This document shows, one piece after another, positions 1-64,000 of a stretch of 64,000 nucleotides of DNA (within the stretch, counting starts at the first letter, position 1; every line of letters begins with the position of its first letter). The stretch lies in NCBI RefSeq assembly GCF_000317555.1, contig NC_019745.1:4154001-4218000 (forward strand), written 5' to 3'. The translations under genes were made by a program, and so were the position numbers. The notes beneath the pieces are model-generated. The model made no database searches. It was given only the letters and a program-made list of their open reading frames with translations, and had not been told where the DNA came from. The stretch is from Gloeocapsa sp. PCC 7428 (GTDB lineage: Bacteria > Cyanobacteriota > Cyanobacteriia > Cyanobacteriales > Chroococcidiopsidaceae).

Positions 1-513
1 CTCATCATTCTATTAGGGATCATTCCGCTCAGAGTTGCGATCGCGCACTACCAAGTACCTCAACCTCAAGCTATCCTCACCCTCGGTGGCGGTGCAGATC
101 GCGAAACATTCACCGCCCAATTTGCTCAACTGTATCCACAACTCGACATTTGGGTATCTTCTGGTATTCCCACTAAACAAGCGTGCAAAATCTTTCAACA
201 AGAAGGAATTTCCCCCGCACGCATCCACATCGATCGTCGCGCTGTCGATACCGTAACCAACTTCACCTCACTCGTTGACGAATTCCAACAACGCCACATA
301 CGACACGTTTATCTCATCACCTCCGACTTTCATATGTCCCGCGCCACAGCGATCGCTACGATTATTTTTGGAAGTCAAGGTATCATCTTCACTCCAGTCT
401 CAATTCCCTCCAACCATCCCCCTGAATCACAATTGCGCATTCTTCGCGACAGCACCCGTGCTGTGTTATGGCTTTTCACACGGCGTACTGGCGCTAGTTT
501 TCATTCACGCTAG
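1..513 (+). CDS. YdcF-like DUF218 protein (5' end cut off by window)
   Basis: The open frame enters at base 1 and stops with TAG at 511-513, leaving 170 residues with no start in the window. The visible part has a hydrophobic N-terminal stretch (LIILLGIIPL), then the DUF218 pattern: a beta strand followed by LGGGADR, a WVSSG strand, a D-x-V-TNF segment and an ITSDFHMSRA strand. DUF218/YdcF proteins are membrane-anchored and lie near cell-envelope genes; their reaction is poorly known. A second family member lies at 50485-51288. The adjacent exopolysaccharide genes fit an envelope role, but that is inference. Confidence 0.8.
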   Translation, partial: LIILLGIIPLRVAIAHYQVPQPQAILTLGGGADRETFTAQFAQLYPQLDIWVSSGIPTKQACKIFQQEGISPARIHIDRRAVDTVTNFTSLVDEFQQRHIRHVYLITSDFHMSRATAIATIIFGSQGIIFTPVSIPSNHPPESQLRILRDSTRAVLWLFTRRTGASFHSR

Positions 514-690
514 CGCAGCGAGGCTTTTTTAAAATAGAATTCTCATACTTGACAAATCAAGTTCACTTGCGCCAGACTCGAAGCCAATTCCAGCACCTAA
601 ATTCCCTCCGCGATCTTTATTTCATGAACCGCCACAAGTGGAGGGGGCAATGACTTCTTCAAGCTGTCTTTAAATTAGTTATCCATCAAT

Positions 691-1275
691 ATGCGTCTCG
701 ATCAATACACTCTCGGCAACTATACTCCTGGCGCTCCGCTATGGAAACAACTTCTGTGGTATTTTCTTGGAGAACCATTATTCCGCGCTCATTGGCTACC
801 AGTTTCAACATTCAAAGTACTCTTGCTACGCCTTTTTGGTGCCAAAATAGGTCAACAAGTCCGCATCAAACCAGGAGTACGAGTCAAGTTTCCTTGGCGA
901 TTGACTCTAGGTGATTATACTTGGATTGGTGAAAATGCCTGGCTTGATAATGTCGCTCCCATCACCATAGAGAACCATGTTTGTATATCACAAGATGTCT
1001 ATCTGTGTACAGGCAATCATGACTGGCGCGATCCTCATTTTAAACTGATCCCCGCTGCAATTTACATCGCCGAAGGTAGCTGGATTGCTGCTCGTGCTGT
1101 TGTCGGACCTGGAGTTACTATCGGTAAAGGCGCGGTATTAGCCCTCGGTAGTGTCACAGGGCGATCGCTCGAACCAATGACAATCTATGCGGGAAACCCT
1201 GCGCAACCAATTAAACAGCGAGTCATATCAGGTACTCTGGTCATTCATCCTCATGATTTACCGAAAATACATTGA
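691..1275 (+). CDS. wcaF: WcaF-like exopolysaccharide O-acetyltransferase
   Basis: This 194-residue protein belongs to the left-handed beta-helix (hexapeptide repeat) acetyltransferases and most resembles WcaF of colanic acid synthesis, which acetylates sugar units using acetyl-CoA. Hexapeptide turns run from about residue 55 to 165 (IGQQVRIKPGVRVKF, IGENAWLDNVAPITIENHVCIS, IAEGSWIAARAVVGPGVTIGKGAVLALGS). The expected active-site His lies in the CTGNHDW segment near residue 110. Length is normal for the family. It is followed by a WcaI-like glycosyltransferase and a Wzc-like kinase on the same strand, but gaps of 250-490 bp suggest separate transcripts. The sugar acceptor cannot be told from sequence. 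Confidence 0.85.
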   Translation: MRLDQYTLGNYTPGAPLWKQLLWYFLGEPLFRAHWLPVSTFKVLLLRLFGAKIGQQVRIKPGVRVKFPWRLTLGDYTWIGENAWLDNVAPITIENHVCISQDVYLCTGNHDWRDPHFKLIPAAIYIAEGSWIAARAVVGPGVTIGKGAVLALGSVTGRSLEPMTIYAGNPAQPIKQRVISGTLVIHPHDLPKIH

Positions 1276-1303
1276 ATGCCAAAATGCGATCGCATTTTGG
1301 CAT
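1276..1303 (+). terminator. 28-bp perfect palindrome, possible terminator
   Basis: The stretch starts one base after the wcaF stop codon and is a perfect 28-base palindrome centred on the HIP1 octamer GCGATCGC, with arms ATGCCAAAAT and ATTTTGGCAT. It would fold into a strong hairpin in the transcript. There is no long T-run after it, so a role as mRNA 3'-end stabiliser is as likely as intrinsic termination. Confidence 0.45.
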
Positions 1304-1762
1304 CAGTAAACGTCTTCGTAGATTGACTATCCTAATTTAATCAATTTTTATTACTCAATAAATTCAAATTTTTATTTATAAATAATACAGCTAAGCTCAC
1401 TCCTCATCAAGTATCCAAAAAACATTAAGTTTTAAAAAAACTTTGTTAATTACTAGCTATTAACGCTATTACGGTTATTTAGCTCTACTCAACGCTGAAT
1501 AAATTATGAGTACGTACAATTCACACCGTAGAAATACTTAACTACACTACCGTAGATTTACGTAAAGAGAATAAAGATATTTTAGGTTTTTGTAGAATTT
1601 TCCGTAAAGTTTCCGATGGAACAAACGTAAATAGAGGGTTAAATTGCTTGTGAACTGCAATCTTTATCAAGCAATTGTAAATTAAATAACAAGCAGTTTG
1701 GAGAAAAACTGCTGTGCATTGTGAGATTGCTTTTTTAGTTGCTCATCAGATTGGTATAACCA
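1304..1762. other. AT-rich intergenic region
   Basis: About 460 bases between the acetyltransferase and glycosyltransferase genes. The sequence is strongly AT-rich, with several T- and A-runs and no credible reading frame. It presumably carries the promoter of the glycosyltransferase gene, but I see no convincing -35/-10 pair. Confidence 0.4.
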
Positions 1763-3106
1763 ATGTTAGAACAATATGCACCAGGCTTGAATCTAGAAAA
1801 TTTTAAAATACTACAGCCTAGTAATGAAAAAACATCCGAACTGCAACCAACGTTTAACTTATCTATTTTTACGCAGTTCTATCCTCCTGATTATGCAGCA
1901 ACAGGGCAACTTATTGAAGAGTTAGCAACTCAATTAGGTCGCCTCGGTATTCATGTACAAGTTTTTACAGGGCAGCCAGGGTATGCTTTTCGTAAAGATT
2001 CTGCCCCAGCCAAAGAAAGATTAAATCGAGTTTCAGTCCAGCGATCGCGCACATCTCGCCTTTGCCCTGCAAGAATTCGCGGCAAAGCAATTAATGGATT
2101 ATTGTTTTTTCTACGCTGCGTACTTCATGTATTTAAAAATTCAGGTAAGAAAGATATTTTACTATTAACCAGCGCACCACCTTTCTTACCAATTGTTGGC
2201 TATATTGCTAAGCTATTTTTTGGCACTCCCTACATCTGTTTACTGTATGATTTGTATCCTGATGTAGCAGTAGAACTTAATCTAGTCTCCTCTAAAAATT
2301 GGCTAGTTAAAGCTTGGGATTGGATCAATAAACAAGTTTGGAAAAAGGCAGATGGCTTAATTGTACTGAGTTCTACAATGAAGGAACGAGTACAAACAAA
2401 ATGTCCCGAAGTAAGTGACAAAATTTCAATTATTCACAACTGGGCTAACCCTAATTGGATAGTTCCCATAGCAAAACAGAAAAATTGGTTTGCACTCAAG
2501 TACGATTTAGTCAAGAAATTCACAGTTTTGTACTCAGGTAATATGGGACGCTGCCATGAAATGGATACTATATTAGAAGCAGCTTTCCAACTACAAAATG
2601 AGCCAATTCAATTTGTTTTTATTGGCGGTGGCGCTAAGCGACAAATTTGCATTGAACAAGTGAAAAAGTTAGGTTTAACGAATTGCCAATTTTTACCTTA
2701 TCAAGACAAACAAGATCTTCCTTATTCTCTAACAGCGTGCGATTTATCATTAGTGAGTATTAGCTCAGGAATGGAAGGAATTGTTGCTCCTAGCAAGTTA
2801 TATGGTATTTTAGCTGCTGGACGTCCCGTTGCTGCAATTTGCGAATCTAACTCTTATTTGCGATCGCTACTATCCGAAGCAAATTGTGGTGCAGCTTTTA
2901 GTAACGGTGATGCAGACGGTTTGGTAATGTTTATCCGGCGTCTCGCAAACGAGCGCTACTTAGCAGAACAAATGGGTGATGCAGGTAGGCGCTATCTTCA
3001 ATCCAATTTTACACCAGAGATTATTGCTAAACAGTACTCAAAAGTCTTGAGTACAGCAGTTGAACTCCAAAAAAGTAAAGCAGAAGCTAAAAGCAAATTA
3101 TGTTAG
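1763..3106 (+). CDS. WcaI-like glycosyltransferase family 4
   Basis: A 447-residue GT-B glycosyltransferase of the GT4 family, closest in pattern to the WcaI/colanic acid type that moves a sugar from a nucleotide donor onto a lipid-linked polysaccharide intermediate at the cytoplasmic membrane. The N-terminal half has the acceptor-domain motif FYPPDYAATGQLIEELA (about residues 40-56). The C-terminal half has the GT4 donor site: YSGNMGRCHEMDTILEAA (about 255-273), then SGMEGIVAPSKLYGILAAGRPV (about 335-355), with the E-x7-E type contact region. The first 30 residues are poorly conserved in character, so the true start may be later than 1763. It lies between WcaF-like and Wzc-like genes, supporting an exopolysaccharide role. 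Confidence 0.85.
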   Translation: MLEQYAPGLNLENFKILQPSNEKTSELQPTFNLSIFTQFYPPDYAATGQLIEELATQLGRLGIHVQVFTGQPGYAFRKDSAPAKERLNRVSVQRSRTSRLCPARIRGKAINGLLFFLRCVLHVFKNSGKKDILLLTSAPPFLPIVGYIAKLFFGTPYICLLYDLYPDVAVELNLVSSKNWLVKAWDWINKQVWKKADGLIVLSSTMKERVQTKCPEVSDKISIIHNWANPNWIVPIAKQKNWFALKYDLVKKFTVLYSGNMGRCHEMDTILEAAFQLQNEPIQFVFIGGGAKRQICIEQVKKLGLTNCQFLPYQDKQDLPYSLTACDLSLVSISSGMEGIVAPSKLYGILAAGRPVAAICESNSYLRSLLSEANCGAAFSNGDADGLVMFIRRLANERYLAEQMGDAGRRYLQSNFTPEIIAKQYSKVLSTAVELQKSKAEAKSKLC

Positions 3107-3360
3107 TTAGAATAACAAATTTGCAGTTGGATATGAATTGTTAATAATTGGTTGTCATGTTTTAGTAAATATGTGAGCATTAAACCTTTTTTCTAGTTGG
3201 CAAATAGGCAAATAAAAGCAATCACTAATTCCCAACAAGATTTTTCAAATTTAATATTTACTCATTGGCAGCTTCTATGCAGATTTTCACCTATTTACTT
3301 AACTAAATATTACTTATTAGCAATTCTCATATCAAAAGTCAGCGAGAGGAATCATATATT

Positions 3361-5613
3361 ATGGAAGAGCAGATAAAAAATCAACTACTTTTTGAAAGAA
3401 ATGGCAATGGGAAACATCCCCAACCCTTGCTACCTATTATTAATACTCCTTTGCCAATTCCTGATCCAACAGATGAGTGGGATCTCCGTCAGCTTCTAGC
3501 ATTAATTCGTCGCCGCGCACTCGTTTTAGGTAGTGTGGCGATCGCACTATCAGCAAGCGTTGGTTTCTGGACTTTCACACGCCAACCCAAGTACGAAGGC
3601 GGATTTCAACTTCTCGTCGAACCCGTAACAGCCGAAAGTCAACTTGAAGGATTAACACAAATTCCTGGCGTTAGTACCCAAATGCAAAAAGAAGGCTTGG
3701 ATTACGATACGCAAATTCAAGTCTTACGCAGCCCTGAACTAATGGCTCCAATTATCAAAGAAATTGCCACACGCTATCCTGATGTTAACTACACTTCTTT
3801 GCTTGCCGATTTAAGTATTAATCGCTTTCAAGAAACTAAAATTCTAGACATTCGTTATCAAGATTCTGATCCACAAAAAATTCAGTATATCTTGCAGCAA
3901 CTTACTGCCGGATTTCTTAAATATAGCTTGCAAGAACGGCAAACAAATTTGCGCCAAGGAATACAGTTTGTCGATGAGCAAATGCCACAGTTACAAGAGC
4001 GAGTTAATACGTTACAAAAACAACTACAACAATTTCGTCAAGAATATAATTTTATCGATCCAGAAGTCAAAGCCGAACAATTATCTCAGCAAGTGAGTAC
4101 GATTAAACTACAGCGGCTTGAAACACAAAAAACCTTAGCAGAAACTCGTGCTTTGTATGCAGCATTACAAGGCAAAGCAGGTGCTCAACTTGCCGAAACT
4201 GTTATTCTAAATCCTAACTTACAAGACCAATCTGAAGCATCGCAAGCTTTAAATGCATCTTCTGTATATCAAAACCTCGTGACGCAATTGCGTGAGATAG
4301 ATAGCCAAATTGCCGCTGAATCTACTCGCTTTCAAGAAGATAGTCCCATTTTACTTACCCTACGCCAAAAGCGTGAAAATTTATTACCAGTACTGCGCCA
4401 AGAAGCTCAACGAGTTTTAAGCAACACATTAGTTGAGGTATCTAATCAAATTTCCGGTTTAGAAGTTCGTGCAGCCAAAATTGCCCAAGCTGAAGATAAT
4501 CTTAATCAACAAATTCAACAATTACCTACTTTGGCGCGGCAATATACAGACTTACAACGCGAATTAAAAGTCGCCACCGAAAGTTTGAACCGCTTTTTAG
4601 AAAAACGCGAATCACTGCAAATTGAAACAGCGCAAAAGGAGATTCCTTGGCAAACGATCGCAGCACCTCAACTGACTCAAGAAGAACCAATCTCACCTAA
4701 TATCAAACGCAATCTCATTTTAGGTACTATCGCCGGTCTTTTAGCGGGAATGGGGGCGGCGTTGTTAGCAGAAAGACTAGATAATGTCTTTCATTCTCCT
4801 GACGATCTCAAAGAAATTACAAAACTGCCACTTCTTGGCACAATTCCTTTCCGTAAATCTATACCACCAGCAACACCAGCAGCTGAGATTGAAGTTGTCA
4901 AAAAATCAGAAGGTATTCAACTGCTACTTGATAGTTTCAGCAACACTCAAGGTGAGAGCTATTTCCCCTTCTTAGAAGCGTTTCGCTCGTTACACACAAA
5001 TATCAACTTCTTAGGTTCTGATACTCCAATTCATTCGCTCGTTATTAGTTCCGCATCGCACGCCGATGGAAAATCGACTATCGCTGCGCATCTCGCACAA
5101 GCGGCGGCTGCTATGGGACAGCGCGTTTTACTCGTTGACGCTGATTTGCGGCTACCGCAGGTACATAACAAACTCAATTTACCCAATGAAGCAGGATTAA
5201 GTAATGTCATTACAACCAGCTTGCCTGTAGATGATGCCATTCAGCGATCGCCACTGTGGGAAAATCTCTATGTCCTTACTTCGGGTCCCATTCCTCCCGA
5301 TCCTGTCAAGCTGCTTTCTTCTAAAAAGATGCAGCAAATTATGGCACAACTGCGACAAAGCTTTGACCTAGTTATCTACGATACGCCGCCTATGTTAGGA
5401 CTTGCGGATAGTAGCCTACTTGCTCCCTACACCGCAGGCATTGTCTTAGTCGTCCGCATGGGTAAAACGGATCGTTCGCTCCTTGCTCAAGCTCTAGACC
5501 GCTTAAAAATGTCGCCTGCAACCATCCTGGGTACAGTATGCAATGGTGTGAAAAACTACGATTTCGCACCATACAATTACTACTACTACAAGCCTCAAGT
5601 GCAAAATACATAA
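3361..5613 (+). CDS. Wzc-like tyrosine autokinase / polysaccharide chain-length regulator
   Basis: A 750-residue fusion of a Wzz chain-length domain and a bacterial tyrosine kinase (BY-kinase). Such proteins sit in the inner membrane and control length and export of capsular or released polysaccharide. Order of parts: Wzz domain with first membrane segment (VLGSVAIALSASVGFWTF, about residues 55-72); long coiled-coil periplasmic region (about 190-440); second membrane helix (LILGTIAGLLAGMGAALLA, about 453-471); cytoplasmic kinase with Walker A' ASHADGKSTIA (about 565-575), VLLVDADLR Walker motif and YDTPP. The C-terminus carries a tyrosine cluster (YDFAPYNYYYYKP), the usual autophosphorylation tail. 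ATG and length are typical of cyanobacterial homologues. Confidence 0.9.
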   Translation: MEEQIKNQLLFERNGNGKHPQPLLPIINTPLPIPDPTDEWDLRQLLALIRRRALVLGSVAIALSASVGFWTFTRQPKYEGGFQLLVEPVTAESQLEGLTQIPGVSTQMQKEGLDYDTQIQVLRSPELMAPIIKEIATRYPDVNYTSLLADLSINRFQETKILDIRYQDSDPQKIQYILQQLTAGFLKYSLQERQTNLRQGIQFVDEQMPQLQERVNTLQKQLQQFRQEYNFIDPEVKAEQLSQQVSTIKLQRLETQKTLAETRALYAALQGKAGAQLAETVILNPNLQDQSEASQALNASSVYQNLVTQLREIDSQIAAESTRFQEDSPILLTLRQKRENLLPVLRQEAQRVLSNTLVEVSNQISGLEVRAAKIAQAEDNLNQQIQQLPTLARQYTDLQRELKVATESLNRFLEKRESLQIETAQKEIPWQTIAAPQLTQEEPISPNIKRNLILGTIAGLLAGMGAALLAERLDNVFHSPDDLKEITKLPLLGTIPFRKSIPPATPAAEIEVVKKSEGIQLLLDSFSNTQGESYFPFLEAFRSLHTNINFLGSDTPIHSLVISSASHADGKSTIAAHLAQAAAAMGQRVLLVDADLRLPQVHNKLNLPNEAGLSNVITTSLPVDDAIQRSPLWENLYVLTSGPIPPDPVKLLSSKKMQQIMAQLRQSFDLVIYDTPPMLGLADSSLLAPYTAGIVLVVRMGKTDRSLLAQALDRLKMSPATILGTVCNGVKNYDFAPYNYYYYKPQVQNT

Positions 5614-5699
5614 GAGGGGCAAGGAGCGAGTGATGAGTTTTGAGTTTTGACTTGAGGAACTTCTTAACTCCTCTGCTCCTCTGCTCCTCTGCTCTAGCT
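5614..5699. repeat. Short intergenic low-complexity repeats
   Basis: Between the convergent wzc-like and glutamate synthase genes lie two simple repeats: GAGTTTTGAGTTTTGA (about 5635-5650) and three copies of CTCCTCTG (about 5669-5695). Similar GTTTTGAG-type runs recur at 53090-53111 (other orientation), and CTCCTCTGC-type runs near 40090-40120. Such short tandem repeats are common between cyanobacterial genes. Confidence 0.6.
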
Positions 5700-8600
5700 C
5701 TACTGCACAGAACTCAACTCTTTCTGTACAGCAGCCTCTGGACTCTCTGCTTCCGATGGTGGTACAACTTGCCAAAACTGCGGTAAGTACTCTGACCAGT
5801 TTTCCAGAATTCGTTTCGCCTTCGGTGAATTTGTGCGTTCTACGTGGGCTGAGATCAACTCTTTCAATTGTTTTTCACCTGCTGGGCTACTCACCCGTTG
5901 CAGTTTGACAATTTCAGGGTTGACTAATGCGGGGAAGTTACCCTCTTCATCGAGGAAGTATGCTAAACCTCCAGTCATCCCAGCGCCCACGTTTCTACCA
6001 ACCTTACCTAAAACAACGATCGCACCACCCGTCATATATTCGCAGCAGTGATCGCCTGCCCCCTCAATCACGGCGGTTCCTTTAGAGTTACGTACCGCAA
6101 AGCGCTCGCCAGCAATACCGTTCGCAAACAGCGTACCGCCTGTAGCACCGTACAAACAGGTATTACCCACAATCACGTTGTCCTCAGGAGCATACGTTGC
6201 GGCTGCTGGCGGCTTGATAATAATCTCTCCACCGTGCATTCCTTTGCCGACGTAATCGTTTGCTTCGCCTTCGAGCGTTAAGATTATGCCAGGCAAGTTA
6301 AACGCACCAAAGCTTTGTCCGACACTACCTTTGAAGTTGAGATTGATTTGTCCTTCAAAGCCAGTATTACCGTATTGAGCCGCGATCGCTCCCGCCAGTC
6401 TCGCGCCTACTGTTCGATCTGTATTGACAATGACTAAATCTTTAGTAACACTAGATTGATTGCGAATCGCGGCTTGAATATCTGCATCAGCAAGTAATTC
6501 GTCGTCGATCACAGGACCATTACTGTGAACCGTTTCATGATTTAGCCATGCGCGATCTTCTCGCGTGTCTGGTAACTGCGTAATACAGTCGAGATTGAGC
6601 GTTTGTGTTTTTGTCAGTCTTACACCTTCGCGCACTTTGAGTAAATCAGCACGTCCGACAATTTCAGTCAGTGAGCGATAACCGAGTTTTGCTAAGAGTC
6701 CGCGTACTTCTTCCGCAATAAAATAGAAGAAGTTGACGACGTGTTCTGCCATACCAGGGAAGCGCTGTCGCAGTTCTTCTTTTTGGCTAGCAACTCCAAC
6801 GGGGCAGTTATTTGTGTGACAAATGCGCGCCATGATGCAACCTTCGGCAATCATCGCAATTGACCCGAAGCCGAACTCTTCCGCACCCATCAACGCACCC
6901 ATAAGAACATCCCAGCCGCTCTTGAAGCCACCATCGACACGTAGAATCACGCGATCGCGTAATTTATTATCCATCAACACGCGATGTACTTCGGTGAGTC
7001 CAAGTTCCCAAGGTCCACCCGCGTGCTTAATTGAAGATAGTGGCGATGCACCTGTTCCGCCATCGTGTCCCGAAATTTGAATAATATCTGCATTTGCCTT
7101 AGCAACACCCGCAGCAACAGTACCGATACCCACCTCAGCAACTAACTTGACTGATACTTGGGCTTGAGGGTTAATTTGATGCAAGTCAAAAATTAACTGT
7201 GCCAAGTCTTCGATCGAGTAAATATCATGATGAGGCGGTGGCGAAATGAGCGTCACCCCAGGCTTAGAACGCCGCAGCATGGCAATATAAGGGCTAACTT
7301 TCTTCCCTGGTAGTTGCCCACCTTCACCTGGTTTAGCACCCTGCGCAATCTTAATTTCAATTTGCTTGGCGTTCATCAAGTACTCAGGTGTCACGCCAAA
7401 GCGTCCTGAAGCGACTTGCTTAATTGCTGACGATGCGGTATCGCCATTTTTCAAGCCTTTCAAATGCGGTAGCAACGGCGAATGTCCTTGCGCATCGACA
7501 TCATCGAGGACGTGATAGCGAATCGGATCTTCTCCACCTTCTCCTGAATTTGATTTACCACCAATGCGGTTCATTGCGATCGCCAGCGTTTCATGCGCTT
7601 CGCGCGATAGTGCCCCTAAGGACATTCCACCAGTACAAAAACGCTTGACAATTTCGGTAATCGATTCGACTTCCTCTTTAGCAATAGGCGCGCGGTCTGA
7701 ATTAAAGTCGAGTAAATCGCGCAGCGCGGTGACTGGGCGGTGTTCTAGTAATTGGCGATAAACTTCGTAGTGGTCGTAATTTTTTTGATCCGCGATCGCT
7801 TTATGCAGCGCTTTTGCCAGTTCTGGGCTATTCATGTGATACTCACCGCCAGGGCGATACTGAACAAACCCAAAGTTTTCTAATTTCTTGACGGTTAATT
7901 CGGGGAAAGCCCGCTGATGGAACGACAAAACTTCCTGTGCTAGTTCGCAAATACTCAAACCGCCCAAGCGCGAAGTTGTTCCACGGAACCCAAGTTGTAA
8001 CAAGTCTTGCGCAATGCCGATCGCTTCAAAAATTTGCGCTCCTTGGTAGCTTGTCAGTAAGGAAATTCCCATCTTCGAGAGAATCTTGAGAATTCCCGCT
8101 TCTACCGCTTTGCGATAGTTATTCAGCGCTTGATCGAGCGTAATCGCGGCAATTTTTCCGCGTTCCATAAACTGCTGTGTTTTCGGGTCAGACCACCAAC
8201 TTTGCACCGTTTCTAAGGCAAGATACGGACACACAGCGCTAGCACCATAACCAATCAAACACGCAAAATGATGCGTACTCCAGCACTGCGCGGTATCAAC
8301 CACCAACGAGGCTTTCATCCGCAGCCCTTCTCGAATCAGGTGATGGTGAACAGCACCAACGGCGAGTAACGGCGGAATATAGCTTGATTCTTCTGAAAGT
8401 TTGTGCGTGCGATCGCTTAAAATCAGAATTGTGTTGCCGTCTTTTACTGCTGCTGCTGCCTGTTCGCACAACTTCCTCACCGCGATTGCTAAGCCTTGAG
8501 GACCTGTTGCAATTTCAAACAGCGTAGACAACGTAGCACACGCAAAGCCTGATTCTTTAATTGCAGCTAAATTTCCCGCCTGCAACACTGGAGAATCCAG

Positions 8601-10421
8601 CTTCAAACGTTTTGCGTATTCTGGTTTTGCCTCTAGCAAGTTTCCGCGTTCGCCGAGTTCCATCTTCAACGACATCACCAAGCTTTCGCGCAGAGGATCG
8701 ATCGGTGGATTTGTCACCTGGGCGAACCGTTGCTTGAAATAGTCGTACAGCAAGTGCGGGCGTTCGGATAGTACCGCTAAGGGAATATCATCTCCCATAC
8801 AAAACGTCGGTTCTTTTCCTTCGCTTGCCATCGGTTGAATTACCATTTCCACGTCTTCGGTGGTGTAACCAAAGGCAATTTGATTCCGCAGTAACGCCGT
8901 TTTCGGATTAAGTGTTTGTGGTAAAGGAGTCGAGGAGAGATTTTGCGTTGTATCTTCCTCGCCGCCACTTGCTGCTTGTGTCTCCAGCTTTAACGTATCG
9001 GTATTACCAAGTTCAACGCGGTATTCTTTAAGCCACTTTCCGTAAGGCTGTGCTTGCGCAATCCGCTGCTTGATCTCCCAATTTTTCAAAACTTCATGAC
9101 TTTCCAAATCGACAGCGATCATTTGCCCTGGTCCGAGTCTGCCTTTTTCGATAATCTCAGCTTCGGGTAAGTCCACAACCCCTGCTTCGGAAGCAACAAC
9201 AATGTAGCCATCTCTGGTAATACTGTAGCGTGCTGGTCGCAAGCCATTGCGATCGAGCGTTGCACCGACTTTCTTTCCATCGCTAAATACAAGGAGCGCC
9301 GGTCCATCCCAGGGTTCTTGAATACCGCTGTAGTATTCATAAAAATCAATAATTTCTGGGTAGTTGTCCAAATCAGGCTGATTTAAGTATGCCTCTGGCA
9401 CCATAATCATTAATGCCTCTAGCGGACTCCGACCCGATCGCACTAATAATTCCAGGACATTATCTAACGTTGCCGAGTCGCTATTATCAACATAAACAAT
9501 CGGCTTGAGTACCTCAAAGTGGTCTTCCCAAACTGGATGCGTCAAGTCGGCTTCGCGTGCCATCATCCAGTTAATGTTGCCGAGTAATGTGTTAATCTCC
9601 CCATTGTGTCCTAATAGCCGCATCGGTTGCGCCAACGGCCATTTTGGCATCGTGTTTGTACTGAAACGACGATGGTAAACGGCAAAAGCACTTTGATAGG
9701 CTGAATTTTTTAAATCAGTATAAAATTCGCCTAGTACCGCCGATCGCACCATGCCTTTATAAACAATCGTGCGACTCGAAAACGAGCAAACATAAAAGTT
9801 TTCAGCGTCTTTAATCTCACCCGTTTCTGCTAGCGCTTTACCAATCTTTTTCCGCGTGATATACAGTTGACGTTCAAGCGCATCACCTGTTTTGTCGGCG
9901 CTAGCAACGATGACTTGTTCAATTTGCGGTTGATTTTCTCTTGCTTGAATTCCTAATAACTGAGGTTTGACAGGGACAACGCGCCAACCTAATACTGTCA
10001 GGTTCTCTTGCGCTAATACGCGTTCGATTGTCTGACGAACAAGATTTGCGATCGCCTCTTCTTGAGGTAAAAAGAGCATCCCCACTGCACAATTTTCGGA
10101 TGGCGGTAGCTGTTTTCCTTGCTGTTGTAACCACTGACTCAGCAACGCCCAAGGAATCGCAGTCATTAACCCTGCACCATCTCCCGAATCTTGGTCAGCA
10201 CTACAGCCGCCTCGGTGTTCTAAACACGCAAGTGCTGTTAATGCTTTTGTCACAATTTCATGACTTGCTTGATTTTCACAGTGCGCAATAAACCCCACGC
10301 CGCAGGCGTCTCTTTCTTCTACCAACCAGCGCGGTCCCGCATAAGTACTATCTGAAGAACGATCTACGTTTTGATTCGTCGTCATGTTCAGTGGATTTTG
10401 ATTCATCTGCTGGTTATTCAT
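5700..10421 (-). CDS. gltB: Glutamate synthase large subunit, probably ferredoxin-dependent
   Basis: A 1573-residue glutamate synthase (GOGAT), which makes two glutamates from glutamine and 2-oxoglutarate and closes the ammonium-assimilation cycle. The N-terminal class-II glutaminase begins at the catalytic Cys40 in RDACGVGF; the first 39 residues would be a cleaved propeptide. The FMN-binding synthase barrel includes [20 protein letters not shown] and [13 protein letters not shown]. The [3Fe-4S] ligands are in [15 protein letters not shown] (C-x5-C-x4-C). The C-terminal GXGXG beta-helix domain follows. No small NADPH-binding subunit gene is nearby, so electrons probably come from ferredoxin (glsF type), an inference. 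In-frame Met codons at residues 6 and 13 are alternative starts. I find no clear GTA-N8-TAC NtcA site upstream. Confidence 0.93.
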
Positions 10422-11279
10422 AGATTAGTTAGGATTCTGCAAAGGGGATTTACTTAGAGTTGACTGCGATTCATTCTGCGGTTTATAACTACAGAATTAA
10501 GGCTGACGATCAAGACAAGTCGCGTTAATAAAAATTATTTAAAATTACCTGACTCACGCTCAATACTTTTTGTTGGCGTTTTAAAATTAAACCTTTTCTT
10601 ATCAGTGCTGGCAATCTCATTTACAACCGATTTCGTAATACGTTCTTAATTTCGGAACTCTAGTGTTTGGGTGAGTGTCTTAAACTTATGATTTTGTCAC
10701 GACTCAGCAATTCCTGCGAAAGGAATGCTAGCCAAAAACTTAATTTTCTTTATGCGTAATCTATTGACAAATCATAAAAGATGTGCGGTATTCCCCGATC
10801 TTTATCATAAAGTAACAGAGTAAGGTTATGATCAAATGCTCAGATTTGACAATTCCTCAGTGCAATAAAAGTTTACTGCTACTGCGGAGGAGCTACTCAA
10901 GCATTTATCTATTATGTTGCTGACACGACGCCCAATTTTAAAGTCAAGCTCCATAGTACATTCAAGCACTAAGCAAAACCTAGATACTACCAGTTTGGTG
11001 CCTACTGAGCGATCGAGCTACTTCTATACATTATGACGTTAAGCCTCGAAATAGAAGTCAGTAATTTTTAATATTTAGGAGTTAGGAGTGAACAGCGAGG
11101 AAACTAAACGAACTCAGCAGCCCTTGCGCACCAATCAGGCAAATGTCAGTTCAAACGCAAAGCATAAACATAGCTCTGATCAAAACTACTTTAATATCCA
11201 CATTAGATTGACTCCTCTGCGATCGCACTCCTTGCAAGGGTGGACTATACCTATTAGTATCCTATCTCGCGCCTTTTTG
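10422..11279. other. Divergent intergenic region between gltB and the glycosidase gene
   Basis: A long AT-rich region that must hold the promoters of both divergent genes. TTGACA hexamers occur near 10764 and 10847, but neither has a good -10 at standard spacing. A GTG at 11088 opens a frame into the downstream glycosidase; its 64-residue leader does not look like protein and the AGGAGTTAGGAG before it is a common intergenic repeat, so I treat 11088-11279 as probably untranslated. Confidence 0.4.
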
Positions 11280-13178
11280 ATGCCGCGCAAAGTTTTGTTT
11301 TTGCTCCTAACAATCACATTATGGTTGACAGCGACTACGAGTAGTGCTGCGCAGCAGTCGTCGCCACACGCAAAACCTACTGCAAAGCCCTTATTAATAA
11401 GTCAAAATTCCGCACCGCGCTTAGTTGCTACAGGTACGCAAATTGCGCTCAATAATCGTACGTTACCAGGTGCTTGGAGTCAATGGCAGCAGCCGACTAA
11501 AGCCGGAATGGCAACAGCGATTAGCGACGCTGGACTAATGCAACTTTTAGGCGTTGAGTTATTGAACACGAAAGATGTCACCAAGCAATCCGTACAATGG
11601 TTTTCTCAACCGACAACCTCAGCGTTTACATTAGATGCTTGGCATCACAATAGCTATCGCTATCTCGATATTACGCAATTAGCAACAAAGCTTGGCTGGC
11701 AAATTCAAACGAATGGCAATACGCTACAAATCAATACTCCAGCCGCAATGATTAAAGACATTCGCCAAGGTAAACAAGCATGGGGCGATCGCATTGTCAT
11801 TGATTTAGACCGCCCAGCATTTTGGCAAGTCACATCACAGCCGATTCCTGCAAAACCTAAATCGCCATTATCCACAACTGATGACGATCAACCGCCGAAT
11901 CAAGAATGGCTCATTACTATTGATGCGACAGCGCAGCGATCGCTACTTCAACGCTTTCAACCAAGTTTACCTGCGCAACTCACCAGCGCTCAAGATAGCG
12001 ACCAAACTTCGGTACTTCAACTAGAAAGCGCACCCAATTTGACAACAATTCGCCTCAGTGTTCCTGCTGGCTTATCACCGCGTCCAAGTACTTTACCCAA
12101 TCCCAACCGCTTAGTCATCGATTTACGACCGGATGCGATGGTTGAACGCGATATACAATGGGCTTCTGGTGTCCGTTGGCGACAGCAATTTGTCACATTA
12201 GGCGATTCGCGCTTTCCTGTCGTTCTAATCGAAGTCAATCCACGCACAACAGGGTTAGCACTCAAACCAATTTCTAGCGCCACAAATTCGCTGACTGGTA
12301 CGGCACCAATTATAACAACTGCGCAACAATTAAACGCCGCAGCGGCAATCAACGGCGGTTTTTTCAATCGCAAAAATCAGTTACCCTTAGGAGCAATTCG
12401 GCGTGACGGACAATGGTTATCCGGTCCCATTCTCAACCGAGGCGCGATCGCTTGGAATGATGCTGGTAAATTCAAATTTGGACGGCTACAACTTCAAGAA
12501 ACAATAATTACTTCTTCCGGACAGCGTTTGCCGGTTGTGACGTTTAACAGTGGCTACGTCAAACCTGGTATTGCCCACTATACAAATACTTGGGGCGCTA
12601 CCTACACTCCTCTCATTGACAACGAAATTATTGTCGTTGTGCAAAATAACCAAGTCACTGGACAAATTCCTGGTGGTGCTGCTGGCGAAACAACAGTTCC
12701 GATTCCTGCCAACGGCTTCTTACTCGCGCTACGGGCAAATCCACAAGTTGCTAGTTTACTACCTGTAGGCACAATCGTCCGCACCGAAAACGCGACAAGT
12801 CCTGCTGATTTTGCTAGTTACCCGCATATCTTAGGCGGTGGACCGCTTCTATTACAAAATCGTCAAATCGTGCTAAATGCGCAAGCTGAAGGCTTTAGTG
12901 AAGCTTTTAGCCGTCAAAAAGCCGCGCGAAGTGCTATTGGTGTAACCGCAACAGGCAATCTCCTCATCGCTGCTGTCCACAATCGCGCGAATGGTGTTGG
13001 TCCAAGCTTGACCGAAATTGCCCAAATCATGCAACATCTCGGCTGTGTTGATGCTTTAAATCTTGACGGTGGTAGTTCGACGAGTCTTTTCTTAGGAGGA
13101 CAGTTGCTCGATCGCTCTCCCCGAACCGCCGCCCGCGTCCACAACGGATTAGGCATTTTCCTCGAACCTCGTACCTAA
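11280..13178 (+). CDS. Secreted phosphodiester glycosidase family protein (NAGPA domain)
   Basis: A 632-residue exported protein whose C-terminal half is a phosphodiester glycosidase (NAGPA/DUF2233) domain, a family thought to hydrolyse sugar-1-phosphodiester bonds in surface polysaccharides. Signs: GGFFNRKNQLPLGAIRRDG and, near the C-terminus, NLDGGSSTSLFLGG, the signature glycine/aspartate loop. The start at 11280 gives a clean signal peptide (MPRKVLFLLLTITLWLTA, then a small-residue cleavage region). The GTG at 11088 is an alternative start adding 64 low-information residues. An N-terminal region (about residues 90-240) has an AMIN/stalk-like beta pattern. Gene neighbours do not define its substrate; the exopolysaccharide genes at 0.7-5.6 kb are a plausible link. 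Confidence 0.85.
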   Translation: MPRKVLFLLLTITLWLTATTSSAAQQSSPHAKPTAKPLLISQNSAPRLVATGTQIALNNRTLPGAWSQWQQPTKAGMATAISDAGLMQLLGVELLNTKDVTKQSVQWFSQPTTSAFTLDAWHHNSYRYLDITQLATKLGWQIQTNGNTLQINTPAAMIKDIRQGKQAWGDRIVIDLDRPAFWQVTSQPIPAKPKSPLSTTDDDQPPNQEWLITIDATAQRSLLQRFQPSLPAQLTSAQDSDQTSVLQLESAPNLTTIRLSVPAGLSPRPSTLPNPNRLVIDLRPDAMVERDIQWASGVRWRQQFVTLGDSRFPVVLIEVNPRTTGLALKPISSATNSLTGTAPIITTAQQLNAAAAINGGFFNRKNQLPLGAIRRDGQWLSGPILNRGAIAWNDAGKFKFGRLQLQETIITSSGQRLPVVTFNSGYVKPGIAHYTNTWGATYTPLIDNEIIVVVQNNQVTGQIPGGAAGETTVPIPANGFLLALRANPQVASLLPVGTIVRTENATSPADFASYPHILGGGPLLLQNRQIVLNAQAEGFSEAFSRQKAARSAIGVTATGNLLIAAVHNRANGVGPSLTEIAQIMQHLGCVDALNLDGGSSTSLFLGGQLLDRSPRTAARVHNGLGIFLEPRT

Positions 13179-13472
13179 ATAGTGAGCGCGCGTTCATTAG
13201 AGTCAAACTTTTTAAGAAGAGGTACCTGATAATCCCAAAGTATTTAGCCCAACAAAAGCTAATTGATTAATTCCTTATAGTTAAAGATTACTTAAACATA
13301 CCGCACAACTGATGAAGAGTTGTTATAAAAATATGAAACGGATGCATTTTGTAGTGACAGTTGCTAGCAGGTGTTTGCTATCTTGGGCTATATTTGCCAA
13401 AGTTTGGGTATCTTAAGCGCAAAATCAGTTTTTCTATATTTGCTATAAGTCGTTTTTTAAGGAGAAAAATGT

Positions 13473-13892
13473 ATGGTTCAGGCTCAAGAAACTGCCCACG
13501 AGCCGACAACACTGCCTTTACCGCCATCTGTAGGTCATAAAGGCATTGCAGCTACTGAACTCAGACCTTGGGGTTCTTTCACGATTCTCGAAGAAGGACG
13601 CGGCTACAAAATCAAGCGAATTGAAGTTAAACCAGGGCATCGTCTGAGCCTACAGATGCACCACCACCGCAGCGAACACTGGATTGTTGTTTCAGGTACA
13701 GCAAAAGTGACTTGTGGCGATGCCGAAATTCTACTTACGAATAATCAATCTACCTACGTACCTCAGTGTACAAACCACCGCTTAGAAAATCCTGGTGTGA
13801 TTCCCCTTGTTATTATTGAAGTCCAAAATGGCGAGTACTTGGGAGAAGACGATATCGTCCGGTTCCAAGACGACTACTCGCGTACAAAGTAA
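13473..13892 (+). CDS. Cupin of the type II mannose-6-phosphate isomerase family
   Basis: A 139-residue single-domain cupin matching the C-terminal phosphomannose isomerase half of bifunctional ManC/AlgA enzymes. That activity interconverts fructose-6-P and mannose-6-P for GDP-mannose and polysaccharide synthesis. The metal-binding cupin motif is visible: RPWGSFTILEEGRGYKIKRIEVKPGHRLSLQMHHHRSEHWIVVSG, with the His cluster at about residues 65-73, then NQSTYVP and HRLENPG. The guanylyltransferase domain is absent, as in many stand-alone cyanobacterial forms. Purine-rich AAGGAG lies about 8 bases before the ATG. Actual isomerase activity is inferred from the family. Confidence 0.85.
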   Translation: MVQAQETAHEPTTLPLPPSVGHKGIAATELRPWGSFTILEEGRGYKIKRIEVKPGHRLSLQMHHHRSEHWIVVSGTAKVTCGDAEILLTNNQSTYVPQCTNHRLENPGVIPLVIIEVQNGEYLGEDDIVRFQDDYSRTK

Positions 13893-14018
13893 CAATTAAG
13901 AGTAGGGAAGAAAACAGTTAAGATGCTTTGTAGGAAAGCTAAATCAAACGTTATAAATTAACTTTTGTCTCTTGTTAGCGAGTAAAGGCATATTTTCATT
14001 CCCTACTTTTAAGGCATC

Positions 14019-14369
14019 ATGGTTCGTCTCAGCACATCCGCAGCTAAAGAAATTCAACGCCTGCAAGCCAAGCAGCATAATCAAAATGTCTTCTTTCGGC
14101 TAAAGGTTCAAGCTGGTGGCTGCTCTAGCTTGTTATACAACATGGAATTTGATACTAGTCTAACTCCAAGCGATCGCGTTTATGACTGTAGCGGAATTAC
14201 AGTTGTTGTCGATGCGCAAAGCATTGACTATATTCATGACCTCCTCCTTGATTATTCGGAAGATTTGATGGGCGGAGGTTTTCGCTTTCATAATCCTCAA
14301 GCGATCGCAACTTGTAGCTGCGGTAACTCATTTTCTATAGCATCCGATGCCTCTACTTCTCAACAGTAA
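14019..14369 (+). CDS. IscA/HesB-type iron-sulfur carrier protein
   Basis: A 116-residue A-type carrier that receives and delivers iron-sulfur clusters to apoproteins. The three conserved cysteines are present: one in VQAGGCSS (about residue 34) and two in ATCSCGNSF (C-x-C, about 99-101). Length and the N-terminal LSTSAAKEIQRL helix are typical. It stands alone rather than in an isc/suf/nif cluster, lying 200 bp upstream of the str operon, and is probably transcribed separately because a strong promoter precedes rpsL. Confidence 0.9.
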   Translation: MVRLSTSAAKEIQRLQAKQHNQNVFFRLKVQAGGCSSLLYNMEFDTSLTPSDRVYDCSGITVVVDAQSIDYIHDLLLDYSEDLMGGGFRFHNPQAIATCSCGNSFSIASDASTSQQ

Positions 14370-14481
14370 CGATTGATAACCAACGATCAAGCAGGAACCC
14401 TCGACACATTCTTTAATTCAAAAAGGCTACAGAGCTTAACTGTATTCTCTGACCTCTGCCCCGTTCTTCGCTGCTGCCGAT

Positions 14482-14511
14482 TTGACACAAACCTGATAAG
14501 TTTGTTATACT
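14482..14511 (+). promoter_or_regulatory. Sigma-70-type promoter of the str operon
   Basis: TTGACA at 14482-14487 and TATACT at 14506-14511 are separated by 18 bp, 50 bp before the rpsL start. It is the best consensus promoter seen in the window and fits a highly expressed ribosomal operon. Confidence 0.75.
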
Positions 14512-14561
14512 CAGGATTTGTTAAAACTTAAAGCAGTAAGCAAATTTACGTGCTGTAACCC

Positions 14562-14933
14562 ATGCCAACTATACAGCAACTCATTCGTAGCGAACGTCAA
14601 CTAACAAGCAAGAAAACAAAATCGCCAGCATTGAAGGAATGCCCGCAGCGTAGAGGCGTCTGCACGCGGGTATATACTACAACACCTAAGAAGCCTAACT
14701 CTGCCCTGCGCAAGGTAGCTAGAGTGCGCTTGACCTCTGGGTTTGAAGTCACAGCATACATTCCTGGAATTGGTCACAATTTACAAGAACACTCGGTCGT
14801 TATGATTCGGGGTGGTCGTGTTAAAGACTTGCCTGGAGTGCGATACCACATCATTCGCGGGACGCTAGATACTGCCGGAGTCAAAGACCGCAAGCAGGGT
14901 CGTTCTAAATATGGTACAAAGCGCCCCAAGTAA
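14562..14933 (+). CDS. rpsL: 30S ribosomal protein S12
   Basis: A 123-residue S12, the small-subunit protein at the decoding centre. The conserved motifs [17 protein letters not shown] and the [29 protein letters not shown] loop are intact; these contain the positions where streptomycin-resistance changes arise (K in TPKKPNS is wild type). First gene of the str operon, preceded by a strong promoter. Confidence 0.98.
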
Positions 14934-14950
14934 CACAATTTGCAGAAAAA

Positions 14951-14979
14951 ATTGTAGCAAATCTCACGCTTGCTACAAT
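14951..14979 (+). promoter_or_regulatory. Hairpin between rpsL and rpsG
   Basis: Perfect 10-bp inverted repeat ATTGTAGCAA (14951-14960) and TTGCTACAAT (14970-14979) with a 9-base loop, 18 bases after the rpsL stop. There is no U-tract after it, so it is more likely an mRNA processing or stability element than a terminator. The 260-bp rpsL-rpsG gap is long for this operon. Confidence 0.5.
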
Positions 14980-15193
14980 TCTTAAACAAAAATGTTAAAG
15001 TGGCAAAGGTAATTGCCTACGCTTGCTTCTATAAGCGGAGGTATATTTCCTAGGTGGCTAGCAAAGTTAATATATCCAGCTTAAAAACTAGAATAATGAC
15101 TAGTTATATTTAAAGCTGTGCCAAGGAGTGTCACAGCCGAAGCCCGCTCTTAAATGTCGTTGTTGCCCAGTAGTTCAATTTAAAGGCTTACGT

Positions 15194-15664
15194 ATGTCTC
15201 GTCGTACTGTTATTCAAAAACGTCCAGTTCCCCCAGATTCAGTATATAACAGTCGCCTCATCAGCATGATGATGCGACGGGTGATGCGTAGCGGAAAAAA
15301 ATCTCTAGCTGCAAGAATCATCTATGATGCAATGAAAACGATTGAAGAACGGACTGGTGGCGATCCTATCGAAACTTTTGAAAGAGCGGTACGTAATGCA
15401 ACTCCGCTAGTCGAAGTTAAAGCCCGCCGTGTTGGAGGTGCAACCTACCAGGTACCGATGGAAGTACGTGCAGATCGGGGAACTACGTTAGCGCTCCGCT
15501 GGCTAATTCAGTACGCTAGACAACGTTCAGGTCGCTCAATGGCAAGCAAACTTGCTAATGAATTAATGGACGCTGCCAACGAGACAGGAAGTGCAATCCG
15601 TAAGCGAGAAGAAACGCATCGTATGGCAGAAGCAAATAAAGCATTCGCTCACTATCGATACTAG
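15194..15664 (+). CDS. rpsG: 30S ribosomal protein S7
   Basis: A 156-residue S7, which starts assembly of the small-subunit head by binding 16S rRNA. The start was set at ATG 15194 ([10 protein letters not shown]) because this gives the standard length; a GTG at 15128 opens the same frame but would add 22 Cys-containing, unfamiliar residues. Motifs [15 protein letters not shown] and [14 protein letters not shown] are typical. Second gene of the str operon. Confidence 0.97.
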
Positions 15665-15768
15665 AGGGGAAATCAGCATAAATATAGAACGGGTTTCCCT
15701 AAACGTATAGAATTTTAACAGAGAGTAATATAAAGATACCTGCGGCAACACAATTCAAGGAGGTAACT

Positions 15769-17844
15769 GTGGCACGTACAGTCCCGCTGGAAAAAGTACG
15801 CAATATCGGGATTGCGGCCCACATTGATGCGGGCAAGACAACAACAACAGAGCGAATTCTCTTTTATTCCGGTATTGTTCACAAAATTGGTGAAGTTCAC
15901 GAAGGAACAGCAGTCACTGACTGGATGGAGCAAGAGCGGGAACGAGGAATTACAATTACCGCTGCTGCGATTACGACAAGTTGGAAAGATCACCAGATCA
16001 ATATCATTGATACGCCTGGGCACGTAGACTTCACAATCGAAGTTGAGCGTTCAATGCGAGTACTAGACGGTGTAATTGCCGTGTTTTGCTCGGTTGGTGG
16101 CGTGCAACCTCAGTCAGAAACTGTGTGGAGACAGGCAGATCGGTACAAAGTTCCGAGAATTGCCTTTATCAACAAAATGGATCGAACTGGGGCAAACTTC
16201 TACAAAGTTTACGACCAAATCCGCGATCGCTTACGTGCCAATGCAGTACCAGTACAACTGCCAATCGGTAGCGAAGACACGCTCAGAGGCATTGTAGACC
16301 TTGTGCGAATGCGTGCCTTTATTTACACAAACGATAAAGGAACAGATATTCAAGAAGCTGATATCCCTGCCGAAATGCAGGAAGAAGCAGTAGAGTATCG
16401 TACAAAGCTTATAGAAGCCGTCGCCGAAACCGACGAAGAATTGATCGAAAAGTACCTCGAAGGCGAAGAACTGACTGAAGCAGAAATTCGTAAAGGTTTA
16501 CGTCAAGGAACAATCGCAGGAACAATTGTCCCTGTGCTGTGTGGTTCGGCTTTTAAAAATAAAGGCGTGCAACTACTGCTCGACGCAGTTGTCGATTATC
16601 TTCCAGCACCGATTGACGTACCAGCGATTCAAGGTACGCTACCATCCGGTGATACAGTTGAACGTCAAGCGAGTGATGAAGAACCCTTCTCCGCTTTGGC
16701 TTTCAAAATCATGGCAGATCCTTATGGGCGTCTGACGTTTATCCGCGTCTACTCTGGAGTTCTCAAGAAGGGTAGCTATGTCATGAACTCCACTAAGGGT
16801 AAGAAAGAGCGAGTATCGCGCTTAGTGGTCTTAAAAGCTGATGAGCGAACCGACGTAGACGAACTCCGCGCCGGCGATTTGGGAGCAGCGCTAGGACTCA
16901 AAGACACCTTTACAGGTGATACACTTTGCGATGAGAATGCTCCAGTTATACTAGAGTCTCTGTATATTCCAGAGCCAGTGATCTCGGTAGCGGTCGAACC
17001 AAAAACCAAGCAAGACATGGATAAGCTGTCGAAAGCACTGCAATCCCTGTCTGAAGAAGATCCGACCTTCCGTGTCAGTGTTGACCCTGAAACGAATCAA
17101 ACCGTCATTTCAGGAATGGGAGAATTGCACCTAGAAATCCTCGTAGACCGTATGTTACGGGAATTTAAGGTAGAAGCTAACGTAGGTGCGCCACAAGTTG
17201 CTTATCGCGAAACTGTGCGTAAACCTGTGAAAGCGGAAGGCAAGTTCATTCGTCAAAGTGGTGGTAAAGGTCAATACGGACACGTCGTTGTTGAGCTATC
17301 ACCAGGCGAACCTGGAACAGGCTTTGAGTTTGTCTCTAAAATTGTGGGCGGTGCAGTACCTAAAGAGTATATCTCCCCCGTCGAACAAGGGATGAAAGAA
17401 ACCTGTGAATCAGGTGTTTTGGCTGGATATCCAGTTATTGATGTCAAAGCAACTTTGGTTGATGGTTCTTACCACGAAGTTGACTCCTCGGAAATGGCGT
17501 TTAAAATCGCCGGTTCAATGGCGATGAAAGAAGCTGTAATGAAAGCTTCACCAGTGCTATTAGAACCTATGATGAAAGTAGAGGTAGAAGTACCCGAAAA
17601 CTTCCTAGGGGATGTTATGGGCGACCTCAACTCCCGTCGCGGTCAAATCGAAGGCATGGGATCTGATCAAGGCATCGCAAAAGTTACTGCTAAAGTTCCA
17701 TTGGCAGAAATGTTCGGCTATGCTACAGATATCCGCTCGAAGACCCAAGGTCGGGGTATCTTCACGATGGAGTTTAGTAACTACGAGGAAGTACCTCGCA
17801 ACGTGGCTGAAGCAATTATCGCTAAAAGTAAAGGGAACGCATAA
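15769..17844 (+). CDS. fusA: Elongation factor G
   Basis: A 691-residue translocase GTPase that moves tRNA and mRNA through the ribosome. It starts with GTG behind a strong AAGGAGG site. GTP-binding motifs: [15 protein letters not shown] (G1), DTPGHVDF (G3), NKMD (G4). Domains II-V follow in the normal order, with the [27 protein letters not shown] segment of domain IV. Third gene of the str operon, 104 bp after rpsG and 22 bp before tuf. Confidence 0.98.
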
Positions 17845-17866
17845 TTAAGAAAGGAACCGATCATTC

Positions 17867-19096
17867 ATGGCACGCGCAAAGTTTGAAAGAACTAAACCCC
17901 ACGTTAACATCGGTACGATTGGTCACGTTGACCACGGCAAAACCACGCTGACAGCAGCAATCACTATGACCCTGGCGGCTCTGGGTCAAGCGAAAGCTCG
18001 CAAATATGATGATATTGATGCTGCTCCTGAAGAAAAGGCTCGCGGTATCACCATCAATACAGCGCACGTGGAGTATGAGACAGAAAAACGGCACTATGCT
18101 CACGTAGACTGCCCAGGACACGCTGACTATGTGAAAAACATGATCACTGGCGCAGCGCAAATGGATGGAGCTATCCTCGTTGTATCTGCTGCTGATGGTC
18201 CAATGCCTCAAACTCGCGAACACATTTTGTTAGCGAAACAAGTAGGGGTTCCGAATATCGTTGTCTTCTTAAACAAGAAAGACATGGTAGATGATGAAGA
18301 ACTTCTAGAACTTGTAGAACTAGAAGTACGCGAGCTTCTTAGCTCATACGACTTCCCTGGCGATGATATCCCCATCGTTGCAGGCAGCGCCTTGTTAGCA
18401 CTCGAAGCAATGACAGGGAATCCCTCTACACAAAGAGGTGATAACGAATGGGTTGACAAAATCTATGAGTTAATGGATGCAGTCGATGCTTACATCCCGA
18501 CACCAGAGCGTGACGTGGATAAGCCCTTCTTGATGGCAGTAGAAGACGTGTTCTCGATTTCTGGTCGGGGTACTGTAGCTACCGGTAGAATCGAGCGCGG
18601 TAAAATCAAGGTAGGCGAAACCGTAGAGTTAGTAGGTATCAAAAATACTCGTAGCACTACAGTTACTGGTGTAGAGATGTTCCAGAAAACCTTAGATGAA
18701 GGTATGGCTGGAGATAACGTGGGAGTACTGCTTCGCGGTTTAAAGAAAGAAGAAATCGAGCGAGGAATGGTACTAGCTAAGCCTGGTAGCATCACTCCTC
18801 ACACCGAATTCGAGTCCGAAGTTTACGTACTGACAGACAAAGAAGGCGGTCGGAAGACACCATTCTTCTCCGGCTATCGTCCTCAGTTCTATGTACGGAC
18901 AACGGATGTAACTGGCACAATCAAAGCTTTCACTTCTGATGATGGTAGCGAAGCTGAAATGGTGATGCCAGGCGATCGCGTCAAAATGACTGTAGAACTA
19001 ATCAGCCCAATCGCAATTGAGCAAGGAATGCGCTTTGCAATTCGCGAAGGCGGTCGTACCATTGGTGCAGGTGTTGTTTCTAAAATTGTGAAGTAA
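17867..19096 (+). CDS. tuf: Elongation factor Tu
   Basis: A 409-residue GTPase that delivers aminoacyl-tRNA to the ribosome. Motifs: [10 protein letters not shown] (G1), [14 protein letters not shown] (effector loop), [26 protein letters not shown] (G3) and NKKD (G4). The extra stretch around residues 190-200 ([13 protein letters not shown]) is typical of cyanobacterial and plastid EF-Tu. It shares a transcript with fusA and is followed by a strong terminator-like hairpin. Confidence 0.98.
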
Positions 19097-19115
19097 CACC
19101 TTTGCGAACAAATTG

Positions 19116-19163
19116 AGAGCAGAAAGGCAACGCTCATGCGGTAAAATGCTTTTCTGCTCTTTT
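19116..19163 (+). terminator. Intrinsic terminator after tuf
   Basis: Inverted repeat AGAGCAGAAA (19116-19125) and TTTCTGCTCT (19151-19160), extended inward by three more pairs (one G-U), followed by TTT. It starts 20 bases after the tuf stop. A good but not U-rich terminator; partial read-through to rpsJ is possible. Confidence 0.7.
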
Positions 19164-19248
19164 AATGTCAAAAGTGCCAAAGATGCTGCACTTGTCTTCT
19201 CAATCGACGCCACTTGTACTCAGCGAGGGTAACTTCTAGGGCGCATTG

Positions 19249-19300
19249 GTTCCTCAGATTTAGGGGACTTGCTCTACCTTAAATCTGGGGGCGAAGGAAC
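19249..19300 (+). promoter_or_regulatory. Folded leader upstream of rpsJ
   Basis: Interrupted inverted repeat: GTTCC (19249-19253), CAGATTTA and GG (19255-19264) pair with CC, TAAATCTG (19277-19287) and GGAAC (19296-19300). A second small hairpin, CTTGTG/CACAAG, follows at about 19323-19343, before the rpsJ start. The tuf-rpsJ gap of 293 bp is therefore structured and could be a regulatory leader of S10; it matches no riboswitch that I recognise. Confidence 0.45.
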
Positions 19301-19389
19301 ATTTATGTATGAAGTTTAGGATCTTGTGAGCCGTAAACACAAGCAAAAGATCTTTACCAAATTAAAACTGAACCAGGAAAACTAAAGAA

Positions 19390-19707
19390 ATGGCAACTCT
19401 TCAACAGCAAAAAATTCGGATTCGATTGCAGGCTTTTGATCGCCGCCTACTCGATACTTCGTGTGAAAAGATCGTAGATACGGCAAATCGAACCAATGCT
19501 ACAGCAATTGGCCCAATTCCCTTACCTACTAAGAAGAAAATTTATTGCGTACTGCGTTCTCCCCACGTCGATAAAGACTCGCGCGAACACTTTGAGACAC
19601 GGACTCACCGCCGGATTATTGATATTTATCAACCTTCTTCCAAAACTATTGATGCGTTGATGAAACTTGATTTACCATCCGGTGTCGATATCGAAGTTAA
19701 ACTCTAA
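19390..19707 (+). CDS. rpsJ: 30S ribosomal protein S10
   Basis: A 105-residue S10, also known as the NusE subunit of antitermination complexes. The typical sequence [46 protein letters not shown] and DIYQPSSKT is complete. As in other cyanobacteria it closes the str operon behind tuf instead of opening the S10 operon. Confidence 0.98.
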
Positions 19708-19737
19708 TAAAGTTGGGTGAGCAAAAACATCTCTTTG

Positions 19738-19805
19738 AGGTTGGTAATTGGTCATTGGTTAGGGGAAAACATTTACATTACCAATTACCCATTACCTATT
19801 ACCTC
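19738..19805. repeat. Inverted repeat in GGTAATTGG-type intergenic sequence
   Basis: GGTAATTGGT (19743-19752) is repeated in inverted orientation as ACCAATTACC (19780-19789), flanked by further ACCCATTACC/ACCTATTACC variants. It lies 30 bp after rpsJ and could act as a weak terminator. The sequence type resembles short dispersed cyanobacterial repeats. Confidence 0.5.
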
Positions 19806-19883
19806 ATAGAATTTGGTAATTTTGCTTAACAAATAGGTTAAAGTAGGTATATATTGCGCAGTTACCGTTTTTACTGAGCGAAC

Positions 19884-20525
19884 ATGGCATCCTCTTCCAA
19901 AATTGCGGTTCGAGAACTGTCCCTGTTTCCTTTACCTGAAGTAGTTCTCTTCCCCGGTAGACCTCTACCCCTACATATCTTTGAATTTCGCTACCGGATC
20001 ATGATGAACACGATTCTAGAGAGCGATCGCCGATTTGGCGTCTTGTTGTGGGACCCAGTGCAAAATCAACCTGCGACAGTGGGCTGTTGTGCCGAAGTGA
20101 TTCAGTATCAGCGGCTACCAGACGACCGCATGAATATTTTAACGCTAGGACAGCAGCGCTTTCGCGTTTTAGAATACGTTCGAGAAAAGCCTTACAAAGT
20201 CGGTTTAGTCGAGTGGATTGAAGACAACCCGCCCCAAAAAGACCTCAAGCCGTTAGCAAAAGAGGTAGAACAACTACTTCATGATGTCGTGCGTCTCTCG
20301 GCGAAGCTAACAGAACAGAATATTGAACTTCCAAAAGATATTCCTGATTTACCGACAGAACTGTCTTATTGGGTCGCGAGTAATCTTTATGGCGTTGCCG
20401 CAGAGCAGCAGAACTTACTCGAAATGCAAGACACTGCGGCGCGCTTAGAACGTGAAGCAGAGATTTTAACCTCCACTCGCAATCATTTAGCAGCGCGTAC
20501 CGTCTTGAAAGATACTTTTAACTAA
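19884..20525 (+). CDS. LON substrate-binding domain protein
   Basis: A 213-residue protein made only of the Lon N-terminal (substrate-binding) domain, without ATPase or protease parts. The hallmark is LSLFPLPEVVLFPGRPLPLHIFEFRYRIMM near the N-terminus, then FGVLLWDP and a helical C-terminal half. Stand-alone LON-N proteins are common in cyanobacteria; their role (substrate selection or an unrelated binding function) is unknown. Its stop overlaps the convergent pheA stop by 4 bp. Confidence 0.88.
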   Translation: MASSSKIAVRELSLFPLPEVVLFPGRPLPLHIFEFRYRIMMNTILESDRRFGVLLWDPVQNQPATVGCCAEVIQYQRLPDDRMNILTLGQQRFRVLEYVREKPYKVGLVEWIEDNPPQKDLKPLAKEVEQLLHDVVRLSAKLTEQNIELPKDIPDLPTELSYWVASNLYGVAAEQQNLLEMQDTAARLEREAEILTSTRNHLAARTVLKDTFN

Positions 20526-21385
20526 GAATCACTTTTTACCTCTACCACGTTGTAGCTACCGAAGAGTTTGAGAATTTCTGTAAAGGTAGACAGTTCGGCG
20601 ATCGCAGATTGTACTAGCGGTGAATTGGCATCGGCTTCTAAATCGAGGAAGAAAAGATATTCACCAAGCGATCGCTTCGTCGGGCGCGACTCAATGCGAC
20701 TGAGATTAATGCTGCGCTCTGCAAAAATTTGCAGAGGTTTAACTAAGGCTCCAGGAATATTAGCTGGCAAACTAAACGCAACAGACGTGTGAGTGTATTT
20801 TACAGCAGACATTTGACGACTCACAGAACGCTGACCTACTACCCAAAACCGCGTACAGTTATCGGGATAGTCATTAATGGCACGCGCCAGGATCGGTAAA
20901 TTGTAAATCTGGGCTGCACGTAACGAAGAGATCGCACCGGCACTACTTTCTTGTTCGAGATGTTGCAGCGCTTCGGTTGTAGAATTTGCTGGAATTAGCT
21001 CAACATTAGGCAAAAACTGCTCTAGCCATCCTTGACACTGCGCTAGTGCTTGCGGGTGCGAGTATACTGTATTGATCGCTTCTAAACTTGGCGCGTGTGA
21101 CAGTAAAGCATGAGTAATTGGCAAAACTAATGCAAGTTGAATTTGTAATTGATCTAGCTGCCAAAGCGTATCTAGGGTAATGGTGACACTACCTTCAATT
21201 GAATTCTCAACAGGCACAACGGCAACATCTGCTTTACCTCGCGCCACAGCTTTTAAAGTTTGAGCAATACTCGGATAAGGACATAGCGTAGTTTGTTCTT
21301 CGGACTTGAACTGATTGAGATAAGCTAAAGCTGCTTGTTCTGCATAAGTGCCAGTAGGTCCTAAATGTGCAATCAACATTGCCAT
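20522..21385 (-). CDS. pheA: Prephenate dehydratase
   Basis: A 287-residue enzyme that turns prephenate into phenylpyruvate in phenylalanine synthesis. The catalytic domain begins LIAHLGPTGTYAEQAAL and includes VAVVPVENSIEGSVTITLDTL and the NCTRFWVVG segment carrying the essential Thr. A C-terminal ACT domain (SVAFSLPANIPGALVKPLQIFAERSINLSRIESRPTK) with the ESRP motif gives feedback inhibition by phenylalanine. No chorismate mutase domain is fused. Starts at 21385 or at a second Met two codons later are equally credible. Confidence 0.95.
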   Translation of the reverse strand: MAMLIAHLGPTGTYAEQAALAYLNQFKSEEQTTLCPYPSIAQTLKAVARGKADVAVVPVENSIEGSVTITLDTLWQLDQLQIQLALVLPITHALLSHAPSLEAINTVYSHPQALAQCQGWLEQFLPNVELIPANSTTEALQHLEQESSAGAISSLRAAQIYNLPILARAINDYPDNCTRFWVVGQRSVSRQMSAVKYTHTSVAFSLPANIPGALVKPLQIFAERSINLSRIESRPTKRSLGEYLFFLDLEADANSPLVQSAIAELSTFTEILKLFGSYNVVEVKSDS

Positions 21386-21685
21386 GCGTTTTTTGCCTGT
21401 TTAACTTCTACTCATATCTTGCACTGGTGTGGGATTATTTTCGTTCATAAAGAGTTTGACGAATGAACTCGCGCTGCTAGATAAACGAAATCTACCTCTG
21501 TAAACTCTGAGTCAGAAACGTCTTACGCCCTCAAGACTCTTATCTTAGTGTGCTGCTTTGCACACTTTTTTGAGTAGGGCAGCTACGTGCCATCATATTG
21601 ATTATCTTGCTACCATAAAAGGACACGGTATACTTCGATATGAGAGACAGTAGCTTTACCTATAATTTGCAATAACACCGAGTCT
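21386..21685. other. Divergent intergenic region, no gene seen
   Basis: About 300 bases between the divergent pheA and DUF3318 genes. No reading frame or strong hairpin is evident. It should contain both promoters, but I cannot fix them. Confidence 0.35.
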
Positions 21686-22339
21686 ATGACATCCTACGCA
21701 ACAACCTCTGCTAAAGCAGAAATGAGCGAACTGCGCCGCTTAAGAAACTTACTTCCACCCGAGTTACAAAGCTGGGTAAGTGTAGAAGGAACAACCGAAG
21801 TCAACCCTCCACTCATTACGACAGAAGAGGTTGGCAGAGATCAAGTAGAAGTTCTCATCGATTTAGTTAAATGGGATCAACTAGCAATTGATCAGCGCAA
21901 TCTGTTGTTTTGGCACGAAGTTGCCCGAATTCAGAACGATACCATTCCTAAAGATGGATGGGAAATGGCAGCCTTGGCGATCGGGTTAGGTGGTGCAGTA
22001 GGTGAACTGTGGGTGCAAGACGGATTGTTGCTACTACTAGCGCTTGGACTGTGTGGCGTGTCTGGCTATAGACTATACGTAAAAAATAACGGACAAAAGC
22101 AACTACAAGAAGCAATCGAAGCCGATGAAAAAGCGATCGCGCTTGCGACTCGTTTCAACTATACTCTCCCTAATGCCTACAAGAGCCTTGGCAGTGCGCT
22201 GAAAACATTGATTGAACAATCACCTAGCAAGCGTCAACGGGCAAAATATGAGTCAAGACTACAAGCCCTCAAGCGCAGTGCAAATAAAGCGAAAGCTCGA
22301 ACAAAAGCCTCGCAGCAGGAAGTAGTTTACGGCGATTGA
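21686..22339 (+). CDS. DUF3318 membrane protein
   Basis: A 217-residue protein of the cyanobacterial DUF3318 family, function unknown. Visible parts: an N-terminal acidic, helical region with LLPPELQSWV; a hydrophobic pair around residues 95-130 (AALAIGLGGAVGELWVQDGLLLLLALGLCGVSGY), giving one or two membrane helices; and a long Lys/Arg-rich helical C-terminus. It ends 7 bp before the convergent queE gene. Confidence 0.75.
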   Translation: MTSYATTSAKAEMSELRRLRNLLPPELQSWVSVEGTTEVNPPLITTEEVGRDQVEVLIDLVKWDQLAIDQRNLLFWHEVARIQNDTIPKDGWEMAALAIGLGGAVGELWVQDGLLLLLALGLCGVSGYRLYVKNNGQKQLQEAIEADEKAIALATRFNYTLPNAYKSLGSALKTLIEQSPSKRQRAKYESRLQALKRSANKAKARTKASQQEVVYGD

Positions 22340-22346
22340 ATATAAT

Positions 22347-23156
22347 TTATAGCTGATTGAGCATTTTGTGCGTTTGTGGAACAACGCGTACGTGCTTGAG
22401 CGATCGCTTCATTTCGGCTTGCCAAGTTAAAACTTGGGCAGGAGTTGGCGCGGAAAAATTTGCTTGGCTATGTCGCTGCGCTGATTCCAAGAGTGTCACA
22501 GGTTGGAGGAATAAGACTATTTCGGGGTTAACATCGGCGACTAATTCCGCAGCTTGGTGTAGTTCTGCGCTGTCCGTTTCAGCGGAAACAATGACTTTAG
22601 CAAACACCTCCACACCCGACTTGTTGCAACGCTGCAAAAACTCTGCGTGTTCTTGCCAATAGCTTTCGCCACTGACGCTAGGTAACTTCAAATCCATTCC
22701 CACCGAGTTGAGATGTGGTAATACCATTGCTAACTGCTGCGGCCGATGTCCGCCGGTTTCTAAGTAAATTGGTAATCCTGTACGTTTTTGTACTTGGGGA
22801 AGAAATTGTAATAAAAAGGCACTATGCAGCAAAGGTTCACCACCAGTCAGGCTAATACTGTCGTGTAAACCAGGTACATTAAGTTGCTGCACCCACTTTA
22901 AAAGCAAATCGAGCGAAACTGGGTTATCGTAGGTTTCAAAATCGCGCGACCCTGGCGATCGCTCAACGCGATATGTACGCGGTACCCTCCAAGTATGCGC
23001 GCTATCACAAAAGTGACAGCGTAAGTCACACAAGGCAAAGCGAATAAAAATTTGCCGCGTACCGACATTGAGTCCTTCTCCTTGAATCGCAGAAAAAACC
23101 TCAACAAGTCGTGCAGTCGTAGTTTCAGCAGTAGTTACAGACATTGGGTTAAGCAA
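22347..23156 (-). CDS. queE: 7-carboxy-7-deazaguanine synthase (radical SAM)
   Basis: A 269-residue QueE, which makes the deazapurine ring of queuosine and other 7-deazaguanines from carboxytetrahydropterin. Signs: the N-terminal VEVFSAIQGEGLNVGTRQIFIRFALCDLRCHFCDS with radical-SAM CX3CX2C cysteines, and LTGGEPLLHS. An insertion between the cluster loop and the GGEP motif (about residues 55-85) is common in QueE. An alternative start is Met5 (23144). A double-domain QueD homologue, the preceding pathway enzyme, lies at 49520-50389. Confidence 0.92.
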   Translation of the reverse strand: MLNPMSVTTAETTTARLVEVFSAIQGEGLNVGTRQIFIRFALCDLRCHFCDSAHTWRVPRTYRVERSPGSRDFETYDNPVSLDLLLKWVQQLNVPGLHDSISLTGGEPLLHSAFLLQFLPQVQKRTGLPIYLETGGHRPQQLAMVLPHLNSVGMDLKLPSVSGESYWQEHAEFLQRCNKSGVEVFAKVIVSAETDSAELHQAAELVADVNPEIVLFLQPVTLLESAQRHSQANFSAPTPAQVLTWQAEMKRSLKHVRVVPQTHKMLNQL

Positions 23157-23248
23157 TTGAAATAAGCCATCAGCAGTTTTGCTAGTTTTAATTTATTTCT
23201 AACATTTCGTTACAATTAAGTGGTGGAATAACCTTCAGTCGTCTTACT

Positions 23249-23884
23249 GTGCTTTCCGACCAAACTTTAGCGTTAAATACTCCTAATGAACGCGATCGCA
23301 TTCTCGCTTGGCTAGCAGAAAACGTACCGCAATCGCGCATCCAACACATTCTCAGAGTAGAACAGATGGCGATCGCCTTGGCACACCATCATCGAGTTGA
23401 TGTCGAAAAAGCCGCGAAGGCAGCGTTAATGCACGACTTAGCAAAGTATTTTAAGCCGCAAAAACTCTTGACAATGGCACAAGCGGAAGGATTAGAGATC
23501 GATCCTGTCAGTAAAGCAAATCCTCACTTGTTACACGCGGATGTCGGAGCGCTGATTGCCAGAGATACTTTTAGTGTAAACGATCAAGATGTATGCTCTG
23601 CGATCGCTAACCATACTTTAGGTCAACCAGGCATGAATGCGCTAAGCTGCATCGTCTTTTTAGCAGATAGCTTAGAACCAGGGCGCGGCGAGACTCCAGA
23701 ATTAGAAGAATTGCGCAAAGCAAGCTATTACAATCTCGAACAAGCAGTTTGGCTAACGTGTGACTACTCCTTGCGGTTATTAATCGAAACGCATCGTCTA
23801 ATTCATCCTCGAACAGTTGCGACACGTAACTGGTTTTTGCAAAAAGTAAAAAATTCGCAGCAAGCTACGGATAAAACTGCATGA
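23249..23884 (+). CDS. yqeK: YqeK-family HD hydrolase (Ap4A hydrolase)
   Basis: A 211-residue HD-superfamily protein. YqeK members split diadenosine tetraphosphate symmetrically. The metal site is visible as H...HD: RIQHILRVEQMA, AALMHDLAKYFKP, HLLHADVGA, NHTLGQPGMN, with FLADSLEPGR near the C-terminal third. It starts with GTG. It lies directly upstream of rsfS, the usual bacterial arrangement. Confidence 0.9.
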   Translation: MLSDQTLALNTPNERDRILAWLAENVPQSRIQHILRVEQMAIALAHHHRVDVEKAAKAALMHDLAKYFKPQKLLTMAQAEGLEIDPVSKANPHLLHADVGALIARDTFSVNDQDVCSAIANHTLGQPGMNALSCIVFLADSLEPGRGETPELEELRKASYYNLEQAVWLTCDYSLRLLIETHRLIHPRTVATRNWFLQKVKNSQQATDKTA

Positions 23885-23987
23885 ACTACGGTTTTTTGTT
23901 AGTATGCAAGAAAAACCGCAGCAATACCCGTGTCCAGTCATCTTTTAAAAATGTTTAATAAAAATTAATAATTTCTTATGAGGTGTA

Positions 23988-24431
23988 ATGACTGAATATT
24001 CGCCAGTAAATTCACAATCACAGTCTATATCTACGGCAGCAAGTGCAGTCAAATCAGCACAAGCAGAGATTGATAGTAGTGAAGAGTTAGCCCTTGCTGC
24101 TGCCCAAGCGGCTTCGGATCGTAAAGCAGGCGACATCATTGTGTTGCGAGTTGCAGATGTATCCTACATGGCAGACTATTTTGTCATCGCGACAGGGTAC
24201 TCGCACGTTCAAGTCCGCGCGATCGCCCAAGCAATTGCGGATCAAATTGAACAAGAGTGGCAACGGCAACCGCTACGTACCGAAGGAAAAGTAGATGCGA
24301 GTTGGGTATTACAAGACTACGGCGATGTAATAGTTCACGTCATGATGCCAAAAGAGCGCGAGTTTTATAATTTAGAAGCGTTTTGGGGTCATGCGGAACA
24401 AATCGAATTTACTACCGCCGATGGGGCATAG
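23988..24431 (+). CDS. rsfS: Ribosome silencing factor RsfS (Iojap family)
   Basis: A 147-residue RsfS, which binds ribosomal protein L14 and keeps the subunits apart when nutrients are short. The conserved core runs KAGDIIVLRVADVSYMADYFVIATGYSHVQVRAIAQAI and WVLQDYGDVIVHVMMPKEREFYNLEAFWG. The first 35 residues are a Ser/Ala/Gln-rich extension. It is coupled with the next gene (4 bp gap) and follows yqeK. Confidence 0.95.
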   Translation: MTEYSPVNSQSQSISTAASAVKSAQAEIDSSEELALAAAQAASDRKAGDIIVLRVADVSYMADYFVIATGYSHVQVRAIAQAIADQIEQEWQRQPLRTEGKVDASWVLQDYGDVIVHVMMPKEREFYNLEAFWGHAEQIEFTTADGA

Positions 24432-24435
24432 CACC

Positions 24436-24936
24436 ATGATGGATTTTTCAGTGTCGGATTGTCCAGTCCCTGTTGAACAACAGCCACTCAACGAATACGA
24501 AGCACTAAAAGCATCAAGCTACTTTAGTACTTGTAGCTTAGAATGGCGCAAGTATATTACTAAGCTGGCTTGGGTGTGGGGGTTATCCTGGGTGATTGCA
24601 GGACCTGTAGCTGCGGCAAGTTTTTCTCCACAAAAGCATATTTCACAATTTATGCTCTGTGGTGCAGGATTAGCAACCATCGGCGTGATATTTACGGTAG
24701 TACGTTGGTATTTGGGGTGGTCTTATGTTAGCGATCGCCTAGCAAGTCCGACAATTTTTTATGAAGAGTCCGGTTGGTACGACGGACAAACATGGACAAA
24801 ACCGCAAGAAGTCCTCACGCGCGATCGCTTGATCGTCAGTTACGAAATTAAACCGATTATCCAACGGCTACAACAAACTTTAGGGGTTATTTGCTTACTT
24901 TTACTATCAGGTGAGTTAATTTGGTATTTTCTGTAA
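24436..24936 (+). CDS. CGLD27 family membrane protein
   Basis: A 166-residue protein of the CGLD27 family, found in cyanobacteria and plants, function unknown. It has a short N-terminal cysteine-containing part (VSDCPVPVEQQPLNEYEAL), two membrane helices (LAWVWGLSWVIAGPVAAAS and FMLCGAGLATIGVIFTVVRW), the conserved YEESGWYDGQTWTKP block and a C-terminal helix (LGVICLLLLSGELIWYF). The start at ATG 24436 sits 4 bp after the rsfS stop; an ATG at 24391 inside rsfS opens the same frame but is less likely. Confidence 0.82.
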   Translation: MMDFSVSDCPVPVEQQPLNEYEALKASSYFSTCSLEWRKYITKLAWVWGLSWVIAGPVAAASFSPQKHISQFMLCGAGLATIGVIFTVVRWYLGWSYVSDRLASPTIFYEESGWYDGQTWTKPQEVLTRDRLIVSYEIKPIIQRLQQTLGVICLLLLSGELIWYFL

Positions 24937-24997
24937 TTTACGTACTTTTCCAATCTAAAATCAACTCTGACGTCCCGCTAAATGATAGAGTTTACCC

Positions 24998-25951
24998 ATG
25001 ACAAGGGGAAAACGAACTCAAGCCGCAGAACTCGAAGTGAGGTTACTGCGCGAAGGTATTATCGAATCTAGACATGTAGTCCAGGCTGTTGTATGTGACG
25101 ACCGAGGACGCATTTTGTCTGTTGCTGGAAACGCTGAGACTGCAACATTTATCCGTTCTGCACTCAAGCCATTTCAAGCATTAGGTGTCACCACTACAGG
25201 GACACTCGAACGCTACAACCTAACGGATCGCGATTTAGCAATCATCTGTAGTTCGCATAAAGGCACAATTGAGCAAGTGCGTCAAGTATTTAATATTCTA
25301 TGGCGTGCAGATATTGATCCTTCCGTTTTACAGTGTCCGATTCCTGAAGGCAAACGCAGTTCATTGCAGTACAACTGTTCGGGGAAACACGCCGGAATGC
25401 TTGCGGTTTGCCAACAGCGACGTTGGTCGTTGAATAATTATTTACAGCGCAACCACCCCGTACAGCAACTGATTTTTGGTAAAATTGCCGAATTGCTACG
25501 GATGCCAGCCGAGGAATTTATTTGCGCGCATGATGATTGTGGCGCGCCAACTTATTTAATGCAAATGGGACAAATTGCGTCGTTGTACGCGCAGCTAGCC
25601 TCTGGCAATAATTTGGATATGGAACGCATTGTACGCGCCATGACACACCACCCAACGATGGTTGCTGGAGATGGTGAATTTGATACCGAATTGATGCGCT
25701 TAACGCAAGGCGAATTAGTGAGCAAAGCTGGTGCAGAAGGCATTCAGTGTATTGGTCGAATTGGCGAAGGTATGGGGTTAGCCATTAAAGTCATGGATGG
25801 GGCAAAGCGGGCTAAATACGCAGTGGCAATCTATCTATTGCAGCAAATGGGTTGGATAAGTCCGAGTGTTGCCGAAACGCTTGCTGAATCATTTATGACA
25901 CTAGGAAAATATAAGCGCCTCGAAGTCATCGGCGAATTGTCCATGTTGTAG
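24998..25951 (+). CDS. Asparaginase (thermolabile, Rhizobium-type)
   Basis: A 317-residue asparaginase of the PF06089 family, which hydrolyses asparagine to aspartate and ammonia. It is unrelated to the E. coli fold. The family motifs are present: RSALKPFQAL near the N-terminus, SSHKGTIEQV, YNCSGKHAGMLAVC (SGKH nucleophile block), HDDCGAPTY and SKAGAEGIQ. Length is slightly shorter than the rhizobial enzyme. It ends 41 bp before the initiator tRNA. Confidence 0.9.
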   Translation: MTRGKRTQAAELEVRLLREGIIESRHVVQAVVCDDRGRILSVAGNAETATFIRSALKPFQALGVTTTGTLERYNLTDRDLAIICSSHKGTIEQVRQVFNILWRADIDPSVLQCPIPEGKRSSLQYNCSGKHAGMLAVCQQRRWSLNNYLQRNHPVQQLIFGKIAELLRMPAEEFICAHDDCGAPTYLMQMGQIASLYAQLASGNNLDMERIVRAMTHHPTMVAGDGEFDTELMRLTQGELVSKAGAEGIQCIGRIGEGMGLAIKVMDGAKRAKYAVAIYLLQQMGWISPSVAETLAESFMTLGKYKRLEVIGELSML

Positions 25952-25980
25952 TTGCTAAAATTCTGATAATAGGTTATATT
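25952..25980 (+). promoter_or_regulatory. Promoter of the initiator tRNA
   Basis: TTGCTA at 25952-25957 and TATATT at 25975-25980 with 17-bp spacing, 11 bases before the tRNA 5' end. Spacing and position fit a tRNA promoter. Confidence 0.6.
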
Positions 25981-25991
25981 AGATAAGTTGA

Positions 25992-26068
<77 letters not shown>

Positions 26069-26080
26069 AATCAAAAAGTA

Positions 26081-26117
26081 AACCTCGTAATCTTTAGTGG
26101 TTGCGAGGTTTTATTTT
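26081..26117 (+). terminator. Terminator after tRNA-fMet
   Basis: AACCTCG (26081-26087) pairs with CGAGGTT (26104-26110), followed by TTATTTT. It sits 12 bases after the tRNA and just before the end of the convergent SDR gene. Confidence 0.6.
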
Positions 26118-26124
26118 AGCTAAA

Positions 26125-26883
26125 TTAGTGCATATAAGATGCTCCATTAATGTCAATCGTTGTCCCAGTCATGTGAGGGGCTAACCCAGAAGCTAGAAAA
26201 GCAATAACATTAGCTACATCTTGCGGTGGAGCAATTTTACCTAAGGGAATATCGCGCGTAACAGCTGCTTCGCCGTACTCTTGAATAAACTCGTCTACCA
26301 TCTCAGTTTTGACAAAACCAGGCGCAACCGCAAAAGCAAGAATATTATCAGCGGCAAATCCCCGTGCGATACTGCGCGTTAAAGCAATAACGCCACCTTT
26401 TGAGGCAGCGTAGTGGATATAATCTGGAGCGTCACCGCGAAAGGCTGCACGACTCGCAAGATTAATAATAATTCCACCAGCGCGATCGCGAAAGTGTCCA
26501 ATCGCTGCGCGGCATAAATCAGCAACCGCTATTAAGTTAACTTGTAAAGTTGTTTGCCATGCGCTACTCCAAAGATGGAGATCGTCATCAATCCCAGCCG
26601 ATTGAATAATTCCCGCGTTGTTGACCAATACATCGATTTGCCCGCGCCAAGCGATCGCTTGATGCCATAAAGTTTGACTCGCATTCTGAACAGCAAGATC
26701 GGCTTGTACTAAGAAACAGCGATCGTCACTGATTTCTTTGGCAAGTGCTTGGGCAGAGGAGTGCGCTCGACTGTAATGTAAAATCACGTAAGCTCCAGCT
26801 TGGGCAAGTGTCAATACCGTTGTGGCACCAATTCCGCGCGATCCTCCTGTCACTAAAATCACTTTGTCCTGTAAATTGATCAT
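26125..26883 (-). CDS. SDR family oxidoreductase (FabG-like)
   Basis: A 252-residue classical short-chain dehydrogenase/reductase. NAD(P)-binding motif VTGGSRGIGA (residues 10-19), NNAG (about 89-92), the catalytic Ser region INLASRAAF and Tyr-x3-Lys in YIHYAASKGG are all present. A good AGGAGG site precedes ATG 26883. It resembles 3-oxoacyl-ACP reductases, but the substrate cannot be told. It is the last ordinary gene before the phage-like island. Confidence 0.88.
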   Translation of the reverse strand: MINLQDKVILVTGGSRGIGATTVLTLAQAGAYVILHYSRAHSSAQALAKEISDDRCFLVQADLAVQNASQTLWHQAIAWRGQIDVLVNNAGIIQSAGIDDDLHLWSSAWQTTLQVNLIAVADLCRAAIGHFRDRAGGIIINLASRAAFRGDAPDYIHYAASKGGVIALTRSIARGFAADNILAFAVAPGFVKTEMVDEFIQEYGEAAVTRDIPLGKIAPPQDVANVIAFLASGLAPHMTGTTIDINGASYMH

Positions 26884-26949
26884 GAATCCTCCTCGGAGTG
26901 CTAATTGCTAATCGCTTTCATAAAATTTTGTTCTATGCTGGAATCCCCA

Positions 26950-27420
26950 CTAAGTACTGTAGTAAACTGCAAGTGGAATTTGTTGAATACCCGCGTCGCG
27001 AAATTCCTGCATGAGTTGGCAAAATAAGTCCCAATGCGCTTGCTGTGGGATGACAATGCACCCCGCGCTCCCTGGCACATTCGCATCAAAATGAATGCCA
27101 AAATCCCCGCGCGTCACGCTACCGAGTTGCACCGAAAAAGGTGCGATCGCATAAAACGAGCCTTCGACGCCTTTGACGTGCGGCAACCACAGTCTTTGCG
27201 TGCTAACAGTGTATTTGTGCGCCCCAATCGCCCCACTCGGTGGCAGCGGTCCTCGTCTCTTGCGCGTCCAAGACCCCGCACATTGATGCCCTACGGTACC
27301 GCTAGTGGCAAGCATCTTAATTCCCGCGTCTTGGGGACGGCGCTTGATCAAGAGATAGCCATAAATGAGTGATAATCGCGGATTAAGTGGTAGCTGTAAG
27401 TAAAACTCGATGCTAGGCAT
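26950..27420 (-). CDS. YkuD-like Cys/His protein, putative lysis enzyme
   Basis: A 156-residue protein. The region GDFGIHFDANVPGSAGCIVI carries His110 and Cys121 in an order that resembles the catalytic H...S-x-G-C motif of L,D-transpeptidases (YkuD), although the spacing is short and the SHGC His is replaced by Ala. The upstream SFYAIAPFSVQLGSVTRGDFGIH reads like the strand before that motif. A wall-active role (phage lysis) is inferred from this motif plus two small membrane proteins just upstream. The start at 27420 overlaps the stop of the preceding gene, giving translational coupling; a start at 27465 is possible. Last gene of the island's minus-strand operon. Confidence 0.55.
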   Translation of the reverse strand: MPSIEFYLQLPLNPRLSLIYGYLLIKRRPQDAGIKMLATSGTVGHQCAGSWTRKRRGPLPPSGAIGAHKYTVSTQRLWLPHVKGVEGSFYAIAPFSVQLGSVTRGDFGIHFDANVPGSAGCIVIPQQAHWDLFCQLMQEFRDAGIQQIPLAVYYST

Positions 27421-27580
27421 CCGCACCTCCGCGCATCGAATAGCCGATATAGCCGCTGGTTGCAATTTTGGCTAGATCCAAAAACAGCGCTTGTAGTTCA
27501 ACGTTGCGCATCGCCAAAAAGAACGATCCACACACCAGGGCAACGCACAACGTAAAAATTCCCGATGTGGTCTTATTCAT
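27413..27580 (-). CDS. Small membrane protein, holin-like
   Basis: A 55-residue protein with one clear N-terminal membrane helix (GIFTLCVALVCGSFFLAM) and a second weaker hydrophobic stretch. Its start overlaps the preceding gene by 8 bp and its stop overlaps the next start, so it belongs to the operon. Size and place before a possible wall enzyme suggest a holin, but no holin family is recognised. Confidence 0.5.
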   Translation of the reverse strand: MNKTTSGIFTLCVALVCGSFFLAMRNVELQALFLDLAKIATSGYIGYSMRGGADA

Positions 27581-27833
27581 GCGTCCCTCCGCGCAGCGAC
27601 GCGTAAAACATCCCCTTAAGTTCGAGCAATTGACTTTGAACGCCGTCAAAGCGCGAGTCCATCTCTTTGGCAATAAATTTAAGATTCTCGCTTAGCTGCT
27701 CTTGGTTATTTCGCAGGTGGTTAAATTCGCGCTTCTGCGCGTAGTTCGTTTCAACGCTTGAGCGATACCACGCCAAAACTCCGCCCAAAAACGTCACCGC
27801 ACCGATTAGGGTGCCAAGCATTTCAAGTCCCAT
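27573..27833 (-). CDS. Small membrane protein with coiled coil
   Basis: An 86-residue protein: N-terminal membrane helix (MLGTLIGAVTFLGGVLAWY), then a charged heptad-like helix (FNHLRNNQEQLSENLKFIAKEMDSRFDGVQSQLLELKGMFYASL). This N-in, single-helix plus coiled-coil plan is frequent in phage holin or spanin accessory proteins. Gap to the upstream gene is 5 bp. Function is inferred from position only. Confidence 0.55.
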   Translation of the reverse strand: MGLEMLGTLIGAVTFLGGVLAWYRSSVETNYAQKREFNHLRNNQEQLSENLKFIAKEMDSRFDGVQSQLLELKGMFYASLRGGTHE

Positions 27834-27838
27834 AATTC

Positions 27839-28318
27839 TTAACTCGATAAAGCATCGACCTTGGTTTCGAGCCGCGCTAAATCAACCTTCACCGTGTCGA
27901 GTAATTCCTCAAGCTGTTCGGCATAAACGCCGGTGTATTCCCAAATCGTTAAACGCAAATCGCGCATCCAGTACGGCGGCTCAAAAACCAGTTCGTAATC
28001 ACTCGATAGCCACGGCAGGCGGATCACCTCGGTGCGGTTGAGCCGCAGTCCCTTGGAATAGGTAACGGCGGGCGTACTATTAAACGCGGTGTTGACGATA
28101 CTGACGCGCTGCGAGAGCGTTCCTGCAAACCGCCAGCGCGATTTCGCACTTGGTGATAGCGTCCGCACTCGAATAATCGGAGTATTGAGCAGGATGCCGA
28201 CTTCAAACGCGGCAATCGGGTCGTAGGCAGTTTGTGTAATTGGCACCGCGCTGCGCGATTCGTCAAGCACTTCACCCCAGTTATTGGGATTTGCGAGGTC
28301 AACCGTAAGCTGACTCAT
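27839..28318 (-). CDS. Island protein of unknown function
   Basis: A 159-residue protein I do not recognise. It is mostly beta-like in composition, with Trp/Tyr-rich strands (LPWLSSDYELVFEPPYWMRDLRLTIWEYTG), and ends in a short heptad helix (EQLEELLDTVKVDLARLETKVDAL). The ATG at 28318 lies 1 bp after the upstream stop. A C-terminal coiled coil on a beta-rich body is seen in phage fibres and baseplate parts, but this is only a suggestion. Confidence 0.6.
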   Translation of the reverse strand: MSQLTVDLANPNNWGEVLDESRSAVPITQTAYDPIAAFEVGILLNTPIIRVRTLSPSAKSRWRFAGTLSQRVSIVNTAFNSTPAVTYSKGLRLNRTEVIRLPWLSSDYELVFEPPYWMRDLRLTIWEYTGVYAEQLEELLDTVKVDLARLETKVDALSS

Positions 28319-28319
28319 G

Positions 28320-28547
28320 TCAATACACAAGAGCTAAATTGTCGATTGCGGCGGTCAAAAATTGGTCGATATCCACGCCGCACGTTTCCAGAATGTCTAC
28401 GTAGTCGGAAAAATTAATTCGCCCAGCGATGAATTGATTCAGTGCCAGCGCAGTTGTTTCAAACCGCATTGCGGCATCTAAGAATTCATCGCTGTTCTCA
28501 TTTGTCCCGACCACGAACTGGGGGCTAATAATTTGATCGAGGTGCAT
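28320..28547 (-). CDS. Small island protein of unknown function
   Basis: A 75-residue acidic protein, apparently helical (NENSDEFLDAAMRFETTALALNQFIAGRINFSDYVDILETCGVDIDQFLTAAID). It sits with gaps of 1 and 5 bp between two other operon genes, which is the main argument that it is real. The pattern with a central FSDYVDIL resembles short helical packing or chaperone proteins; no family is recognised. Confidence 0.55.
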   Translation of the reverse strand: MHLDQIISPQFVVGTNENSDEFLDAAMRFETTALALNQFIAGRINFSDYVDILETCGVDIDQFLTAAIDNLALVY

Positions 28548-28552
28548 AGCGC

Positions 28553-29125
28553 TTAGCGGAAGACTTCGGGAGTAAAGCTAACGCTACGGGTATTTCCTTC
28601 GAGGACTTTGGCGCGAATTTCATCCATAACTGTTGCAAACGAGCGGTCGTCGCCAGTCGCTTTAGCACCGAACGGTAGCGTATAGGTTCGATTACCCTTC
28701 TTGATGTACCTTCTGCCGGTGATTTTAGAGTTATCTGAGCCAGTTCCTGAACCTAAAAGAGTCACGTGCGCTTGTGCAGGTTTGAAGGCGCGACGGACGA
28801 CGGCTAAATTCAACTCTGTCGAAACGTTCAACTCAGTCGTTGAAAGACCGGTGACATTGATATTGCTGATCGCGCGCTGCGATACCGGCACAATCAGTTT
28901 TGGTCCACCTGGACGCGCAAACGGTAATATAGCTAATTCATCAATGCGCCCAGGCTTGGAAGCGGCAGCGCGCGTATAGGAGATAGAGCGTTCGCCTGCA
29001 ACCCATTCTTGGTAGCGCCGTAGTTGGCTACCTGCGGGAGCTTGTGGGTTGACTCCAGTACCGTCGTCGCTCGTAGATCTTAAATAATTAAGCGCTGCTT
29101 CTAAATTTTTAAATCGTTTAGCCAT
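28553..29125 (-). CDS. Island protein of unknown function, basic and beta-rich
   Basis: A 190-residue protein, basic, with many short Thr/Val/Ser-rich strands (ISNINVTGLSTTELNVSTELNLAVVRRAF) and a helical C-terminus. I do not recognise it. Its size, charge and operon position would allow a structural (coat-like) role, but there is no direct evidence. It is separated from the upstream gene by 96 bp holding a short palindrome. Confidence 0.6.
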   Translation of the reverse strand: MAKRFKNLEAALNYLRSTSDDGTGVNPQAPAGSQLRRYQEWVAGERSISYTRAAASKPGRIDELAILPFARPGGPKLIVPVSQRAISNINVTGLSTTELNVSTELNLAVVRRAFKPAQAHVTLLGSGTGSDNSKITGRRYIKKGNRTYTLPFGAKATGDDRSFATVMDEIRAKVLEGNTRSVSFTPEVFR

Positions 29126-29188
29126 AATCTATAAATCTTTCTATGCGACCGCGATTCTAGCCACGACATAAGGCGGCTAAAACCTCAC

Positions 29189-29206
29189 GGAACCCTTAAG
29201 GGTTCC
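29189..29206 (-). promoter_or_regulatory. Palindrome between two island genes
   Basis: GGAACCCTTAAGGGTTCC is a perfect 18-base palindrome in the only sizeable gap of the minus-strand operon. It would give a 7-bp stem with a 4-base loop in mRNA. It could separate expression of the first two genes from the rest, or be a binding site. Confidence 0.45.
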
Positions 29207-29221
29207 ACACCAAATACGTAG

Positions 29222-30022
29222 CTACGGCACGAAGTGAACCGGACGGTAGCGCGAGCCGGTGCGATCTACTAAGCAAATTGGGTCAGAGATACCGCGAACG
29301 ATCAAATCTGCATAAGCAAACCGCACATAGCCGGTAGGTCGCCAGCGGCGCTTTTTATAGCTTTTCCCTAAAATTGCCTGATTGCTTGTGATGTTGTCTG
29401 ACGCTTTTTTTGGCTCAGTGATGCGGAAATTATCTTCCTCAAAAACATCACCTTGAATATCGAGTACCTTCTTAATAACTTGTTCGCCTTCGGTTGCATT
29501 TAAAGCATAGATTTGTAAGTCATATCCTTTAGCTGCATCTTTATACCAGCAAATGTATTTGCCTTTACTCCAGCGATAGCCATTGTTAAGCGCAAATTCC
29601 AAGCGAATTTTATTAGCTAAAGCTTTATATTTTGCTTCAGTTATTGATTCCGCAGTTTCATCAATGCGAAAAGTAATTTGCGCGTCGAGCGGTGCGTAAT
29701 TATCAGGAACTGAATCAAGATCTTGCTTGAAATAAAGTTGAATTTGACATTTGTATTTGATTTGCGCATCGTCAAAATTTTCTTTTAAAACGCCAACAAC
29801 TGTAGGCTTGAACGGTAATTTTAGAACGCGGTCGTAGAAGAACCGCATTTTGCTATCTGCGGTCAATCGACTATCTTTAGCCGTGATTAAACACAAATCG
29901 CGGACTGCAAGTCGATTGGGGAAGTTGTCAATATCGCGAAAGTGCCGGTAAACTTCGGCATTGTATCCAATTGTTGGCGCGCGTAAGAATTTGCGTTGCC
30001 GCGCCCAAGAGAGATCGGGCAT
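29222..30022 (-). CDS. Island protein of unknown function
   Basis: A 266-residue protein, rich in Lys, Tyr, Trp and Phe, with alternating short strands (YKCQIQLYFKQDL, DAQITFRIDE, GKYICWYKDAAKGYDLQIYAL) and a basic C-terminus (KKRRWRPTGYVRFAYADLIVRG). No family is recognised. Its ATG overlaps the stop of the 787-residue gene by one base (TAATG), so the two are translationally coupled and likely work together. Confidence 0.65.
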   Translation of the reverse strand: MPDLSWARQRKFLRAPTIGYNAEVYRHFRDIDNFPNRLAVRDLCLITAKDSRLTADSKMRFFYDRVLKLPFKPTVVGVLKENFDDAQIKYKCQIQLYFKQDLDSVPDNYAPLDAQITFRIDETAESITEAKYKALANKIRLEFALNNGYRWSKGKYICWYKDAAKGYDLQIYALNATEGEQVIKKVLDIQGDVFEEDNFRITEPKKASDNITSNQAILGKSYKKRRWRPTGYVRFAYADLIVRGISDPICLVDRTGSRYRPVHFVP

Positions 30023-32385
30023 TAAAATATATCCTCCAAGCTAAAGTTGGGCAGGTCTAAGCCTTCTTCTTCTGCATCGCGGTCAGCTTTAGCCGCAGCG
30101 TTCGCCGCTGTTACCGCTGTTTGAATCGTCGCGGCGTTTTCTTTGATTTCGTTCGCAGTTTCGACGATATTGCGCGCCGAGGATGTAATGTTTTCTAAGT
30201 CTTCAAACACGTTCTCAACAGTTTCTAACCCTTCAGCAATGCGCTGTAGCCTGCCAAAATACTTGCCTTTTGGTCTTTGATTGGGATCTTTGTAATTCCA
30301 GTTGTCTTCGCCAATAAGTCCTTCGTCTTGCAGTCCGTTACCGAGTTCGGCGACCCAGTTGCGCGTTGTTTCGTTGATGTTTTGCGTCTCTTCAAAGATG
30401 TCGCGGACGTTGCCAAATACTTGCGCGCCAGTGTTATAGATTGTGCTGTAGGCTTTCCACTGCGCCTTGATTGCCGTCCACTCGGTTGCGCCGAATAAAT
30501 TGCTGAAATAACTGTCGAGGTATTTTGTAAAAACATCCTGCGTGTTGATCGTGTCTGCATTGGGGTCTTTGATTAATGCAGGGATGGCAAACAAGTTATC
30601 CATGCATTCAAAGAACGTGTCTTTAATGCTTGTTGAAAGCATCATGCAGTTGTGAATCACGCCTGCCATCGTCACAAGGTTGACGACGCGATCTACACCA
30701 GCACTGCTGATAAACCCGTTGATGGCTTGTGAAATCGAACCGAACGCAGCAACATCCCCAACTTTGGTGTTGAGCAATTTCACGCCGTCGTCGATGTTTT
30801 TTAGTAGTACGCCTTGCGCAGCTTGCGTTGCGGCATCGAGTTTCTGCACAATGTCGTCGAGCTTGTTGTTCATGCTCGGCAATGGGTTACCGGAGCATTT
30901 GTTATTACCCGATAGCGCTTGACACGTCGCGTCACCAACAATCGCCCCTAACTTTTCTTGCGTCGCGGGTTGCGATAGCGCGGTGCCAATCGCAGCGGGA
31001 ATTAAAAGCCCAGTTTGGTCGGGAATATTATTAATTGCTTCGGTAATGCCTGGCAGTGCAACTGTTGTTTGATTAACTTGTTGCCCAATTTGTTGAAGCG
31101 GTGCAGCAAGCTCAAGTTGAATATTGTTTTGAACGTTTTGTAATTGTTGTTGAATGTCAGGAATTGATTGTTGAATTGTTGTTGCTTGTTGCCCGATTTG
31201 TTGAATTGGGGCGGCAAGTTGTTGTTGAATATTATCTTGAATGTTTTGTAATTGTTGTTGAACGTTGTTATTGGCTTGTTGAATTTGTTGAATTGGGTTT
31301 GATTCATTGAGTGCGGTACCAACTGCGCTGGGGATTACTTGTTGAATTTGATTAGGAATATTCGTAACAACTTCACCAAGTCCAGGGAAACTCAGTTGAA
31401 TTTCATCAAGTTTCGGGAGAACTTGATTATTAATTTGTTGTTGAACTTGCGGCAGTGTCTGCGCGATTGGTTGCGTTGTGGCGTTGACTGTTTGTTCGAG
31501 TTGTTGAACGTTTTGTTGAATCTGTTGCGTTGTTGTGTTGACGGTTTGTTCGACTTGTTGGACGTTTTGTTGAATTTGTTGGACGGGTTGCGATTGCCCC
31601 ACGGCGTGCGCAGCGGCGTGGTGCGGCTGGTCTGCAAAGATTGTGGGTACAGGTGTACCCACGGGGACTTCGCGCGGGGCGCGGTCAACTTCAATAGGCG
31701 TTGTCGGGTCGCCGGTTAGCAGCGTGTCGCCAGTGGTGTTTTGACCAAAGCTATCTTGTAGCGTACCCGTGGGCGGTCGGGAAGCAATGAAGTCTTTCCA
31801 GTTGGTATCGGTGAGCGTATCGACGATTTCTTGGCGCTGTTGCGGCGTCAAGTCTTCCCATTTGGGCGGCGGTGCAGGGCAGCCGTTAGTACTTGTTTCA
31901 CTCGTTAGTATGCAATACCGACTAATTGATGCTAATTGATAAAGGTTTGATACAACTCGAAGATTATTTGCGTCATAGATGGCGGATCTAGGGTTGCCAT
32001 TGTAGTCACCGATCCGAAACGGTGGTTTGGCTTGGACTCCTATTTGAGTGTTGAAAACAAATTTATCGGTTCCTAGCCCTTGCGTTTCATAGATTCCTTC
32101 GATGCGGTATCGTCCTGGCGTTGTTGGTTGAATTTGGCAGATGCCCGCACTGGGATTTGTGGCGCAGTAGACTTGCTTAACAAAGTCTACAAGTTGGTTG
32201 CGCGTTGGCTCGTCAAGGAGCAAGTACGCGGCTTGACCGACCATCACCGCACCAACGACAACTTTGGCTTGCGGCGGGAGTGACGTGGCGGGATTGATTA
32301 GTGAGGGTAAAAGACGTTGTTTAACGAAGTTAATAACGGCGGCACCGCCTGGACCATTGAGAACAACTGGTAAAGTTAACCCCAT
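30022..32385 (-). CDS. Large Gln-rich coiled-coil repeat protein of the island
   Basis: A 787-residue protein, first gene of the minus-strand operon, not recognised. Residues 1-250: hydrophobic start (VVVGAVMVGQAAYLLLDE) and a Cys-containing domain. Residues 265-440: Gln-rich coiled coil with internal repeats, a 22-residue unit twice (PVQQIQQNVQQVEQTVN; QQIQQNVQQLEQTVN) and a unit of about 100 residues twice, each with a NIP(N/D)Q ... IP(S/A)A(V/I)GTAL block (at about 342-359 and 453-470) and a QQLQN(I/V)Q(D/N)NIQ segment. Residues 500-690: globular, with hydrophobic helices and Cys pairs. Residues 710-770: charged helix. Length and architecture recall tape-measure or fibre proteins of phages, by analogy only. 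Confidence 0.7.
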   Translation of the reverse strand: MGLTLPVVLNGPGGAAVINFVKQRLLPSLINPATSLPPQAKVVVGAVMVGQAAYLLLDEPTRNQLVDFVKQVYCATNPSAGICQIQPTTPGRYRIEGIYETQGLGTDKFVFNTQIGVQAKPPFRIGDYNGNPRSAIYDANNLRVVSNLYQLASISRYCILTSETSTNGCPAPPPKWEDLTPQQRQEIVDTLTDTNWKDFIASRPPTGTLQDSFGQNTTGDTLLTGDPTTPIEVDRAPREVPVGTPVPTIFADQPHHAAAHAVGQSQPVQQIQQNVQQVEQTVNTTTQQIQQNVQQLEQTVNATTQPIAQTLPQVQQQINNQVLPKLDEIQLSFPGLGEVVTNIPNQIQQVIPSAVGTALNESNPIQQIQQANNNVQQQLQNIQDNIQQQLAAPIQQIGQQATTIQQSIPDIQQQLQNVQNNIQLELAAPLQQIGQQVNQTTVALPGITEAINNIPDQTGLLIPAAIGTALSQPATQEKLGAIVGDATCQALSGNNKCSGNPLPSMNNKLDDIVQKLDAATQAAQGVLLKNIDDGVKLLNTKVGDVAAFGSISQAINGFISSAGVDRVVNLVTMAGVIHNCMMLSTSIKDTFFECMDNLFAIPALIKDPNADTINTQDVFTKYLDSYFSNLFGATEWTAIKAQWKAYSTIYNTGAQVFGNVRDIFEETQNINETTRNWVAELGNGLQDEGLIGEDNWNYKDPNQRPKGKYFGRLQRIAEGLETVENVFEDLENITSSARNIVETANEIKENAATIQTAVTAANAAAKADRDAEEEGLDLPNFSLEDIF

Positions 32386-32387
32386 AG

Positions 32388-32574
32388 AATTACTGATTGT
32401 TTTACCTTCGTTCTAATCAAGAAATAAATATCAGTAATTATTCTGCTTTTATGTAAATCCGGTAGCTTACTGATGGAGTTCAAAGCATTGCTGTGCCATT
32501 AATTGATGAGTTTTTATTTAATAGCTAATACTTCAATCATTCCACTTTTACCTATTAGTTAGATAAAAGCAGAA
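32388..32574. promoter_or_regulatory. Nested inverted repeats in the divergent island promoter region
   Basis: Two perfect inverted repeats lie between the divergent 787-residue gene and the recombinase: AATTACTGAT (32388-32397) with ATCAGTAATT (32430-32439), and TTCTGCTTTTAT (32441-32452) with ATAAAAGCAGAA (32563-32574). The first would form a hairpin right before the start codon of the minus-strand gene. The second pair, 110 bp apart and next to the recombinase gene, could be recombinase or regulator binding arms. Confidence 0.5.
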
Positions 32575-32607
32575 GTCGATCGTCAGGGCAAATCTGGAAG
32601 GTGCAAT

Positions 32608-33186
32608 ATGAAGAATAATCGTCACGGGCAAGCGGCAATTTTTAGCGATGCGGATTATGTGAAAGTGCGGCGATCAATTGCGAATAAAAAGCATCGATTG
32701 CTATTTGATATCGCGCGCTACACCGGCGAACGCTGGGGAGCGATTGTGCAGCTGCAAGTGAGTGATGTATTTGATGATAATGGAGTGCGATCGCATATCA
32801 CTTTCCGCGCAATCACGCGCAAAGCATCAACGCGCGGCATCCGCACGACGCGCCAGGTTCCCGTGCATCCCGAACTACGCGAGATTTTAGAAAAATATGG
32901 CTGCCCTAAAACTCGCTGGCTATTTCCGAGTCCGGTGGACGAGGAGACACATATCACTTTAAGAGCAGCTGATTTGATGCTGCGCGGTGCGGTCGAACGC
33001 GCTTACCTGGCACACAAAGGCTACAGCACACATTCAACGCGCCGCACGTTCATTACGACGCTCTACCGCAAAGGCGTTGATATCCACACGATTCAACTAA
33101 TCACGGGGCATCAAGATCTAAAATCGCTGATTCGCTATATCGAGGTCGATCCGGAGCGCACGCGAAGTGCGATCGCGCTTCTTTAG
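32608..33186 (+). CDS. Short tyrosine recombinase/integrase (catalytic domain only)
   Basis: A 192-residue tyrosine recombinase that lacks the usual N-terminal DNA-binding domain. The catalytic set is complete: Arg42 in YTGERWGA, His142-x2-Arg145 in THSTRRTF, His168 in TGHQDL and the nucleophile Tyr177 in IRYIEVD. A Lys in the beta-hairpin (RK at about 71-72) could be the fifth residue. It would catalyse site-specific integration or excision of the island, or resolve its dimers. Its 3' end overlaps an opposite-strand zinc-ribbon gene by 86 bp. Confidence 0.85.
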   Translation: MKNNRHGQAAIFSDADYVKVRRSIANKKHRLLFDIARYTGERWGAIVQLQVSDVFDDNGVRSHITFRAITRKASTRGIRTTRQVPVHPELREILEKYGCPKTRWLFPSPVDEETHITLRAADLMLRGAVERAYLAHKGYSTHSTRRTFITTLYRKGVDIHTIQLITGHQDLKSLIRYIEVDPERTRSAIALL

Positions 33187-33319
33187 AATGGCGCAGAAAA
33201 ATGATGCCGCAGTCCCAGCAGTACGATTCAAGTGCCGATTCGTGCGTCCAGGTATTATGCGACGCGCAGTAGGGGCACGGCTGACCGGAAAATAGCAGTT
33301 CAGGGTCTGATGAGTCCAT
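33101..33319 (-). CDS. Small zinc-ribbon protein
   Basis: A 72-residue protein with two CxxC knuckles, CPYCASHNTWTHES and CWDCGIIF, forming a zinc ribbon (residues about 15-40). The start overlaps the end of the upstream zinc-ribbon gene by 20 bp in another frame, suggesting coupling. The C-terminal part overlaps the recombinase gene on the other strand, but the ribbon itself lies outside that overlap, which argues that it is a true gene. Role (DNA or RNA binding, regulation) unknown. Confidence 0.6.
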   Translation of the reverse strand: MDSSDPELLFSGQPCPYCASHNTWTHESALESYCWDCGIIFLRHSKEARSHFACAPDRPRYSESAILDLDAP

Positions 33320-33740
33320 TTTTAATCAGCGCTTTGATGGCAACGGGGGTATCGCCTCTTTTTATAGCTTCTGTTACTTGCTCTTGTAGTGCGATCGCGC
33401 GCTCGTTCGCAGTGTTGCCGCCAGGAATGTGAACGTGATGCAATTTCTGTTTTTCCATCCACACGTATCGGTAATAAACGTGTTTCTTTTTGTTCGAGGG
33501 CGAGTAAGTTTCGACCCAGTGAATGTGTTCTGGAGTAGATTTTGAGTTTACTCCAGAACTGTCTTGAGTTACTCCAGAACTTATATCGGTTGGTTCTGGA
33601 GTAGAAAGTAAATTCTGATATTCAGGAGTCCAGGGTAGAAATTCTCTTTTACAATCAGGGCAGTAGGCGCAGTCTAACCCAATAATTAAGCGCTCATGCT
33701 GACACACACGAGCGCTAACACATACAGTTGTGGCAGTCAT
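33300..33740 (-). CDS. Zinc-ribbon-like island protein
   Basis: A 146-residue protein. The N-terminal part, CQHERLIIGLDCAYCPDCKREF, contains a Cys/His cluster of zinc-ribbon type. A linker (residues about 42-75) has two STPE and two SSGV repeats encoded by alternating 10-bp DNA repeats. The C-terminal part (HVYYRYVWMEKQKLHHVHIPGGN) is basic and aromatic, followed by a helix (ALQEQVTEAIKRGDTPVAIKALIKNG). A DNA-associated role is plausible. The start at 33740 was chosen because the longer frame from 33788 runs through a perfect hairpin. Confidence 0.65.
   Translation of the reverse strand: MTATTVCVSARVCQHERLIIGLDCAYCPDCKREFLPWTPEYQNLLSTPEPTDISSGVTQDSSGVNSKSTPEHIHWVETYSPSNKKKHVYYRYVWMEKQKLHHVHIPGGNTANERAIALQEQVTEAIKRGDTPVAIKALIKNGLIRP
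33528..33603. repeat. Four alternating copies of a 10-bp element
   Basis: TTCTGGAGTA at 33528-33537 and 33594-33603 and its complement TACTCCAGAA at 33549-33558 and 33570-33579 occur within 76 bp, inside the zinc-ribbon gene. The arrangement is forward, reverse, reverse, forward. Confidence 0.8.
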
Positions 33741-33765
33741 ATGATGTAAATGGTTTTTTGGTTTT

Positions 33766-33800
33766 AACTGCCAATGGATTTTTAGCATCCATTGGCAGTT
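33766..33800 (+). terminator. Perfect 14-bp stem hairpin
   Basis: AACTGCCAATGGAT (33766-33779) pairs with ATCCATTGGCAGTT (33787-33800) around a 7-base loop, and TTCTTC follows on the plus strand. It can work as a terminator for plus-strand transcripts coming from the recombinase side or as part of a small RNA. Confidence 0.55.
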
Positions 33801-33826
33801 TTCTTCAGTGATTTAGCGTCAACCGA

Positions 33827-33898
33827 AGCAAAATGTTTTTTTTGCTCATCCCTCCTTAATTCACAACGTCCACTGCGCCATGAAGCGCAGTTTTTATT
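33827..33898 (+). terminator. Second and third hairpin with T-run
   Basis: AGCAAAA (33827-33833) pairs with TTTTGCT (33840-33846). Further on, CTGCGC (33873-33878) pairs with GCGCAG (33885-33890) and is followed by TTTTTATTT, a standard intrinsic terminator on the plus strand. No plus-strand protein gene lies immediately upstream, so it may end a small RNA or the recombinase transcript, and also insulates the convergent repressor. Confidence 0.6.
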
Positions 33899-33914
33899 TG
33901 CAGGATGCACATTT

Positions 33915-34145
33915 TTAGTTGTGGCTGATCGGTGGTCCAAAATCATCAGGCAATTGGTCTGCTGTAATCTCTAGCACCTTAAGCAGGGTCTTAAACTGAC
34001 GGACAGTTAGCTTTGGTATTGCCCTTCCCCTTTCCCAATTCGCCACAGTGTTTTCTGTAACACCTAAAGCATCCGCAAGTTCCTTTTGGGTTATATGCCT
34101 GAGTGTCCTTAGTCTCATAAGAGGTGATAAAGGCTTTTTTGTCAT
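33915..34145 (-). CDS. XRE/Cro-cI-type repressor
   Basis: A 76-residue helix-turn-helix protein. The HTH spans about residues 18-40 (TQKELADALGVTENTVANWERGRAIPKL), the classical XRE signature. It is divergent to the small gene at 34392, and the region between holds three matching 18-bp operators, so it is very probably the regulator of the island, as phage repressors are. It has no peptidase domain for self-cleavage, so induction would need another route. Confidence 0.88.
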   Translation of the reverse strand: MTKKPLSPLMRLRTLRHITQKELADALGVTENTVANWERGRAIPKLTVRQFKTLLKVLEITADQLPDDFGPPISHN

Positions 34146-34149
34146 TTTA

Positions 34150-34167
34150 CCCTAAATTAATTTTGCC
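34150..34167. promoter_or_regulatory. Operator O1 for the XRE repressor
   Basis: CCCTAAATTAATTTTGCC, one of three sites of form CCCYAAA-N4-TTT-N-GSS. It starts 5 bp before the repressor start codon. A weaker related sequence, GCCTAATTTGATTGACGC, overlaps it at 34165-34182. Confidence 0.65.
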
Positions 34168-34185
34168 TAATTTGATTGACGCTTT

Positions 34186-34203
34186 CCCCAAATTGGTTTA
34201 GGC
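34186..34203. promoter_or_regulatory. Operator O2 for the XRE repressor
   Basis: CCCCAAATTGGTTTAGGC, centre 36 bp from O1. It lies between a possible plus-strand -35 (TTGACG, 34176-34181) and a weak -10 (TAGGCT, 34199-34204), where bound repressor would block transcription of the plus-strand genes. Confidence 0.65.
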
Positions 34204-34215
34204 TAAAAGTTGTTA

Positions 34216-34233
34216 CCCTAAATGAGTTTGGGG
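34216..34233. promoter_or_regulatory. Operator O3 for the XRE repressor
   Basis: CCCTAAATGAGTTTGGGG, centre 30 bp from O2. Together the three sites cover the divergent control region. A separate perfect palindrome, CATTCCAAGGAATG, follows at 34257-34270. Confidence 0.65.
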
Positions 34234-34391
34234 AAAAGAAACGAAAAAAACGCAGGCATTCCAAGGAATGGATGCCCACGAAATGACTGCGTTTGCATTC
34301 AGTTTCTCACTTGTGCCGCAAAACCCGTAAGCCGTCGCGTCGCTGGGTAGGCTCAAGGAGACACTTGCCCACAACCAACAACCAAAAAGCC

Positions 34392-34808
34392 ATGAGTCAA
34401 GACGAATTGCGCGCCTTGCGCGAACGCGTTGCTGAATTAGAGCAACAACTTAAAGCTGCGGAAAATACGATTAAGCGCGCTAAAAATCCCGACCCCGTTG
34501 AGCGTCCAACGCTAAAGCGCGTTCTCAAACTTGTTCGCGATGCGTGTATGACGCTCGTTCGCACCGCCTCTGGCTGGGTATTGAGTCTCGGTAACAAACA
34601 GCGCAAGTTTAGGCGGCTATTCGATATTTGGGAATTACTGCTAGTTGACGACTGGTTGCTGAGCGAGATCTTTCCAGAGTCAGAACAACCGCGCCCCCGA
34701 AGTCGCAAAGCCGCGCAGCCAAGATTGCCGCATCGCAACGAAGCGATCGCGCCGTCGTACCAAGTTGCCTGGTGGCAAGGGCGCGTTTACCAAAAGGCGT
34801 ACGGATAA
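34392..34808 (+). CDS. Island protein with N-terminal coiled coil
   Basis: A 138-residue protein of unknown function. The first 30 residues form a heptad helix (ELRALRERVAELEQQLKAAENTIKRAK), the middle is basic and helical (LKRVLKLVRDACMTLVRTASGWVLSLGNKQRKFRRLFDIWELL), and the end is Arg/Pro-rich. It is the first gene to the right of the operators. Start chosen at ATG 34392 because the sequence before it (from a TTG at 34293) is not protein-like. It could be an early regulatory or DNA-binding protein. Confidence 0.6.
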   Translation: MSQDELRALRERVAELEQQLKAAENTIKRAKNPDPVERPTLKRVLKLVRDACMTLVRTASGWVLSLGNKQRKFRRLFDIWELLLVDDWLLSEIFPESEQPRPRSRKAAQPRLPHRNEAIAPSYQVAWWQGRVYQKAYG

Positions 34809-35056
34809 TGAAAATACTTGCATTACCAGGAGGTGAGTTCATCAATCTTGAACTCGTGCGCCGAATCGAAACCGAACTCGATCCACCCGTCGCGCGCATA
34901 ATTTGGGCGCGGGATGAAACGCGCGTTTATCACGCAGAACGTGCGAGTGCGATTATTGAAGCTCTAAACGAAGATCTGTCCTGCTGGGATCTTATTGATA
35001 AGCGTCCCAAACCGCCAGCAGCAAAGTCATCAGATCCTGGCGACATCCCCTTCTAG
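34808..35056 (+). CDS. Small island protein, unknown
   Basis: An 82-residue protein starting in a TAATG overlap with the upstream gene, so the two are coupled. It has an alpha/beta pattern (MKILALPGGEFINLELVRRIE, VARIIWARDETRVYHAERASAIIEALNED) and a Pro/Lys-rich C-terminus ending in DPGDIPF. The short acidic tail resembles C-terminal tips of single-strand DNA-binding proteins in general form only. No family is recognised. Confidence 0.6.
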   Translation: MKILALPGGEFINLELVRRIETELDPPVARIIWARDETRVYHAERASAIIEALNEDLSCWDLIDKRPKPPAAKSSDPGDIPF

Positions 35057-35305
35057 CCGCCTGACGAGCCAGCAACGGCGAAACGGGGTTTACCCGTCGC
35101 GGCTTGGGTCCAAACCTTGCAGCAGCCACGCAGCGTAACAGCACTTGATGCTGGAGCGGGGTTTTTATCCCTTAATCTCTTCTTGGAATTGCTGGATTAT
35201 TGCTGCGTAGCTTACCCCTAGCCTTTGAGAGTGGATTGAGCCAAAAGCTCTAGGGAGATTCAGAAGGCACGACAACGGGGTTTTACGTTACATCCCCATT
35301 AACTC
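35057..35305 (+). ncRNA. Structured non-coding region, candidate bridge-type RNA
   Basis: This 249-bp stretch has no reading frame. Hairpins seen: a composite stem AGCC/GGCT (35067-35070 with 35101-35104), GCG/CGC (35078-35080 with 35098-35100) and ACGGG/CCCGT (35083-35087 with 35093-35097, loop GTTTA); CAGCA/TGCTG (35139-35153) followed by a T-run at about 35162; and CCCTAG/CTAGGG (35216-35221 with 35250-35255). It lies directly before an IS110-like recombinase gene. IS110-group elements encode a bridge RNA in this position, which guides recombination. Whether this stretch is transcribed as such is inference. Confidence 0.4.
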
Positions 35306-36511
35306 ATGAAAATAGTTGGTTTAGACGTTGGTAGCGCCAGCGTCGTAGCTTGCTGCCTGGAAGCATTACCACTTCCTCTCAAGCCGTTTTTTGCTGCGCA
35401 TAAAAGCGCGATTGTTGAGTTTCCCGCGACGCGCTCCGGTATCGCCGCGTTACTCGCCGTTAAACCCGATATTGCCATCCTCGAACCAACCGGAATGCAC
35501 TACGCCGAATTTTGGCAGCGCGCATTAACCGTTGAAGGCGTCGAAGTCCGCTACGTCGGGCACGTCCAGGTTCGCGCCTACCGGAAGTTGCACCGCCTGC
35601 CGAATAAAAACGATCGTGCCGATGCCTTAGCACTCGCGGCTTACGGCTGGCAATACATTGATAATCCAGAATTCTTTTTGCGGTTTGTGCCGAAGAGCGC
35701 ATTACACCTGCGCCGTTGCGTCATGCAATTGGCGCACTTGAATCGCATCACCACCCCAATCATCAACTGCACGCGCCAGTATCTCGCGCACGAATTTCCC
35801 GAAGTCGCCAAGATGCGATCATTGCGGAAAGTACGTGACGACCTACCGCCGTTGTGGGGTTGGTTGAGCGGCGATCGCGCATCGCCCTACTACGATCGCC
35901 TGTGGAAAAAGTCGGTCGCGCATGAATATGGATTAGAAATCTCTGAGTTTACAATCCATCAATCAAAGCGCATTTGCGATTTAGAGCGTCATCAAGACAG
36001 GATTGAGCAAGAGATTTTGACGTTACTTCAGAAAAGCGATTTTGCAATTTACTGCCGAGTATTCGATTCTTTTGGTTTTGGAGTGCGATCGCGTGCGGTG
36101 TTGCTGTCGCACATTTACCCATTTGAAGATTTTTTGAACCAAGATAATCAACCCGTGATTGAGTGGGGAGAATCAAAGTCGGGTAGAGCCACAAAACGCG
36201 ATCGCTCGTTACGCGCGTTCAAATTACGCATTGGTATGGGGCTTGTTGAAGATTCATCAGGACAATCGACCAACTGGGTACCTGGCGGTAGCAGTTTGTG
36301 CAGACAAGCGCTGTGGCAGTGGTGTTTGTGTCAGGTTGAACCGCGCCGAGGACGACACACTGATACTGTGCGGCTTTTAGGCGAGTATCTCGATGAATTA
36401 AAGGCAAGTCAACTGCCAGGAAAGTTAGCCCAACTGCGGACTTGTGCCAAAGCCGCGACGCTACTTTACAGGAGGCTACTGCAAGCTTTTAGTCAGAAGG
36501 AGCTAGAGTAG
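35306..36511 (+). CDS. IS110-like DEDD transposase/recombinase
   Basis: A 401-residue protein with the IS110/Piv plan. The RuvC-like N-terminal domain shows the DEDD set: Asp7 in GLDVGSASVV, Glu60 in ILEPTG, Asp103 and Asp106 in NKNDRADALALA. The C-terminal Tnp-type domain is divergent but traceable (FGFGVRSRAVLLSHIYPFEDF; SLRAFKLRIGMG; VPGGSSLCRQALWQW), with Ser329/Ser330 candidates for the nucleophile. Known relatives are transposases and the Piv DNA invertase. The protein is longer in the middle (residues 120-250) than typical IS110 enzymes. No terminal repeats or target duplications are evident. It may be an island function (integration or inversion) rather than a separate insertion sequence. 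Confidence 0.75.
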   Translation: MKIVGLDVGSASVVACCLEALPLPLKPFFAAHKSAIVEFPATRSGIAALLAVKPDIAILEPTGMHYAEFWQRALTVEGVEVRYVGHVQVRAYRKLHRLPNKNDRADALALAAYGWQYIDNPEFFLRFVPKSALHLRRCVMQLAHLNRITTPIINCTRQYLAHEFPEVAKMRSLRKVRDDLPPLWGWLSGDRASPYYDRLWKKSVAHEYGLEISEFTIHQSKRICDLERHQDRIEQEILTLLQKSDFAIYCRVFDSFGFGVRSRAVLLSHIYPFEDFLNQDNQPVIEWGESKSGRATKRDRSLRAFKLRIGMGLVEDSSGQSTNWVPGGSSLCRQALWQWCLCQVEPRRGRHTDTVRLLGEYLDELKASQLPGKLAQLRTCAKAATLLYRRLLQAFSQKELE

Positions 36512-36544
36512 AAGAGAAAGCATCCGAGTTATTCGCATTTAATC

Positions 36545-37990
36545 ATGGCTGTTCAGTTGCGGCGACCAATTTTAGTGGGTGGAGTAGGCTTATCCTTCTC
36601 TTTGTGGATATTACAAAGCTGGCACCACTCTATTGTGCAACTAGGTGAGTATGGCATTCTAGGCGCGATCGCAGTTGGTGGAACTTTGTGGTTATTCCAG
36701 CAAAAAACGCCAAAACGACAAAGTATCGATAACTCACCTGTCACGCGAGAAACCGTAGAAAAAGCGATCGCGCAAGCAGCAAGTGCGATCGAACGCTTGG
36801 CAGTTGAAGCCAAAGAACCCGCGCAACTGCGTCAACAACTTATTCAACTCAATAAGGAATTTGAACGCCAGGAATTACGCGTAGCCATTATAGGTGGTAA
36901 AGCTGTTGGCAAAACAAAACTTGTGCAAGCGTTGAACCAACTATCATTTGGGCAGCAATTAACTTTTCAGGAAACCCCCGCATTATTTACAAGTACTGAT
37001 AGCGATCGCCAAGCAGAAACAACGGCACTCGTGCAAGCAAATGCTGCTGATTTGGTGTTATTTGTAACAAATGGCGACCTCACAGAAACGGAATTTCAAA
37101 CTTTACAGCAGTTGATCGCCGTCAATCGACAACGCACTTTACTTGTGTTTAATAAGCAAGATCAACACATCGCTGAAGAACGTGCTGTAGTGTTACACGC
37201 CTTACAACAGCGAATGCAAACGTTACTCAAACCCGAAGATACCGTCGCGATCGCGGCGTCGCCGAGTGAAATTAAAGTGCGCCAACACGCGGTGGATGGT
37301 GCGATTCAAGAATGGCGAGAACAACCCGCACCCGCAATTGAGCAACTGAGCGATCGCCTAGCAACAATTGCGACGCAAGAAAGACAACAACTCATTTGGG
37401 CGACGACACAACGTCAGGCGTTAGCGCTAAAAGCCGAAGCGAAAACACTACTAAATGGTGTCAGACGCGATCGCGCGATTGCGATCATTGAACAGTACCA
37501 ATGGATTGCAGCAGCGGCGGCGTTTGCGAATCCAGTTCCTGCGCTCGATCTCCTTGCAACCGCCGCAATTAATGCCCAGCTAGTCACCGAATTAGGCGCG
37601 ATCTATCAGCAGAAATTCTCGCTGCAACAAGCCCAAACTGTCGCTGGCACAATGGGAAGTTTGATGGTGAAGTTAGGCTTAGTCGAACTTTCGACAAAAG
37701 CTGTGAGTACAGTGTTAAAAAGTAATGCAGTAACTTTTGTTGCAGGTGGGGCAGTACAAGGAGTGAGTGCCGCGTATCTCACTCATTTAGCAGGTTTAAG
37801 TTTAGTTGAGTACTTTCAATCGCAGGAAGTTGCTATTGACTCTGAGAAACTCAATTTAGACAAGTTGAGCCAAACTTTACAAAAGGTATTTCAGCAAAAT
37901 CAGCAGGTGACTTTCCTACAAGGCTTTGTTAAGCAAGGCGTCGAGCGTTTGTTACAAAAACCACCTCAACCGCAACTTGCTGAATCATAG
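36545..37990 (+). CDS. DUF697-type GTPase-like membrane protein
   Basis: A 481-residue cyanobacterial protein: N-terminal membrane segments (about residues 8-55), a GTPase domain with P-loop GGKAVGKTKL (about 117-126) and NKQD (G4, about 200), and a C-terminal DUF697-like hydrophobic domain (about 320-430). The usual G3 motif DTPG is replaced by ETPALFTSTDSD, so GTP hydrolysis may be lost or altered. A related gene with a normal G3 follows at 38657. These proteins are thought to act at membranes, but no role is established. Confidence 0.8.
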   Translation: MAVQLRRPILVGGVGLSFSLWILQSWHHSIVQLGEYGILGAIAVGGTLWLFQQKTPKRQSIDNSPVTRETVEKAIAQAASAIERLAVEAKEPAQLRQQLIQLNKEFERQELRVAIIGGKAVGKTKLVQALNQLSFGQQLTFQETPALFTSTDSDRQAETTALVQANAADLVLFVTNGDLTETEFQTLQQLIAVNRQRTLLVFNKQDQHIAEERAVVLHALQQRMQTLLKPEDTVAIAASPSEIKVRQHAVDGAIQEWREQPAPAIEQLSDRLATIATQERQQLIWATTQRQALALKAEAKTLLNGVRRDRAIAIIEQYQWIAAAAAFANPVPALDLLATAAINAQLVTELGAIYQQKFSLQQAQTVAGTMGSLMVKLGLVELSTKAVSTVLKSNAVTFVAGGAVQGVSAAYLTHLAGLSLVEYFQSQEVAIDSEKLNLDKLSQTLQKVFQQNQQVTFLQGFVKQGVERLLQKPPQPQLAES

Positions 37991-38656
37991 TTTAGTAGCA
38001 TTGCTGAATCAATGTATGAATCGTTAAGCAACTGCACTCGGATCAGCCCCCTAAAGCTCTCATGGCTATGGTGTATACATAAATCTAATAGGCTTTTTAG
38101 CCCCCTAAATTCCCCATTGTTGGGGGACTTTGAACAGCTTGGTTTCCCCAGAATTGGGGAGTCAGTGTCGTGCGGAAGTGTCCTTTGTTGAGAGAAGTGG
38201 CGTACAACTGGCATGGGCTAGGAGGCAGTTTGCCAGAGACTTGACTGAATTAGATCACTTGTGTGTACACGGTAGTCATGTACGGGAAATTTGAAAGCTT
38301 GATTTTCCCTCGCCCTTTCTCCGTTTCTCCCAATTGTAGGGGAGAAGATCGGGAAAAATGTTTGTTTGCGGAACTAGGGGCAAATCATACTCCTCAGCAA
38401 CATCAGTTTAGTTGCAAAAATCAGTGTTACTTCCTCAAATCTTGCAGAAATTCAACATGAGGTTTCGGCTCATTTTGGAATGGATACGACAATGTCTTCT
38501 TGCCTAATGCAGAGATTAACTAATTTAAAAAATCTGCGGTTAATTTAACCTAGCACCAGTCAAAATAGTTAAAGCAATATCAAAACATCGCTACGATAGA
38601 AAAAGCTAAGGTGTGTCGTTCTCGTTAAGAATCAATTTGTAGGTTTCATTCTTATA
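37991..38656. other. Intergenic region with degenerate dispersed repeats
   Basis: This 666-bp gap between the two GTPase genes has no credible gene. It contains a repeat block (see 38095-38225) and a third, poorer copy of its GGGGAGAA-type segment near 38295-38355. The rest appears decayed, with TGTATACATA and TGTGTACAC palindrome-like bits at about 38070 and 38260. Confidence 0.5.
38095..38225 (+). repeat. Dispersed intergenic repeat, copy A
   Basis: The block begins TTTAGCCCCCTAAATTCCCC and contains the hairpin TTCCCCAGAATTGGGGA, then GTTGAGAGAAGTGGCG and a GCCAGAGACTT end. A diverged copy lies at 49345-49500 with the identical 18-base stretch around TTCCCCAGAATTGGGGAG. It is probably a non-autonomous or extinct mobile repeat. 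Confidence 0.65.
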
Positions 38657-40015
38657 GTGCGTACTAGTCAACAAGAGTCTCATTTAAACCGTGCTAAAGC
38701 AAGCTTACGGCAAGCATTGTCGTGGTATTCGCATCTGCGCAAGTCGGGAGGGCGATCGCTTGCAAGTCGAGATCTTCCAGGATTAGTTAAACCAGAAATT
38801 GAAATCCTCAACGCAGCACTCAACAAACTTGATTCAAATGTAGTTCGTATCGCGGCGTTTGGTTTAGTGAGTCGCGGTAAGTCAGCGGTGTTGAATGCAT
38901 TAATGGGAGAAAAAATTCTCCAAACTGGACCATTACATGGTGTCACACAATACCCACGTTCGGTGCGGTGGACTCCGAGTGAAAAAGGCAAAGTCCAAGT
39001 AGAGTTAATTGATACGCCTGGCTTAGACGAAATCGAAGGACAAATACGCGCACAAATGGCGCGGGATGTCGCGCGTCAAGCCGATTTGATTTTGTTTGTC
39101 GTTGCAGGAGATATTACGCGGACGGAATATCAAGCTTTATGCGAGTTGCGGCGATCGCAAAAACCTTTGATACTTGTGTTCAATAAGATTGACTTGTACC
39201 CTGAGACGGATCGCGAGGCGATTTACAACAATTTACGGCAACTCGCTGTGATGCAGGGAGATGAAGTCGTCTCTCCTGATGAAATTGTCATGGTAGCAGC
39301 AGAACCCGCGCCGCTGGAAGTGCGTGTCGAGTGGGCTGATGACAATGTAACATACGAACTAGAGACGCCAGCACCACAGATTACAGAACTTCAGCAGGCA
39401 ATTTTAAGAATTCTTAATCGCGAAGGGCGATCGCTTTTGGCTTTAAATGCGTTGGTACAAGCCCGCGAAGCAACAGCGACAATCGCGCATAAAACCGTAG
39501 AATTGCGTCAGCAAGAAGCAGAAGATTTAATCTGGCAGTTTACCAAGTACAAAGCGCTAGCAGTCGCACTCAATCCGATCGCATTTCTAGATTTACTCGG
39601 TGGTGTTGTCGCTGACTTGGCTTTGATTCGCTCTTTAGCACGCGTGTATGGTTTGCCGATGACGGGCTACGAAGCCGCAAAGCTGTTGCGAACGATTTTG
39701 CTGAGTTCTGGCGGTTTACTCTTGACTGAACTCGGAAGTGGGATATTTCTGGGTTTAGGTAAAAGTACTGCGGCAGTTGCTAGTAGTGAGAACCCTGGGA
39801 ACTTGACTGCCTATTTTGGCACAGCGATCGCCCAAGGGAGTATAGCAGGCTATGGCTCTTACATTGTCGGACACGCTGCCCAAGTTTATTTAGAACGCGG
39901 CTGCACGTGGGGACAACTCGGAACCAGTACCGTTATTAAAGAAATATTAGCGCAAGTAGAACCAAATACAATTCTTTATCGTCTGCGCCAGGAGTTAAGC
40001 CAACATCTAAGTTGA
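38657..40015 (+). CDS. Era-like GTPase with DUF697 domain
   Basis: A 452-residue paralogue of the gene at 36545, starting with GTG. The GTPase motifs are complete: GLVSRGKSAVLNAL (G1), DTPGLDE (G3) and NKIDLYP (G4), in residues about 65-185. The C-terminal part (about 290-420) has the hydrophobic DUF697 region (LNPIAFLDLLGGVVADLALIRSLARVYGLPMT). Likely a peripheral or integral membrane GTPase of unknown role. Confidence 0.85.
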   Translation: MRTSQQESHLNRAKASLRQALSWYSHLRKSGGRSLASRDLPGLVKPEIEILNAALNKLDSNVVRIAAFGLVSRGKSAVLNALMGEKILQTGPLHGVTQYPRSVRWTPSEKGKVQVELIDTPGLDEIEGQIRAQMARDVARQADLILFVVAGDITRTEYQALCELRRSQKPLILVFNKIDLYPETDREAIYNNLRQLAVMQGDEVVSPDEIVMVAAEPAPLEVRVEWADDNVTYELETPAPQITELQQAILRILNREGRSLLALNALVQAREATATIAHKTVELRQQEAEDLIWQFTKYKALAVALNPIAFLDLLGGVVADLALIRSLARVYGLPMTGYEAAKLLRTILLSSGGLLLTELGSGIFLGLGKSTAAVASSENPGNLTAYFGTAIAQGSIAGYGSYIVGHAAQVYLERGCTWGQLGTSTVIKEILAQVEPNTILYRLRQELSQHLS

Positions 40016-40163
40016 TCGATATAGATTGCTGAAAAGTGGCTAGTTACTAGTGGAAGAGTGAAAAAGAAGTTTATATGTCGTATTTCTCTTTTGCACCTCC
40101 ACTCCTCTGCACCCTCTGCTCTAAAAACCCTGACCCCTACTATAAATCTAATGACGTTAATTT

Positions 40164-40535
40164 TTAACCCCAACGATCAATATCGATCGCAGCAAAGCCT
40201 TCTTTTTCGGCTAGTGTTAACATACTGCCCAACTGTCGCCAAATTAAGATGCCGAGAAATAAAGTCAGTGGTAGCGCAACCACATAAGCAATTAAGCCTG
40301 GAAAGCCGAAGACTTCTAAACCCGCAGAAAGAAATAAGTATACACCAATTGTGATACCTATAAAGGGGACAACTAACGACACTGTAGGTAATTGCGAACT
40401 CATACTACTAATGCGATCGCTCGACCAGTTTTGCACAATTTGCTTCAAAGTTGCACCAAAAGCCGCGCCTGAAGTCAGTGAGACAAGAAAACCTGCAATC
40501 ATTAAAAAGTATGGTGGCTCTGGCAAATAGTACAT
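40164..40535 (-). CDS. Small hypothetical membrane protein
   Basis: A 123-residue protein with three predicted membrane helices (YFLMIAGFLVSLTSGAAFGA; VSLVVPFIGITIGVYLFLSAGL; LIAYVVALPLTLFLGILIW) and a hydrophilic C-terminus (EKEGFAAIDIDRWG). It lies 15 bp downstream of the AarF gene on the same strand, so the two are probably co-transcribed. No family is recognised. Confidence 0.7.
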   Translation of the reverse strand: MYYLPEPPYFLMIAGFLVSLTSGAAFGATLKQIVQNWSSDRISSMSSQLPTVSLVVPFIGITIGVYLFLSAGLEVFGFPGLIAYVVALPLTLFLGILIWRQLGSMLTLAEKEGFAAIDIDRWG

Positions 40536-40549
40536 GAAAAACTCCGCGT

Positions 40550-42262
40550 TTACTGCTGTTTAGGAAAAATAGCGAACGAACTCACGATCGGTAAGATTGC
40601 TGCGGTGCGCTCTTTTGATATCTCAGTTAAAGCATCAAGTGCGACATTTAAGATGCGATTTGGCTTTAGCTCATCTTTGACTAAATTCCAGATGCGTTGC
40701 ACTTCTGCGGTATGCAGGCGATCGTCTTCTGTTAAAGCTATCAACAATTGCTGTCGCAGGAATTTACCTTCTTCGGATAGAAGGTATTGTAAACCTAACT
40801 GTGCAGTTGGTAACAAGTCAAATCGTTTGTCAGCTTGGGCGATCGCAATTAAGTTTTCCAGTCGCTCCCACTGAAACTTACCATCTTTGAACAGCACATT
40901 GAGTAGTCGTCGCCGCAGTTGAGGTGTTTCTCCTGTTAGTAATCTTCGTGCAACGTAAGGATAGGATACCTCAACGATCTTAAAGTTCGGGTTCAGACTC
41001 AGCGCGATTCCTTCTTGCGTCACCAAAGAACGGATAATTAAGGCAAACTGTGCGGGAACGCGGAAAGGATAATCATACATCAACTCTGAAAACGAGTCGG
41101 TAATCGACTTGAAGTTAAAGTCCGCGACGCTTTGACCAATCGCTTGACCAAGTACGGCTTCTAGCGCTGGAACAATTGGGCAAATATTTGTATCTGGAGT
41201 CAAAAACCCTAGTTTGACAAAATCAGCGGCTAACTCGTTATAGTCTTTGTTTACCAGATGCACGATCGCATCGACTAAAGTTTCTTTGGTAAGTTCGCTT
41301 AGCTGATCCATCATGCCAAAGTCGATGTATGCTATACGACCATCGGGCATTGCAAACAAATTACCTGGATGCGGATCGGCGTGAAAGAAGCCGTGTTCTA
41401 ATAGCTGCTGTAAACCCGCAGTCACACCAATTTCGATGAGTGTGTCTGTATCTAACCCTGCTTCACGGATGCTTTGTGTGTCGGTTAGTTTGAATCCGTT
41501 AATCCATTCGAGCGTTAGAACGCGAGTAGCAGTAAATCGCCAGTAAATTGCGGGAACTTTGACGCGGAAGTCGTTACGGAAATTGGTAGCGAACTTTTCA
41601 GCGTTACGCGCTTCGTTGAGATAATCAATTTCTTCAAATAGCTTAGTACCAAACTCATCAACGATCATTTTGAGATCGTGACCAAGATTTAGCGGTAGCC
41701 AAGGCGATATCCATCCAGCCACCCACCGCATTAAATATAGGTCGAGCGTCAATACAGGGCGCAAATTAGGGCGCTGTACCTTAACGGCAACCTCTTCGCC
41801 ACTGTGTAAACGTGCGCGATACACTTGACCAAGACTTGCTGCGGCGACAGGATGTGGTGAAATCTCACTGTATATTTCTTGGATTGAGCGATTTAACTCA
41901 GTTTCAATTGTTCGGAAGGCGATCGCGTTATCAAAAGGCGGTAGCTGATCTTGCAGCTTGACTAGTTCATCGAGAAAATCTTTACGAATCAGGTCAGGTC
42001 TTGTGGAAAGCGCTTGACCAACTTTAATAAATGTCGGTCCTAGGCGAGTCAGAATTTGTCGTAACTGCGTTGCTCGTTTAAACTTGTTCTGTTCTTCTCG
42101 ATTCTGCCACTTATCCCAATAAAGACCGAGGATAAATCCTGCAAAACACCAAATAATAGTACAAGCCCGCCAAAGTACTAACCAAGGGCGGTAGCGATAG
42201 TAACGTGCGATCGCTTCCGGATCGTAACGGCGGTTATTTTGAGCAAGTTGATACTGACCCAC
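40550..42262 (-). CDS. AarF/UbiB (ABC1) family kinase-like protein
   Basis: A 570-residue ABC1/UbiB family protein. These atypical kinase-like ATPases support isoprenoid quinone synthesis and lipid handling; cyanobacterial and plastid members act at thylakoids or plastoglobules. Motifs: KxGQ in FIKVGQALSTRPD, ATP-lysine in EEVAVKVQRP, catalytic HADPHPGNLF and metal-binding DFGMMD. A hydrophobic segment near the N-terminus (LVLWRACTIIWCFAGFILGLY, about residues 28-48) suggests membrane attachment. Confidence 0.9.
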   Translation of the reverse strand: MGQYQLAQNNRRYDPEAIARYYRYRPWLVLWRACTIIWCFAGFILGLYWDKWQNREEQNKFKRATQLRQILTRLGPTFIKVGQALSTRPDLIRKDFLDELVKLQDQLPPFDNAIAFRTIETELNRSIQEIYSEISPHPVAAASLGQVYRARLHSGEEVAVKVQRPNLRPVLTLDLYLMRWVAGWISPWLPLNLGHDLKMIVDEFGTKLFEEIDYLNEARNAEKFATNFRNDFRVKVPAIYWRFTATRVLTLEWINGFKLTDTQSIREAGLDTDTLIEIGVTAGLQQLLEHGFFHADPHPGNLFAMPDGRIAYIDFGMMDQLSELTKETLVDAIVHLVNKDYNELAADFVKLGFLTPDTNICPIVPALEAVLGQAIGQSVADFNFKSITDSFSELMYDYPFRVPAQFALIIRSLVTQEGIALSLNPNFKIVEVSYPYVARRLLTGETPQLRRRLLNVLFKDGKFQWERLENLIAIAQADKRFDLLPTAQLGLQYLLSEEGKFLRQQLLIALTEDDRLHTAEVQRIWNLVKDELKPNRILNVALDALTEISKERTAAILPIVSSFAIFPKQQ

Positions 42263-42513
42263 GGCTTTGTTTGCCTCTTATACTGGAACCACTGACATCT
42301 GCAACTTTTAGTAACACTCGTTACGGTAGTTGCTAGCACAACTTATTAGTCTGTACTTAGAGCAATCAGTTTATAGATAAGGATTTCCGGTAAGCCCACT
42401 AGTCATTTAACTTTGAGACTGACCATTAAACTTTATCTTTTTCTTAACTATAGTATATAAAACTACAAACAAATAATAAGAAAGATTACAATCTTTCCTG
42501 GGGTAGAGTCCAG
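42263..42513. other. Intergenic region upstream of the AarF gene
   Basis: AT-rich, without a gene. It should contain the promoter of the minus-strand AarF gene. It runs into the GNAT pseudogene fragment at about 42514. Confidence 0.35.
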
Positions 42514-42832
42514 CAGAACCTGAGCGATGCTGGATTACTCAGAGAGATAGTAAAATCGCCGGTTGAGTTTTTCTTGTAAAACAATCAGATGAAGTAGCGA
42601 AATTGCGCCTGCTGTTCGTTGCACACGGCTAGGTATTGGTATTCGCTTGGTGAATGAATGCGTGCAGTTTGCTCGACAAGCCGGTTACAGTAAGATCGCC
42701 TGTAGACAAACGATGTGTTGCTAGCTGCTCGGCATATCTATGAAGTCATTAGGTTTCGCCTGGTTCATGCAGAAGAACATGACAGCTTTGGTCATCATTT
42801 GATCGGAGAAGTATGGGAGCTAGAATTGTAAA
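42514..42832 (+). pseudogene. GNAT acetyltransferase, C-terminal fragment with frameshifts
   Basis: Spliced over several frameshifts and stops, the region reads CWITQRDSKIAG-VFLVKQSDEVAKLRLLFV, then IGIRLVNECVQFARQAGYSKIA, AARHIYE and RFRLVHAEEHDSFGHHLIGEVWELEL followed by a stop at 42830-42832. This is the C-terminal half of a MarR/GNAT-type acetyltransferase. No single frame is open across it, so it is dead. The missing N-terminal half of a similar gene lies at 43688-43840. Confidence 0.75.
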
Positions 42833-42998
42833 GTGCGATCGCTTTAGCTTATTTCTATAACTGATTTAGAGTTGCAGCCCACTAGCTAAGCAGCCGCTAA
42901 ATCGCCTTAATATACTTGCCAATTCTCTTAACTTATTGCACAGTGTTGTTAGCTTGCGTCTATCACCAAATTCTAGATAATAACTTTCTCCGAGAAAT

Positions 42999-43340
42999 TC
43001 AAGCGTATAGTAATTGATTTCTAATTTCCTCAATCGTCAACGCACTCACCAAAATACCAATTCTTTGTGCAACTTCATAAGCATTTTTCTGAGGCACTAC
43101 AATAATTCCAGAATGTTGTTTATCCTCTTCCATGTATTGAAGATGCAACCGTTCAAAGTCAACTCGGTTATGAGTCAAAATGCGCCTTCTAGTAGAAGCT
43201 GCGAATTCAAGCTGCTCTCTATCCGTTTTGCCCAGGGTTGCTTGCTCAGGAACAGTCGTAATATCTAAACCACGCGCTCTTAAAAGCGTAGCAACAAGTG
43301 CCGACATATCTTCATCTGTGTAAAGTGCCGCAATTGTCAC
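42999..43340 (-). CDS. DUF5615 PIN-like toxin component
   Basis: A 113-residue PIN-like (DUF5615, Mut7-C type) protein. Acidic residues typical of the nuclease core: YTDEDMSALVATLLRARG at the N-terminus and ILTHNRVDFERLH in the middle, then GIIVVPQ. It overlaps the DUF433 gene by 29 bp, the common order antitoxin then toxin. Ribonuclease activity is inferred from the family. Confidence 0.8.
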   Translation of the reverse strand: MTIAALYTDEDMSALVATLLRARGLDITTVPEQATLGKTDREQLEFAASTRRRILTHNRVDFERLHLQYMEEDKQHSGIIVVPQKNAYEVAQRIGILVSALTIEEIRNQLLYA

Positions 43341-43629
43341 AGTTCGCCAATGCGCCTCTTACCGATGGATGAACTAGCTCATTAGGAACTTGGTTTTGCT
43401 CAATGTACTCATTAATCTCTGCCTGATGATCGAGATAGAAGCTCAAAGCATCAAATACTTGCGCTAGCGTTAAATGAGGCAAATGGCTCAAAATTTCCTC
43501 TGGCATAATACCTAACCGCCACAAACCAACAATGGCACGAACAGATGTGCGAGTGCCTAGAATAACTGGCTCTCCGCTTAAAATCTCAGAGTTACTAGTA
43601 ACGTAGCGCGAGAGAGTTTCGACAGGCAT
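43312..43629 (-). CDS. DUF433 antitoxin component
   Basis: A 105-residue DUF433 protein. The core SGEPVILGTRTSVRAIVGLWRLGIMPEEILSHLPHLTLAQVFDALSFYLDHQAEINEYI is the family's helix-turn-helix-like domain, with the usual (I/V)xGTR motif. DUF433 proteins commonly pair with DUF5615 PIN-like proteins as presumed antitoxin and repressor. The start at 43629 was preferred because upstream codons overlap the opposite-strand GNAT remnant. Confidence 0.8.
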   Translation of the reverse strand: MPVETLSRYVTSNSEILSGEPVILGTRTSVRAIVGLWRLGIMPEEILSHLPHLTLAQVFDALSFYLDHQAEINEYIEQNQVPNELVHPSVRGALANCDNCGTLHR

Positions 43630-43687
43630 GGAGTGAAGCGTACGGTAAAAATCGGAGTTACTTATAGTATATCCTACGTCTTCAGCC

Positions 43688-43840
43688 AGGTGATTTAGGT
43701 TGGGTGGTGCACCGTCATGGTGTGCTGTATGCTGAGGAATACGGTTGGGACGAGCAATTTGAGGCACTCGTTGCCAGTATTGTCGCCGAATTTGTTCAGA
43801 ACTATGACCCGAAACGAGAGCGATGCTGGATTACCAAAGA
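43688..43840 (+). pseudogene. GNAT acetyltransferase, N-terminal/middle fragment
   Basis: The frame reads GDLGWVVHRHGVLYAEEYGW, then DEQFEALVASIVAEFVQNYD and PKRERCWI, the linker and start of the acetyltransferase domain of MarR/GNAT fusion proteins, after which homology stops (frame and sequence change at about 43840). The 16-base stretch GAGCGATGCTGGATTA is shared with the fragment at 42514-42832, showing that two copies or a rearranged copy existed. Confidence 0.7.
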
Positions 43841-43963
43841 GAAAGTGAGATTGTCAGTCCAGTTGCAAGGGTTGCAAGCAACTGTTGCCCTAATGCTGAC
43901 GCTTGAACCAGCAGTTCACTGCAACAGGGAATATGTTAGCCGCGTTGAAAGCTTAAATGTGAA

Positions 43964-44329
43964 CTACTCAGCCTTGTCTGACTGGCAGTTACTTAAATAT
44001 CTTGTCATTTCAATATATTTGACTCCCCAACCTTCAAGTGACAGTAATGTTGGCTCCAGCAATCTACCTAAATCTGTCAGTGAGTACTCGACCTTTGGTG
44101 GAATTTCTGGATAAATTTTGCGACTAATCACGCCGTCGTTTTCCAATTCTCTTAGTTGCTTAGTTAGAATTCGTTGCGATAGCTCAGGAAATGTACGTTT
44201 AAGCTCATTAAACCGCTTTGGTTCATCAAGCAGATGGTAAAGAATCACGCCTTTCCACTTATCCCCAATGACTTCTAGAGCAGCTTCTATATAACACCCT
44301 CGTGCCCCATCAAAAGATGCATGTCTCAT
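43964..44329 (-). CDS. HxlR family transcriptional regulator
   Basis: A 121-residue winged-helix regulator of the HxlR type (as YodB/HypR/QorR). The family core is clear: ALEVIGDKWKGVILYHLLDEPKRFNELKRTFPELSQRILTKQLRELENDGVISRKIYPEIPPKVEYSLTDLGRLL. A conserved N-terminal cysteine (Cys12 in ARGCYIE) matches the redox-sensing Cys in HxlR proteins. It is divergent to an NAD-dependent epimerase-type gene, its probable target. Confidence 0.92.
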   Translation of the reverse strand: MRHASFDGARGCYIEAALEVIGDKWKGVILYHLLDEPKRFNELKRTFPELSQRILTKQLRELENDGVISRKIYPEIPPKVEYSLTDLGRLLEPTLLSLEGWGVKYIEMTRYLSNCQSDKAE

Positions 44330-44360
44330 CTAAGCTCCTCTCAGACTACTTGCTGGACCG

Positions 44361-44394
44361 GTAACACTTATGTTACTGATGCACAGGAATGTGC
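44361..44394. promoter_or_regulatory. Two palindromes, probable HxlR operators
   Basis: GTAACA-CTTA-TGTTAC (44361-44376) and GCACA-GGAA-TGTGC (44381-44394) lie back to back in the 128-bp gap between the divergent HxlR and SDR genes, with centres about 19 bp apart. Position and symmetry fit binding of a dimeric regulator. Confidence 0.55.
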
Positions 44395-44457
44395 GTTCTT
44401 ACGAAATTCTAAGCAATTTTGCATAATCAGATTGCAACCTTACCATTGAATGAGCAA

Positions 44458-45357
44458 ATGAAGATTTTTGTAACTGGAGCGTCTGGTTATATCGGCGGTT
44501 CAATCGCTACTACCTTGGTTGCTGCTGGACATGAAGTGATCGGCTTATGCAGGTCAGCCAATAAAGCTGTGTTACTTAAGCAGAGGAGTATTGAACCAGT
44601 TCTTGGAACATTGCGGGATGAGCAAATCCTCTTTCAAGCCGTTCGTTCAGCAGATGCTGTGATTAATGCCGCAGATGCAGACGATCCGTTTGTTGTAGAG
44701 GTATTACTTCAAGCACTTAAAGGGTCAGGTAAAAAGCTGATTCATACAAGCGGATCAAGCATCGTTGGCGATCGCGCTGCTGGCGAACGTAGCAATCGTA
44801 TTTTCCATGAGGATATTCCACGTCCGATTCGTTTTGAAAAAATTGGGCGAGTAGCAATTGATACTCAGGTAATCGAGAGCGTTGTTTGGGGAATACATTC
44901 TGTCGTCATGTGTCCCTGTCTCATCTACGGTGATGGTACAGGTCTACACACTCAAAGCATACAGATTCCTTGGATGATTGCAGTTGCTAAAAAACACCAA
45001 GTGGCTCGATATATCGGCAGAGGAGAAAACATCTGGTCAACAGTCCACATTGAAGACATTGTGAGCGCTTACATGCTTGCACTTGAGAAGGCGCCTGCTG
45101 GGTCATTCTTCTTCCTTGAAAATGGTGAATCAAGCTTTAAGGAAATTGCTCAAACTATACAACATGAACTGGGTTTTGAGGGAACAGCACAAAGCTGGAC
45201 TGTTGAGGAAGCCATTCAGGAATGGGGACAAGAAGGTACTCACTTCGCTTTTGGGTCAAATAGCCGCATTCGCTCAGAGAAAGCTAAAAGCCTTTTAGGA
45301 TGGACACCTAAACACTCATCGGTGGTTGACTGGTTGAAGAAATCATCAAATTTGTAG
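44458..45357 (+). CDS. NAD-dependent epimerase/dehydratase-type SDR
   Basis: A 299-residue extended/atypical SDR. The N-terminal MKIFVTGASGYIGGSIATTLVAAGHEVIGLCRS is the NAD(P)-binding GxxGxxG motif; the rest resembles NAD(P)H-binding quinone or aldehyde reductase-like proteins (LIHTSGSSIVG, the WSTVHIEDIVSAYMLAL segment). The classical Tyr-x3-Lys is unclear. Start set at ATG 44458, directly before the Rossmann strand; ATG/GTG starts further up would add a tail. Together with HxlR it looks like a reactive-electrophile or oxidant response pair, which is inference. Confidence 0.85.
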   Translation: MKIFVTGASGYIGGSIATTLVAAGHEVIGLCRSANKAVLLKQRSIEPVLGTLRDEQILFQAVRSADAVINAADADDPFVVEVLLQALKGSGKKLIHTSGSSIVGDRAAGERSNRIFHEDIPRPIRFEKIGRVAIDTQVIESVVWGIHSVVMCPCLIYGDGTGLHTQSIQIPWMIAVAKKHQVARYIGRGENIWSTVHIEDIVSAYMLALEKAPAGSFFFLENGESSFKEIAQTIQHELGFEGTAQSWTVEEAIQEWGQEGTHFAFGSNSRIRSEKAKSLLGWTPKHSSVVDWLKKSSNL

Positions 45358-45487
45358 ACTTTGCAACTAACAAATAATGCTCAGGAACTATTCCACCGAG
45401 GACTGAACGGCATAACTCGTTATTAAACAGAGTTCTTCTGCTCTTAGTCTTCTGTGTCAAAACTTCTAGCCCTTTGAAAGCGATCGC

Positions 45488-48091
45488 TTACTGTTGCGAG
45501 GATTTCGCCTCCAAATTCTCTAAACGACTTCTAAGTTCTTGATTTTGTTGTTTTAGTACATCGAGTTCTTCACGCAATTGCTTCACACCTTGATCTGAAC
45601 CAACCGCAGATTGCACTCGCGATACAGCTTCTTCCGCCATACGTCGCACTCGTCCATCAGGAGTTTGATTCGCCAAAGCTTGTAGAATGCCAATAGCTTT
45701 AGGAGTTTCCATTTGTCCGAGGGCGCTGACAACAGCGACTTGCGTTAGGAAAAACGACTCACGGGAGAGTTCTTCGAGTTGCTGCAAAACGCGTTCGAGA
45801 TTTACTGCATTCAGCCCTGTGGAAATTGTACCGAGGGCGCGAATTGCGCTGAGTCGTAGTGCTTGCGGTACGCCTAGTTTGGTATATTCCAAGATAAGGT
45901 CGAGTGCTGGTTCAGCGGTTTTCATTTGACTCAAACCCGCGATCGCACCTGCACGCACGACCTCGTTCCAACCTGCCCTTTGTTCTAAAGCTGATTTGAG
46001 CAGTTTCACAACTTTTTCTTCTTTCGGCTTCGCATCGACTGTACTACCCGCAATTGCACCAATCGCCTTCATTGCTGATGCTTCAACGTAGTAGCTAGGA
46101 TCGCCATTTTCTACAAGCGGTTTGATTGCTTTGTAACTCTGATGTGTCTTAATATCAGCGAGGGCTTCGATCACTGCACGGCGTACTAGGGGATGATTGT
46201 CTTCTAAACCTGCAACTAAACCATCAAAAGCTTGATCGAGTTTGACTTGCGCGAGTTGTTTGGCAACTTCGGCGCGGACTCCCCAGAAAGAATCCTGTTT
46301 CAATGCTTGCGAAAGGGCTTTTACCGCTTCTAGTCCACCTTTTTTCGCCAAAGCTTCCGCTGCATATATTCGCGAAATCGGGTCAGAATCAAATGCTAAT
46401 TGTGCTTTCAACTCTGGTAGAGGATACTCTAAAGTGACTGTTTTTAAGTAGTTATTCCCGACATCAAAACTGGCAAACTGCGGTTTCTCCTCTAACGGGA
46501 AATAGAAACTTTGCTCTTTTTCATGCACCCGCACGGTAAATGTTTTCAATTGAGGAGAAGATTCTGCGTTGTTGGTATAGCCAAACGCGATTGGGATTTT
46601 CAAGTCAAATAAATCGCTGCTAATACCGTTTGAACCTTCTTTCGCTTGCGTTTGCGTCACGGTAACTTTAGCTAATTTGCTATCGCCATCCCAAGTGTAA
46701 GCAACTTTAAAATCAGGGTGTCCGCCACGATAAACGTATTGGTCAAATAGAAATAGTAAATTTCTGCCAGATGCTTTTTCAATCGCGCGGAGTAAGTCGA
46801 TTGTTTCCACTGTTTTGTGGGCATTATCCTGAACAAATGTATGAATCGCTTGCCAAAACAACTCTTCTCCTAATTCGGCGCGAATCATGTGATAGACACA
46901 CGAACCTTTTTCGTAAAGGTGGCGATCGTATAATTCAATTGCCTCGCGATAAACGTGCGTAACGATTGGGCGACGATAACGACTGCTATCTTCGGCTAAG
47001 TAACTTCTTGCTTCGAGTAAACGATAATAAGCGGCTTCTTCTGCGCCGTACTCGTGTTCTGTCCACATGACTTCTGAATAAGAAGCCATACCTTCTTTAA
47101 TCCAAGCATGAGACCAATGCTTAATCACGACAAGATCGCCAAACCATTGATGTGCCAGTTCGTGCGCGACTAAGCTTTCGGTGTTGCGGTTGTCGAGTGC
47201 GGCGCGTTCATCGAGTAAGCAGCGATCTGTGAGTAAAGTAGTCGAGGTGTTTTCCATTCCTCCGAAAATAAAATCATCTACGCAGACTTGCGCATACTTG
47301 GGATAAGGGTAAAGATAACCATACTTTTCGCTAAAAAATTCAATCATGCGCGGGGTTTTGCCCATGCTGCGCCGTGCGTCTGCTTCGCGTCCTTTTTCGA
47401 CATAGTACGTGACAGGTTTACCGTTCCATTCGTCTTGAATTTCGGCAAAGTCTCCTACCGCAAGTGTCATAAGGTAAGTAGGGTGAACTTGCTCTTGTAA
47501 CCAGTGGTAAATTTTAGCGTCGCCTTCTTCAGCGGTGTCGATCAGCGTTCCGTTGGAAATGGCAATGTAAGGTTTGGGAACGCGGACGCGAATTTCGGAT
47601 GTTGATAGTTGTCCTGGGTAGTCGAAGCAAGGAAACCAGAAGCGCGAGTCTTCATCTTCTCCCTGCGTCCAAACTTGTGTCGGTTTATGGGGATAGTGTT
47701 GATTGGGAGTAATAAAGTAAATACCGCGTTGAGGTTTTTCCGCTGAGTAGGCGATCGCCATCTTGATCGCATTACCAACAGTAGTGGGTGATACCAGTTG
47801 AATATGCAATTGCGAACCATCATATTCAAATGCTTGCGGCGTGTCGTCAACGCGTACTGAGTAAATATTGAGATTCACTGCATCTAATGTCAACCTTTCG
47901 ATGCCATTGCGGATCGGCTTAAGCTGGATAATACAAGTTCCCTGATAACTCTTACTCGGAATATCTAAATTGAGATCTAAGAAAATATGCTCGACTTGTC
48001 CAGGACGATCTGGGTTGTAGTGGGGTTTTGCTCCTGGTAGTTCAAAGGCTCTGTGGCGGCTATTATCTGTATCAAAGTATAACTGTGACAT
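45488..48091 (-). CDS. M1 family aminopeptidase with HEAT repeats
   Basis: An 867-residue zinc aminopeptidase. The M1 signature is complete: GGMENTSTTLL (GAMEN-type exopeptidase motif) and HELAHQWFGDLVVIKHW, followed by the distal Glu in WIKEGMASYSE (about residues 275-345). The C-terminal third (about 590-830) is made of HEAT-like helical repeats (PISRIYAAEALAKKGGLEAVKALSQAL and similar), and the last 30 residues form a coiled coil. It removes N-terminal residues from peptides. Stand-alone gene. Confidence 0.93.
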   Translation of the reverse strand: MSQLYFDTDNSRHRAFELPGAKPHYNPDRPGQVEHIFLDLNLDIPSKSYQGTCIIQLKPIRNGIERLTLDAVNLNIYSVRVDDTPQAFEYDGSQLHIQLVSPTTVGNAIKMAIAYSAEKPQRGIYFITPNQHYPHKPTQVWTQGEDEDSRFWFPCFDYPGQLSTSEIRVRVPKPYIAISNGTLIDTAEEGDAKIYHWLQEQVHPTYLMTLAVGDFAEIQDEWNGKPVTYYVEKGREADARRSMGKTPRMIEFFSEKYGYLYPYPKYAQVCVDDFIFGGMENTSTTLLTDRCLLDERAALDNRNTESLVAHELAHQWFGDLVVIKHWSHAWIKEGMASYSEVMWTEHEYGAEEAAYYRLLEARSYLAEDSSRYRRPIVTHVYREAIELYDRHLYEKGSCVYHMIRAELGEELFWQAIHTFVQDNAHKTVETIDLLRAIEKASGRNLLFLFDQYVYRGGHPDFKVAYTWDGDSKLAKVTVTQTQAKEGSNGISSDLFDLKIPIAFGYTNNAESSPQLKTFTVRVHEKEQSFYFPLEEKPQFASFDVGNNYLKTVTLEYPLPELKAQLAFDSDPISRIYAAEALAKKGGLEAVKALSQALKQDSFWGVRAEVAKQLAQVKLDQAFDGLVAGLEDNHPLVRRAVIEALADIKTHQSYKAIKPLVENGDPSYYVEASAMKAIGAIAGSTVDAKPKEEKVVKLLKSALEQRAGWNEVVRAGAIAGLSQMKTAEPALDLILEYTKLGVPQALRLSAIRALGTISTGLNAVNLERVLQQLEELSRESFFLTQVAVVSALGQMETPKAIGILQALANQTPDGRVRRMAEEAVSRVQSAVGSDQGVKQLREELDVLKQQNQELRSRLENLEAKSSQQ

Positions 48092-48184
48092 CTATTCTGC
48101 TTATCCTCGAATGCTAAAAGCGATCGCTGCAACTTGTTTTTTTAGGGTAGCGCTTCTGACACATAAAGCAGTGCTAGTGCTTGA

Positions 48185-48388
48185 GATGCGATCGTTGATT
48201 TTATTATTATTGCGTTTGCCCTGTATCTGGCAATTCGCTCCCTAGCCGGATTTAAGCGTCAAGAAGAACTTGTACCACCAGAACCGACACAAGAGTGTCC
48301 TTATTGTTTAACTAAAATCCACATTGCGGCAACTCGTTGCCCTGCTTGTACTTCAGAATTGTCACCCCAAAGCCCGATAATAAGCTAA
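48185..48388 (+). pseudogene. mscL: MscL mechanosensitive channel, C-terminal remnant
   Basis: From 48194 the frame reads VDFIIIAFALYLAIRSLAGF (second membrane helix), then a short linker and CPYCLTKIHIAATRCPACTSEL, the C-terminal zinc-ribbon tail of cyanobacterial MscL proteins, to the TAA at 48386-48388. The first helix and pore are missing, and a TGA lies in frame just upstream (48182-48184), so the gene is truncated. Confidence 0.7.
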
Positions 48389-48416
48389 AGAAGACATAAA
48401 TTTTTAGTATTACGTT

Positions 48417-49337
48417 ATGACTGTTGCTGCCAATACTGCGCCAGAAATCGCATCCCGTTTTGTTAATCGAGTACTTGCAATTAAGCCGTTGGCAAATTTA
48501 GCCAAGCACCAAGCACGGCAAATGATGATTAAACGTGCAGAAAAAATTGGTGTTCCTTGGACGAAGCAAGTACAAGAATTAAAACAGCTTGACTGGGATA
48601 CTCAACTTGCACAAGTCGAAAATCCGCATTTGCAATATCCTGATTACTATTGCTGTTCGTTTCATGCTTACGAGCAAGGTAATTTAAGCTGGGATGCAGC
48701 GCTAGAAGTCGAAGTTGCTGCCCGCGCAGTTCATGCCGGAATTTGGGCAGAGGCAGGCGCAGAGGGTGATGCTCGGCTTCGCGCGTCGTATCATGATATT
48801 CTCAAAAACGAAGTTGCGCAGCCACGCGACATTCTAGATATCGGCTGTAGTGTTGGTATGAGTACGTTTGCCTTACAAGAAGTCTATCCACACGCAGCAA
48901 TCACTGGTTTAGATTTATCACCTTATTTTCTTGCGGTTGCCAATTACCGCGCGCAACAACGTCACGCACAGATCAACTGGGTCCACGCGGCGGCTGAATC
49001 AACTGGATTGCCATCAGCATCGTTTGATTTAGTTTCCATCTTTCTGGTATGTCACGAATTGCCGCAATCGGCGACACAGCAAATTTTTCAAGAAGTCCGA
49101 CGCTTACTTCGTCCTGGTGGCTATTTAGCAATTATGGATATGAATCCACAATCGGAAATTTACGGTAAGATGCCTCCTTACATTTTGACGTTATTGAAAA
49201 GCACCGAGCCGTATTTGGATGAATATTTCACTTTGGATATTGAAGCAGCTTTGAAAGTCGCAGGGTTTCAAAACATTGCGATCGCGCCTAATACTCCCCG
49301 CCATCGTACTATCACGGCGCAGGTAGCGGTTGGGTAG
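48417..49337 (+). CDS. Class I SAM-dependent methyltransferase
   Basis: A 306-residue methyltransferase. SAM-binding motif I DILDIGCSVGMSTFALQEVYP is at about residues 141-161, with ITGLDLSPYFLAVA (motif II) and RPGGYLAIMDMNP (post-motif). The N-terminal 130 residues are an additional domain with no obvious family. The substrate is unknown. Many cyanobacteria have this two-part type. Confidence 0.85.
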   Translation: MTVAANTAPEIASRFVNRVLAIKPLANLAKHQARQMMIKRAEKIGVPWTKQVQELKQLDWDTQLAQVENPHLQYPDYYCCSFHAYEQGNLSWDAALEVEVAARAVHAGIWAEAGAEGDARLRASYHDILKNEVAQPRDILDIGCSVGMSTFALQEVYPHAAITGLDLSPYFLAVANYRAQQRHAQINWVHAAAESTGLPSASFDLVSIFLVCHELPQSATQQIFQEVRRLLRPGGYLAIMDMNPQSEIYGKMPPYILTLLKSTEPYLDEYFTLDIEAALKVAGFQNIAIAPNTPRHRTITAQVAVG

Positions 49338-49344
49338 TATTTTT

Positions 49345-49500
49345 GCCCCTTGAATCCCCCACAAGTGCGGGACTTTGAATAGTTTAGCTTCCCCAGAATT
49401 GGGGAGCCTGGCGAAAGGTGCGGGGGTTCACCCTGTTGAGCGAACTGGCGTGGGTTGGGGGCGGTTCACCAGATACTATATCTCTCAAGTCTGGAGGAAA
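49345..49500 (+). repeat. Dispersed intergenic repeat, copy B
   Basis: Diverged copy of the block at 38095-38225: the order CCCC...GGGACTTTGAA, TTCCCCAGAATTGGGGAG, GTTGAGCGAACTGGCG and GGTTCACCAGA is the same. It occupies most of the gap between the methyltransferase and the PTPS gene. Confidence 0.65.
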
Positions 49501-49519
49501 CTGGGGTTAAGGGAAAAGC

Positions 49520-50389
49520 CTAATGTACCAATTCCCTAACCTCTGACCTCTGATCGCTGATTTCTTGAACAGTCTGATCGCAGTAAATTTCACAAGAATT
49601 GTTGGGACTTTCAATTAGCTTAACTTTGTGTAATGTAGCTCCTAGTTCTTGGATGGGCGATCGCAAAACATTACTGATGTATACCGCGATATTTTCTGCG
49701 GTTGGGACGATTTCGGCAAAGTAGGCGATGTCTTTGTTTAAGAAGGTATGATCCAGCGGTTCGACGACTAAATCATCGACGATTTGTTGCAGTGCACCTA
49801 AGTCAACAAGCATTCCGGTACGCGGGTCAATATCACCTTTAACAGTGACTTCTAAATGATAGTTGTGTCCGTGTCCGTTGGGACGCGCGCACTTACCGTA
49901 AATTTCTGAGTTTTCTTCGTAACTGAGATCCGGACGTGCTAGCCGATGCGCAGCGCTGAAGTGTGTACTAAGTGTTAAGTAAGCTTCCATGCCGTTTCCT
50001 TGATATTCTGCCCAAAGTTCTGGATGTTCAAAGAGTTGAATGCGGACTAAAGGTAAGTAAGGTGCTAGTCGCTGCCAAATGACTCTGGCAATGTTTTCGG
50101 TGGTAGGCAGTGTTTGTTGAAATTCTGTCCAAACATCGTTAAGGTGCGAAAAATCGAGTTGGCTAGTAACTTCGCGCTTGATCACCTGTTTGACTTCAGA
50201 CAAATTTTGTACCATGCCATATTCATCGAGTTCACCGGCGAGGGAAACATATAAAACGTAGTTGTGTCCGTGTCCTGGTGTTCGCGCGCAAAGTCCAAAA
50301 CGCTGTGTATTCTCAGCCTCGCTTAATTCGGGTAGCCAATACCGATGACTCGCTGAAAACTGTGCGCGACGATTGACAATGCATTGCAT
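49520..50389 (-). CDS. Double-domain 6-pyruvoyl/6-carboxytetrahydropterin synthase homologue
   Basis: A 289-residue protein of two tandem PTPS/QueD domains, about residues 1-135 and 136-275. Domain 1: FSASHRYWLPEL, GLCARTPGHGHNY. Domain 2: FSAAHRLARPDL, GKCARPNGHGHNY. Both keep the zinc His triad and the catalytic Cys. QueD makes 6-carboxytetrahydropterin, the substrate of QueE, whose gene is at 22347. The last 14 residues (ISDQRSEVRELVH) are encoded by CTCTGACC-type intergenic repeat sequence, suggesting recent extension of the gene. Whether the double protein is QueD or a paralogue with another pterin role is open. Confidence 0.85.
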   Translation of the reverse strand: MQCIVNRRAQFSASHRYWLPELSEAENTQRFGLCARTPGHGHNYVLYVSLAGELDEYGMVQNLSEVKQVIKREVTSQLDFSHLNDVWTEFQQTLPTTENIARVIWQRLAPYLPLVRIQLFEHPELWAEYQGNGMEAYLTLSTHFSAAHRLARPDLSYEENSEIYGKCARPNGHGHNYHLEVTVKGDIDPRTGMLVDLGALQQIVDDLVVEPLDHTFLNKDIAYFAEIVPTAENIAVYISNVLRSPIQELGATLHKVKLIESPNNSCEIYCDQTVQEISDQRSEVRELVH

Positions 50390-50484
50390 GAGTACACGAG
50401 TTGTTGAATGTAAAGTTTTTTGAATGATGCTGATAACAGCATAAACTAATTAGCGTGCGCATTGCACCTGACGCTGAGTTGTGA

Positions 50485-51288
50485 ATGCAATCGATGTTTG
50501 ATTCTCGTTTTTGTCCGCGTGAGTTTACACAGTTTCCGATCGAGTTTGGTTGGCAGCAGTTGCGATCGCCGATTTTGCTATTTCTGGCAATCCTCATTGC
50601 AGTTATCGTTAGCCTTCGGCTGATTGCCCGCAAGTGGCGGTTCAAGCAAAAATGGATGCTTCCTAGTGTGGTTACGCTCTTGTTTAGCTTGATTGCGGTT
50701 GGTTTGCTGTCTATTGTTGTTGTGAATGGACTATTTCTGCCTCCTGATCCTGGAACTTCTGTCGATGCCATTGTTATTTTAGGTCGAGGTAGAGCCTTGA
50801 GAATGGAACGAGCTAGGGTAGCAACTCAATTGTGGCAAGCCAAAAGAGCACCAGTGATTTTTGTCAGTGGTCGAGGAGATGCTTTACCGATTATTGAGTT
50901 ATTAATTGCCCAAGGTGTACCTAAGAATGTTATTGATGGCGAAAACTGTTCGTTGACAACGAAAGAAAATGCGATTTTTTCAGCAGCAATTCTACAACAG
51001 CGAAACATTCAACGAATTTTATTAATCAGCGATCCTCCGCATATGTGGCGATCGCTGATCGAATTTCGTGCTTATGGATTTACGGTTATTCCGCGTACAA
51101 GTCAGTTACCAGATGAGTGGAATTTACCACAAACAGCTTACGTAGCTTTACGGGAATCAATTGGTTTCCCGTGGTATCTTTGGCGACAGATTGTAGCTCC
51201 GCCTTCTCAGGTGATGCCGGATGTTGAACTATCAGCTTTGCTGCAAAAAGCACAACAGTACGGTCAACAACGCCTCTATGTTGATTAA
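50485..51288 (+). CDS. YdcF-like DUF218 membrane protein
   Basis: A 267-residue protein with two N-terminal membrane helices (PILLFLAILIAVIVSLRLIA and VVTLLFSLIAVGLLSIVVVNGLFL) and a DUF218 domain (about residues 90-235): AIVILGRGRALRMERARVA, PVIFVSGRGDALPI, VIDGENCSLTTKENAIFSA and ILLISDPPHMWRSLIEF. Members occur in the cell envelope; function uncertain. Second YdcF-like gene of the window. Its end overlaps the convergent dnaJ-like gene by 4 bp. Confidence 0.88.
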   Translation: MQSMFDSRFCPREFTQFPIEFGWQQLRSPILLFLAILIAVIVSLRLIARKWRFKQKWMLPSVVTLLFSLIAVGLLSIVVVNGLFLPPDPGTSVDAIVILGRGRALRMERARVATQLWQAKRAPVIFVSGRGDALPIIELLIAQGVPKNVIDGENCSLTTKENAIFSAAILQQRNIQRILLISDPPHMWRSLIEFRAYGFTVIPRTSQLPDEWNLPQTAYVALRESIGFPWYLWRQIVAPPSQVMPDVELSALLQKAQQYGQQRLYVD

Positions 51289-51977
51289 GCGATCGCCTCT
51301 AGCGATTCTTGGGCTTCGCAATGCAAACCAGCCGCGATTCGGAATAATTCTTGACCCATGTGCAAATAGCGATCGTCGTAGTTGAGTGGAAAGTAACTTA
51401 ACTCTTCGATGCCATCGCCTACTTGATTGAGACAATAGTACAAGTGCGCTGCGGCTCCCGCAACACTAGGAGGATTCGGCAACGAGCGAAACGCTACTTG
51501 GGCTTGTTTGAGCCAGTCGCGACAGCTTTGCAGATAATCTTCAAAATCTCCTAGTAATTCATCATCAAAAGGATCGGCTGCCAAATTTTCGATTTGTTCT
51601 TCTAACGAGTTGAGAATTCGGCAAATCAAACGATTCACGGGTTGATAGACTTGGTGCAGCCATCGTGCTAATTCTTCATCAGCATCTCTTCCCGTTTGCC
51701 GCGAGGTACGATATTGATTTTGTGCTGCTGCGGTACGCTGTTGTCGTTCGCGACGTGTTGTTTTTTGTGTAAGGAGTTGTTCGTCATAGGATTGCCGTTT
51801 TTGAACATCTCCTAGGACTTCGTATGCGGCGTTAATGCGAATAATTTGCTCATGATCGGCGGTGTCCTGATGACTATCAGGATGAAATTTTTTTACCAAG
51901 CGGCGATAGGCTTGCTTAATTTCCGCTTGGCTCGCTGCTGCATTAACGTCAAGAGTGTCGTAGTGATTCGATGCCAT
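51285..51977 (-). CDS. DnaJ-domain protein
   Basis: A 230-residue protein with an N-terminal J domain (NHYDTLDVNAAASQAEIKQAYRRLVKKFHPDSHQ...YEVLGDVQKRQSYD) containing the HPD motif that stimulates DnaK. There is no Gly/Phe or zinc-finger region; the C-terminal 150 residues are helical and unrecognised, so it is a specialised co-chaperone. It lies 16 bp downstream of cysK in the same direction. Confidence 0.9.
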   Translation of the reverse strand: MASNHYDTLDVNAAASQAEIKQAYRRLVKKFHPDSHQDTADHEQIIRINAAYEVLGDVQKRQSYDEQLLTQKTTRRERQQRTAAAQNQYRTSRQTGRDADEELARWLHQVYQPVNRLICRILNSLEEQIENLAADPFDDELLGDFEDYLQSCRDWLKQAQVAFRSLPNPPSVAGAAAHLYYCLNQVGDGIEELSYFPLNYDDRYLHMGQELFRIAAGLHCEAQESLEAIA

Positions 51978-51993
51978 CACACCTAATTTAGCG

Positions 51994-52956
51994 TTAATTC
52001 ATCGTGGCAGAAAATTTAGGTTCCAAATCTTGGAACAACGGAGTACTTAGGTAACGTTCGCCAAAGCTGGGCTGAATCATCACAATCAATTTTCCTTTGT
52101 TTTCTGGGCGCTGTCCAACCCGAATCGCGGCACATAAAGCTGCACCACTAGAAATTCCTGAAAGTAGTCCTTCTTCGCGGGCTAAACGACGTCCGTAGGC
52201 GATCGCTTCGTCATCGGTTACTGTTATCACTTCATCAATCATGTCTACGCGCAAAACTTGCGGGATAAACCCTGCACCAATACCTTGAATTTTATGCGGA
52301 CCTGGCTTACCGCCTGAGAGAACTGGGCTATTTACCGGTTCAACGGCGATCGCCTTAAAACTGGGCTTACGTGCTTTAATCACTTCCGCAACACCTGTAA
52401 TTGTGCCGCCAGTACCAACGCCTGCTACCATAAAATCAATTTGCCCATCGGTATCTTGCCAAAGTTCTTCTGCGGTAGTTTCCCGATGAATTTGCGCATT
52501 CGCAGGATTGCGGAATTGTTGCAACATATAAGCGTGCGGCGTATTGTCTACAATCATTTGCGCGCGTCGAATCGCCCCACTCATTCCTTCAATTCCTGGT
52601 GTCAGTTCGAGTTCTGCACCATAGGCGCGTAGCATTGCCCGCCGTTCAGCACTCATTGTTTCGGGCATTGTTAAAATTAACCGATATCCCTTTGCCGCAG
52701 CTGCCATCGCGACTGCAATTCCTGTATTACCTGATGTAGGTTCAACCAAGGTTGTCTTTCCAGGATGAATCAGTTTTTCTTTTTCAGCAGCTTGAATCAT
52801 GCTCAAGCCAATTCGATCCTTAACTGAGGCAGATGGATTCATGCTTTCTAGCTTCACCACTATCCGCGCTACGCAACCCTCGGCTTGGGGAATGCGATTG
52901 AGTTGTACTAAAGGTGTGCGACCAATTAATTCTGTAATATTGTTGGCAATTCGCAT
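51994..52956 (-). CDS. cysK: Cysteine synthase A (O-acetylserine sulfhydrylase)
   Basis: A 320-residue PLP enzyme that makes cysteine from O-acetylserine and sulfide. Conserved: [15 protein letters not shown] with the PLP Lys, [21 protein letters not shown] and GISSGAA. Length is standard. The gene follows an Rrf2 regulator (164 bp gap) and precedes the dnaJ-like gene, a likely transcription unit. Confidence 0.95.
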
Positions 52957-53120
52957 AGTTTTAGTTTAGTTAAGAGGAATCTAGATGAGAAAGATGTAAA
53001 AAAATTAGAGAAAGATAAGAAAGTCAAGCAGAAATTGCGATCGCTACTCACTGCTTCGCTTTAGTTTTGAATAGAAGAAGTTTTCTCTCAAAACTCAAAA
53101 CTCAAAACTTCTAAATTGCT

Positions 53121-53558
53121 CTAAATGTAATACATAATATTCAATTGCTTTCTTGCTGCTCGTTGCTCGCAGAGGTTTTGCAGTGAATATTTTTGCAAAA
53201 CAGCGTGGGCTGCTTGACGCGATTCTTGCCAAACTTCTTGAACAACTGCGCTTTCTACCGTTTTTGGTTGAGCTTCGTCTTCACAAGTCGTTGTTTCTAG
53301 ACCGTCTAAGCAGCATATGACGTCGAGTAAAGTAATCTTCCAAGGCTCTCGTGCTAGAACATAACCACCTTTTGCCCCTCGTTGGCTTTTCACTAAACCT
53401 CCGCGCCTTAATGTCGCTAGTAGTTGTTCTAGATAGCGATCTGGGATGTGCTGTTGGGCAGCAATTTGCCGAATTTGCAAGGGTTCGCCGATTTCGTAGT
53501 TAGTTGCTAGCTCTAAGAGCGCAAGCAGCGCATATTCCGTCTTACACGAGAGTTCCAC
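53121..53558 (-). CDS. Rrf2 family transcriptional regulator
   Basis: A 145-residue winged-helix Rrf2 protein: MELSCKTEYALLALLELA, IRQIAAQQHIPDRYLEQLLATLRRGGLVKSQRGAKGGYVLAREP. The helix-turn-helix is complete. Cysteines occur at VICCLDGLETTTCEDE, but without the usual IscR C-x5-C-x7-C spacing. Some Rrf2 members (CymR) repress cysteine synthesis genes and bind CysK, so the adjacent cysK may be the target or partner; this is inference. Confidence 0.9.
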   Translation of the reverse strand: MELSCKTEYALLALLELATNYEIGEPLQIRQIAAQQHIPDRYLEQLLATLRRGGLVKSQRGAKGGYVLAREPWKITLLDVICCLDGLETTTCEDEAQPKTVESAVVQEVWQESRQAAHAVLQKYSLQNLCEQRAARKQLNIMYYI

Positions 53559-53659
53559 AGGCTAATTTAAACGCGATAGTTTATTAAGCTTTTGATTTGC
53601 TCTTTTTCTAGTATACTCCGGTTCTTTACTGGGGTTTAGTGAGTTTGGATAACTAACGA

Positions 53660-53684
53660 TAAAAAAACCCGCTGGTCGCGGGTT
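53660..53684 (-). terminator. Intrinsic terminator of the porin gene
   Basis: On the minus strand AACCCGC-GACCA-GCGGGTT is followed by TTTTT, 38 bp after the porin stop. A textbook intrinsic terminator. Confidence 0.85.
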
Positions 53685-53722
53685 AACATTTCTTTTGGTT
53701 ACGGAGTTTAACTAATCACAAC

Positions 53723-55639
53723 CTAGAAATTGAAGGTTGTCCGTAGTGTTCCAATGATGACGTCTGAGTTATCGTTGTTTTGACCAGGAGAACTTAACCA
53801 GATCACGCCAGGTGTAATCGAAACGTTGTCTGTTAGTTGATATCTGTAGAAGCCTTCAACGTGTAACCCGTAGTCACGAGTAAAGCCTGCAACGCCAGGA
53901 GCGTCAAGCCCTCTTAATGTAGGTTCGACACCTGCGAAGATGCCTAAGAGGTTGCCTTCTTTACCCAAGTCTGGGAAAGCAACTCCACCGCCGAAGGTCC
54001 AGATGTCACCACTACCACGACCAAGTAGGGTCGCGTTGGTGTATGTCCCAAACCCACTTAGCGAGATTCTATCGCTCAACCGGAGGGCAGCTGATACACC
54101 ATATGAGTTAGTTACGGTAGGTACTTCACCTGTCGGTAACAGTGCAGATGGGTTATTCGCCTCTAGAGTACCAACAATTGGACCTGTTGATTGACCGCTA
54201 CCTGCAAAAGAACCACCAATATCAAAAATTCCGTTACCAGTGGTGTGATAAGCATGAACATATGTTGCAGCTAAAGCAACGCGATCGCCTAAGTTGAAGT
54301 TCAACTGAGCTAATGCTGAGTAGTCACCGTTACCGATACCTGCACTCAAACCAGGATCGCTGGCGTTATCTGCTAAATAACCTACAGTCAAAGAACTTGG
54401 TCTGAGAACGCCACTACCGCCAAACGCTAAGGTTAAACCACCACCAGCGCCACCACCAATTCGGTAGATTGGGTTTTGTTGCGCAAAGGTAGATAGCGCG
54501 CCACGACCTCCGTCGTAGTCTTCAAAGTATGGATTCACAGTAGCTGCATAGTCACTGTGAATACCACCAGTAGCCGCTAAATAACCTCTAGCTTGCCCAA
54601 ATAGCGGGAAGTCGTAAGCTAACCAATCAACATAAACGTCGTTCTCAAAGTTCGGTGCTACGTTGAATGTTTGAGTTCCTTCAAAGGTCTTGAAAGGAGT
54701 TGCTGCTGTGTTGTAGGGACTGAAGCTAAATGGCTGTGCGTTTCCTGTTGCCAAGCGCGTATGCAAGACATCAGAACCGCCGAAGCTGGTTTGGAAGTCT
54801 AAACGGACGCGGTTTTGGAATACGGTGTTGTCGTCTACATCGTCTCCAAATGTGTCACTAACAGCAGCGACGACTTCACCGACTAGTTTAGTTGTTGTCG
54901 AAAATTGATTTGCTTCAAGTTCGGCTGTTTGTGCTTCTAGAGCATCTACACGACCGCGCAATGTTGCCAGTTCCGCCGCAAACTCTTCTTGCAGGCGCTG
55001 GAGGGTTGCTAGGTCTTCCCGACGAACCAAGTCGGCTGTACCAGCTGCGATTAGTTCGTTAACTCGGTCTAAGGCAGCGTTCAAACCAGCCGCAAACTCA
55101 TACCGTGTCATTGCGCGATTACCGCGATAGGTTCCATCAGGATAACCAGCGATAACTCCGTAGCGTTCTACAAGTGATTGCAACGCTTGAAATGCCCAGT
55201 CGGTTGGTTGGACGTCAGATAGTTGAGAAACAGAAGTGACTTGGGCAACTGAGTTGGCATTGCCTCTACCTTCGTTACTGTAGCGGTTGAGATCGTCTAA
55301 CGATTCAACAGATGGCGCAACGGGAGCGCTAGCAGGTGTTGTCGTTGCTTGCGCTACAGTAATTGGCATTACTGCTGGAGCTTGCGTTGATACTGTAGGT
55401 ACTTGAGCTACAGGTTCTGCTACTGCTTGTGGTTGAATAGCATTTCCTGTAGTATTCTGCTCTATACTATTCTCGATGGTTGCAACTACGTAATCTGTTG
55501 CTGGAGCTTGAGCAGCATCTTGCTGATTGAGTTCAGCTGATTGCGGTTGCTCTACTGCTAGGGCTGTAGAGGATACAACTATTGTTGCGCCTAGGACTGC
55601 GGGGCTGAGCAGTAGGGATTTCCACAAGATTTTTGACAT
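53723..55639 (-). CDS. Iron uptake porin (SLH domain, OprB-type barrel)
   Basis: A 638-residue outer-membrane protein of the cyanobacterial SLH-porin family, which lets inorganic iron and small solutes through the outer membrane. Signal peptide at residues 1-28 (LLLSPAVLGATIVVSSTALA), a Pro/Ala/Gln-rich linker, an SLH domain (about 138-195: DVQPTDWAFQALQSLVERYGVIAGYPDGTYRGNRAMTRYEFAA), a short coiled coil (about 200-240) and an OprB beta-barrel that ends in Phe (RTTFNF). It has a long AT-rich upstream region and a good terminator. No clear Fur box is visible upstream. Confidence 0.93.
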   Translation of the reverse strand: MSKILWKSLLLSPAVLGATIVVSSTALAVEQPQSAELNQQDAAQAPATDYVVATIENSIEQNTTGNAIQPQAVAEPVAQVPTVSTQAPAVMPITVAQATTTPASAPVAPSVESLDDLNRYSNEGRGNANSVAQVTSVSQLSDVQPTDWAFQALQSLVERYGVIAGYPDGTYRGNRAMTRYEFAAGLNAALDRVNELIAAGTADLVRREDLATLQRLQEEFAAELATLRGRVDALEAQTAELEANQFSTTTKLVGEVVAAVSDTFGDDVDDNTVFQNRVRLDFQTSFGGSDVLHTRLATGNAQPFSFSPYNTAATPFKTFEGTQTFNVAPNFENDVYVDWLAYDFPLFGQARGYLAATGGIHSDYAATVNPYFEDYDGGRGALSTFAQQNPIYRIGGGAGGGLTLAFGGSGVLRPSSLTVGYLADNASDPGLSAGIGNGDYSALAQLNFNLGDRVALAATYVHAYHTTGNGIFDIGGSFAGSGQSTGPIVGTLEANNPSALLPTGEVPTVTNSYGVSAALRLSDRISLSGFGTYTNATLLGRGSGDIWTFGGGVAFPDLGKEGNLLGIFAGVEPTLRGLDAPGVAGFTRDYGLHVEGFYRYQLTDNVSITPGVIWLSSPGQNNDNSDVIIGTLRTTFNF

Positions 55640-56525
55640 TTTTACCTCTTATCCTCACACCTTTTGTAGATAAAAGAATTTTTGCATGGACTCATTACAC
55701 TATAGGCAATGAGACAACCTATTGACACCTGTGGAGGAGGTATACTGTAGTAATTATAAGTTTAACACTGTTTAATGCTTGATTAAGTCTGAGTTAATAA
55801 AATTAATAGCGATTTTCACGGAAACTGATGCGAATTTTCGCGCGAACATCTAGATGTGAAGCAACAGTTCAAGACCTGAGCCAATTTTACATATATAAGC
55901 TGCCCATATAATTCAAGTCAAGCTTTTACGTCCTTGTCCCGTGCTCATGAATTTATGATTCAGCAATATATCATAAACTAAGGTGGCAACGCTATAAGCA
56001 ATAACTGTCGGTTTTATAAGTTAGATTAATATATAAATTGCTAAAAGATAATTATGCTGCCTGAGTGATTAACATCGTTACAGCGTAAGACACAAAATGA
56101 AGCTATGGCTAGGAATTGTAATACATAACTTAATACTCAGGTTTTATAAAAAACTCAATAAACTTTTGTAATATTTTGAGTTCAATAGATGTGTTGAGTT
56201 AGCACAGGCTTATTTATACTTTTGTACATGAAAGATAACCTACTAGCGAATTTCAACCGATTCTGTTTGCTAGAGAAAAGACTGCGATCGCCTACGACAT
56301 AAGCGTTTAACTTGCCTAATAATTAGGTCATTTATTAACAAATGTTTGAACTTAATTAAATATTATTTAATCTTCAACTTAACTACTAAAGAATTAAACT
56401 TTTTGGCAAAATTGTAGAATGTAATTGATCATAAAAATCATAGTTTACGACTCAGGGCGAAGTGTTACTTTGCTGAAGTTACTGATTCAATTAGTTGCTG
56501 AACAAGACAATAAAGAGGCGACTCG
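55640..56525. other. Long AT-rich divergent intergenic region
   Basis: About 886 bp between the porin and the universal stress protein genes. No protein gene or known RNA seen. It contains many stretches of A/T and should hold long 5' leaders and promoters. A weak minus-strand promoter for the porin (TATAGT near 55690-55695) is possible. Small regulatory RNAs cannot be excluded. Confidence 0.4.
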
Positions 56526-57353
56526 ATGTTAGAAAAAATTTTGTTAGCTGACTCTGGGACTGGTCATTCGGAAGAAATGCTCAAAGCATTAATGGATTTA
56601 CCATCGATTCAAAAGGCAGCTGTCACCGTTTTGCATGTTGTGTCTCCTCAAGTTAGTGCCGAGACAATGACATCGAAGTGGGAAGAAGGAGGGAAGGTAC
56701 TAGCCACAGCAATTCAGTCGTTGCAGTTAGATCCAACAAAAGTTTCGGCAATTCTTCGCCAAGGCGATCCTAAAGATGTTGTCTGCCAAGTTGCAGAGGA
56801 GATTGATGCGGATCTGATTATTATGGGTTCGCGCGGTCTTAAACGCTTGCAATCGATTTTGTCTAATTCAGTTAGTCAGTACGTGTTTCAATTGTCCTCG
56901 CGACCAATGTTGTTGGTCAAGGATGATATTTATGTCAAAAAAATCAATCGCATCATGGTAGCGGTGGATGGTTCAGAGGCGGCGAAACAATGTTTACAGT
57001 TAGCGTTGTTTTTGTTGCGCGATATTAAAGGAGGGCAACTGATTTTAGCCCACGTCGATAAAGGTGCAGCAACACCAGGCGAAAAAGATCCGGTTTTAGC
57101 CGAAGCGATCGCCGAAGCGAAAAAACAAGGCATACAACCCCGCGCAATTTCCACTACGGGTAAACCTGGTGAAGAAATTTGCCGCATCGCCGAAGAAAAC
57201 AATGTCGATTTATTAATGCTTGGTTCTCCAGATCGCCGTCCTTCGATTGCGAAAAGTTTTGTTGACTTGGATCGGCTTTTGGGTTCTTCGTTGTCCGATT
57301 ACGTCCGCGTGAATGCAAACTGTCCGGTGTTATTAGCAAGGACTGTAGGTTAA
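56526..57353 (+). CDS. Universal stress protein, tandem UspA domains
   Basis: A 275-residue protein with two Usp domains (about residues 1-135 and 140-275). Each has the ATP-binding loop near its end: GSRGLKRLQSILSNSVSQYV and GSPDRRPSIAKSFVDLDRLLGSSLSDYV. The second loop is longer and less regular than the first, so nucleotide binding may differ. Usp proteins aid survival under stress. A terminator lies directly downstream. Confidence 0.9.
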   Translation: MLEKILLADSGTGHSEEMLKALMDLPSIQKAAVTVLHVVSPQVSAETMTSKWEEGGKVLATAIQSLQLDPTKVSAILRQGDPKDVVCQVAEEIDADLIIMGSRGLKRLQSILSNSVSQYVFQLSSRPMLLVKDDIYVKKINRIMVAVDGSEAAKQCLQLALFLLRDIKGGQLILAHVDKGAATPGEKDPVLAEAIAEAKKQGIQPRAISTTGKPGEEICRIAEENNVDLLMLGSPDRRPSIAKSFVDLDRLLGSSLSDYVRVNANCPVLLARTVG

Positions 57354-57381
57354 TTGCGATTTTATTTGTGCTTTCACTAGC

Positions 57382-57412
57382 AAAAAACCCCTGCATTGAG
57401 CGGGGGTTTTTG
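57382..57412 (+). terminator. Terminator after the universal stress gene
   Basis: CCCCTGC-ATTGA-GCGGGGG hairpin flanked by AAAAA and TTTTT, so it works on both strands and also ends the convergent psbM transcript. Confidence 0.85.
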
Positions 57413-57427
57413 TCAAGGAACTTATTT

Positions 57428-57544
57428 TTATGAATCGTTGCGACCTTCGCGGCTAGCAGTCTGAATATACAGAATAATCAAGAACACAGCTGGGACTAAG
57501 ACGAACAAGATGCTCGCTACGAACCCTAAGTCATTAACTTGCAT
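57428..57544 (-). CDS. psbM: Photosystem II protein M
   Basis: A 38-residue membrane protein, [20 protein letters not shown] then [18 protein letters not shown]. It matches PsbM, a one-helix subunit at the dimer interface of photosystem II: N-terminal MQVNDLGF, single helix, then YIQTASRE. It is too short for many gene callers. The ferredoxin gene lies 96 bp upstream on the same strand. Confidence 0.93.
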
Positions 57545-57640
57545 CGAAAGAAAGCCTCTCGCGGATCATGAGCTAACAGTTTTAGAATAACATTATCGTC
57601 GCTGTCAGAGAAGAGGAACTTTTGCTTACAGTAAACTTCA

Positions 57641-57937
57641 TCAAGGCTTAGTGACGACGCTGACAGGTCCATTGACTAATGCTTGGCAAGCAAGACGATA
57701 GTTTTTTGGCTTTTTCTTGAGTTTGCGATCTTCAACTTCTGTGCGTGGTGACAAGTTTTCCATGCCTTGAGTAATCTCAACAATGCAAGTGCCACATTGA
57801 CCATAGCCACCGCAATTCATCATTTTGCCGTAGAATTTGTAAATATCAATGCCATTTTCCATCGCCTTGAGCCGAAGATTGGCACCGTCAGCAGCAACGA
57901 CTTCACGATTTTCTTTCTCAAATTTGATATTGGGCAT
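57641..57937 (-). CDS. 2Fe-2S ferredoxin
   Basis: A 98-residue plant-type [2Fe-2S] ferredoxin. Cluster ligands: [10 protein letters not shown] plus Cys in RLACQAL. The spacing C-x5-C-x2-C, in place of C-x4-C, is that of the chlorosome-type/FdxH-like subgroup and of FdC-like ferredoxins in cyanobacteria. It carries electrons in the cytoplasm; the partner is unknown. The start at MPNIKF (57937) is preferred; an upstream ATG at 57955 adds six residues. Confidence 0.88.
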
Positions 57938-58129
57938 TCCCGCTTCCTCGTTCACCTGTGATGACCGGATGTTGTACTGTGCAGCGAAGGAGACTACAGC
58001 GCCTCAATGCGCCGAAGGCTAGCTTGCACTTCTATTGTGACGACTGAGTAAAGTTTAATGCTCAGTAATTATGTTGATTTATTACGAAATATTAAAACAT
58101 ATTACGGTTCGGCGCGGTTGAGATTTCGA

Positions 58130-58663
58130 TTAGTTGCGAGATTCTAGTTCTTGGCGTTGTTCGAGTGCTAAACGCTGATTCAGCCACTCTAATTCTTCTT
58201 TGATCACCGCAATAAATCTATGCCATACCGCGATTTCATAGAAATCGTCACTGGGTATCGGTTGAACTTCTAGCGTTTCCAGCCGCAGACGACACACCAT
58301 GATGCGGTGTTCGAGAAGTTTAATGCGTTCGGCAGGTTCGAGATGACTAAAAAAGAAGTACTTAATAATAAAGCGCGATCGCGCGTTGACCCAACTTTCG
58401 TGCGGGTGTTCTAGCATTTTGCGGCGAAAGGCGATCGCACCTTGGGAAGTAATGCTATAAATCTTACGGCTAGGTCCTGCTTCACCGGCTTCTTGGATGA
58501 GAGTTGTAATATCACCTCGTTCTTCTAAGCGCCTCAACAACGGGTAAATTGCACCATAATTGACACTAATACAGCCGCTCATAAATTGCTCTAGTTGCTG
58601 TTTTAATCGATAACCGTGTAGCGGTTTGCTTTGCAATATACCCAGGGTCGCTAGCTCAAGCAT
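58130..58663 (-). CDS. PadR family transcriptional regulator
   Basis: A 177-residue PadR protein with the winged-helix domain at the N-terminus (LELATLGILQSKPLHGYRLKQQLEQFMSGCISVNYGAIYPLLRRLEERGDI) and a helical dimerisation part at the C-terminus (about 90-165). It is divergent to the RND efflux operon and probably controls it in response to a small hydrophobic compound. Confidence 0.92.
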   Translation of the reverse strand: MLELATLGILQSKPLHGYRLKQQLEQFMSGCISVNYGAIYPLLRRLEERGDITTLIQEAGEAGPSRKIYSITSQGAIAFRRKMLEHPHESWVNARSRFIIKYFFFSHLEPAERIKLLEHRIMVCRLRLETLEVQPIPSDDFYEIAVWHRFIAVIKEELEWLNQRLALEQRQELESRN

Positions 58664-58928
58664 TCTTTTTTATGTCAAACTGATAGATTGAAAGACTGTA
58701 CTAAATTGAAATAACAAAAATTTATATATCTTCAGACTTAGGACAGAGCCAAATTAACTATTAGCAATATTTAAATACTTTAGTAAAGATATGGAAAGGG
58801 CAAAATATAAAAGATACAAAGCTTTTCTTTATCCGTGTGTTAACTTTCTAACCGTTAGCTAGCGAATGATTGTATGACTGCCGCTACCAAACTTAAATTT
58901 GCTATCAAACAAAATAGGACAACAACAG

Positions 58929-60230
58929 GTGGTGCTTTTAGTGTTTAAAGACATCCGAATTTTAAAGTTGTTGTTCAGTTTAGGAGTCATTGTCGCCCTA
59001 ACAGGGTGCAATTCATTACCAAGCGAATCTGAAGCAAATGCCCAGCAAAGGCAGTCGGGAGAAAATCGTCAAACAACACCAGTCGATGTTGCGATCGCGC
59101 GGACAGGTAGCTTAGCCGAACAACCAGAGTATACAGGTACAACTGCACCAGCACGCGAAGTCTCGCTGCGATCGCAAGTCACAGGGCAAGTATTAAACAT
59201 TGGGGTTGATGTCGGCGATGCCGTACGCCAAGGGCAAACTTTAGCACGATTAGACGATGCGTTGTTAGTGAGTGCAGTTAACCAAGCAGAAGCAGAACTT
59301 GCCAGCTTACGCGCCGCCGTGGCACGCGCTCAAAATCAAGTTAGTAATGCGCAAGCACAAGTCGAGCGATCGCGCTTAGAATTACAACAAGCACAAGCAG
59401 ATTTAGCACGACAGCAACGCCTTTTGCAAGAAGGCGCAGTACCCGCACAACAAGCCGAACAAGCAAGAACCGAAGCCCAAACGGCTGCACAAATTTTACG
59501 TGCGGCGCAAGAGCAAGTCCGCACCGAACAACAAGCAGTAGCAGCAGCACAAAGTCAAGTCACCGCCCAAGAAGCCGTCGTCGCCCAGGCAAGAAGGCAA
59601 CAATCTTACGCTCGACTGACTGCACCAATTGCCGGTAAAGTCATGCAACGGCTGACAGAAGTTGGTAATTTAGTACAGCCTAATACGGAAATTGTGCGCA
59701 TTGGTGACTTTAGTCGCATTCAAGTCAATGTCGAAGTTTCGGAATTGGAACTTGCCCGAATTCGCCAAGGACAAACGGTGACAGTTCGATTAGATGCGTT
59801 TCCTGATGAAGATTTTAGCGGGCAAGTTAGTCGGATTTCTCCCGCAGCGGATCAAACCGCGCGTTTAATTCCGGTTCAAGTCGTGATTCCAAATAGTAAC
59901 GGGCAAATTGGTAGCGGACTTTTGGCACGGGTACAGTTTGCCAGCGAGGAAACACAACGCGTTGTCATACCTCAAACAGCACTCTCGCTACTCACTCAAG
60001 GATCGCCTCAACAACAGGAAAGCACAATTTATGTTGTAAATGAAACCGCAGCCAGCGAAGGGACTGTAACCGCGCGTCAAGTAACACTAGGACAAAGTGC
60101 GAACGGTCAAGTCGAAATTTTATCAGGTTTGCAACCAGGCGAGCGATTTGTCGCGCGTAGCGGTGGAGCGTTGACTGATGGCGCAACGGTGCGCTTTTCA
60201 ATTCTTTCGGAGTCACAGCAAGGGAGTTGA
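58929..60230 (+). CDS. RND efflux periplasmic adaptor (HlyD/MFP family)
   Basis: A 433-residue membrane fusion protein. A lipoprotein signal ends in LTGC (VIVALTGC), so the mature protein is lipid-anchored. The beta-barrel/lipoyl halves (VTGQVLNIGVDVGDAVRQGQTLARLDD; APIAGKVMQRLTEVGNLVQPNTEIVRIGD) flank a long Gln/Ala-rich coiled coil (about residues 100-190). The GTG at 58929 follows an AGGA site at proper distance; a TTG at 58899 is an alternative. It works with the permease encoded 5 bp downstream. Confidence 0.9.
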   Translation: MVLLVFKDIRILKLLFSLGVIVALTGCNSLPSESEANAQQRQSGENRQTTPVDVAIARTGSLAEQPEYTGTTAPAREVSLRSQVTGQVLNIGVDVGDAVRQGQTLARLDDALLVSAVNQAEAELASLRAAVARAQNQVSNAQAQVERSRLELQQAQADLARQQRLLQEGAVPAQQAEQARTEAQTAAQILRAAQEQVRTEQQAVAAAQSQVTAQEAVVAQARRQQSYARLTAPIAGKVMQRLTEVGNLVQPNTEIVRIGDFSRIQVNVEVSELELARIRQGQTVTVRLDAFPDEDFSGQVSRISPAADQTARLIPVQVVIPNSNGQIGSGLLARVQFASEETQRVVIPQTALSLLTQGSPQQQESTIYVVNETAASEGTVTARQVTLGQSANGQVEILSGLQPGERFVARSGGALTDGATVRFSILSESQQGS

Positions 60231-60235
60231 TAACC

Positions 60236-63200
60236 ATGCAACAGGGCAAAGCGTCAGGATTGAGTGTGAGTGCGATCGCAATTCGACGGCATATCGGCAC
60301 GCTGATGCTGACGCTAGCAGTCATGGTTATGGGAGTGTTTTACCTAACCTCGCTTCCAGTCGATCTGTTGCCATCAATTACCTATCCTCGTATCGGAGTT
60401 CGGATCAATGCCCCTGGGATTTCACCCGAAGTTGCAATTGATGAAGTAACAAGACCTTTAGAAGAAGCTTTATCCGCAACCGAAGGTGTTGTACAAGTTT
60501 ATTCGCAAACGCGCGAAGGACAAGTCAGTTTAGATTTGTATTTCCAACCAGGGGGAAATATTGACCAAGCGTTGAATGACGCGACAGCAGCACTCAATCG
60601 CGGTCGCGGGCAGTTACCTAACACAGTCGAAGAACCAAGATTATTCAAAGTTGACCCTTCACAATTACCTGTATATGAAGTTGCACTGACATCCCCTGCA
60701 CTCCAAGGTGTTGATTTACGCGTATTTGCTGACGAAGAATTAGCGCGCGAATTGACTGTAGTTCCTGGTGTTGCCTCGGTTGATGTCGCTGGCGGTGTTG
60801 ACGAAGAAGTTCAAGTCAATATTGACCTCAATCGCCTGCAAGCGTTAGGCGTTGGTTTAACAACAGTGCTAAATGAACTGCAAGCCCGTAACCAGGATAT
60901 TTCAGGCGGACGCATTCGCGGAGAAAATGGCGAACCGCTGACGCGGACAGTCGGGCGGTTTCAAAGCGCTGACGAAATTCGTAACCTTTCGTTTGAGGTC
61001 GCTGGAAGTAATGCACAAGGCACTGAAGATAATGCGACGCTTCCTGTTCGCCGTGTTTACCTGCGTGACTTTGCCGGAGTTGTTGACGGCACAGAAGATC
61101 AGCGCGTGTTTGTTAACCTCAACAAACAGCCAGCCGTGAAGTTAAGTATCCAGAAGCAACCTGATGCGAATACAATCACGGTTGTCAATGGAGTCAAGCA
61201 ACGCATCGAAGAACTGAGAAGATCCGGCGTGATTCCAGCAGATATGGTTTTGACGGCGACATTAGATGAATCGCAGTTTATTAGTAACTCGATTACTAAC
61301 GTGGCAAGCGCTGGTTTAATAGGGGCAGGACTCGCCGCGATCGCGGTTCTTTTATTCCTCGGTTCGCTGCGTCAAACAATTATCATCGTCTGTGCAATTC
61401 CCCTGGCAACATTAGCAGCAATTATTTTGATGGGGTTATTTGGTTTATCACTCAATGTGTTCAGTTTAGGTGGACTTGCCTTAGGCGTCGGTATCGTCGT
61501 CGATAACTCGATTGTGATGCTAGAAAACATTGCCGAAGGCGCGGGGATGACTCCTGGTAAAGATGCAAGAACGTGCATGAATTCGCAGCAACTAATTTCA
61601 CAATCGGTTCGCAGCAGCCAAGAAGTCGAATCGGCGTTAGTTGCGTCAACAAGTACAAACTTGGTTGCTGTTTTACCGTTTCTACTGATTGGTGGGTTTT
61701 TCTCATTATTATTTAGTGAATTAATTCTGACAATTAGTTTTGCGGTTGCGGCATCAATTTTGATCGCAATCACGTTTGTACCAATGGTGACATCGCGATT
61801 ACTTGCAATTCGCTGGTCAAGTCGCGTTGGTAGGTTATGGATATTACAAGCGTTTAATCGGCGATTTGATGCGGCAACTCAGGGATATCGAAACTTTTTG
61901 AGCAAGATTTTACGATATCGCTTGCTTGTCGTTGCGATCGCCTTTCTTGTTTTAGGTGGTGGTAGCCTACTCCTGGTTGGACAGATTTCACAAGAAATTC
62001 TTCCCCGCATCAGTACTGGACAAGCAACTTTATTTGCGCAGTTTCCCCCTGGAACTGTGATAGAAAACAACCGTAAAGTCATGGATGCGGTTGATGATAT
62101 TCTGTTAGAACAACCGGAAACTGAATATGTTTTCTCAACTGCGGGTGGTTTTCTCTTTGGTAGCAACACAACAGAAAACCCGTTACGGAGTTCGAGTACG
62201 ATTACTTTAAAACCTGGTAGTAACGTTGAAGCTTTCGTCGATCGCGTTAATCAAGAGTTTAATCGCCTCAATTTAGCTGGTATTCGTTTGCGCTTAAGTC
62301 CTGGGCAAGTGCGGGGCTTAATCTTGAGTAATTCTCCGGTGCGCGGTGCCGAAGTTGATATTATTCTCCAAGGTGATAACGAACAAAATCTACGCCAAGC
62401 AGGGCAACAAATCCTGCAAGCGTTAGATCAGCAAGCAACGTTAGCAAATTTCCGCCCTGATGCTGACTCTCGACAGCCCGAACTTCAAATTGTTCCTGAC
62501 TGGGAACGCGTCGCAAGTTTCGGTTTGACAACGCAAGATATCGGGCAAACAATTCAGACAGCGGTTGAAGGTTCAGTTCCAACACAATTACAACGCGGCG
62601 ATCGCTTAGTCGATGTCCGCGTCCAACTGAATCAAGCTGATATTCAAAATCAATCGCAGCTATCACGTTTGCCACTATTTGTCAATAGTAATCGCCAAAT
62701 TCGCTTATTTGACGTTGCGAGTATTCGCGAAGGTCAAGCGCCTGGGGAAATTCAACGAATTAATCAACGCCAAGTCTATATTATTGCGGGTAACTTAAAC
62801 GAAGGTGCCAGCCTCGGAGATGCGTTAGCTGAAGTCGATACGGTTCTTGAAAACATCGATTTACCACAAGGCGTTAGCATTTTACCAAGTTCTGTTGCCG
62901 AAACAAATCAACAACTACAGCGATCGCTACAAATTTTAGGTGGATTAGCGGCGTTTCTCGTTTTCGTTGTCATGGCTGTGCAATACAACTCGCTGATCGA
63001 TCCGCTGGTGATTATGTTTACTGTACCTTTAGCCCTTGCTGGGGGAATTTTTGGACTTTATATTACCGGAACTGCGATCGGCGCAACTGTTCTTGTTGGC
63101 GCAGTGTTACTGGTGGGGATTGTTGTCAATAACGCAATCATCATGGTAGAACTAGCGAATCAAATTCGCGATCGCGAACAAATTGACCGCAAAAATGCTA

Positions 63201-63454
63201 TTCTCAAAGCCGCACCACAGCGCCTACGCCCCATTTTGATGACAACAATTACCACAGTGTTAGGGATGTTTCCGCTGGCGTTAGGTATCGGCGAGGGTTC
63301 AGAATTTCTTCAACCCTTAGGAGTGGTTGTTTTTTCTGGCTTGTCTTTAGCAACGCTGCTGACGTTATTAATCATTCCCTGTTTGTATATAATCTTACAT
63401 GAAATTAGACTGCAAAAGCTAGGAGACAAGCTGAATAAAACGTTTTCACGATGA
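60236..63454 (+). CDS. RND efflux permease
   Basis: A 1072-residue inner-membrane RND pump of the HAE type, moving drugs or lipophilic compounds out by proton antiport. Features: N-terminal helix, then VDLLPSITYPRIGVRINAPGISPEVAIDEVTRPLE; TM4 GGLALGVGIVVDNSIVMLENI, where the proton-relay Asp is followed by Asn rather than by a second Asp; periplasmic loops; and a second half ending in helices. An insertion of about 35 residues after LENI (EGAGMTPGKDARTCMNSQ...) separates it from E. coli AcrB and is typical of a cyanobacterial subgroup. Coupled with the adaptor gene. Confidence 0.93.
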   Translation: MQQGKASGLSVSAIAIRRHIGTLMLTLAVMVMGVFYLTSLPVDLLPSITYPRIGVRINAPGISPEVAIDEVTRPLEEALSATEGVVQVYSQTREGQVSLDLYFQPGGNIDQALNDATAALNRGRGQLPNTVEEPRLFKVDPSQLPVYEVALTSPALQGVDLRVFADEELARELTVVPGVASVDVAGGVDEEVQVNIDLNRLQALGVGLTTVLNELQARNQDISGGRIRGENGEPLTRTVGRFQSADEIRNLSFEVAGSNAQGTEDNATLPVRRVYLRDFAGVVDGTEDQRVFVNLNKQPAVKLSIQKQPDANTITVVNGVKQRIEELRRSGVIPADMVLTATLDESQFISNSITNVASAGLIGAGLAAIAVLLFLGSLRQTIIIVCAIPLATLAAIILMGLFGLSLNVFSLGGLALGVGIVVDNSIVMLENIAEGAGMTPGKDARTCMNSQQLISQSVRSSQEVESALVASTSTNLVAVLPFLLIGGFFSLLFSELILTISFAVAASILIAITFVPMVTSRLLAIRWSSRVGRLWILQAFNRRFDAATQGYRNFLSKILRYRLLVVAIAFLVLGGGSLLLVGQISQEILPRISTGQATLFAQFPPGTVIENNRKVMDAVDDILLEQPETEYVFSTAGGFLFGSNTTENPLRSSSTITLKPGSNVEAFVDRVNQEFNRLNLAGIRLRLSPGQVRGLILSNSPVRGAEVDIILQGDNEQNLRQAGQQILQALDQQATLANFRPDADSRQPELQIVPDWERVASFGLTTQDIGQTIQTAVEGSVPTQLQRGDRLVDVRVQLNQADIQNQSQLSRLPLFVNSNRQIRLFDVASIREGQAPGEIQRINQRQVYIIAGNLNEGASLGDALAEVDTVLENIDLPQGVSILPSSVAETNQQLQRSLQILGGLAAFLVFVVMAVQYNSLIDPLVIMFTVPLALAGGIFGLYITGTAIGATVLVGAVLLVGIVVNNAIIMVELANQIRDREQIDRKNAILKAAPQRLRPILMTTITTVLGMFPLALGIGEGSEFLQPLGVVVFSGLSLATLLTLLIIPCLYIILHEIRLQKLGDKLNKTFSR

Positions 63455-64000
63455 TTTAGACTGACGGGCTGCAATAATAGTTGGTTTATCTAGTAGCGAA
63501 ATGAGCGTTTGTAAATCGGGCGAGACGCGAGAAGTTAAACTTAGTGTTTGCACGACAGTATCAAAGGTTTTACCTTGAAAGAGCATTTGGTAAGCAATTT
63601 CTTCAACTTCTTTCCAGGTAAGATCGCTTTCAACATAAGCTTTGGCGACTGCAATTACCAAGTCTTGATATTCGTTACCCTCAGCTTTGGTCATCATATT
63701 GTGGGGAATATCAAAAACTCGATCAAACGAGTAGTACCAGCATTTGGGTTGTAGTTTGACGAGGGATGCGTATAAGTCTCTATTTTCATTTTCATCAACC
63801 GCGCGATCGCTCTCGCTACCAATAATAAAGCAGGGCGCTGCGGCAATGCTTGTTTTTACGCGATCGAGAATATCTTGCCCCATATCCATAAACACGCGTA
63901 ATGCAGGCATCACAAAGCCATCGTAGCCGTAACTAATCGCACCTTCTTCAGTACGCCACTGAAAGTAAATCGGCAGTATTTTAACGATGAAGTCAACAAG
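63446..64000 (-). CDS. Alpha/beta hydrolase-like protein (5' end cut off)
   Basis: The reading frame enters at base 64000, so the N-terminal part is missing; 184 residues are visible. The C-terminal half shows the usual order PCFIIGSESDRAV (strand and acidic residue) and IPHNMM (His), typical of the end of an alpha/beta hydrolase. The last 70 residues are a helical extension. It overlaps the RND permease stop by 9 bp. The substrate is unknown. Confidence 0.65.
   Translation of the reverse strand, partial: LVDFIVKILPIYFQWRTEEGAISYGYDGFVMPALRVFMDMGQDILDRVKTSIAAAPCFIIGSESDRAVDENENRDLYASLVKLQPKCWYYSFDRVFDIPHNMMTKAEGNEYQDLVIAVAKAYVESDLTWKEVEEIAYQMLFQGKTFDTVVQTLSLTSRVSPDLQTLISLLDKPTIIAARQSKSS

What the first reader, a model, noticed from the sequence alone, without database searches (positions are those of the whole stretch)
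26950..36511. Undescribed compact phage-like island with two kinds of recombinase
Fifteen tightly packed genes sit between ordinary cyanobacterial genes: an eight-gene minus-strand operon with several overlapping stops and starts, a catalytic-domain-only tyrosine recombinase, zinc-ribbon proteins, a repressor with three operators and an IS110-like recombinase. No terminase, portal, capsid or replication gene is recognisable, yet a lysis-like end is present. This points to a phage satellite, a very reduced prophage, or a new kind of element. The first eight proteins are unfamiliar.
Basis: partly seen in the sequence, partly recalled or inferred. Interest (0 to 1): 0.87.

Follow-up and report, generated by a model that had tools for sequence, protein, structure and literature searches.

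The report
Phage-like island integrated by bridge RNA
A 9.6-kb virus-like block of genes in a cyanobacterium carries its own RNA-guided (bridge RNA, IS110-type) insertion machine with a self-cutting ribozyme motif in front of the guide RNA, and belongs to a family of such elements found across cyanobacteria but absent from the phage and viral-contig collections searched.

Summary
The island is real and its limits are exact: related genomes lack precisely this block, with only GAA (core GA) shared at the two ends. It is neither a prophage with a tyrosine integrase nor an IS inserted in a prophage. The IS110-like gene belongs to the element: its stop codon lies at the right end, and its 5' leader encodes a bridge RNA whose four guides match the empty target and the element's own ends. 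The leader starts with a hammerhead-type motif (17 of 35 leaders, 0 of 1,750 shuffles). The guide-target match holds across relatives against cross-pair controls. Fourteen elements of 9.6-18.8 kb delimited the same way share one gene order. The eight-gene operon ends in a lysis-like pair; its other proteins have no relatives in the family libraries, and the 266- and 190-residue models have no significant structural match. No terminase, portal, capsid or phage ATPase was recognised in the window element. Best reading: a new family of phage-like integrative elements moved by RNA-guided recombination; the particle it may make is unknown. Integration mechanism about 0.85; new particle type about 0.35.

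The parts
26941..26942 (.). left junction: core GA of the target, then element left end ATCCCC (from 26943)
   Evidence: empty-site comparison with G085, G119, G102, G017, G067; same (GA)ATCCCC left end in 14 elements
26943..36512 (.). whole mobile element, about 9.57 kb including one core copy
26950..27465 (-). endolysin-like protein (171 codons; HxD...GSxGC motif as in L,D-transpeptidase-like enzymes)
   Evidence: motif by eye; replaced in relatives by M15 peptidases (PF08291 E 6.6e-16 in L032); weak Tlde1 match only
27413..27673 (-). small membrane protein, real start probably internal (about 55 aa), holin-like position
   Evidence: 58-aa relative in L035
27573..27833 (-). 86-aa protein, one membrane segment plus coiled coil, holin-like
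   Evidence: weak PHROG 1009 / 2658 hits
27839..28330 (-). conserved operon protein '163' (160-163 aa)
   Evidence: 37-member family alignment A3
28320..28547 (-). conserved 75-aa protein
28553..29125 (-). conserved 190-aa protein; candidate particle protein by position only
   Evidence: alignment A4; AF2 pLDDT 90.9; no Foldseek match E<=0.001 in PDB or BFVD
29222..30022 (-). conserved 266-aa signature protein
   Evidence: AF2 pLDDT 90.3; no PDB match E<=0.001
30022..32385 (-). 787-aa protein: hydrophobic N-part, coiled-coil (collagen-like in some relatives) middle, conserved C-part
32441..32574 (.). 12-bp perfect inverted repeat TTCTGCTTTTAT (32441-32452) / ATAAAAGCAGAA (32563-32574) in the operon/recombinase gap; possible site of the tyrosine recombinase
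   Evidence: 1 of 200 shuffles as good
32608..33186 (+). catalytic-domain-only tyrosine recombinase (Xer-like), accessory role unknown
   Evidence: present in all 14 end-to-end elements
33101..33319 (-). Zn-ribbon protein (72 aa)
   Evidence: below cut-offs
33300..33788 (-). 162-aa conserved element protein
   Evidence: all 14 elements
33915..34145 (-). XRE/Cro-type repressor (76 aa)
   Evidence: PF01381 E 7.7e-12; PHROG repressors
34293..34808 (+). 171-aa coiled-coil protein conserved in relatives
   Evidence: cluster 20
34772..35056 (+). 94-aa conserved small protein
35056..35103 (+). hammerhead-type (type I) ribozyme motif, predicted cleavage after 35098
   Evidence: full core and three stems; minimum-energy fold is the hammerhead three-way junction; 17 of 35 leaders vs 0 of 1,750 shuffles; compensatory pairs; hammerheads are the only Rfam families hit in this stretch, below gathering
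35099..35275 (+). bridge RNA: left target guide 35148-35155, right target guide 35176-35182, left donor guide 35227-35235, right donor guide 35253-35261
35306..36511 (+). IS110-type (DEDD) bridge recombinase, 401 aa; D7, E60, D103, D106, S318, S329 conserved
   Evidence: NF051857 460.7 bits; conservation
36511..36512 (.). right junction: core GA, overlapping the recombinase stop codon; target right half follows

Best explanation
The island is a member of a family of 9.6-19 kb phage-like integrative elements of cyanobacteria that insert by RNA-guided recombination. A transcript running rightward past the 94-codon gene contains a hammerhead-type motif that is expected to cut itself after 35098, freeing the 5' end of a bridge RNA in the leader of the IS110-type gene (inferred). 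One internal loop of this RNA pairs with the target (ATGCTG-GA on the left, GA-AGAGA on the right), the other with the element's joined ends (RE ...AGAGTA-GA, LE GA-ATCCCC), and the IS110-type recombinase exchanges strands at the shared GA (guide matches shown; chemistry inferred from IS621). While integrated, the XRE repressor is expected to hold the element silent; on induction the element excises as a circle, the minus-strand operon makes a particle or particle-like complex, and a holin/endolysin pair opens the cell (inferred). The small tyrosine recombinase is probably accessory: resolving multimers or inverting the promoter segment between its gene and the operon (weak evidence).
For: Empty sites in five related genomes, with a 3-bp overlap at the junction in the clearest. 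Guides in the window leader: ATGCTGGA and TCTCTTC around core GA, plus donor guides that match the element ends with 1-2 mismatches. Architecture as published for IS110: 5' side of each loop pairs with the left bottom strand, 3' side with the right top strand, core in all four pairings (PMC11208160). Right-target guide exact (8 nt) in 6 of 17 relatives against 1 of 272 cross-pairs, <=1 mismatch 9 of 17 against 19 of 272; second, partly overlapping set from named genomes: exact 7 of 32 against 7 of 1,472, <=1 mismatch 14 of 32 against 149 of 1,472; left-target guide (9 nt) <=1 mismatch 9 of 17 sites against 6 of 391. Natural reprogramming: pairs of elements within one genome have different targets and correspondingly different guides (L189/L190, L191/L192, L062/L193). 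Joining the flanks of L186 at the predicted cuts restores a 100-codon open frame. Same layout in 14 end-to-end elements; of 25 loci with at least 9 kb upstream in named cyanobacteria, 21 have operon genes and 22 the tyrosine recombinase.
Against: No recombination, ribozyme or particle assay. Some relatives do not fit: L047/L034 have a matching donor guide but no matching right-target guide, and several others show no match. About half of the leaders lack a full hammerhead by strict pattern, and Rfam scores stay below gathering. The left-end search required a guide match, so alone is partly selected; carry the controls. No reads were available to see a circle. The role of the operon as a particle rests on position, compactness and the lysis-like end only.
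Confidence: 0.85

Rival explanations
1. A conventional, strongly reduced tailed prophage integrated by its tyrosine recombinase, with an unrelated IS110 insertion sequence sitting at its right edge.
For: Tyrosine recombinase, XRE repressor, coiled-coil tape-measure-like 787-aa protein (PHROG tape measure E 0.0012), lysis-like end.
Against: Only a 2-3 bp core at the ends; the bridge RNA donor guides match the outer ends 9.6 kb apart, not a 1.5-kb IS; the IS110-type gene is at the same place in 14 elements; no terminase, portal or capsid by profile.
Confidence: 0.07
2. A phage satellite: it encodes entry/adsorption or interference functions and lysis but is packaged in a helper phage's capsid; moved by the bridge recombinase.
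For: No packaging or capsid genes recognised in the window element; size like known satellites; some other carriers of the module have primase-helicase genes (DUF3854/D5_N, VapE, DnaB types), as satellites do.
Against: A long conserved operon with its own lysis-like genes is unusual for satellites; the module is also on a plasmid with ParAB (pHT582-2); no helper or pac/cos site identified; none of the operon proteins matches phage proteins.
Confidence: 0.3
3. Not a virus at all: a domesticated, tailocin-like or delivery operon carried as cargo by a large IS110 element.
For: A 787-aa coiled-coil protein and a lysis-like end would also suit a released injection apparatus; the module occurs with other integrases and on plasmids.
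Against: No sheath, tube, baseplate or toxin recognised; presence patchy and mobile, in 65 of 293 genomes.
Confidence: 0.2

Closest known systems
IS110 family insertion sequences with bridge RNA / seekRNA (IS621 and others; PMC11208160, PMC11187229)
   Same: DEDD recombinase with conserved D7/E60/D103/D106 and C-terminal serines, guide RNA in the 5' leader, two internal loops, dinucleotide core in all four guides, no long target duplication.
   Different: The element is 9.6-19 kb with a phage-like gene set between left end and guide RNA; the left end lies some 8-18 kb from the guide RNA; a hammerhead-type motif precedes the guide RNA; core is GA.
Filamentous phages that encode an IS110/Piv-type transposase (Acinetobacter Af phages PMC11209303; Neisseria phages with pivNM)
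   Same: An IS110-type enzyme serves as the integrase of a virus-like element of similar size (about 7-10 kb).
   Different: Inoviridae hallmarks (Zot/pI ATPase, RCR initiator, small coat protein) are not recognised here; this element has a lysis-like end and a tyrosine recombinase; hosts are cyanobacteria.
Bacterial hammerhead ribozymes near integrases and prophages (PMC3088659) and RAGATH-1 hammerheads (Rfam RF03152)
   Same: Core CUGANGA...GAAA...UH with three stems, in mobile-element context.
   Different: Here it sits directly in front of a recombinase guide RNA, suggesting a processing role; no paper in the held library joins the two.
Phage satellites (PICI, P4, PICMI PMC10803314, tycheposons)
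   Same: Compact integrative element with repressor and without recognisable head/tail genes.
   Different: RNA-guided integration, own lysis-like genes, and an operon without relatives in the phage records searched.

Membership tests
IS110 family (bridge recombinase) | DEDD recombinase of the family | tested here: met
   NF051857 460.7 bits vs cut-off 180; catalytic D7, E60, D103, D106 and S318, S329 conserved in 22-23 of 23
IS110 family (bridge recombinase) | adjacent non-coding RNA with target guides matching the insertion site | tested here: met
   window target known from empty sites; guides; controls
IS110 family (bridge recombinase) | donor guides matching the element's own ends, shared core dinucleotide | tested here: met
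   LDG vs RE one mismatch in window, 0-1 in 9 of 17 relatives; RDG vs (GA)ATCCCC with mismatches
IS110 family (bridge recombinase) | recombination activity with the RNA | not testable with these tools
   needs bench assay
Hammerhead ribozyme | catalytic core and three stems | tested here: met
Hammerhead ribozyme | Rfam gathering score | tested here: not met
   RF00008 20.5-21.6 bits vs 48.5; RF03152 28.3 vs 56.3 in L032, so it is described as a hammerhead-type motif
Hammerhead ribozyme | self-cleavage | not testable with these tools
   needs in vitro transcription
Tailed phages (Caudoviricetes) | terminase, portal, major capsid protein | tested here: inconclusive
   none found by Pfam, PHROGs or NCBIfam; 266 and 190 folds unmatched; absence of a match is not proof
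Inoviridae (filamentous phages) | Zot/pI ATPase and Inoviridae coat/replication genes | tested here: inconclusive
   no profile match and no ATPase family among the window proteins
Phage satellites (PICI/P4 type) | dependence on a helper phage | not testable with these tools
   no helper known

The most novel reading that the evidence does not exclude
The element is a provirus of an undescribed kind of virus: its operon (190, 266, 163, 75 and 787 aa plus lysis genes) builds a virion with no relatives among known viruses, and its integration is guided by a bridge RNA released by its own hammerhead ribozyme.
Probability: 0.35. Interest if true: 0.95.

Novelty: new variant of a known kind. Interest (0 to 1): 0.85.

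Why it matters
It indicates bridge-RNA recombination carrying 9.6-19 kb phage-like elements, far larger than insertion sequences, with natural reprogramming visible within single genomes: a natural model for RNA-guided insertion of large DNA. The hammerhead-type motif suggests how a guide RNA can get its 5' end. The operon proteins form large families without known relatives in about a fifth of sampled genomes of the order, and the searched phage and viral-contig collections do not contain them, so a common class of cyanobacterial mobile elements may have been overlooked.

Tried and rejected
Viral contig scans (single 266, single 190, single IS110, IS110 alignment) found no relatives; the distant-relative alignment A1 was too divergent for pattern scans. 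tblastn against 50,697 phage records found nothing for the 266-, 787- and 401-aa proteins. Foldseek and VIA-align gave only weak, scattered matches (best VIA Z 4.9 over about 50 residues for 266, 3.1 for 190), not taken as relationship. PADLOC hits of the 787-aa protein (ZorA, E 7.8e-6) and the Pfam/PHROG tape-measure hits lie in the coiled-coil stretch and were rejected as composition. Rfam TtnuHACA1 hit (E 0.59) rejected. Promoter/terminator scans gave no more than shuffles. Promoter inversion by the tyrosine recombinase: a 12-bp inverted repeat here and in L062, but lox-like palindromes elsewhere and nothing in others, so left open. A first guide test with free alignment was not discriminating; it was replaced by the fixed-core test with cross-pair controls. 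The joined flanks of L190 were printed with the others before I saw that its target looks like a PemK-type gene; that join is not used as evidence.
Full report
OBSERVATION. The whole-genome search found the block once in this 5.88-Mb, five-contig genome. Profiles name only four of the products: the tyrosine recombinase (PF00589 E 1.5e-18), an XRE repressor, a weak Zn-ribbon and an IS110-type recombinase (NCBIfam NF051857, 460.7 bits). The operon proteins have no convincing Pfam, PHROG or NCBIfam match; low-E hits of the 787-aa protein lie in its coiled-coil stretch.

EXACT LIMITS. Searching the flanks in the family gave empty sites. In the same-genus genome G085 the match to window 24998-26943 is followed at once by the match to 36511 onwards, with a 3-bp overlap; G119, G102 and G017 show the same and G067 an equivalent site. 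The only sequence shared by both ends is GAA. A tyrosine recombinase would be expected to leave a longer att core (general knowledge), whereas a dinucleotide core is the mark of IS110.

BRIDGE RNA. The stop codon of the IS110-type gene overlaps the right junction, and a 250-nt gap precedes the gene. That leader contains ATGCTGGA (35148-35155), identical to the left target up to the core GA, and TCTCTTC (35176-35182), the reverse complement of the right target from the core GA; a second loop holds GAGAGTGGA (35227-35235; right end of the element TAGAGTAGA) and GGGAGATTC (35253-35261; reverse complement GAATCTCCC against left end GAATCCCC). Durrant et al. [quoted passage not shown]

TEST IN RELATIVES. 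Relatives of the recombinase occur in 71 of 293 genomes of the order; comparing positions, about 18 lie within 15 kb of the 266-aa gene. With the core fixed at the stop codon, the 8-nt right target is found antisense in the element's own leader without mismatch in 6 of 17 cases against 1 of 272 cross-pairs, with at most one mismatch in 9 of 17 against 19 of 272. The left end appears as (GA)ATCCCC; its 9-nt left target matches its own leader with at most one mismatch at 9 of 17 sites against 6 of 391 cross-pairs. Elements within one genome that share nearly all of their leader but sit at different targets have correspondingly different guides (L189/L190, L191/L192, L062/L193). In L186, joining the flanks at the predicted cuts restores an open frame of 100 codons. 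A further 71 loci in named cyanobacteria (Anabaena, Nostoc, Calothrix, Tolypothrix, Microcoleus and others; partly the same genomes as before) gave exact right-target guides in 7 of 32 against 7 of 1,472 cross-pairs, and at most one mismatch in 14 of 32 against 149 of 1,472. Misfits remain, notably L047/L034.

HAMMERHEAD-TYPE MOTIF. Many leaders begin with CUGANGA, a hairpin, GAAA, a second hairpin and UH, closed by a third stem. A strict pattern finds it in 17 of 35 leaders and in none of 1,750 shuffles, and in 28 of 47 named loci. The window's motif folds as its minimum-energy structure into the hammerhead three-way junction. Pairs next to the core hold in 16 of 16 sequences with up to five pair types, including compensatory changes. 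Rfam names only hammerhead families for these stretches but below its gathering scores, and a gathering-level scan found none. The predicted cut after 35098 lies just before the bridge RNA, so processing of its 5' end is the natural inference; it is not shown. No paper in the held library links hammerheads with IS110; bacterial hammerheads near integrases and prophages are known, with unclear function (PMC3088659).

THE FAMILY. Fourteen elements can be delimited from left end to right end, 9.6-18.8 kb. They have: a minus-strand operon with some or all of endolysin, holin-like, 163, 75, 190, 266, 787 and often one or two ~100-aa proteins that the window lacks; the tyrosine recombinase on the plus strand; the 162 protein; usually a 171b-type protein and a repressor; small plus-strand genes; the guide RNA; the IS110-type gene. 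L190 and L193 have lost or changed part of the operon. Of 25 named loci with at least 9 kb upstream, 21 carry operon genes and 22 the tyrosine recombinase. The operon also travels without IS110: on plasmid pHT582-2 with ParA/ParB and on pHT582-1, beside primase-helicase genes (DUF3854/D5_N, VapE, DnaB), and as a second diverged copy in the window's own genome with a different integrase and a serine recombinase (L043). The 266-aa family is in 65 of 293 genomes of the order and in 27 of 386 across the phylum sample.

WHAT THE OPERON MAKES. The 266- and 190-aa proteins give confident models (pLDDT 90.3 and 90.9) without a Foldseek match at E<=0.001 in PDB or, for the 190, in the viral library. 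No relatives were found in viral contigs or phage records. Lysis genes at the operon end are interchangeable (M15 peptidase in L032, peptidoglycan-binding plus VanY-like in L043), which argues for release by lysis. Whether a virion, a helper-dependent particle or a delivery device is made cannot be decided here.

TYROSINE RECOMBINASE. It is conserved but explained by neither end of the element. A 12-bp inverted repeat 134 bp wide lies in the promoter gap of the window (1 of 200 shuffles as good), L062 has one of 99 bp, and L074, L081, L028 and L036 have lox-like palindromes beside the gene. Inversion or multimer resolution are both possible.

KNOWN AND NEW. IS110-type enzymes as phage integrases are known from filamentous phages (PMC11209303); bridge-RNA guidance and cargo movement are known for insertion sequences (PMC11208160, PMC11187229). 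New here: a broad family of phage-like elements without recognisable filamentous-phage genes using it, with target and donor guides checked against real empty sites and natural reprogramming, a hammerhead-type motif in front of the guide RNA, and an operon of proteins without known relatives. I therefore call it a new variant of a known kind (mechanism), with a sizeable chance that the particle is a new kind.

Noticed in passing
L043 (G000:C1:3497500-3517400), 5248-14600: A second, diverged copy of the operon in the window's own genome (656-306-235-78-178-169 aa ... endolysin with peptidoglycan-binding domain), next to a tyrosine integrase and a serine recombinase instead of IS110.
   Followed up: partly
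L022 (pHT582-2, CP019638.1), whole: A 15.6-kb circular plasmid with ParA/ParB carries the 787/266 genes, a PIN-domain gene and a 1,690-aa protein with a MACPF domain match.
   Followed up: partly
window 32441-32574: Perfect 12-bp inverted repeat flanking about 110 bp between the operon and the tyrosine recombinase: possible invertible promoter.
   Followed up: partly
window 29126-29221, between the 266 and 190 genes: A gap of about 100 bp is kept between these two genes in most relatives although neighbouring genes overlap or abut; possible strong expression signal for the 190-aa protein.
   Followed up: no
L202 (G077:C23), plus-strand 403-aa gene: One relative carries a P-loop ATPase (GEMGTGKST) inside the element, a possible packaging or DNA-translocation ATPase; the others were not seen to have it.
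   Followed up: no
L160:1171-1397 (-): HEARO RNA (Rfam RF02033, 141.8 bits) close to an IS110-type gene of this family.
   Followed up: no
L047 and L034 (G284, two near-identical copies): Donor guide matches but right-target guide does not: either a different target-loop register or movement by another route.
   Followed up: partly
L035:12270-14045: Insertion seems to have fused the endolysin frame of the element to a host amidase-like gene, giving a 591-codon hybrid ORF across the left junction (about 12932).
   Followed up: no

What the first reader, a model, noticed from the sequence alone, without database searches (positions are those of the whole stretch)
35057..36511. Candidate bridge-RNA-like region before an IS110-like recombinase
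The 249-bp non-coding stretch carries several hairpins (35067-35104, 35139-35153, 35216-35255) and precedes a DEDD protein with D7/E60/D103/D106. In the IS110 group, the non-coding left end upstream of the recombinase encodes a guide (bridge) RNA. Here the recombinase is longer than usual and embedded in a phage-like island, which would be an unusual use of an RNA-guided recombinase.
Basis: partly seen in the sequence, partly recalled or inferred. Interest (0 to 1): 0.8.

Follow-up and report, generated by a model that had tools for sequence, protein, structure and literature searches.

The report
Hammerhead-linked bridge RNA in prophage-like island
A 9.6-kb virus-like island in a cyanobacterium carries an IS110-type recombinase plus a guide RNA whose two pairs of guide sequences spell out both the island's own ends and the site it was inserted into, and that RNA is preceded by a hammerhead-type self-cutting RNA motif; the same arrangement recurs in dozens of other cyanobacteria.

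Summary
The gene at 35306-36511 is an IS110-family DEDD recombinase (NCBIfam NF051857, 461 bits, cutoff 180; profile matches IS621 and ISCro4). Sister genomes lack exactly one segment, 26941-36510 (9,570 bp); the recombinase stop codon runs into its right edge. The 249-bp non-coding region encodes a bridge-type RNA. Its first loop carries ATGCTGGA and TCTCTTC, which together spell the 13-nt empty site ATGCTGGAAGAGA, overlapping at a GA core. Its second loop matches the island's two ends. In related cyanobacterial elements (8-19 kb, same gene order), ends picked by motif, without using the guides, matched their own RNA at 7/8 or better in 20 of 21 left and 22 of 23 right flanks; 0 of 20,000 random pairings did as well. 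Three near-identical elements in one genome carry different guides, each matching its own site. The RNA is preceded by a complete, covarying hammerhead consensus (model built without the window: E=3e-9), which probably frees the guide RNA from an operon transcript. Known kind (bridge RNA), new variant: hammerhead-linked, GA core, RNA about 8 kb from the left end, prophage-like cargo. Cleavage, transposition and virus status are untested.

The parts
26941..36510 (+). whole mobile element (one copy of the GA core included), 9,570 bp
   Evidence: absent as one block from sister genomes L031/L040 (G001), L032/L041 (G002), L033 (G004)
26935..26942 (+). left target half-site ATGCTGGA (last GA = core)
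   Evidence: identical to LTG; empty site CTATGCTGGAAGAGAAAGC in L033
26941..26949 (+). left end (LE) GAATCCCCA
   Evidence: same motif marks the left end of the related elements
26950..32385 (-). block of uncharacterised virus-like genes (holin-like 27573-27833; others unassigned)
   Evidence: conserved order in related elements; only weak or no PHROG/Pfam hits
32608..33186 (+). short tyrosine recombinase (192 aa), conserved cargo gene
   Evidence: Pfam PF00589 E=1.5e-18; found in 16 of 18 elements
33915..34145 (-). Cro/C1-type HTH regulator
   Evidence: Pfam HTH_3 7.7e-12
34392..35056 (+). two small overlapping ORFs (34392-34808, 34808-35056) upstream of the ribozyme motif, conserved in some related elements
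35054..35105 (+). hammerhead-type motif; predicted cleavage between C35098 and G35099
   Evidence: leave-window-out covariance model 41.6 bits, E=3.3e-9; covariation
35099..35268 (+). bridge-type guide RNA (5' end at predicted cleavage site; 3' end not mapped)
   Evidence: two-loop architecture conserved
35148..35155 (+). left target guide ATGCTGGA
   Evidence: 8/8 with left target
35176..35182 (+). right target guide TCTCTTC
   Evidence: reverse complement of right target GAAGAGA, 7/7
35228..35235 (+). left donor guide AGAGTGGA
   Evidence: 7/8 (8/8 with a wobble pair) to right end AGAGTAGA; covaries with the right end in relatives
35254..35261 (+). right donor guide GGAGATTC
   Evidence: reverse complement of left end GAATCCCC with one mismatch
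35306..36511 (+). IS110-family DEDD recombinase, 401 aa
   Evidence: NF051857 460.7 bits; catalytic residues conserved
36505..36512 (+). right end (RE) AGAGTAGA with core GA; overlaps the recombinase stop codon
36511..36517 (+). right target half-site GAAGAGA

Best explanation
The island is a prophage-like mobile element that chooses its chromosomal site by RNA. A transcript running through the small genes at 34392-35056 is cut by a hammerhead-type motif after C35098, releasing a bridge RNA whose first loop pairs with the host target (ATGCTGGA / GAAGAGA, core GA) and whose second loop pairs with the joined ends of the circular element (AGAGTAGA + GAATCCCC). The adjacent IS110-family DEDD recombinase, with both loops loaded, exchanges strands at the shared GA core and inserts the 9.6-kb circle. 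Shown by sequence: element boundaries, empty site, complementarity of all four guides, guide-site covariation across relatives, hammerhead consensus with covariation, recombinase family and residues. Inferred: transcription, cleavage, circular intermediate, catalysis, and that the cargo is a virus.
For: Exact empty sites in same-genus genomes. In the window the target pair matches 8/8 and 7/7, against 1 of 127,940 positions by chance and 0 of 20,000 shuffled regions. No intact 13-mer target is left in the genome. In relatives, ends chosen by motif without using the guides: left 20/21 and right 22/23 at 7/8 or better, mean 7.3 and 7.6 versus about 6.0 for foreign RNAs, 0/20,000 permutations. 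Donor guide matches at least 7 of 8 right-end letters in 22/22 and follows its sequence variants. Three elements of one genome, 97-99.7% identical over most of their length, have different guides, each fitting its own site; for one pair 9/12 guide positions differ versus 7/237 elsewhere. A motif-only scan of 84,980 species found 36 loci: 33 followed by the recombinase, 17 of 19 testable right flanks at 7/8 or better, 27 of the 30 loci searched there carrying the hammerhead model. The family profile matches the IS621 and ISCro4 recombinases. Guide geometry is that of Durrant et al. 2024 (PMC11208160).
Against: No transcript, cleavage or recombination data. Folding energy is not exceptional. Rfam's hammerhead models do not reach threshold in the window (best 21.6 of 48.5 bits). 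About a third of the first set of homologous loci lack a recognisable hammerhead, so it is not essential to the guide RNA. A second recombinase (tyrosine type) is nearly always present. Two misfits: L111 and L170 right flanks. The C-terminal Pfam domain of IS110 was not detected, although its SG motif is conserved.
Confidence: 0.92

Rival explanations
1. The island is integrated by its short tyrosine recombinase (32608-33186); the IS110 gene and RNA are a passenger insertion sequence that landed in it.
For: The tyrosine recombinase has a Pfam integrase domain and is in 16 of 18 delimited elements.
Against: The junctions share only 3 bp. The element's outermost ends, 9.6 kb apart, are what the IS110 guide RNA recognises, and the IS110 gene lies at the right edge in every delimited relative.
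Confidence: 0.04
2. The RNA guides, but the hammerhead motif is inactive or serves only to separate mRNAs, not to mature the guide RNA.
For: Guide RNAs without the hammerhead exist in the same family with matching guides (L099, L112, L120, L122, L130). Cleavage was not tested.
Against: Catalytic-core letters are kept in the 25 structurally parsed examples (one has UA in place of UC at the cleavage site, still a permitted UH) while stems vary freely with compensation; it sits directly at the 5' boundary of the guide RNA, and no promoter-like sequence was found between the upstream ORFs and the RNA.
Confidence: 0.2
3. The conserved upstream structure is a cis-regulatory leader of the recombinase mRNA and complementarity to ends and targets is coincidence.
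For: It lies immediately 5' of the gene.
Against: Guide-site matches hold in tens of unrelated sites with permutation controls and change together in sister copies.
Confidence: 0.005

Closest known systems
IS621 / ISCro4 bridge RNA-recombinase systems (IS110 family; PMC11208160, PMC11208158)
   Same: DEDD-Ser recombinase; non-coding RNA upstream of the gene; target and donor read by separate loops; LTG like the left top strand, RTG complementary to the right top strand, overlapping at a 2-nt core
   Different: 401 instead of 328-341 aa; GA core instead of CT; RNA sits about 8 kb from the left end, so it is not next to the RE-LE junction promoter; hammerhead motif at its 5' side; mobilises 8-19 kb gene clusters instead of a bare insertion sequence
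Filamentous proviruses with a terminal IS110-family transposase (Thermus phiOH16/Zuza phages, Neisseria Nf; PMC11437467)
   Same: IS110-family gene at one end of an integrated virus, proposed to integrate and excise it
   Different: no guide RNA was described in the passages read; the cargo genes here have no recognisable inovirus (or other known phage) relatives
Bacterial hammerhead ribozymes near prophage integrase genes (PMC3088659)
   Same: hammerhead core, phage-like context next to an integration gene, proposed processing of long transcripts
   Different: not linked there to IS110 recombinases or to a guide RNA
VIPR guide arrays with interspersed hammerheads (preprint PMC13142463)
   Same: hammerheads placed beside guide RNAs in a mobile-element context
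   Different: different protein, different RNA and code, DNA recognition rather than recombination

Membership tests
IS110-family recombinase | DEDD RuvC-like catalytic domain | tested here: met
   Pfam PF01548 above cutoff; NF051857 460.7 bits vs cutoff 180; D7/E60/D103/D106 conserved
IS110-family recombinase | C-terminal domain with catalytic Ser in the SG motif | tested here: met
   S318-G319 invariant in 36 homologues; that part aligns to ISCro4 with weak score
Bridge RNA system | non-coding RNA with two internal loops next to the recombinase | tested here: met
Bridge RNA system | target loop complementary to both strands of the insertion site, overlapping at the core | tested here: met
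Bridge RNA system | donor loop complementary to the element's two ends | tested here: met
   left donor guide in 22 elements; right donor guide GATTC plus one recurrent mismatch to the left-end motif GAATCCCC
Bridge RNA system | RNA bound by the recombinase, circular intermediate, reprogrammable recombination | not testable with these tools
   needs experiment
Bridge RNA system, IS621 subtype | CT core dinucleotide and RNA encoded in the left end | tested here: not met
   core is GA and RNA is about 8.2 kb from the left end; hence a variant, not an IS621-type insertion sequence
Hammerhead ribozyme | invariant core CUGANGA...GAAA...UH and three helices | tested here: met
   window and 24 other loci; junction is the minimum-energy fold; covariation score 0.795 vs 0.193 in shuffles
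Hammerhead ribozyme | Rfam curated score (an annotation threshold, not a defining feature) | tested here: not met
   best Rfam score in the window 21.6 bits, threshold 48.5; no hammerhead at gathering threshold in five relatives
Hammerhead ribozyme | self-cleavage | not testable with these tools
   needs in vitro transcription
Prophage of a known virus family | recognisable capsid, packaging or replication genes | tested here: inconclusive
   only integrase, HTH and weak holin-like hits; no IMG/VR hit for the proteins or RNA motif searched; single-sequence fold of one cargo protein unusable (pLDDT 42.5)

The most novel reading that the evidence does not exclude
These elements are a so far unrecognised family of cyanobacterial viruses (or satellites) that lysogenise by hammerhead-released bridge RNA, and their target guides are actively diversified so that successive elements can enter the same genome at different sites.
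Probability: 0.3. Interest if true: 0.93.

Novelty: new variant of a known kind. Interest (0 to 1): 0.82.

Why it matters
It shows, from natural sequence alone, RNA-guided integration of multi-gene virus-like cargo rather than of a bare insertion sequence, with tens of natural guide-site pairs that make the rules directly testable. It ties two RNA machines together, a hammerhead-type motif and a bridge RNA, which I found described together in no paper of the searched library. It suggests how a guide RNA can be made from an ordinary operon when the element's junction promoter is far away. It also offers many diverse recombinases with a different core dinucleotide, and a case of very fast guide change in near-identical elements whose mechanism is open.

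Tried and rejected
Exact-peptide scans of genome and viral contigs with the window recombinase and one relative found nothing; the profile version had no conserved stretch. The phage collection has no match for the recombinase. Minimum-energy folding gave no significant z-score and was not used as evidence. Rfam did not recognise the ribozyme motif. A single-sequence structure prediction of cargo protein 27839-28330 was too poor to search with. I considered integration at the nearby tRNA-Met (25992-26068) and rejected it: the empty-site junction is about 870 bp away, between the SDR gene and the GTPase gene. A parsing error in the first donor-loop script was corrected. The apparent misfit L139 is a right end directly followed by another left-end motif (GAATCCCC), probably tandem elements, not a failed match.

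Full report
What was claimed. The gap and the gene are as described. The gene belongs to NCBIfam NF051857 'IS110 family transposase' far above cutoff and to Pfam DEDD_Tnp_IS110. In 36 homologues E60, D103, D106 and S318-G319 are invariant and D7 nearly so. The family profile matches just two sets of solved structures, ISCro4 and IS621, both bridge-RNA recombinases.

Boundaries. Two genomes of the same genus (G001, G002) and one of the same family (G004) have the flanking genes side by side. Aligning them places one insertion between window positions about 26941 and 36512, with a 3-bp overlap. The empty site reads CTATGCTGGAAGAGAAAGC. The recombinase stop codon TAG runs into the right junction. 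The site lies between the start of an SDR gene and the start of a GTPase gene, not in the nearby tRNA-Met.

The guides. [quoted passage not shown] Here the first loop contains ATGCTGGA (35148-35155) and, 20 nt further, TCTCTTC (35176-35182), the complement of GAAGAGA. Together they spell ATGCTGGAAGAGA, the empty site, overlapping at GA. Only 1 of 127,940 window positions would match as well, and 0 of 20,000 shuffled regions. The intact 13-mer no longer exists in the genome; four one-mismatch sites are present elsewhere. The second loop contains AGAGTGGA (right end AGAGTAGA) and GGAGATTC (complement of left end GAATCCCC with one mismatch).

Relatives. 22 of 100 related and 48 of 388 class-level genomes carry the gene. 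I read the loci. The first left ends were found with the guides in mind; for the statistics the ends were then taken by motif alone, GAATCCCCA on the left and TA[AG]A[AG]TGA on the right. Left flanks matched their own RNA at 7/8 or better in 20 of 21 cases and right flanks in 22 of 23; foreign RNAs reached this in 21% and 17%; 0 of 20,000 random pairings equalled the observed means. The one failing left candidate is a second motif copy in L120, the failing right flank is L111. The donor guide tracks the variant right ends AGAGTGA, AAAGTGA and AGAATGA. Three elements of genome G266 are 97-99.7% identical over most of their length (88% in the recombinase region of one) but have different target guides, each fitting its own site 8/8; for one pair 9 of 12 guide positions differ against 7 of 237 others.

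Independent check. A DNA pattern taken from the donor loop alone, run over 84,980 species, gave 36 loci. 35 are in records with cyanobacterial titles; the other, a Silvanigrellales bin (L145), has neither the recombinase nor the hammerhead. 33 are followed by the recombinase, and 17 of 19 testable right flanks fit the guide at 7/8 or better against 8% of all pairings. A few of these loci are the same contigs as in the first set. IMG/VR has no match to the pattern.

The hammerhead-type motif. Directly after the stop codon of the upstream ORF comes AGCCGC-CUGACGA-GCC..GGC-GAAA-CGGG..CCCG-UC-GCGGCU, the full hammerhead core. A regular-expression scan marks it in 35 of 55 loci, and 25 of these could be parsed with all three helices. 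Helices II and III are 97-100% paired with up to five pair types per position; covariation score 0.795 versus 0.193 shuffled and 0.17 or less in slid registers. A model built without the window finds it at 35054-35105 with E=3.3e-9, the only hit with E<=0.001 in the genome, and finds it in 27 of the 30 motif-found loci searched. Rfam's own models stay below threshold, probably because stem I is short. A subgroup (L099, L112, L120, L122, L130 and others) has a plain hairpin instead.

Working model. The guide RNA lies about 8 kb from the left end, so the usual promoter formed by joined ends is not next to it, and no promoter-like site was found between the upstream ORFs and the RNA (cyanobacterial promoters may not fit that scan). 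Self-cleavage of an operon transcript would give the RNA a defined 5' end. This step is inferred. Recombination between the circular element and the GA target then follows as in IS621; inferred by homology.

The cargo. Delimited elements are 8-19 kb with a shared order: a block of unknown genes, a short tyrosine recombinase, small genes, an HTH regulator, then RNA and IS110 recombinase at the right end. Apart from integrase, HTH and weak holin-like hits nothing is recognisable. 'Phage-like' is therefore plausible but unproven. The tyrosine recombinase may act on the circular form; it does not explain the 3-bp junctions.

Known versus new. IS110-family genes at the end of integrated filamentous phages are known and were proposed to integrate them (PMC11437467). 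Hammerheads near prophage integrases are known (PMC3088659), and hammerheads between guide RNAs are reported for the unrelated VIPR system (PMC13142463). Searches for IS110 with hammerhead and for bridge RNA with prophage found no such description; subscription papers are mostly not covered.

Noticed in passing
L120, L122, L130 (genome G266); L102, L103 (G277): Near-identical elements within one genome differ most in their target guides; how guides change so fast is unexplained (selection, because a used site is gone, or some exchange process).
   Followed up: partly
L116, L119 (genome G283): The guide RNA region seems to hold three loop units instead of two, two of them target-like.
   Followed up: no
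L139 and L166 (contig JAHHGX010000010.1, Calothrix sp. FI2-JRJ7): A right end is followed directly by a left-end motif (GAATCCCC), suggesting tandem elements with a preserved RE-LE junction.
   Followed up: no
L063, L101, L109: The tyrosine recombinase plus the unknown gene block lies inverted relative to the other elements.
   Followed up: no
L105:388-614: HEARO RNA (RF02033, 141.8 bits) in the contig of a related element.
   Followed up: no
L061:1-77: End of a group II intron at the contig edge near a related element.
   Followed up: no
window 26883-36545: The island separates two divergently transcribed host genes (SDR and GTPase), ending about 34 bp before the GTPase start, so it may alter their expression.
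   Followed up: no
L173 (plasmid CP150887.1): A related element on a cyanobacterial plasmid, annotated only as transposase, site-specific integrase, HTH regulator and hypothetical proteins.
   Followed up: partly
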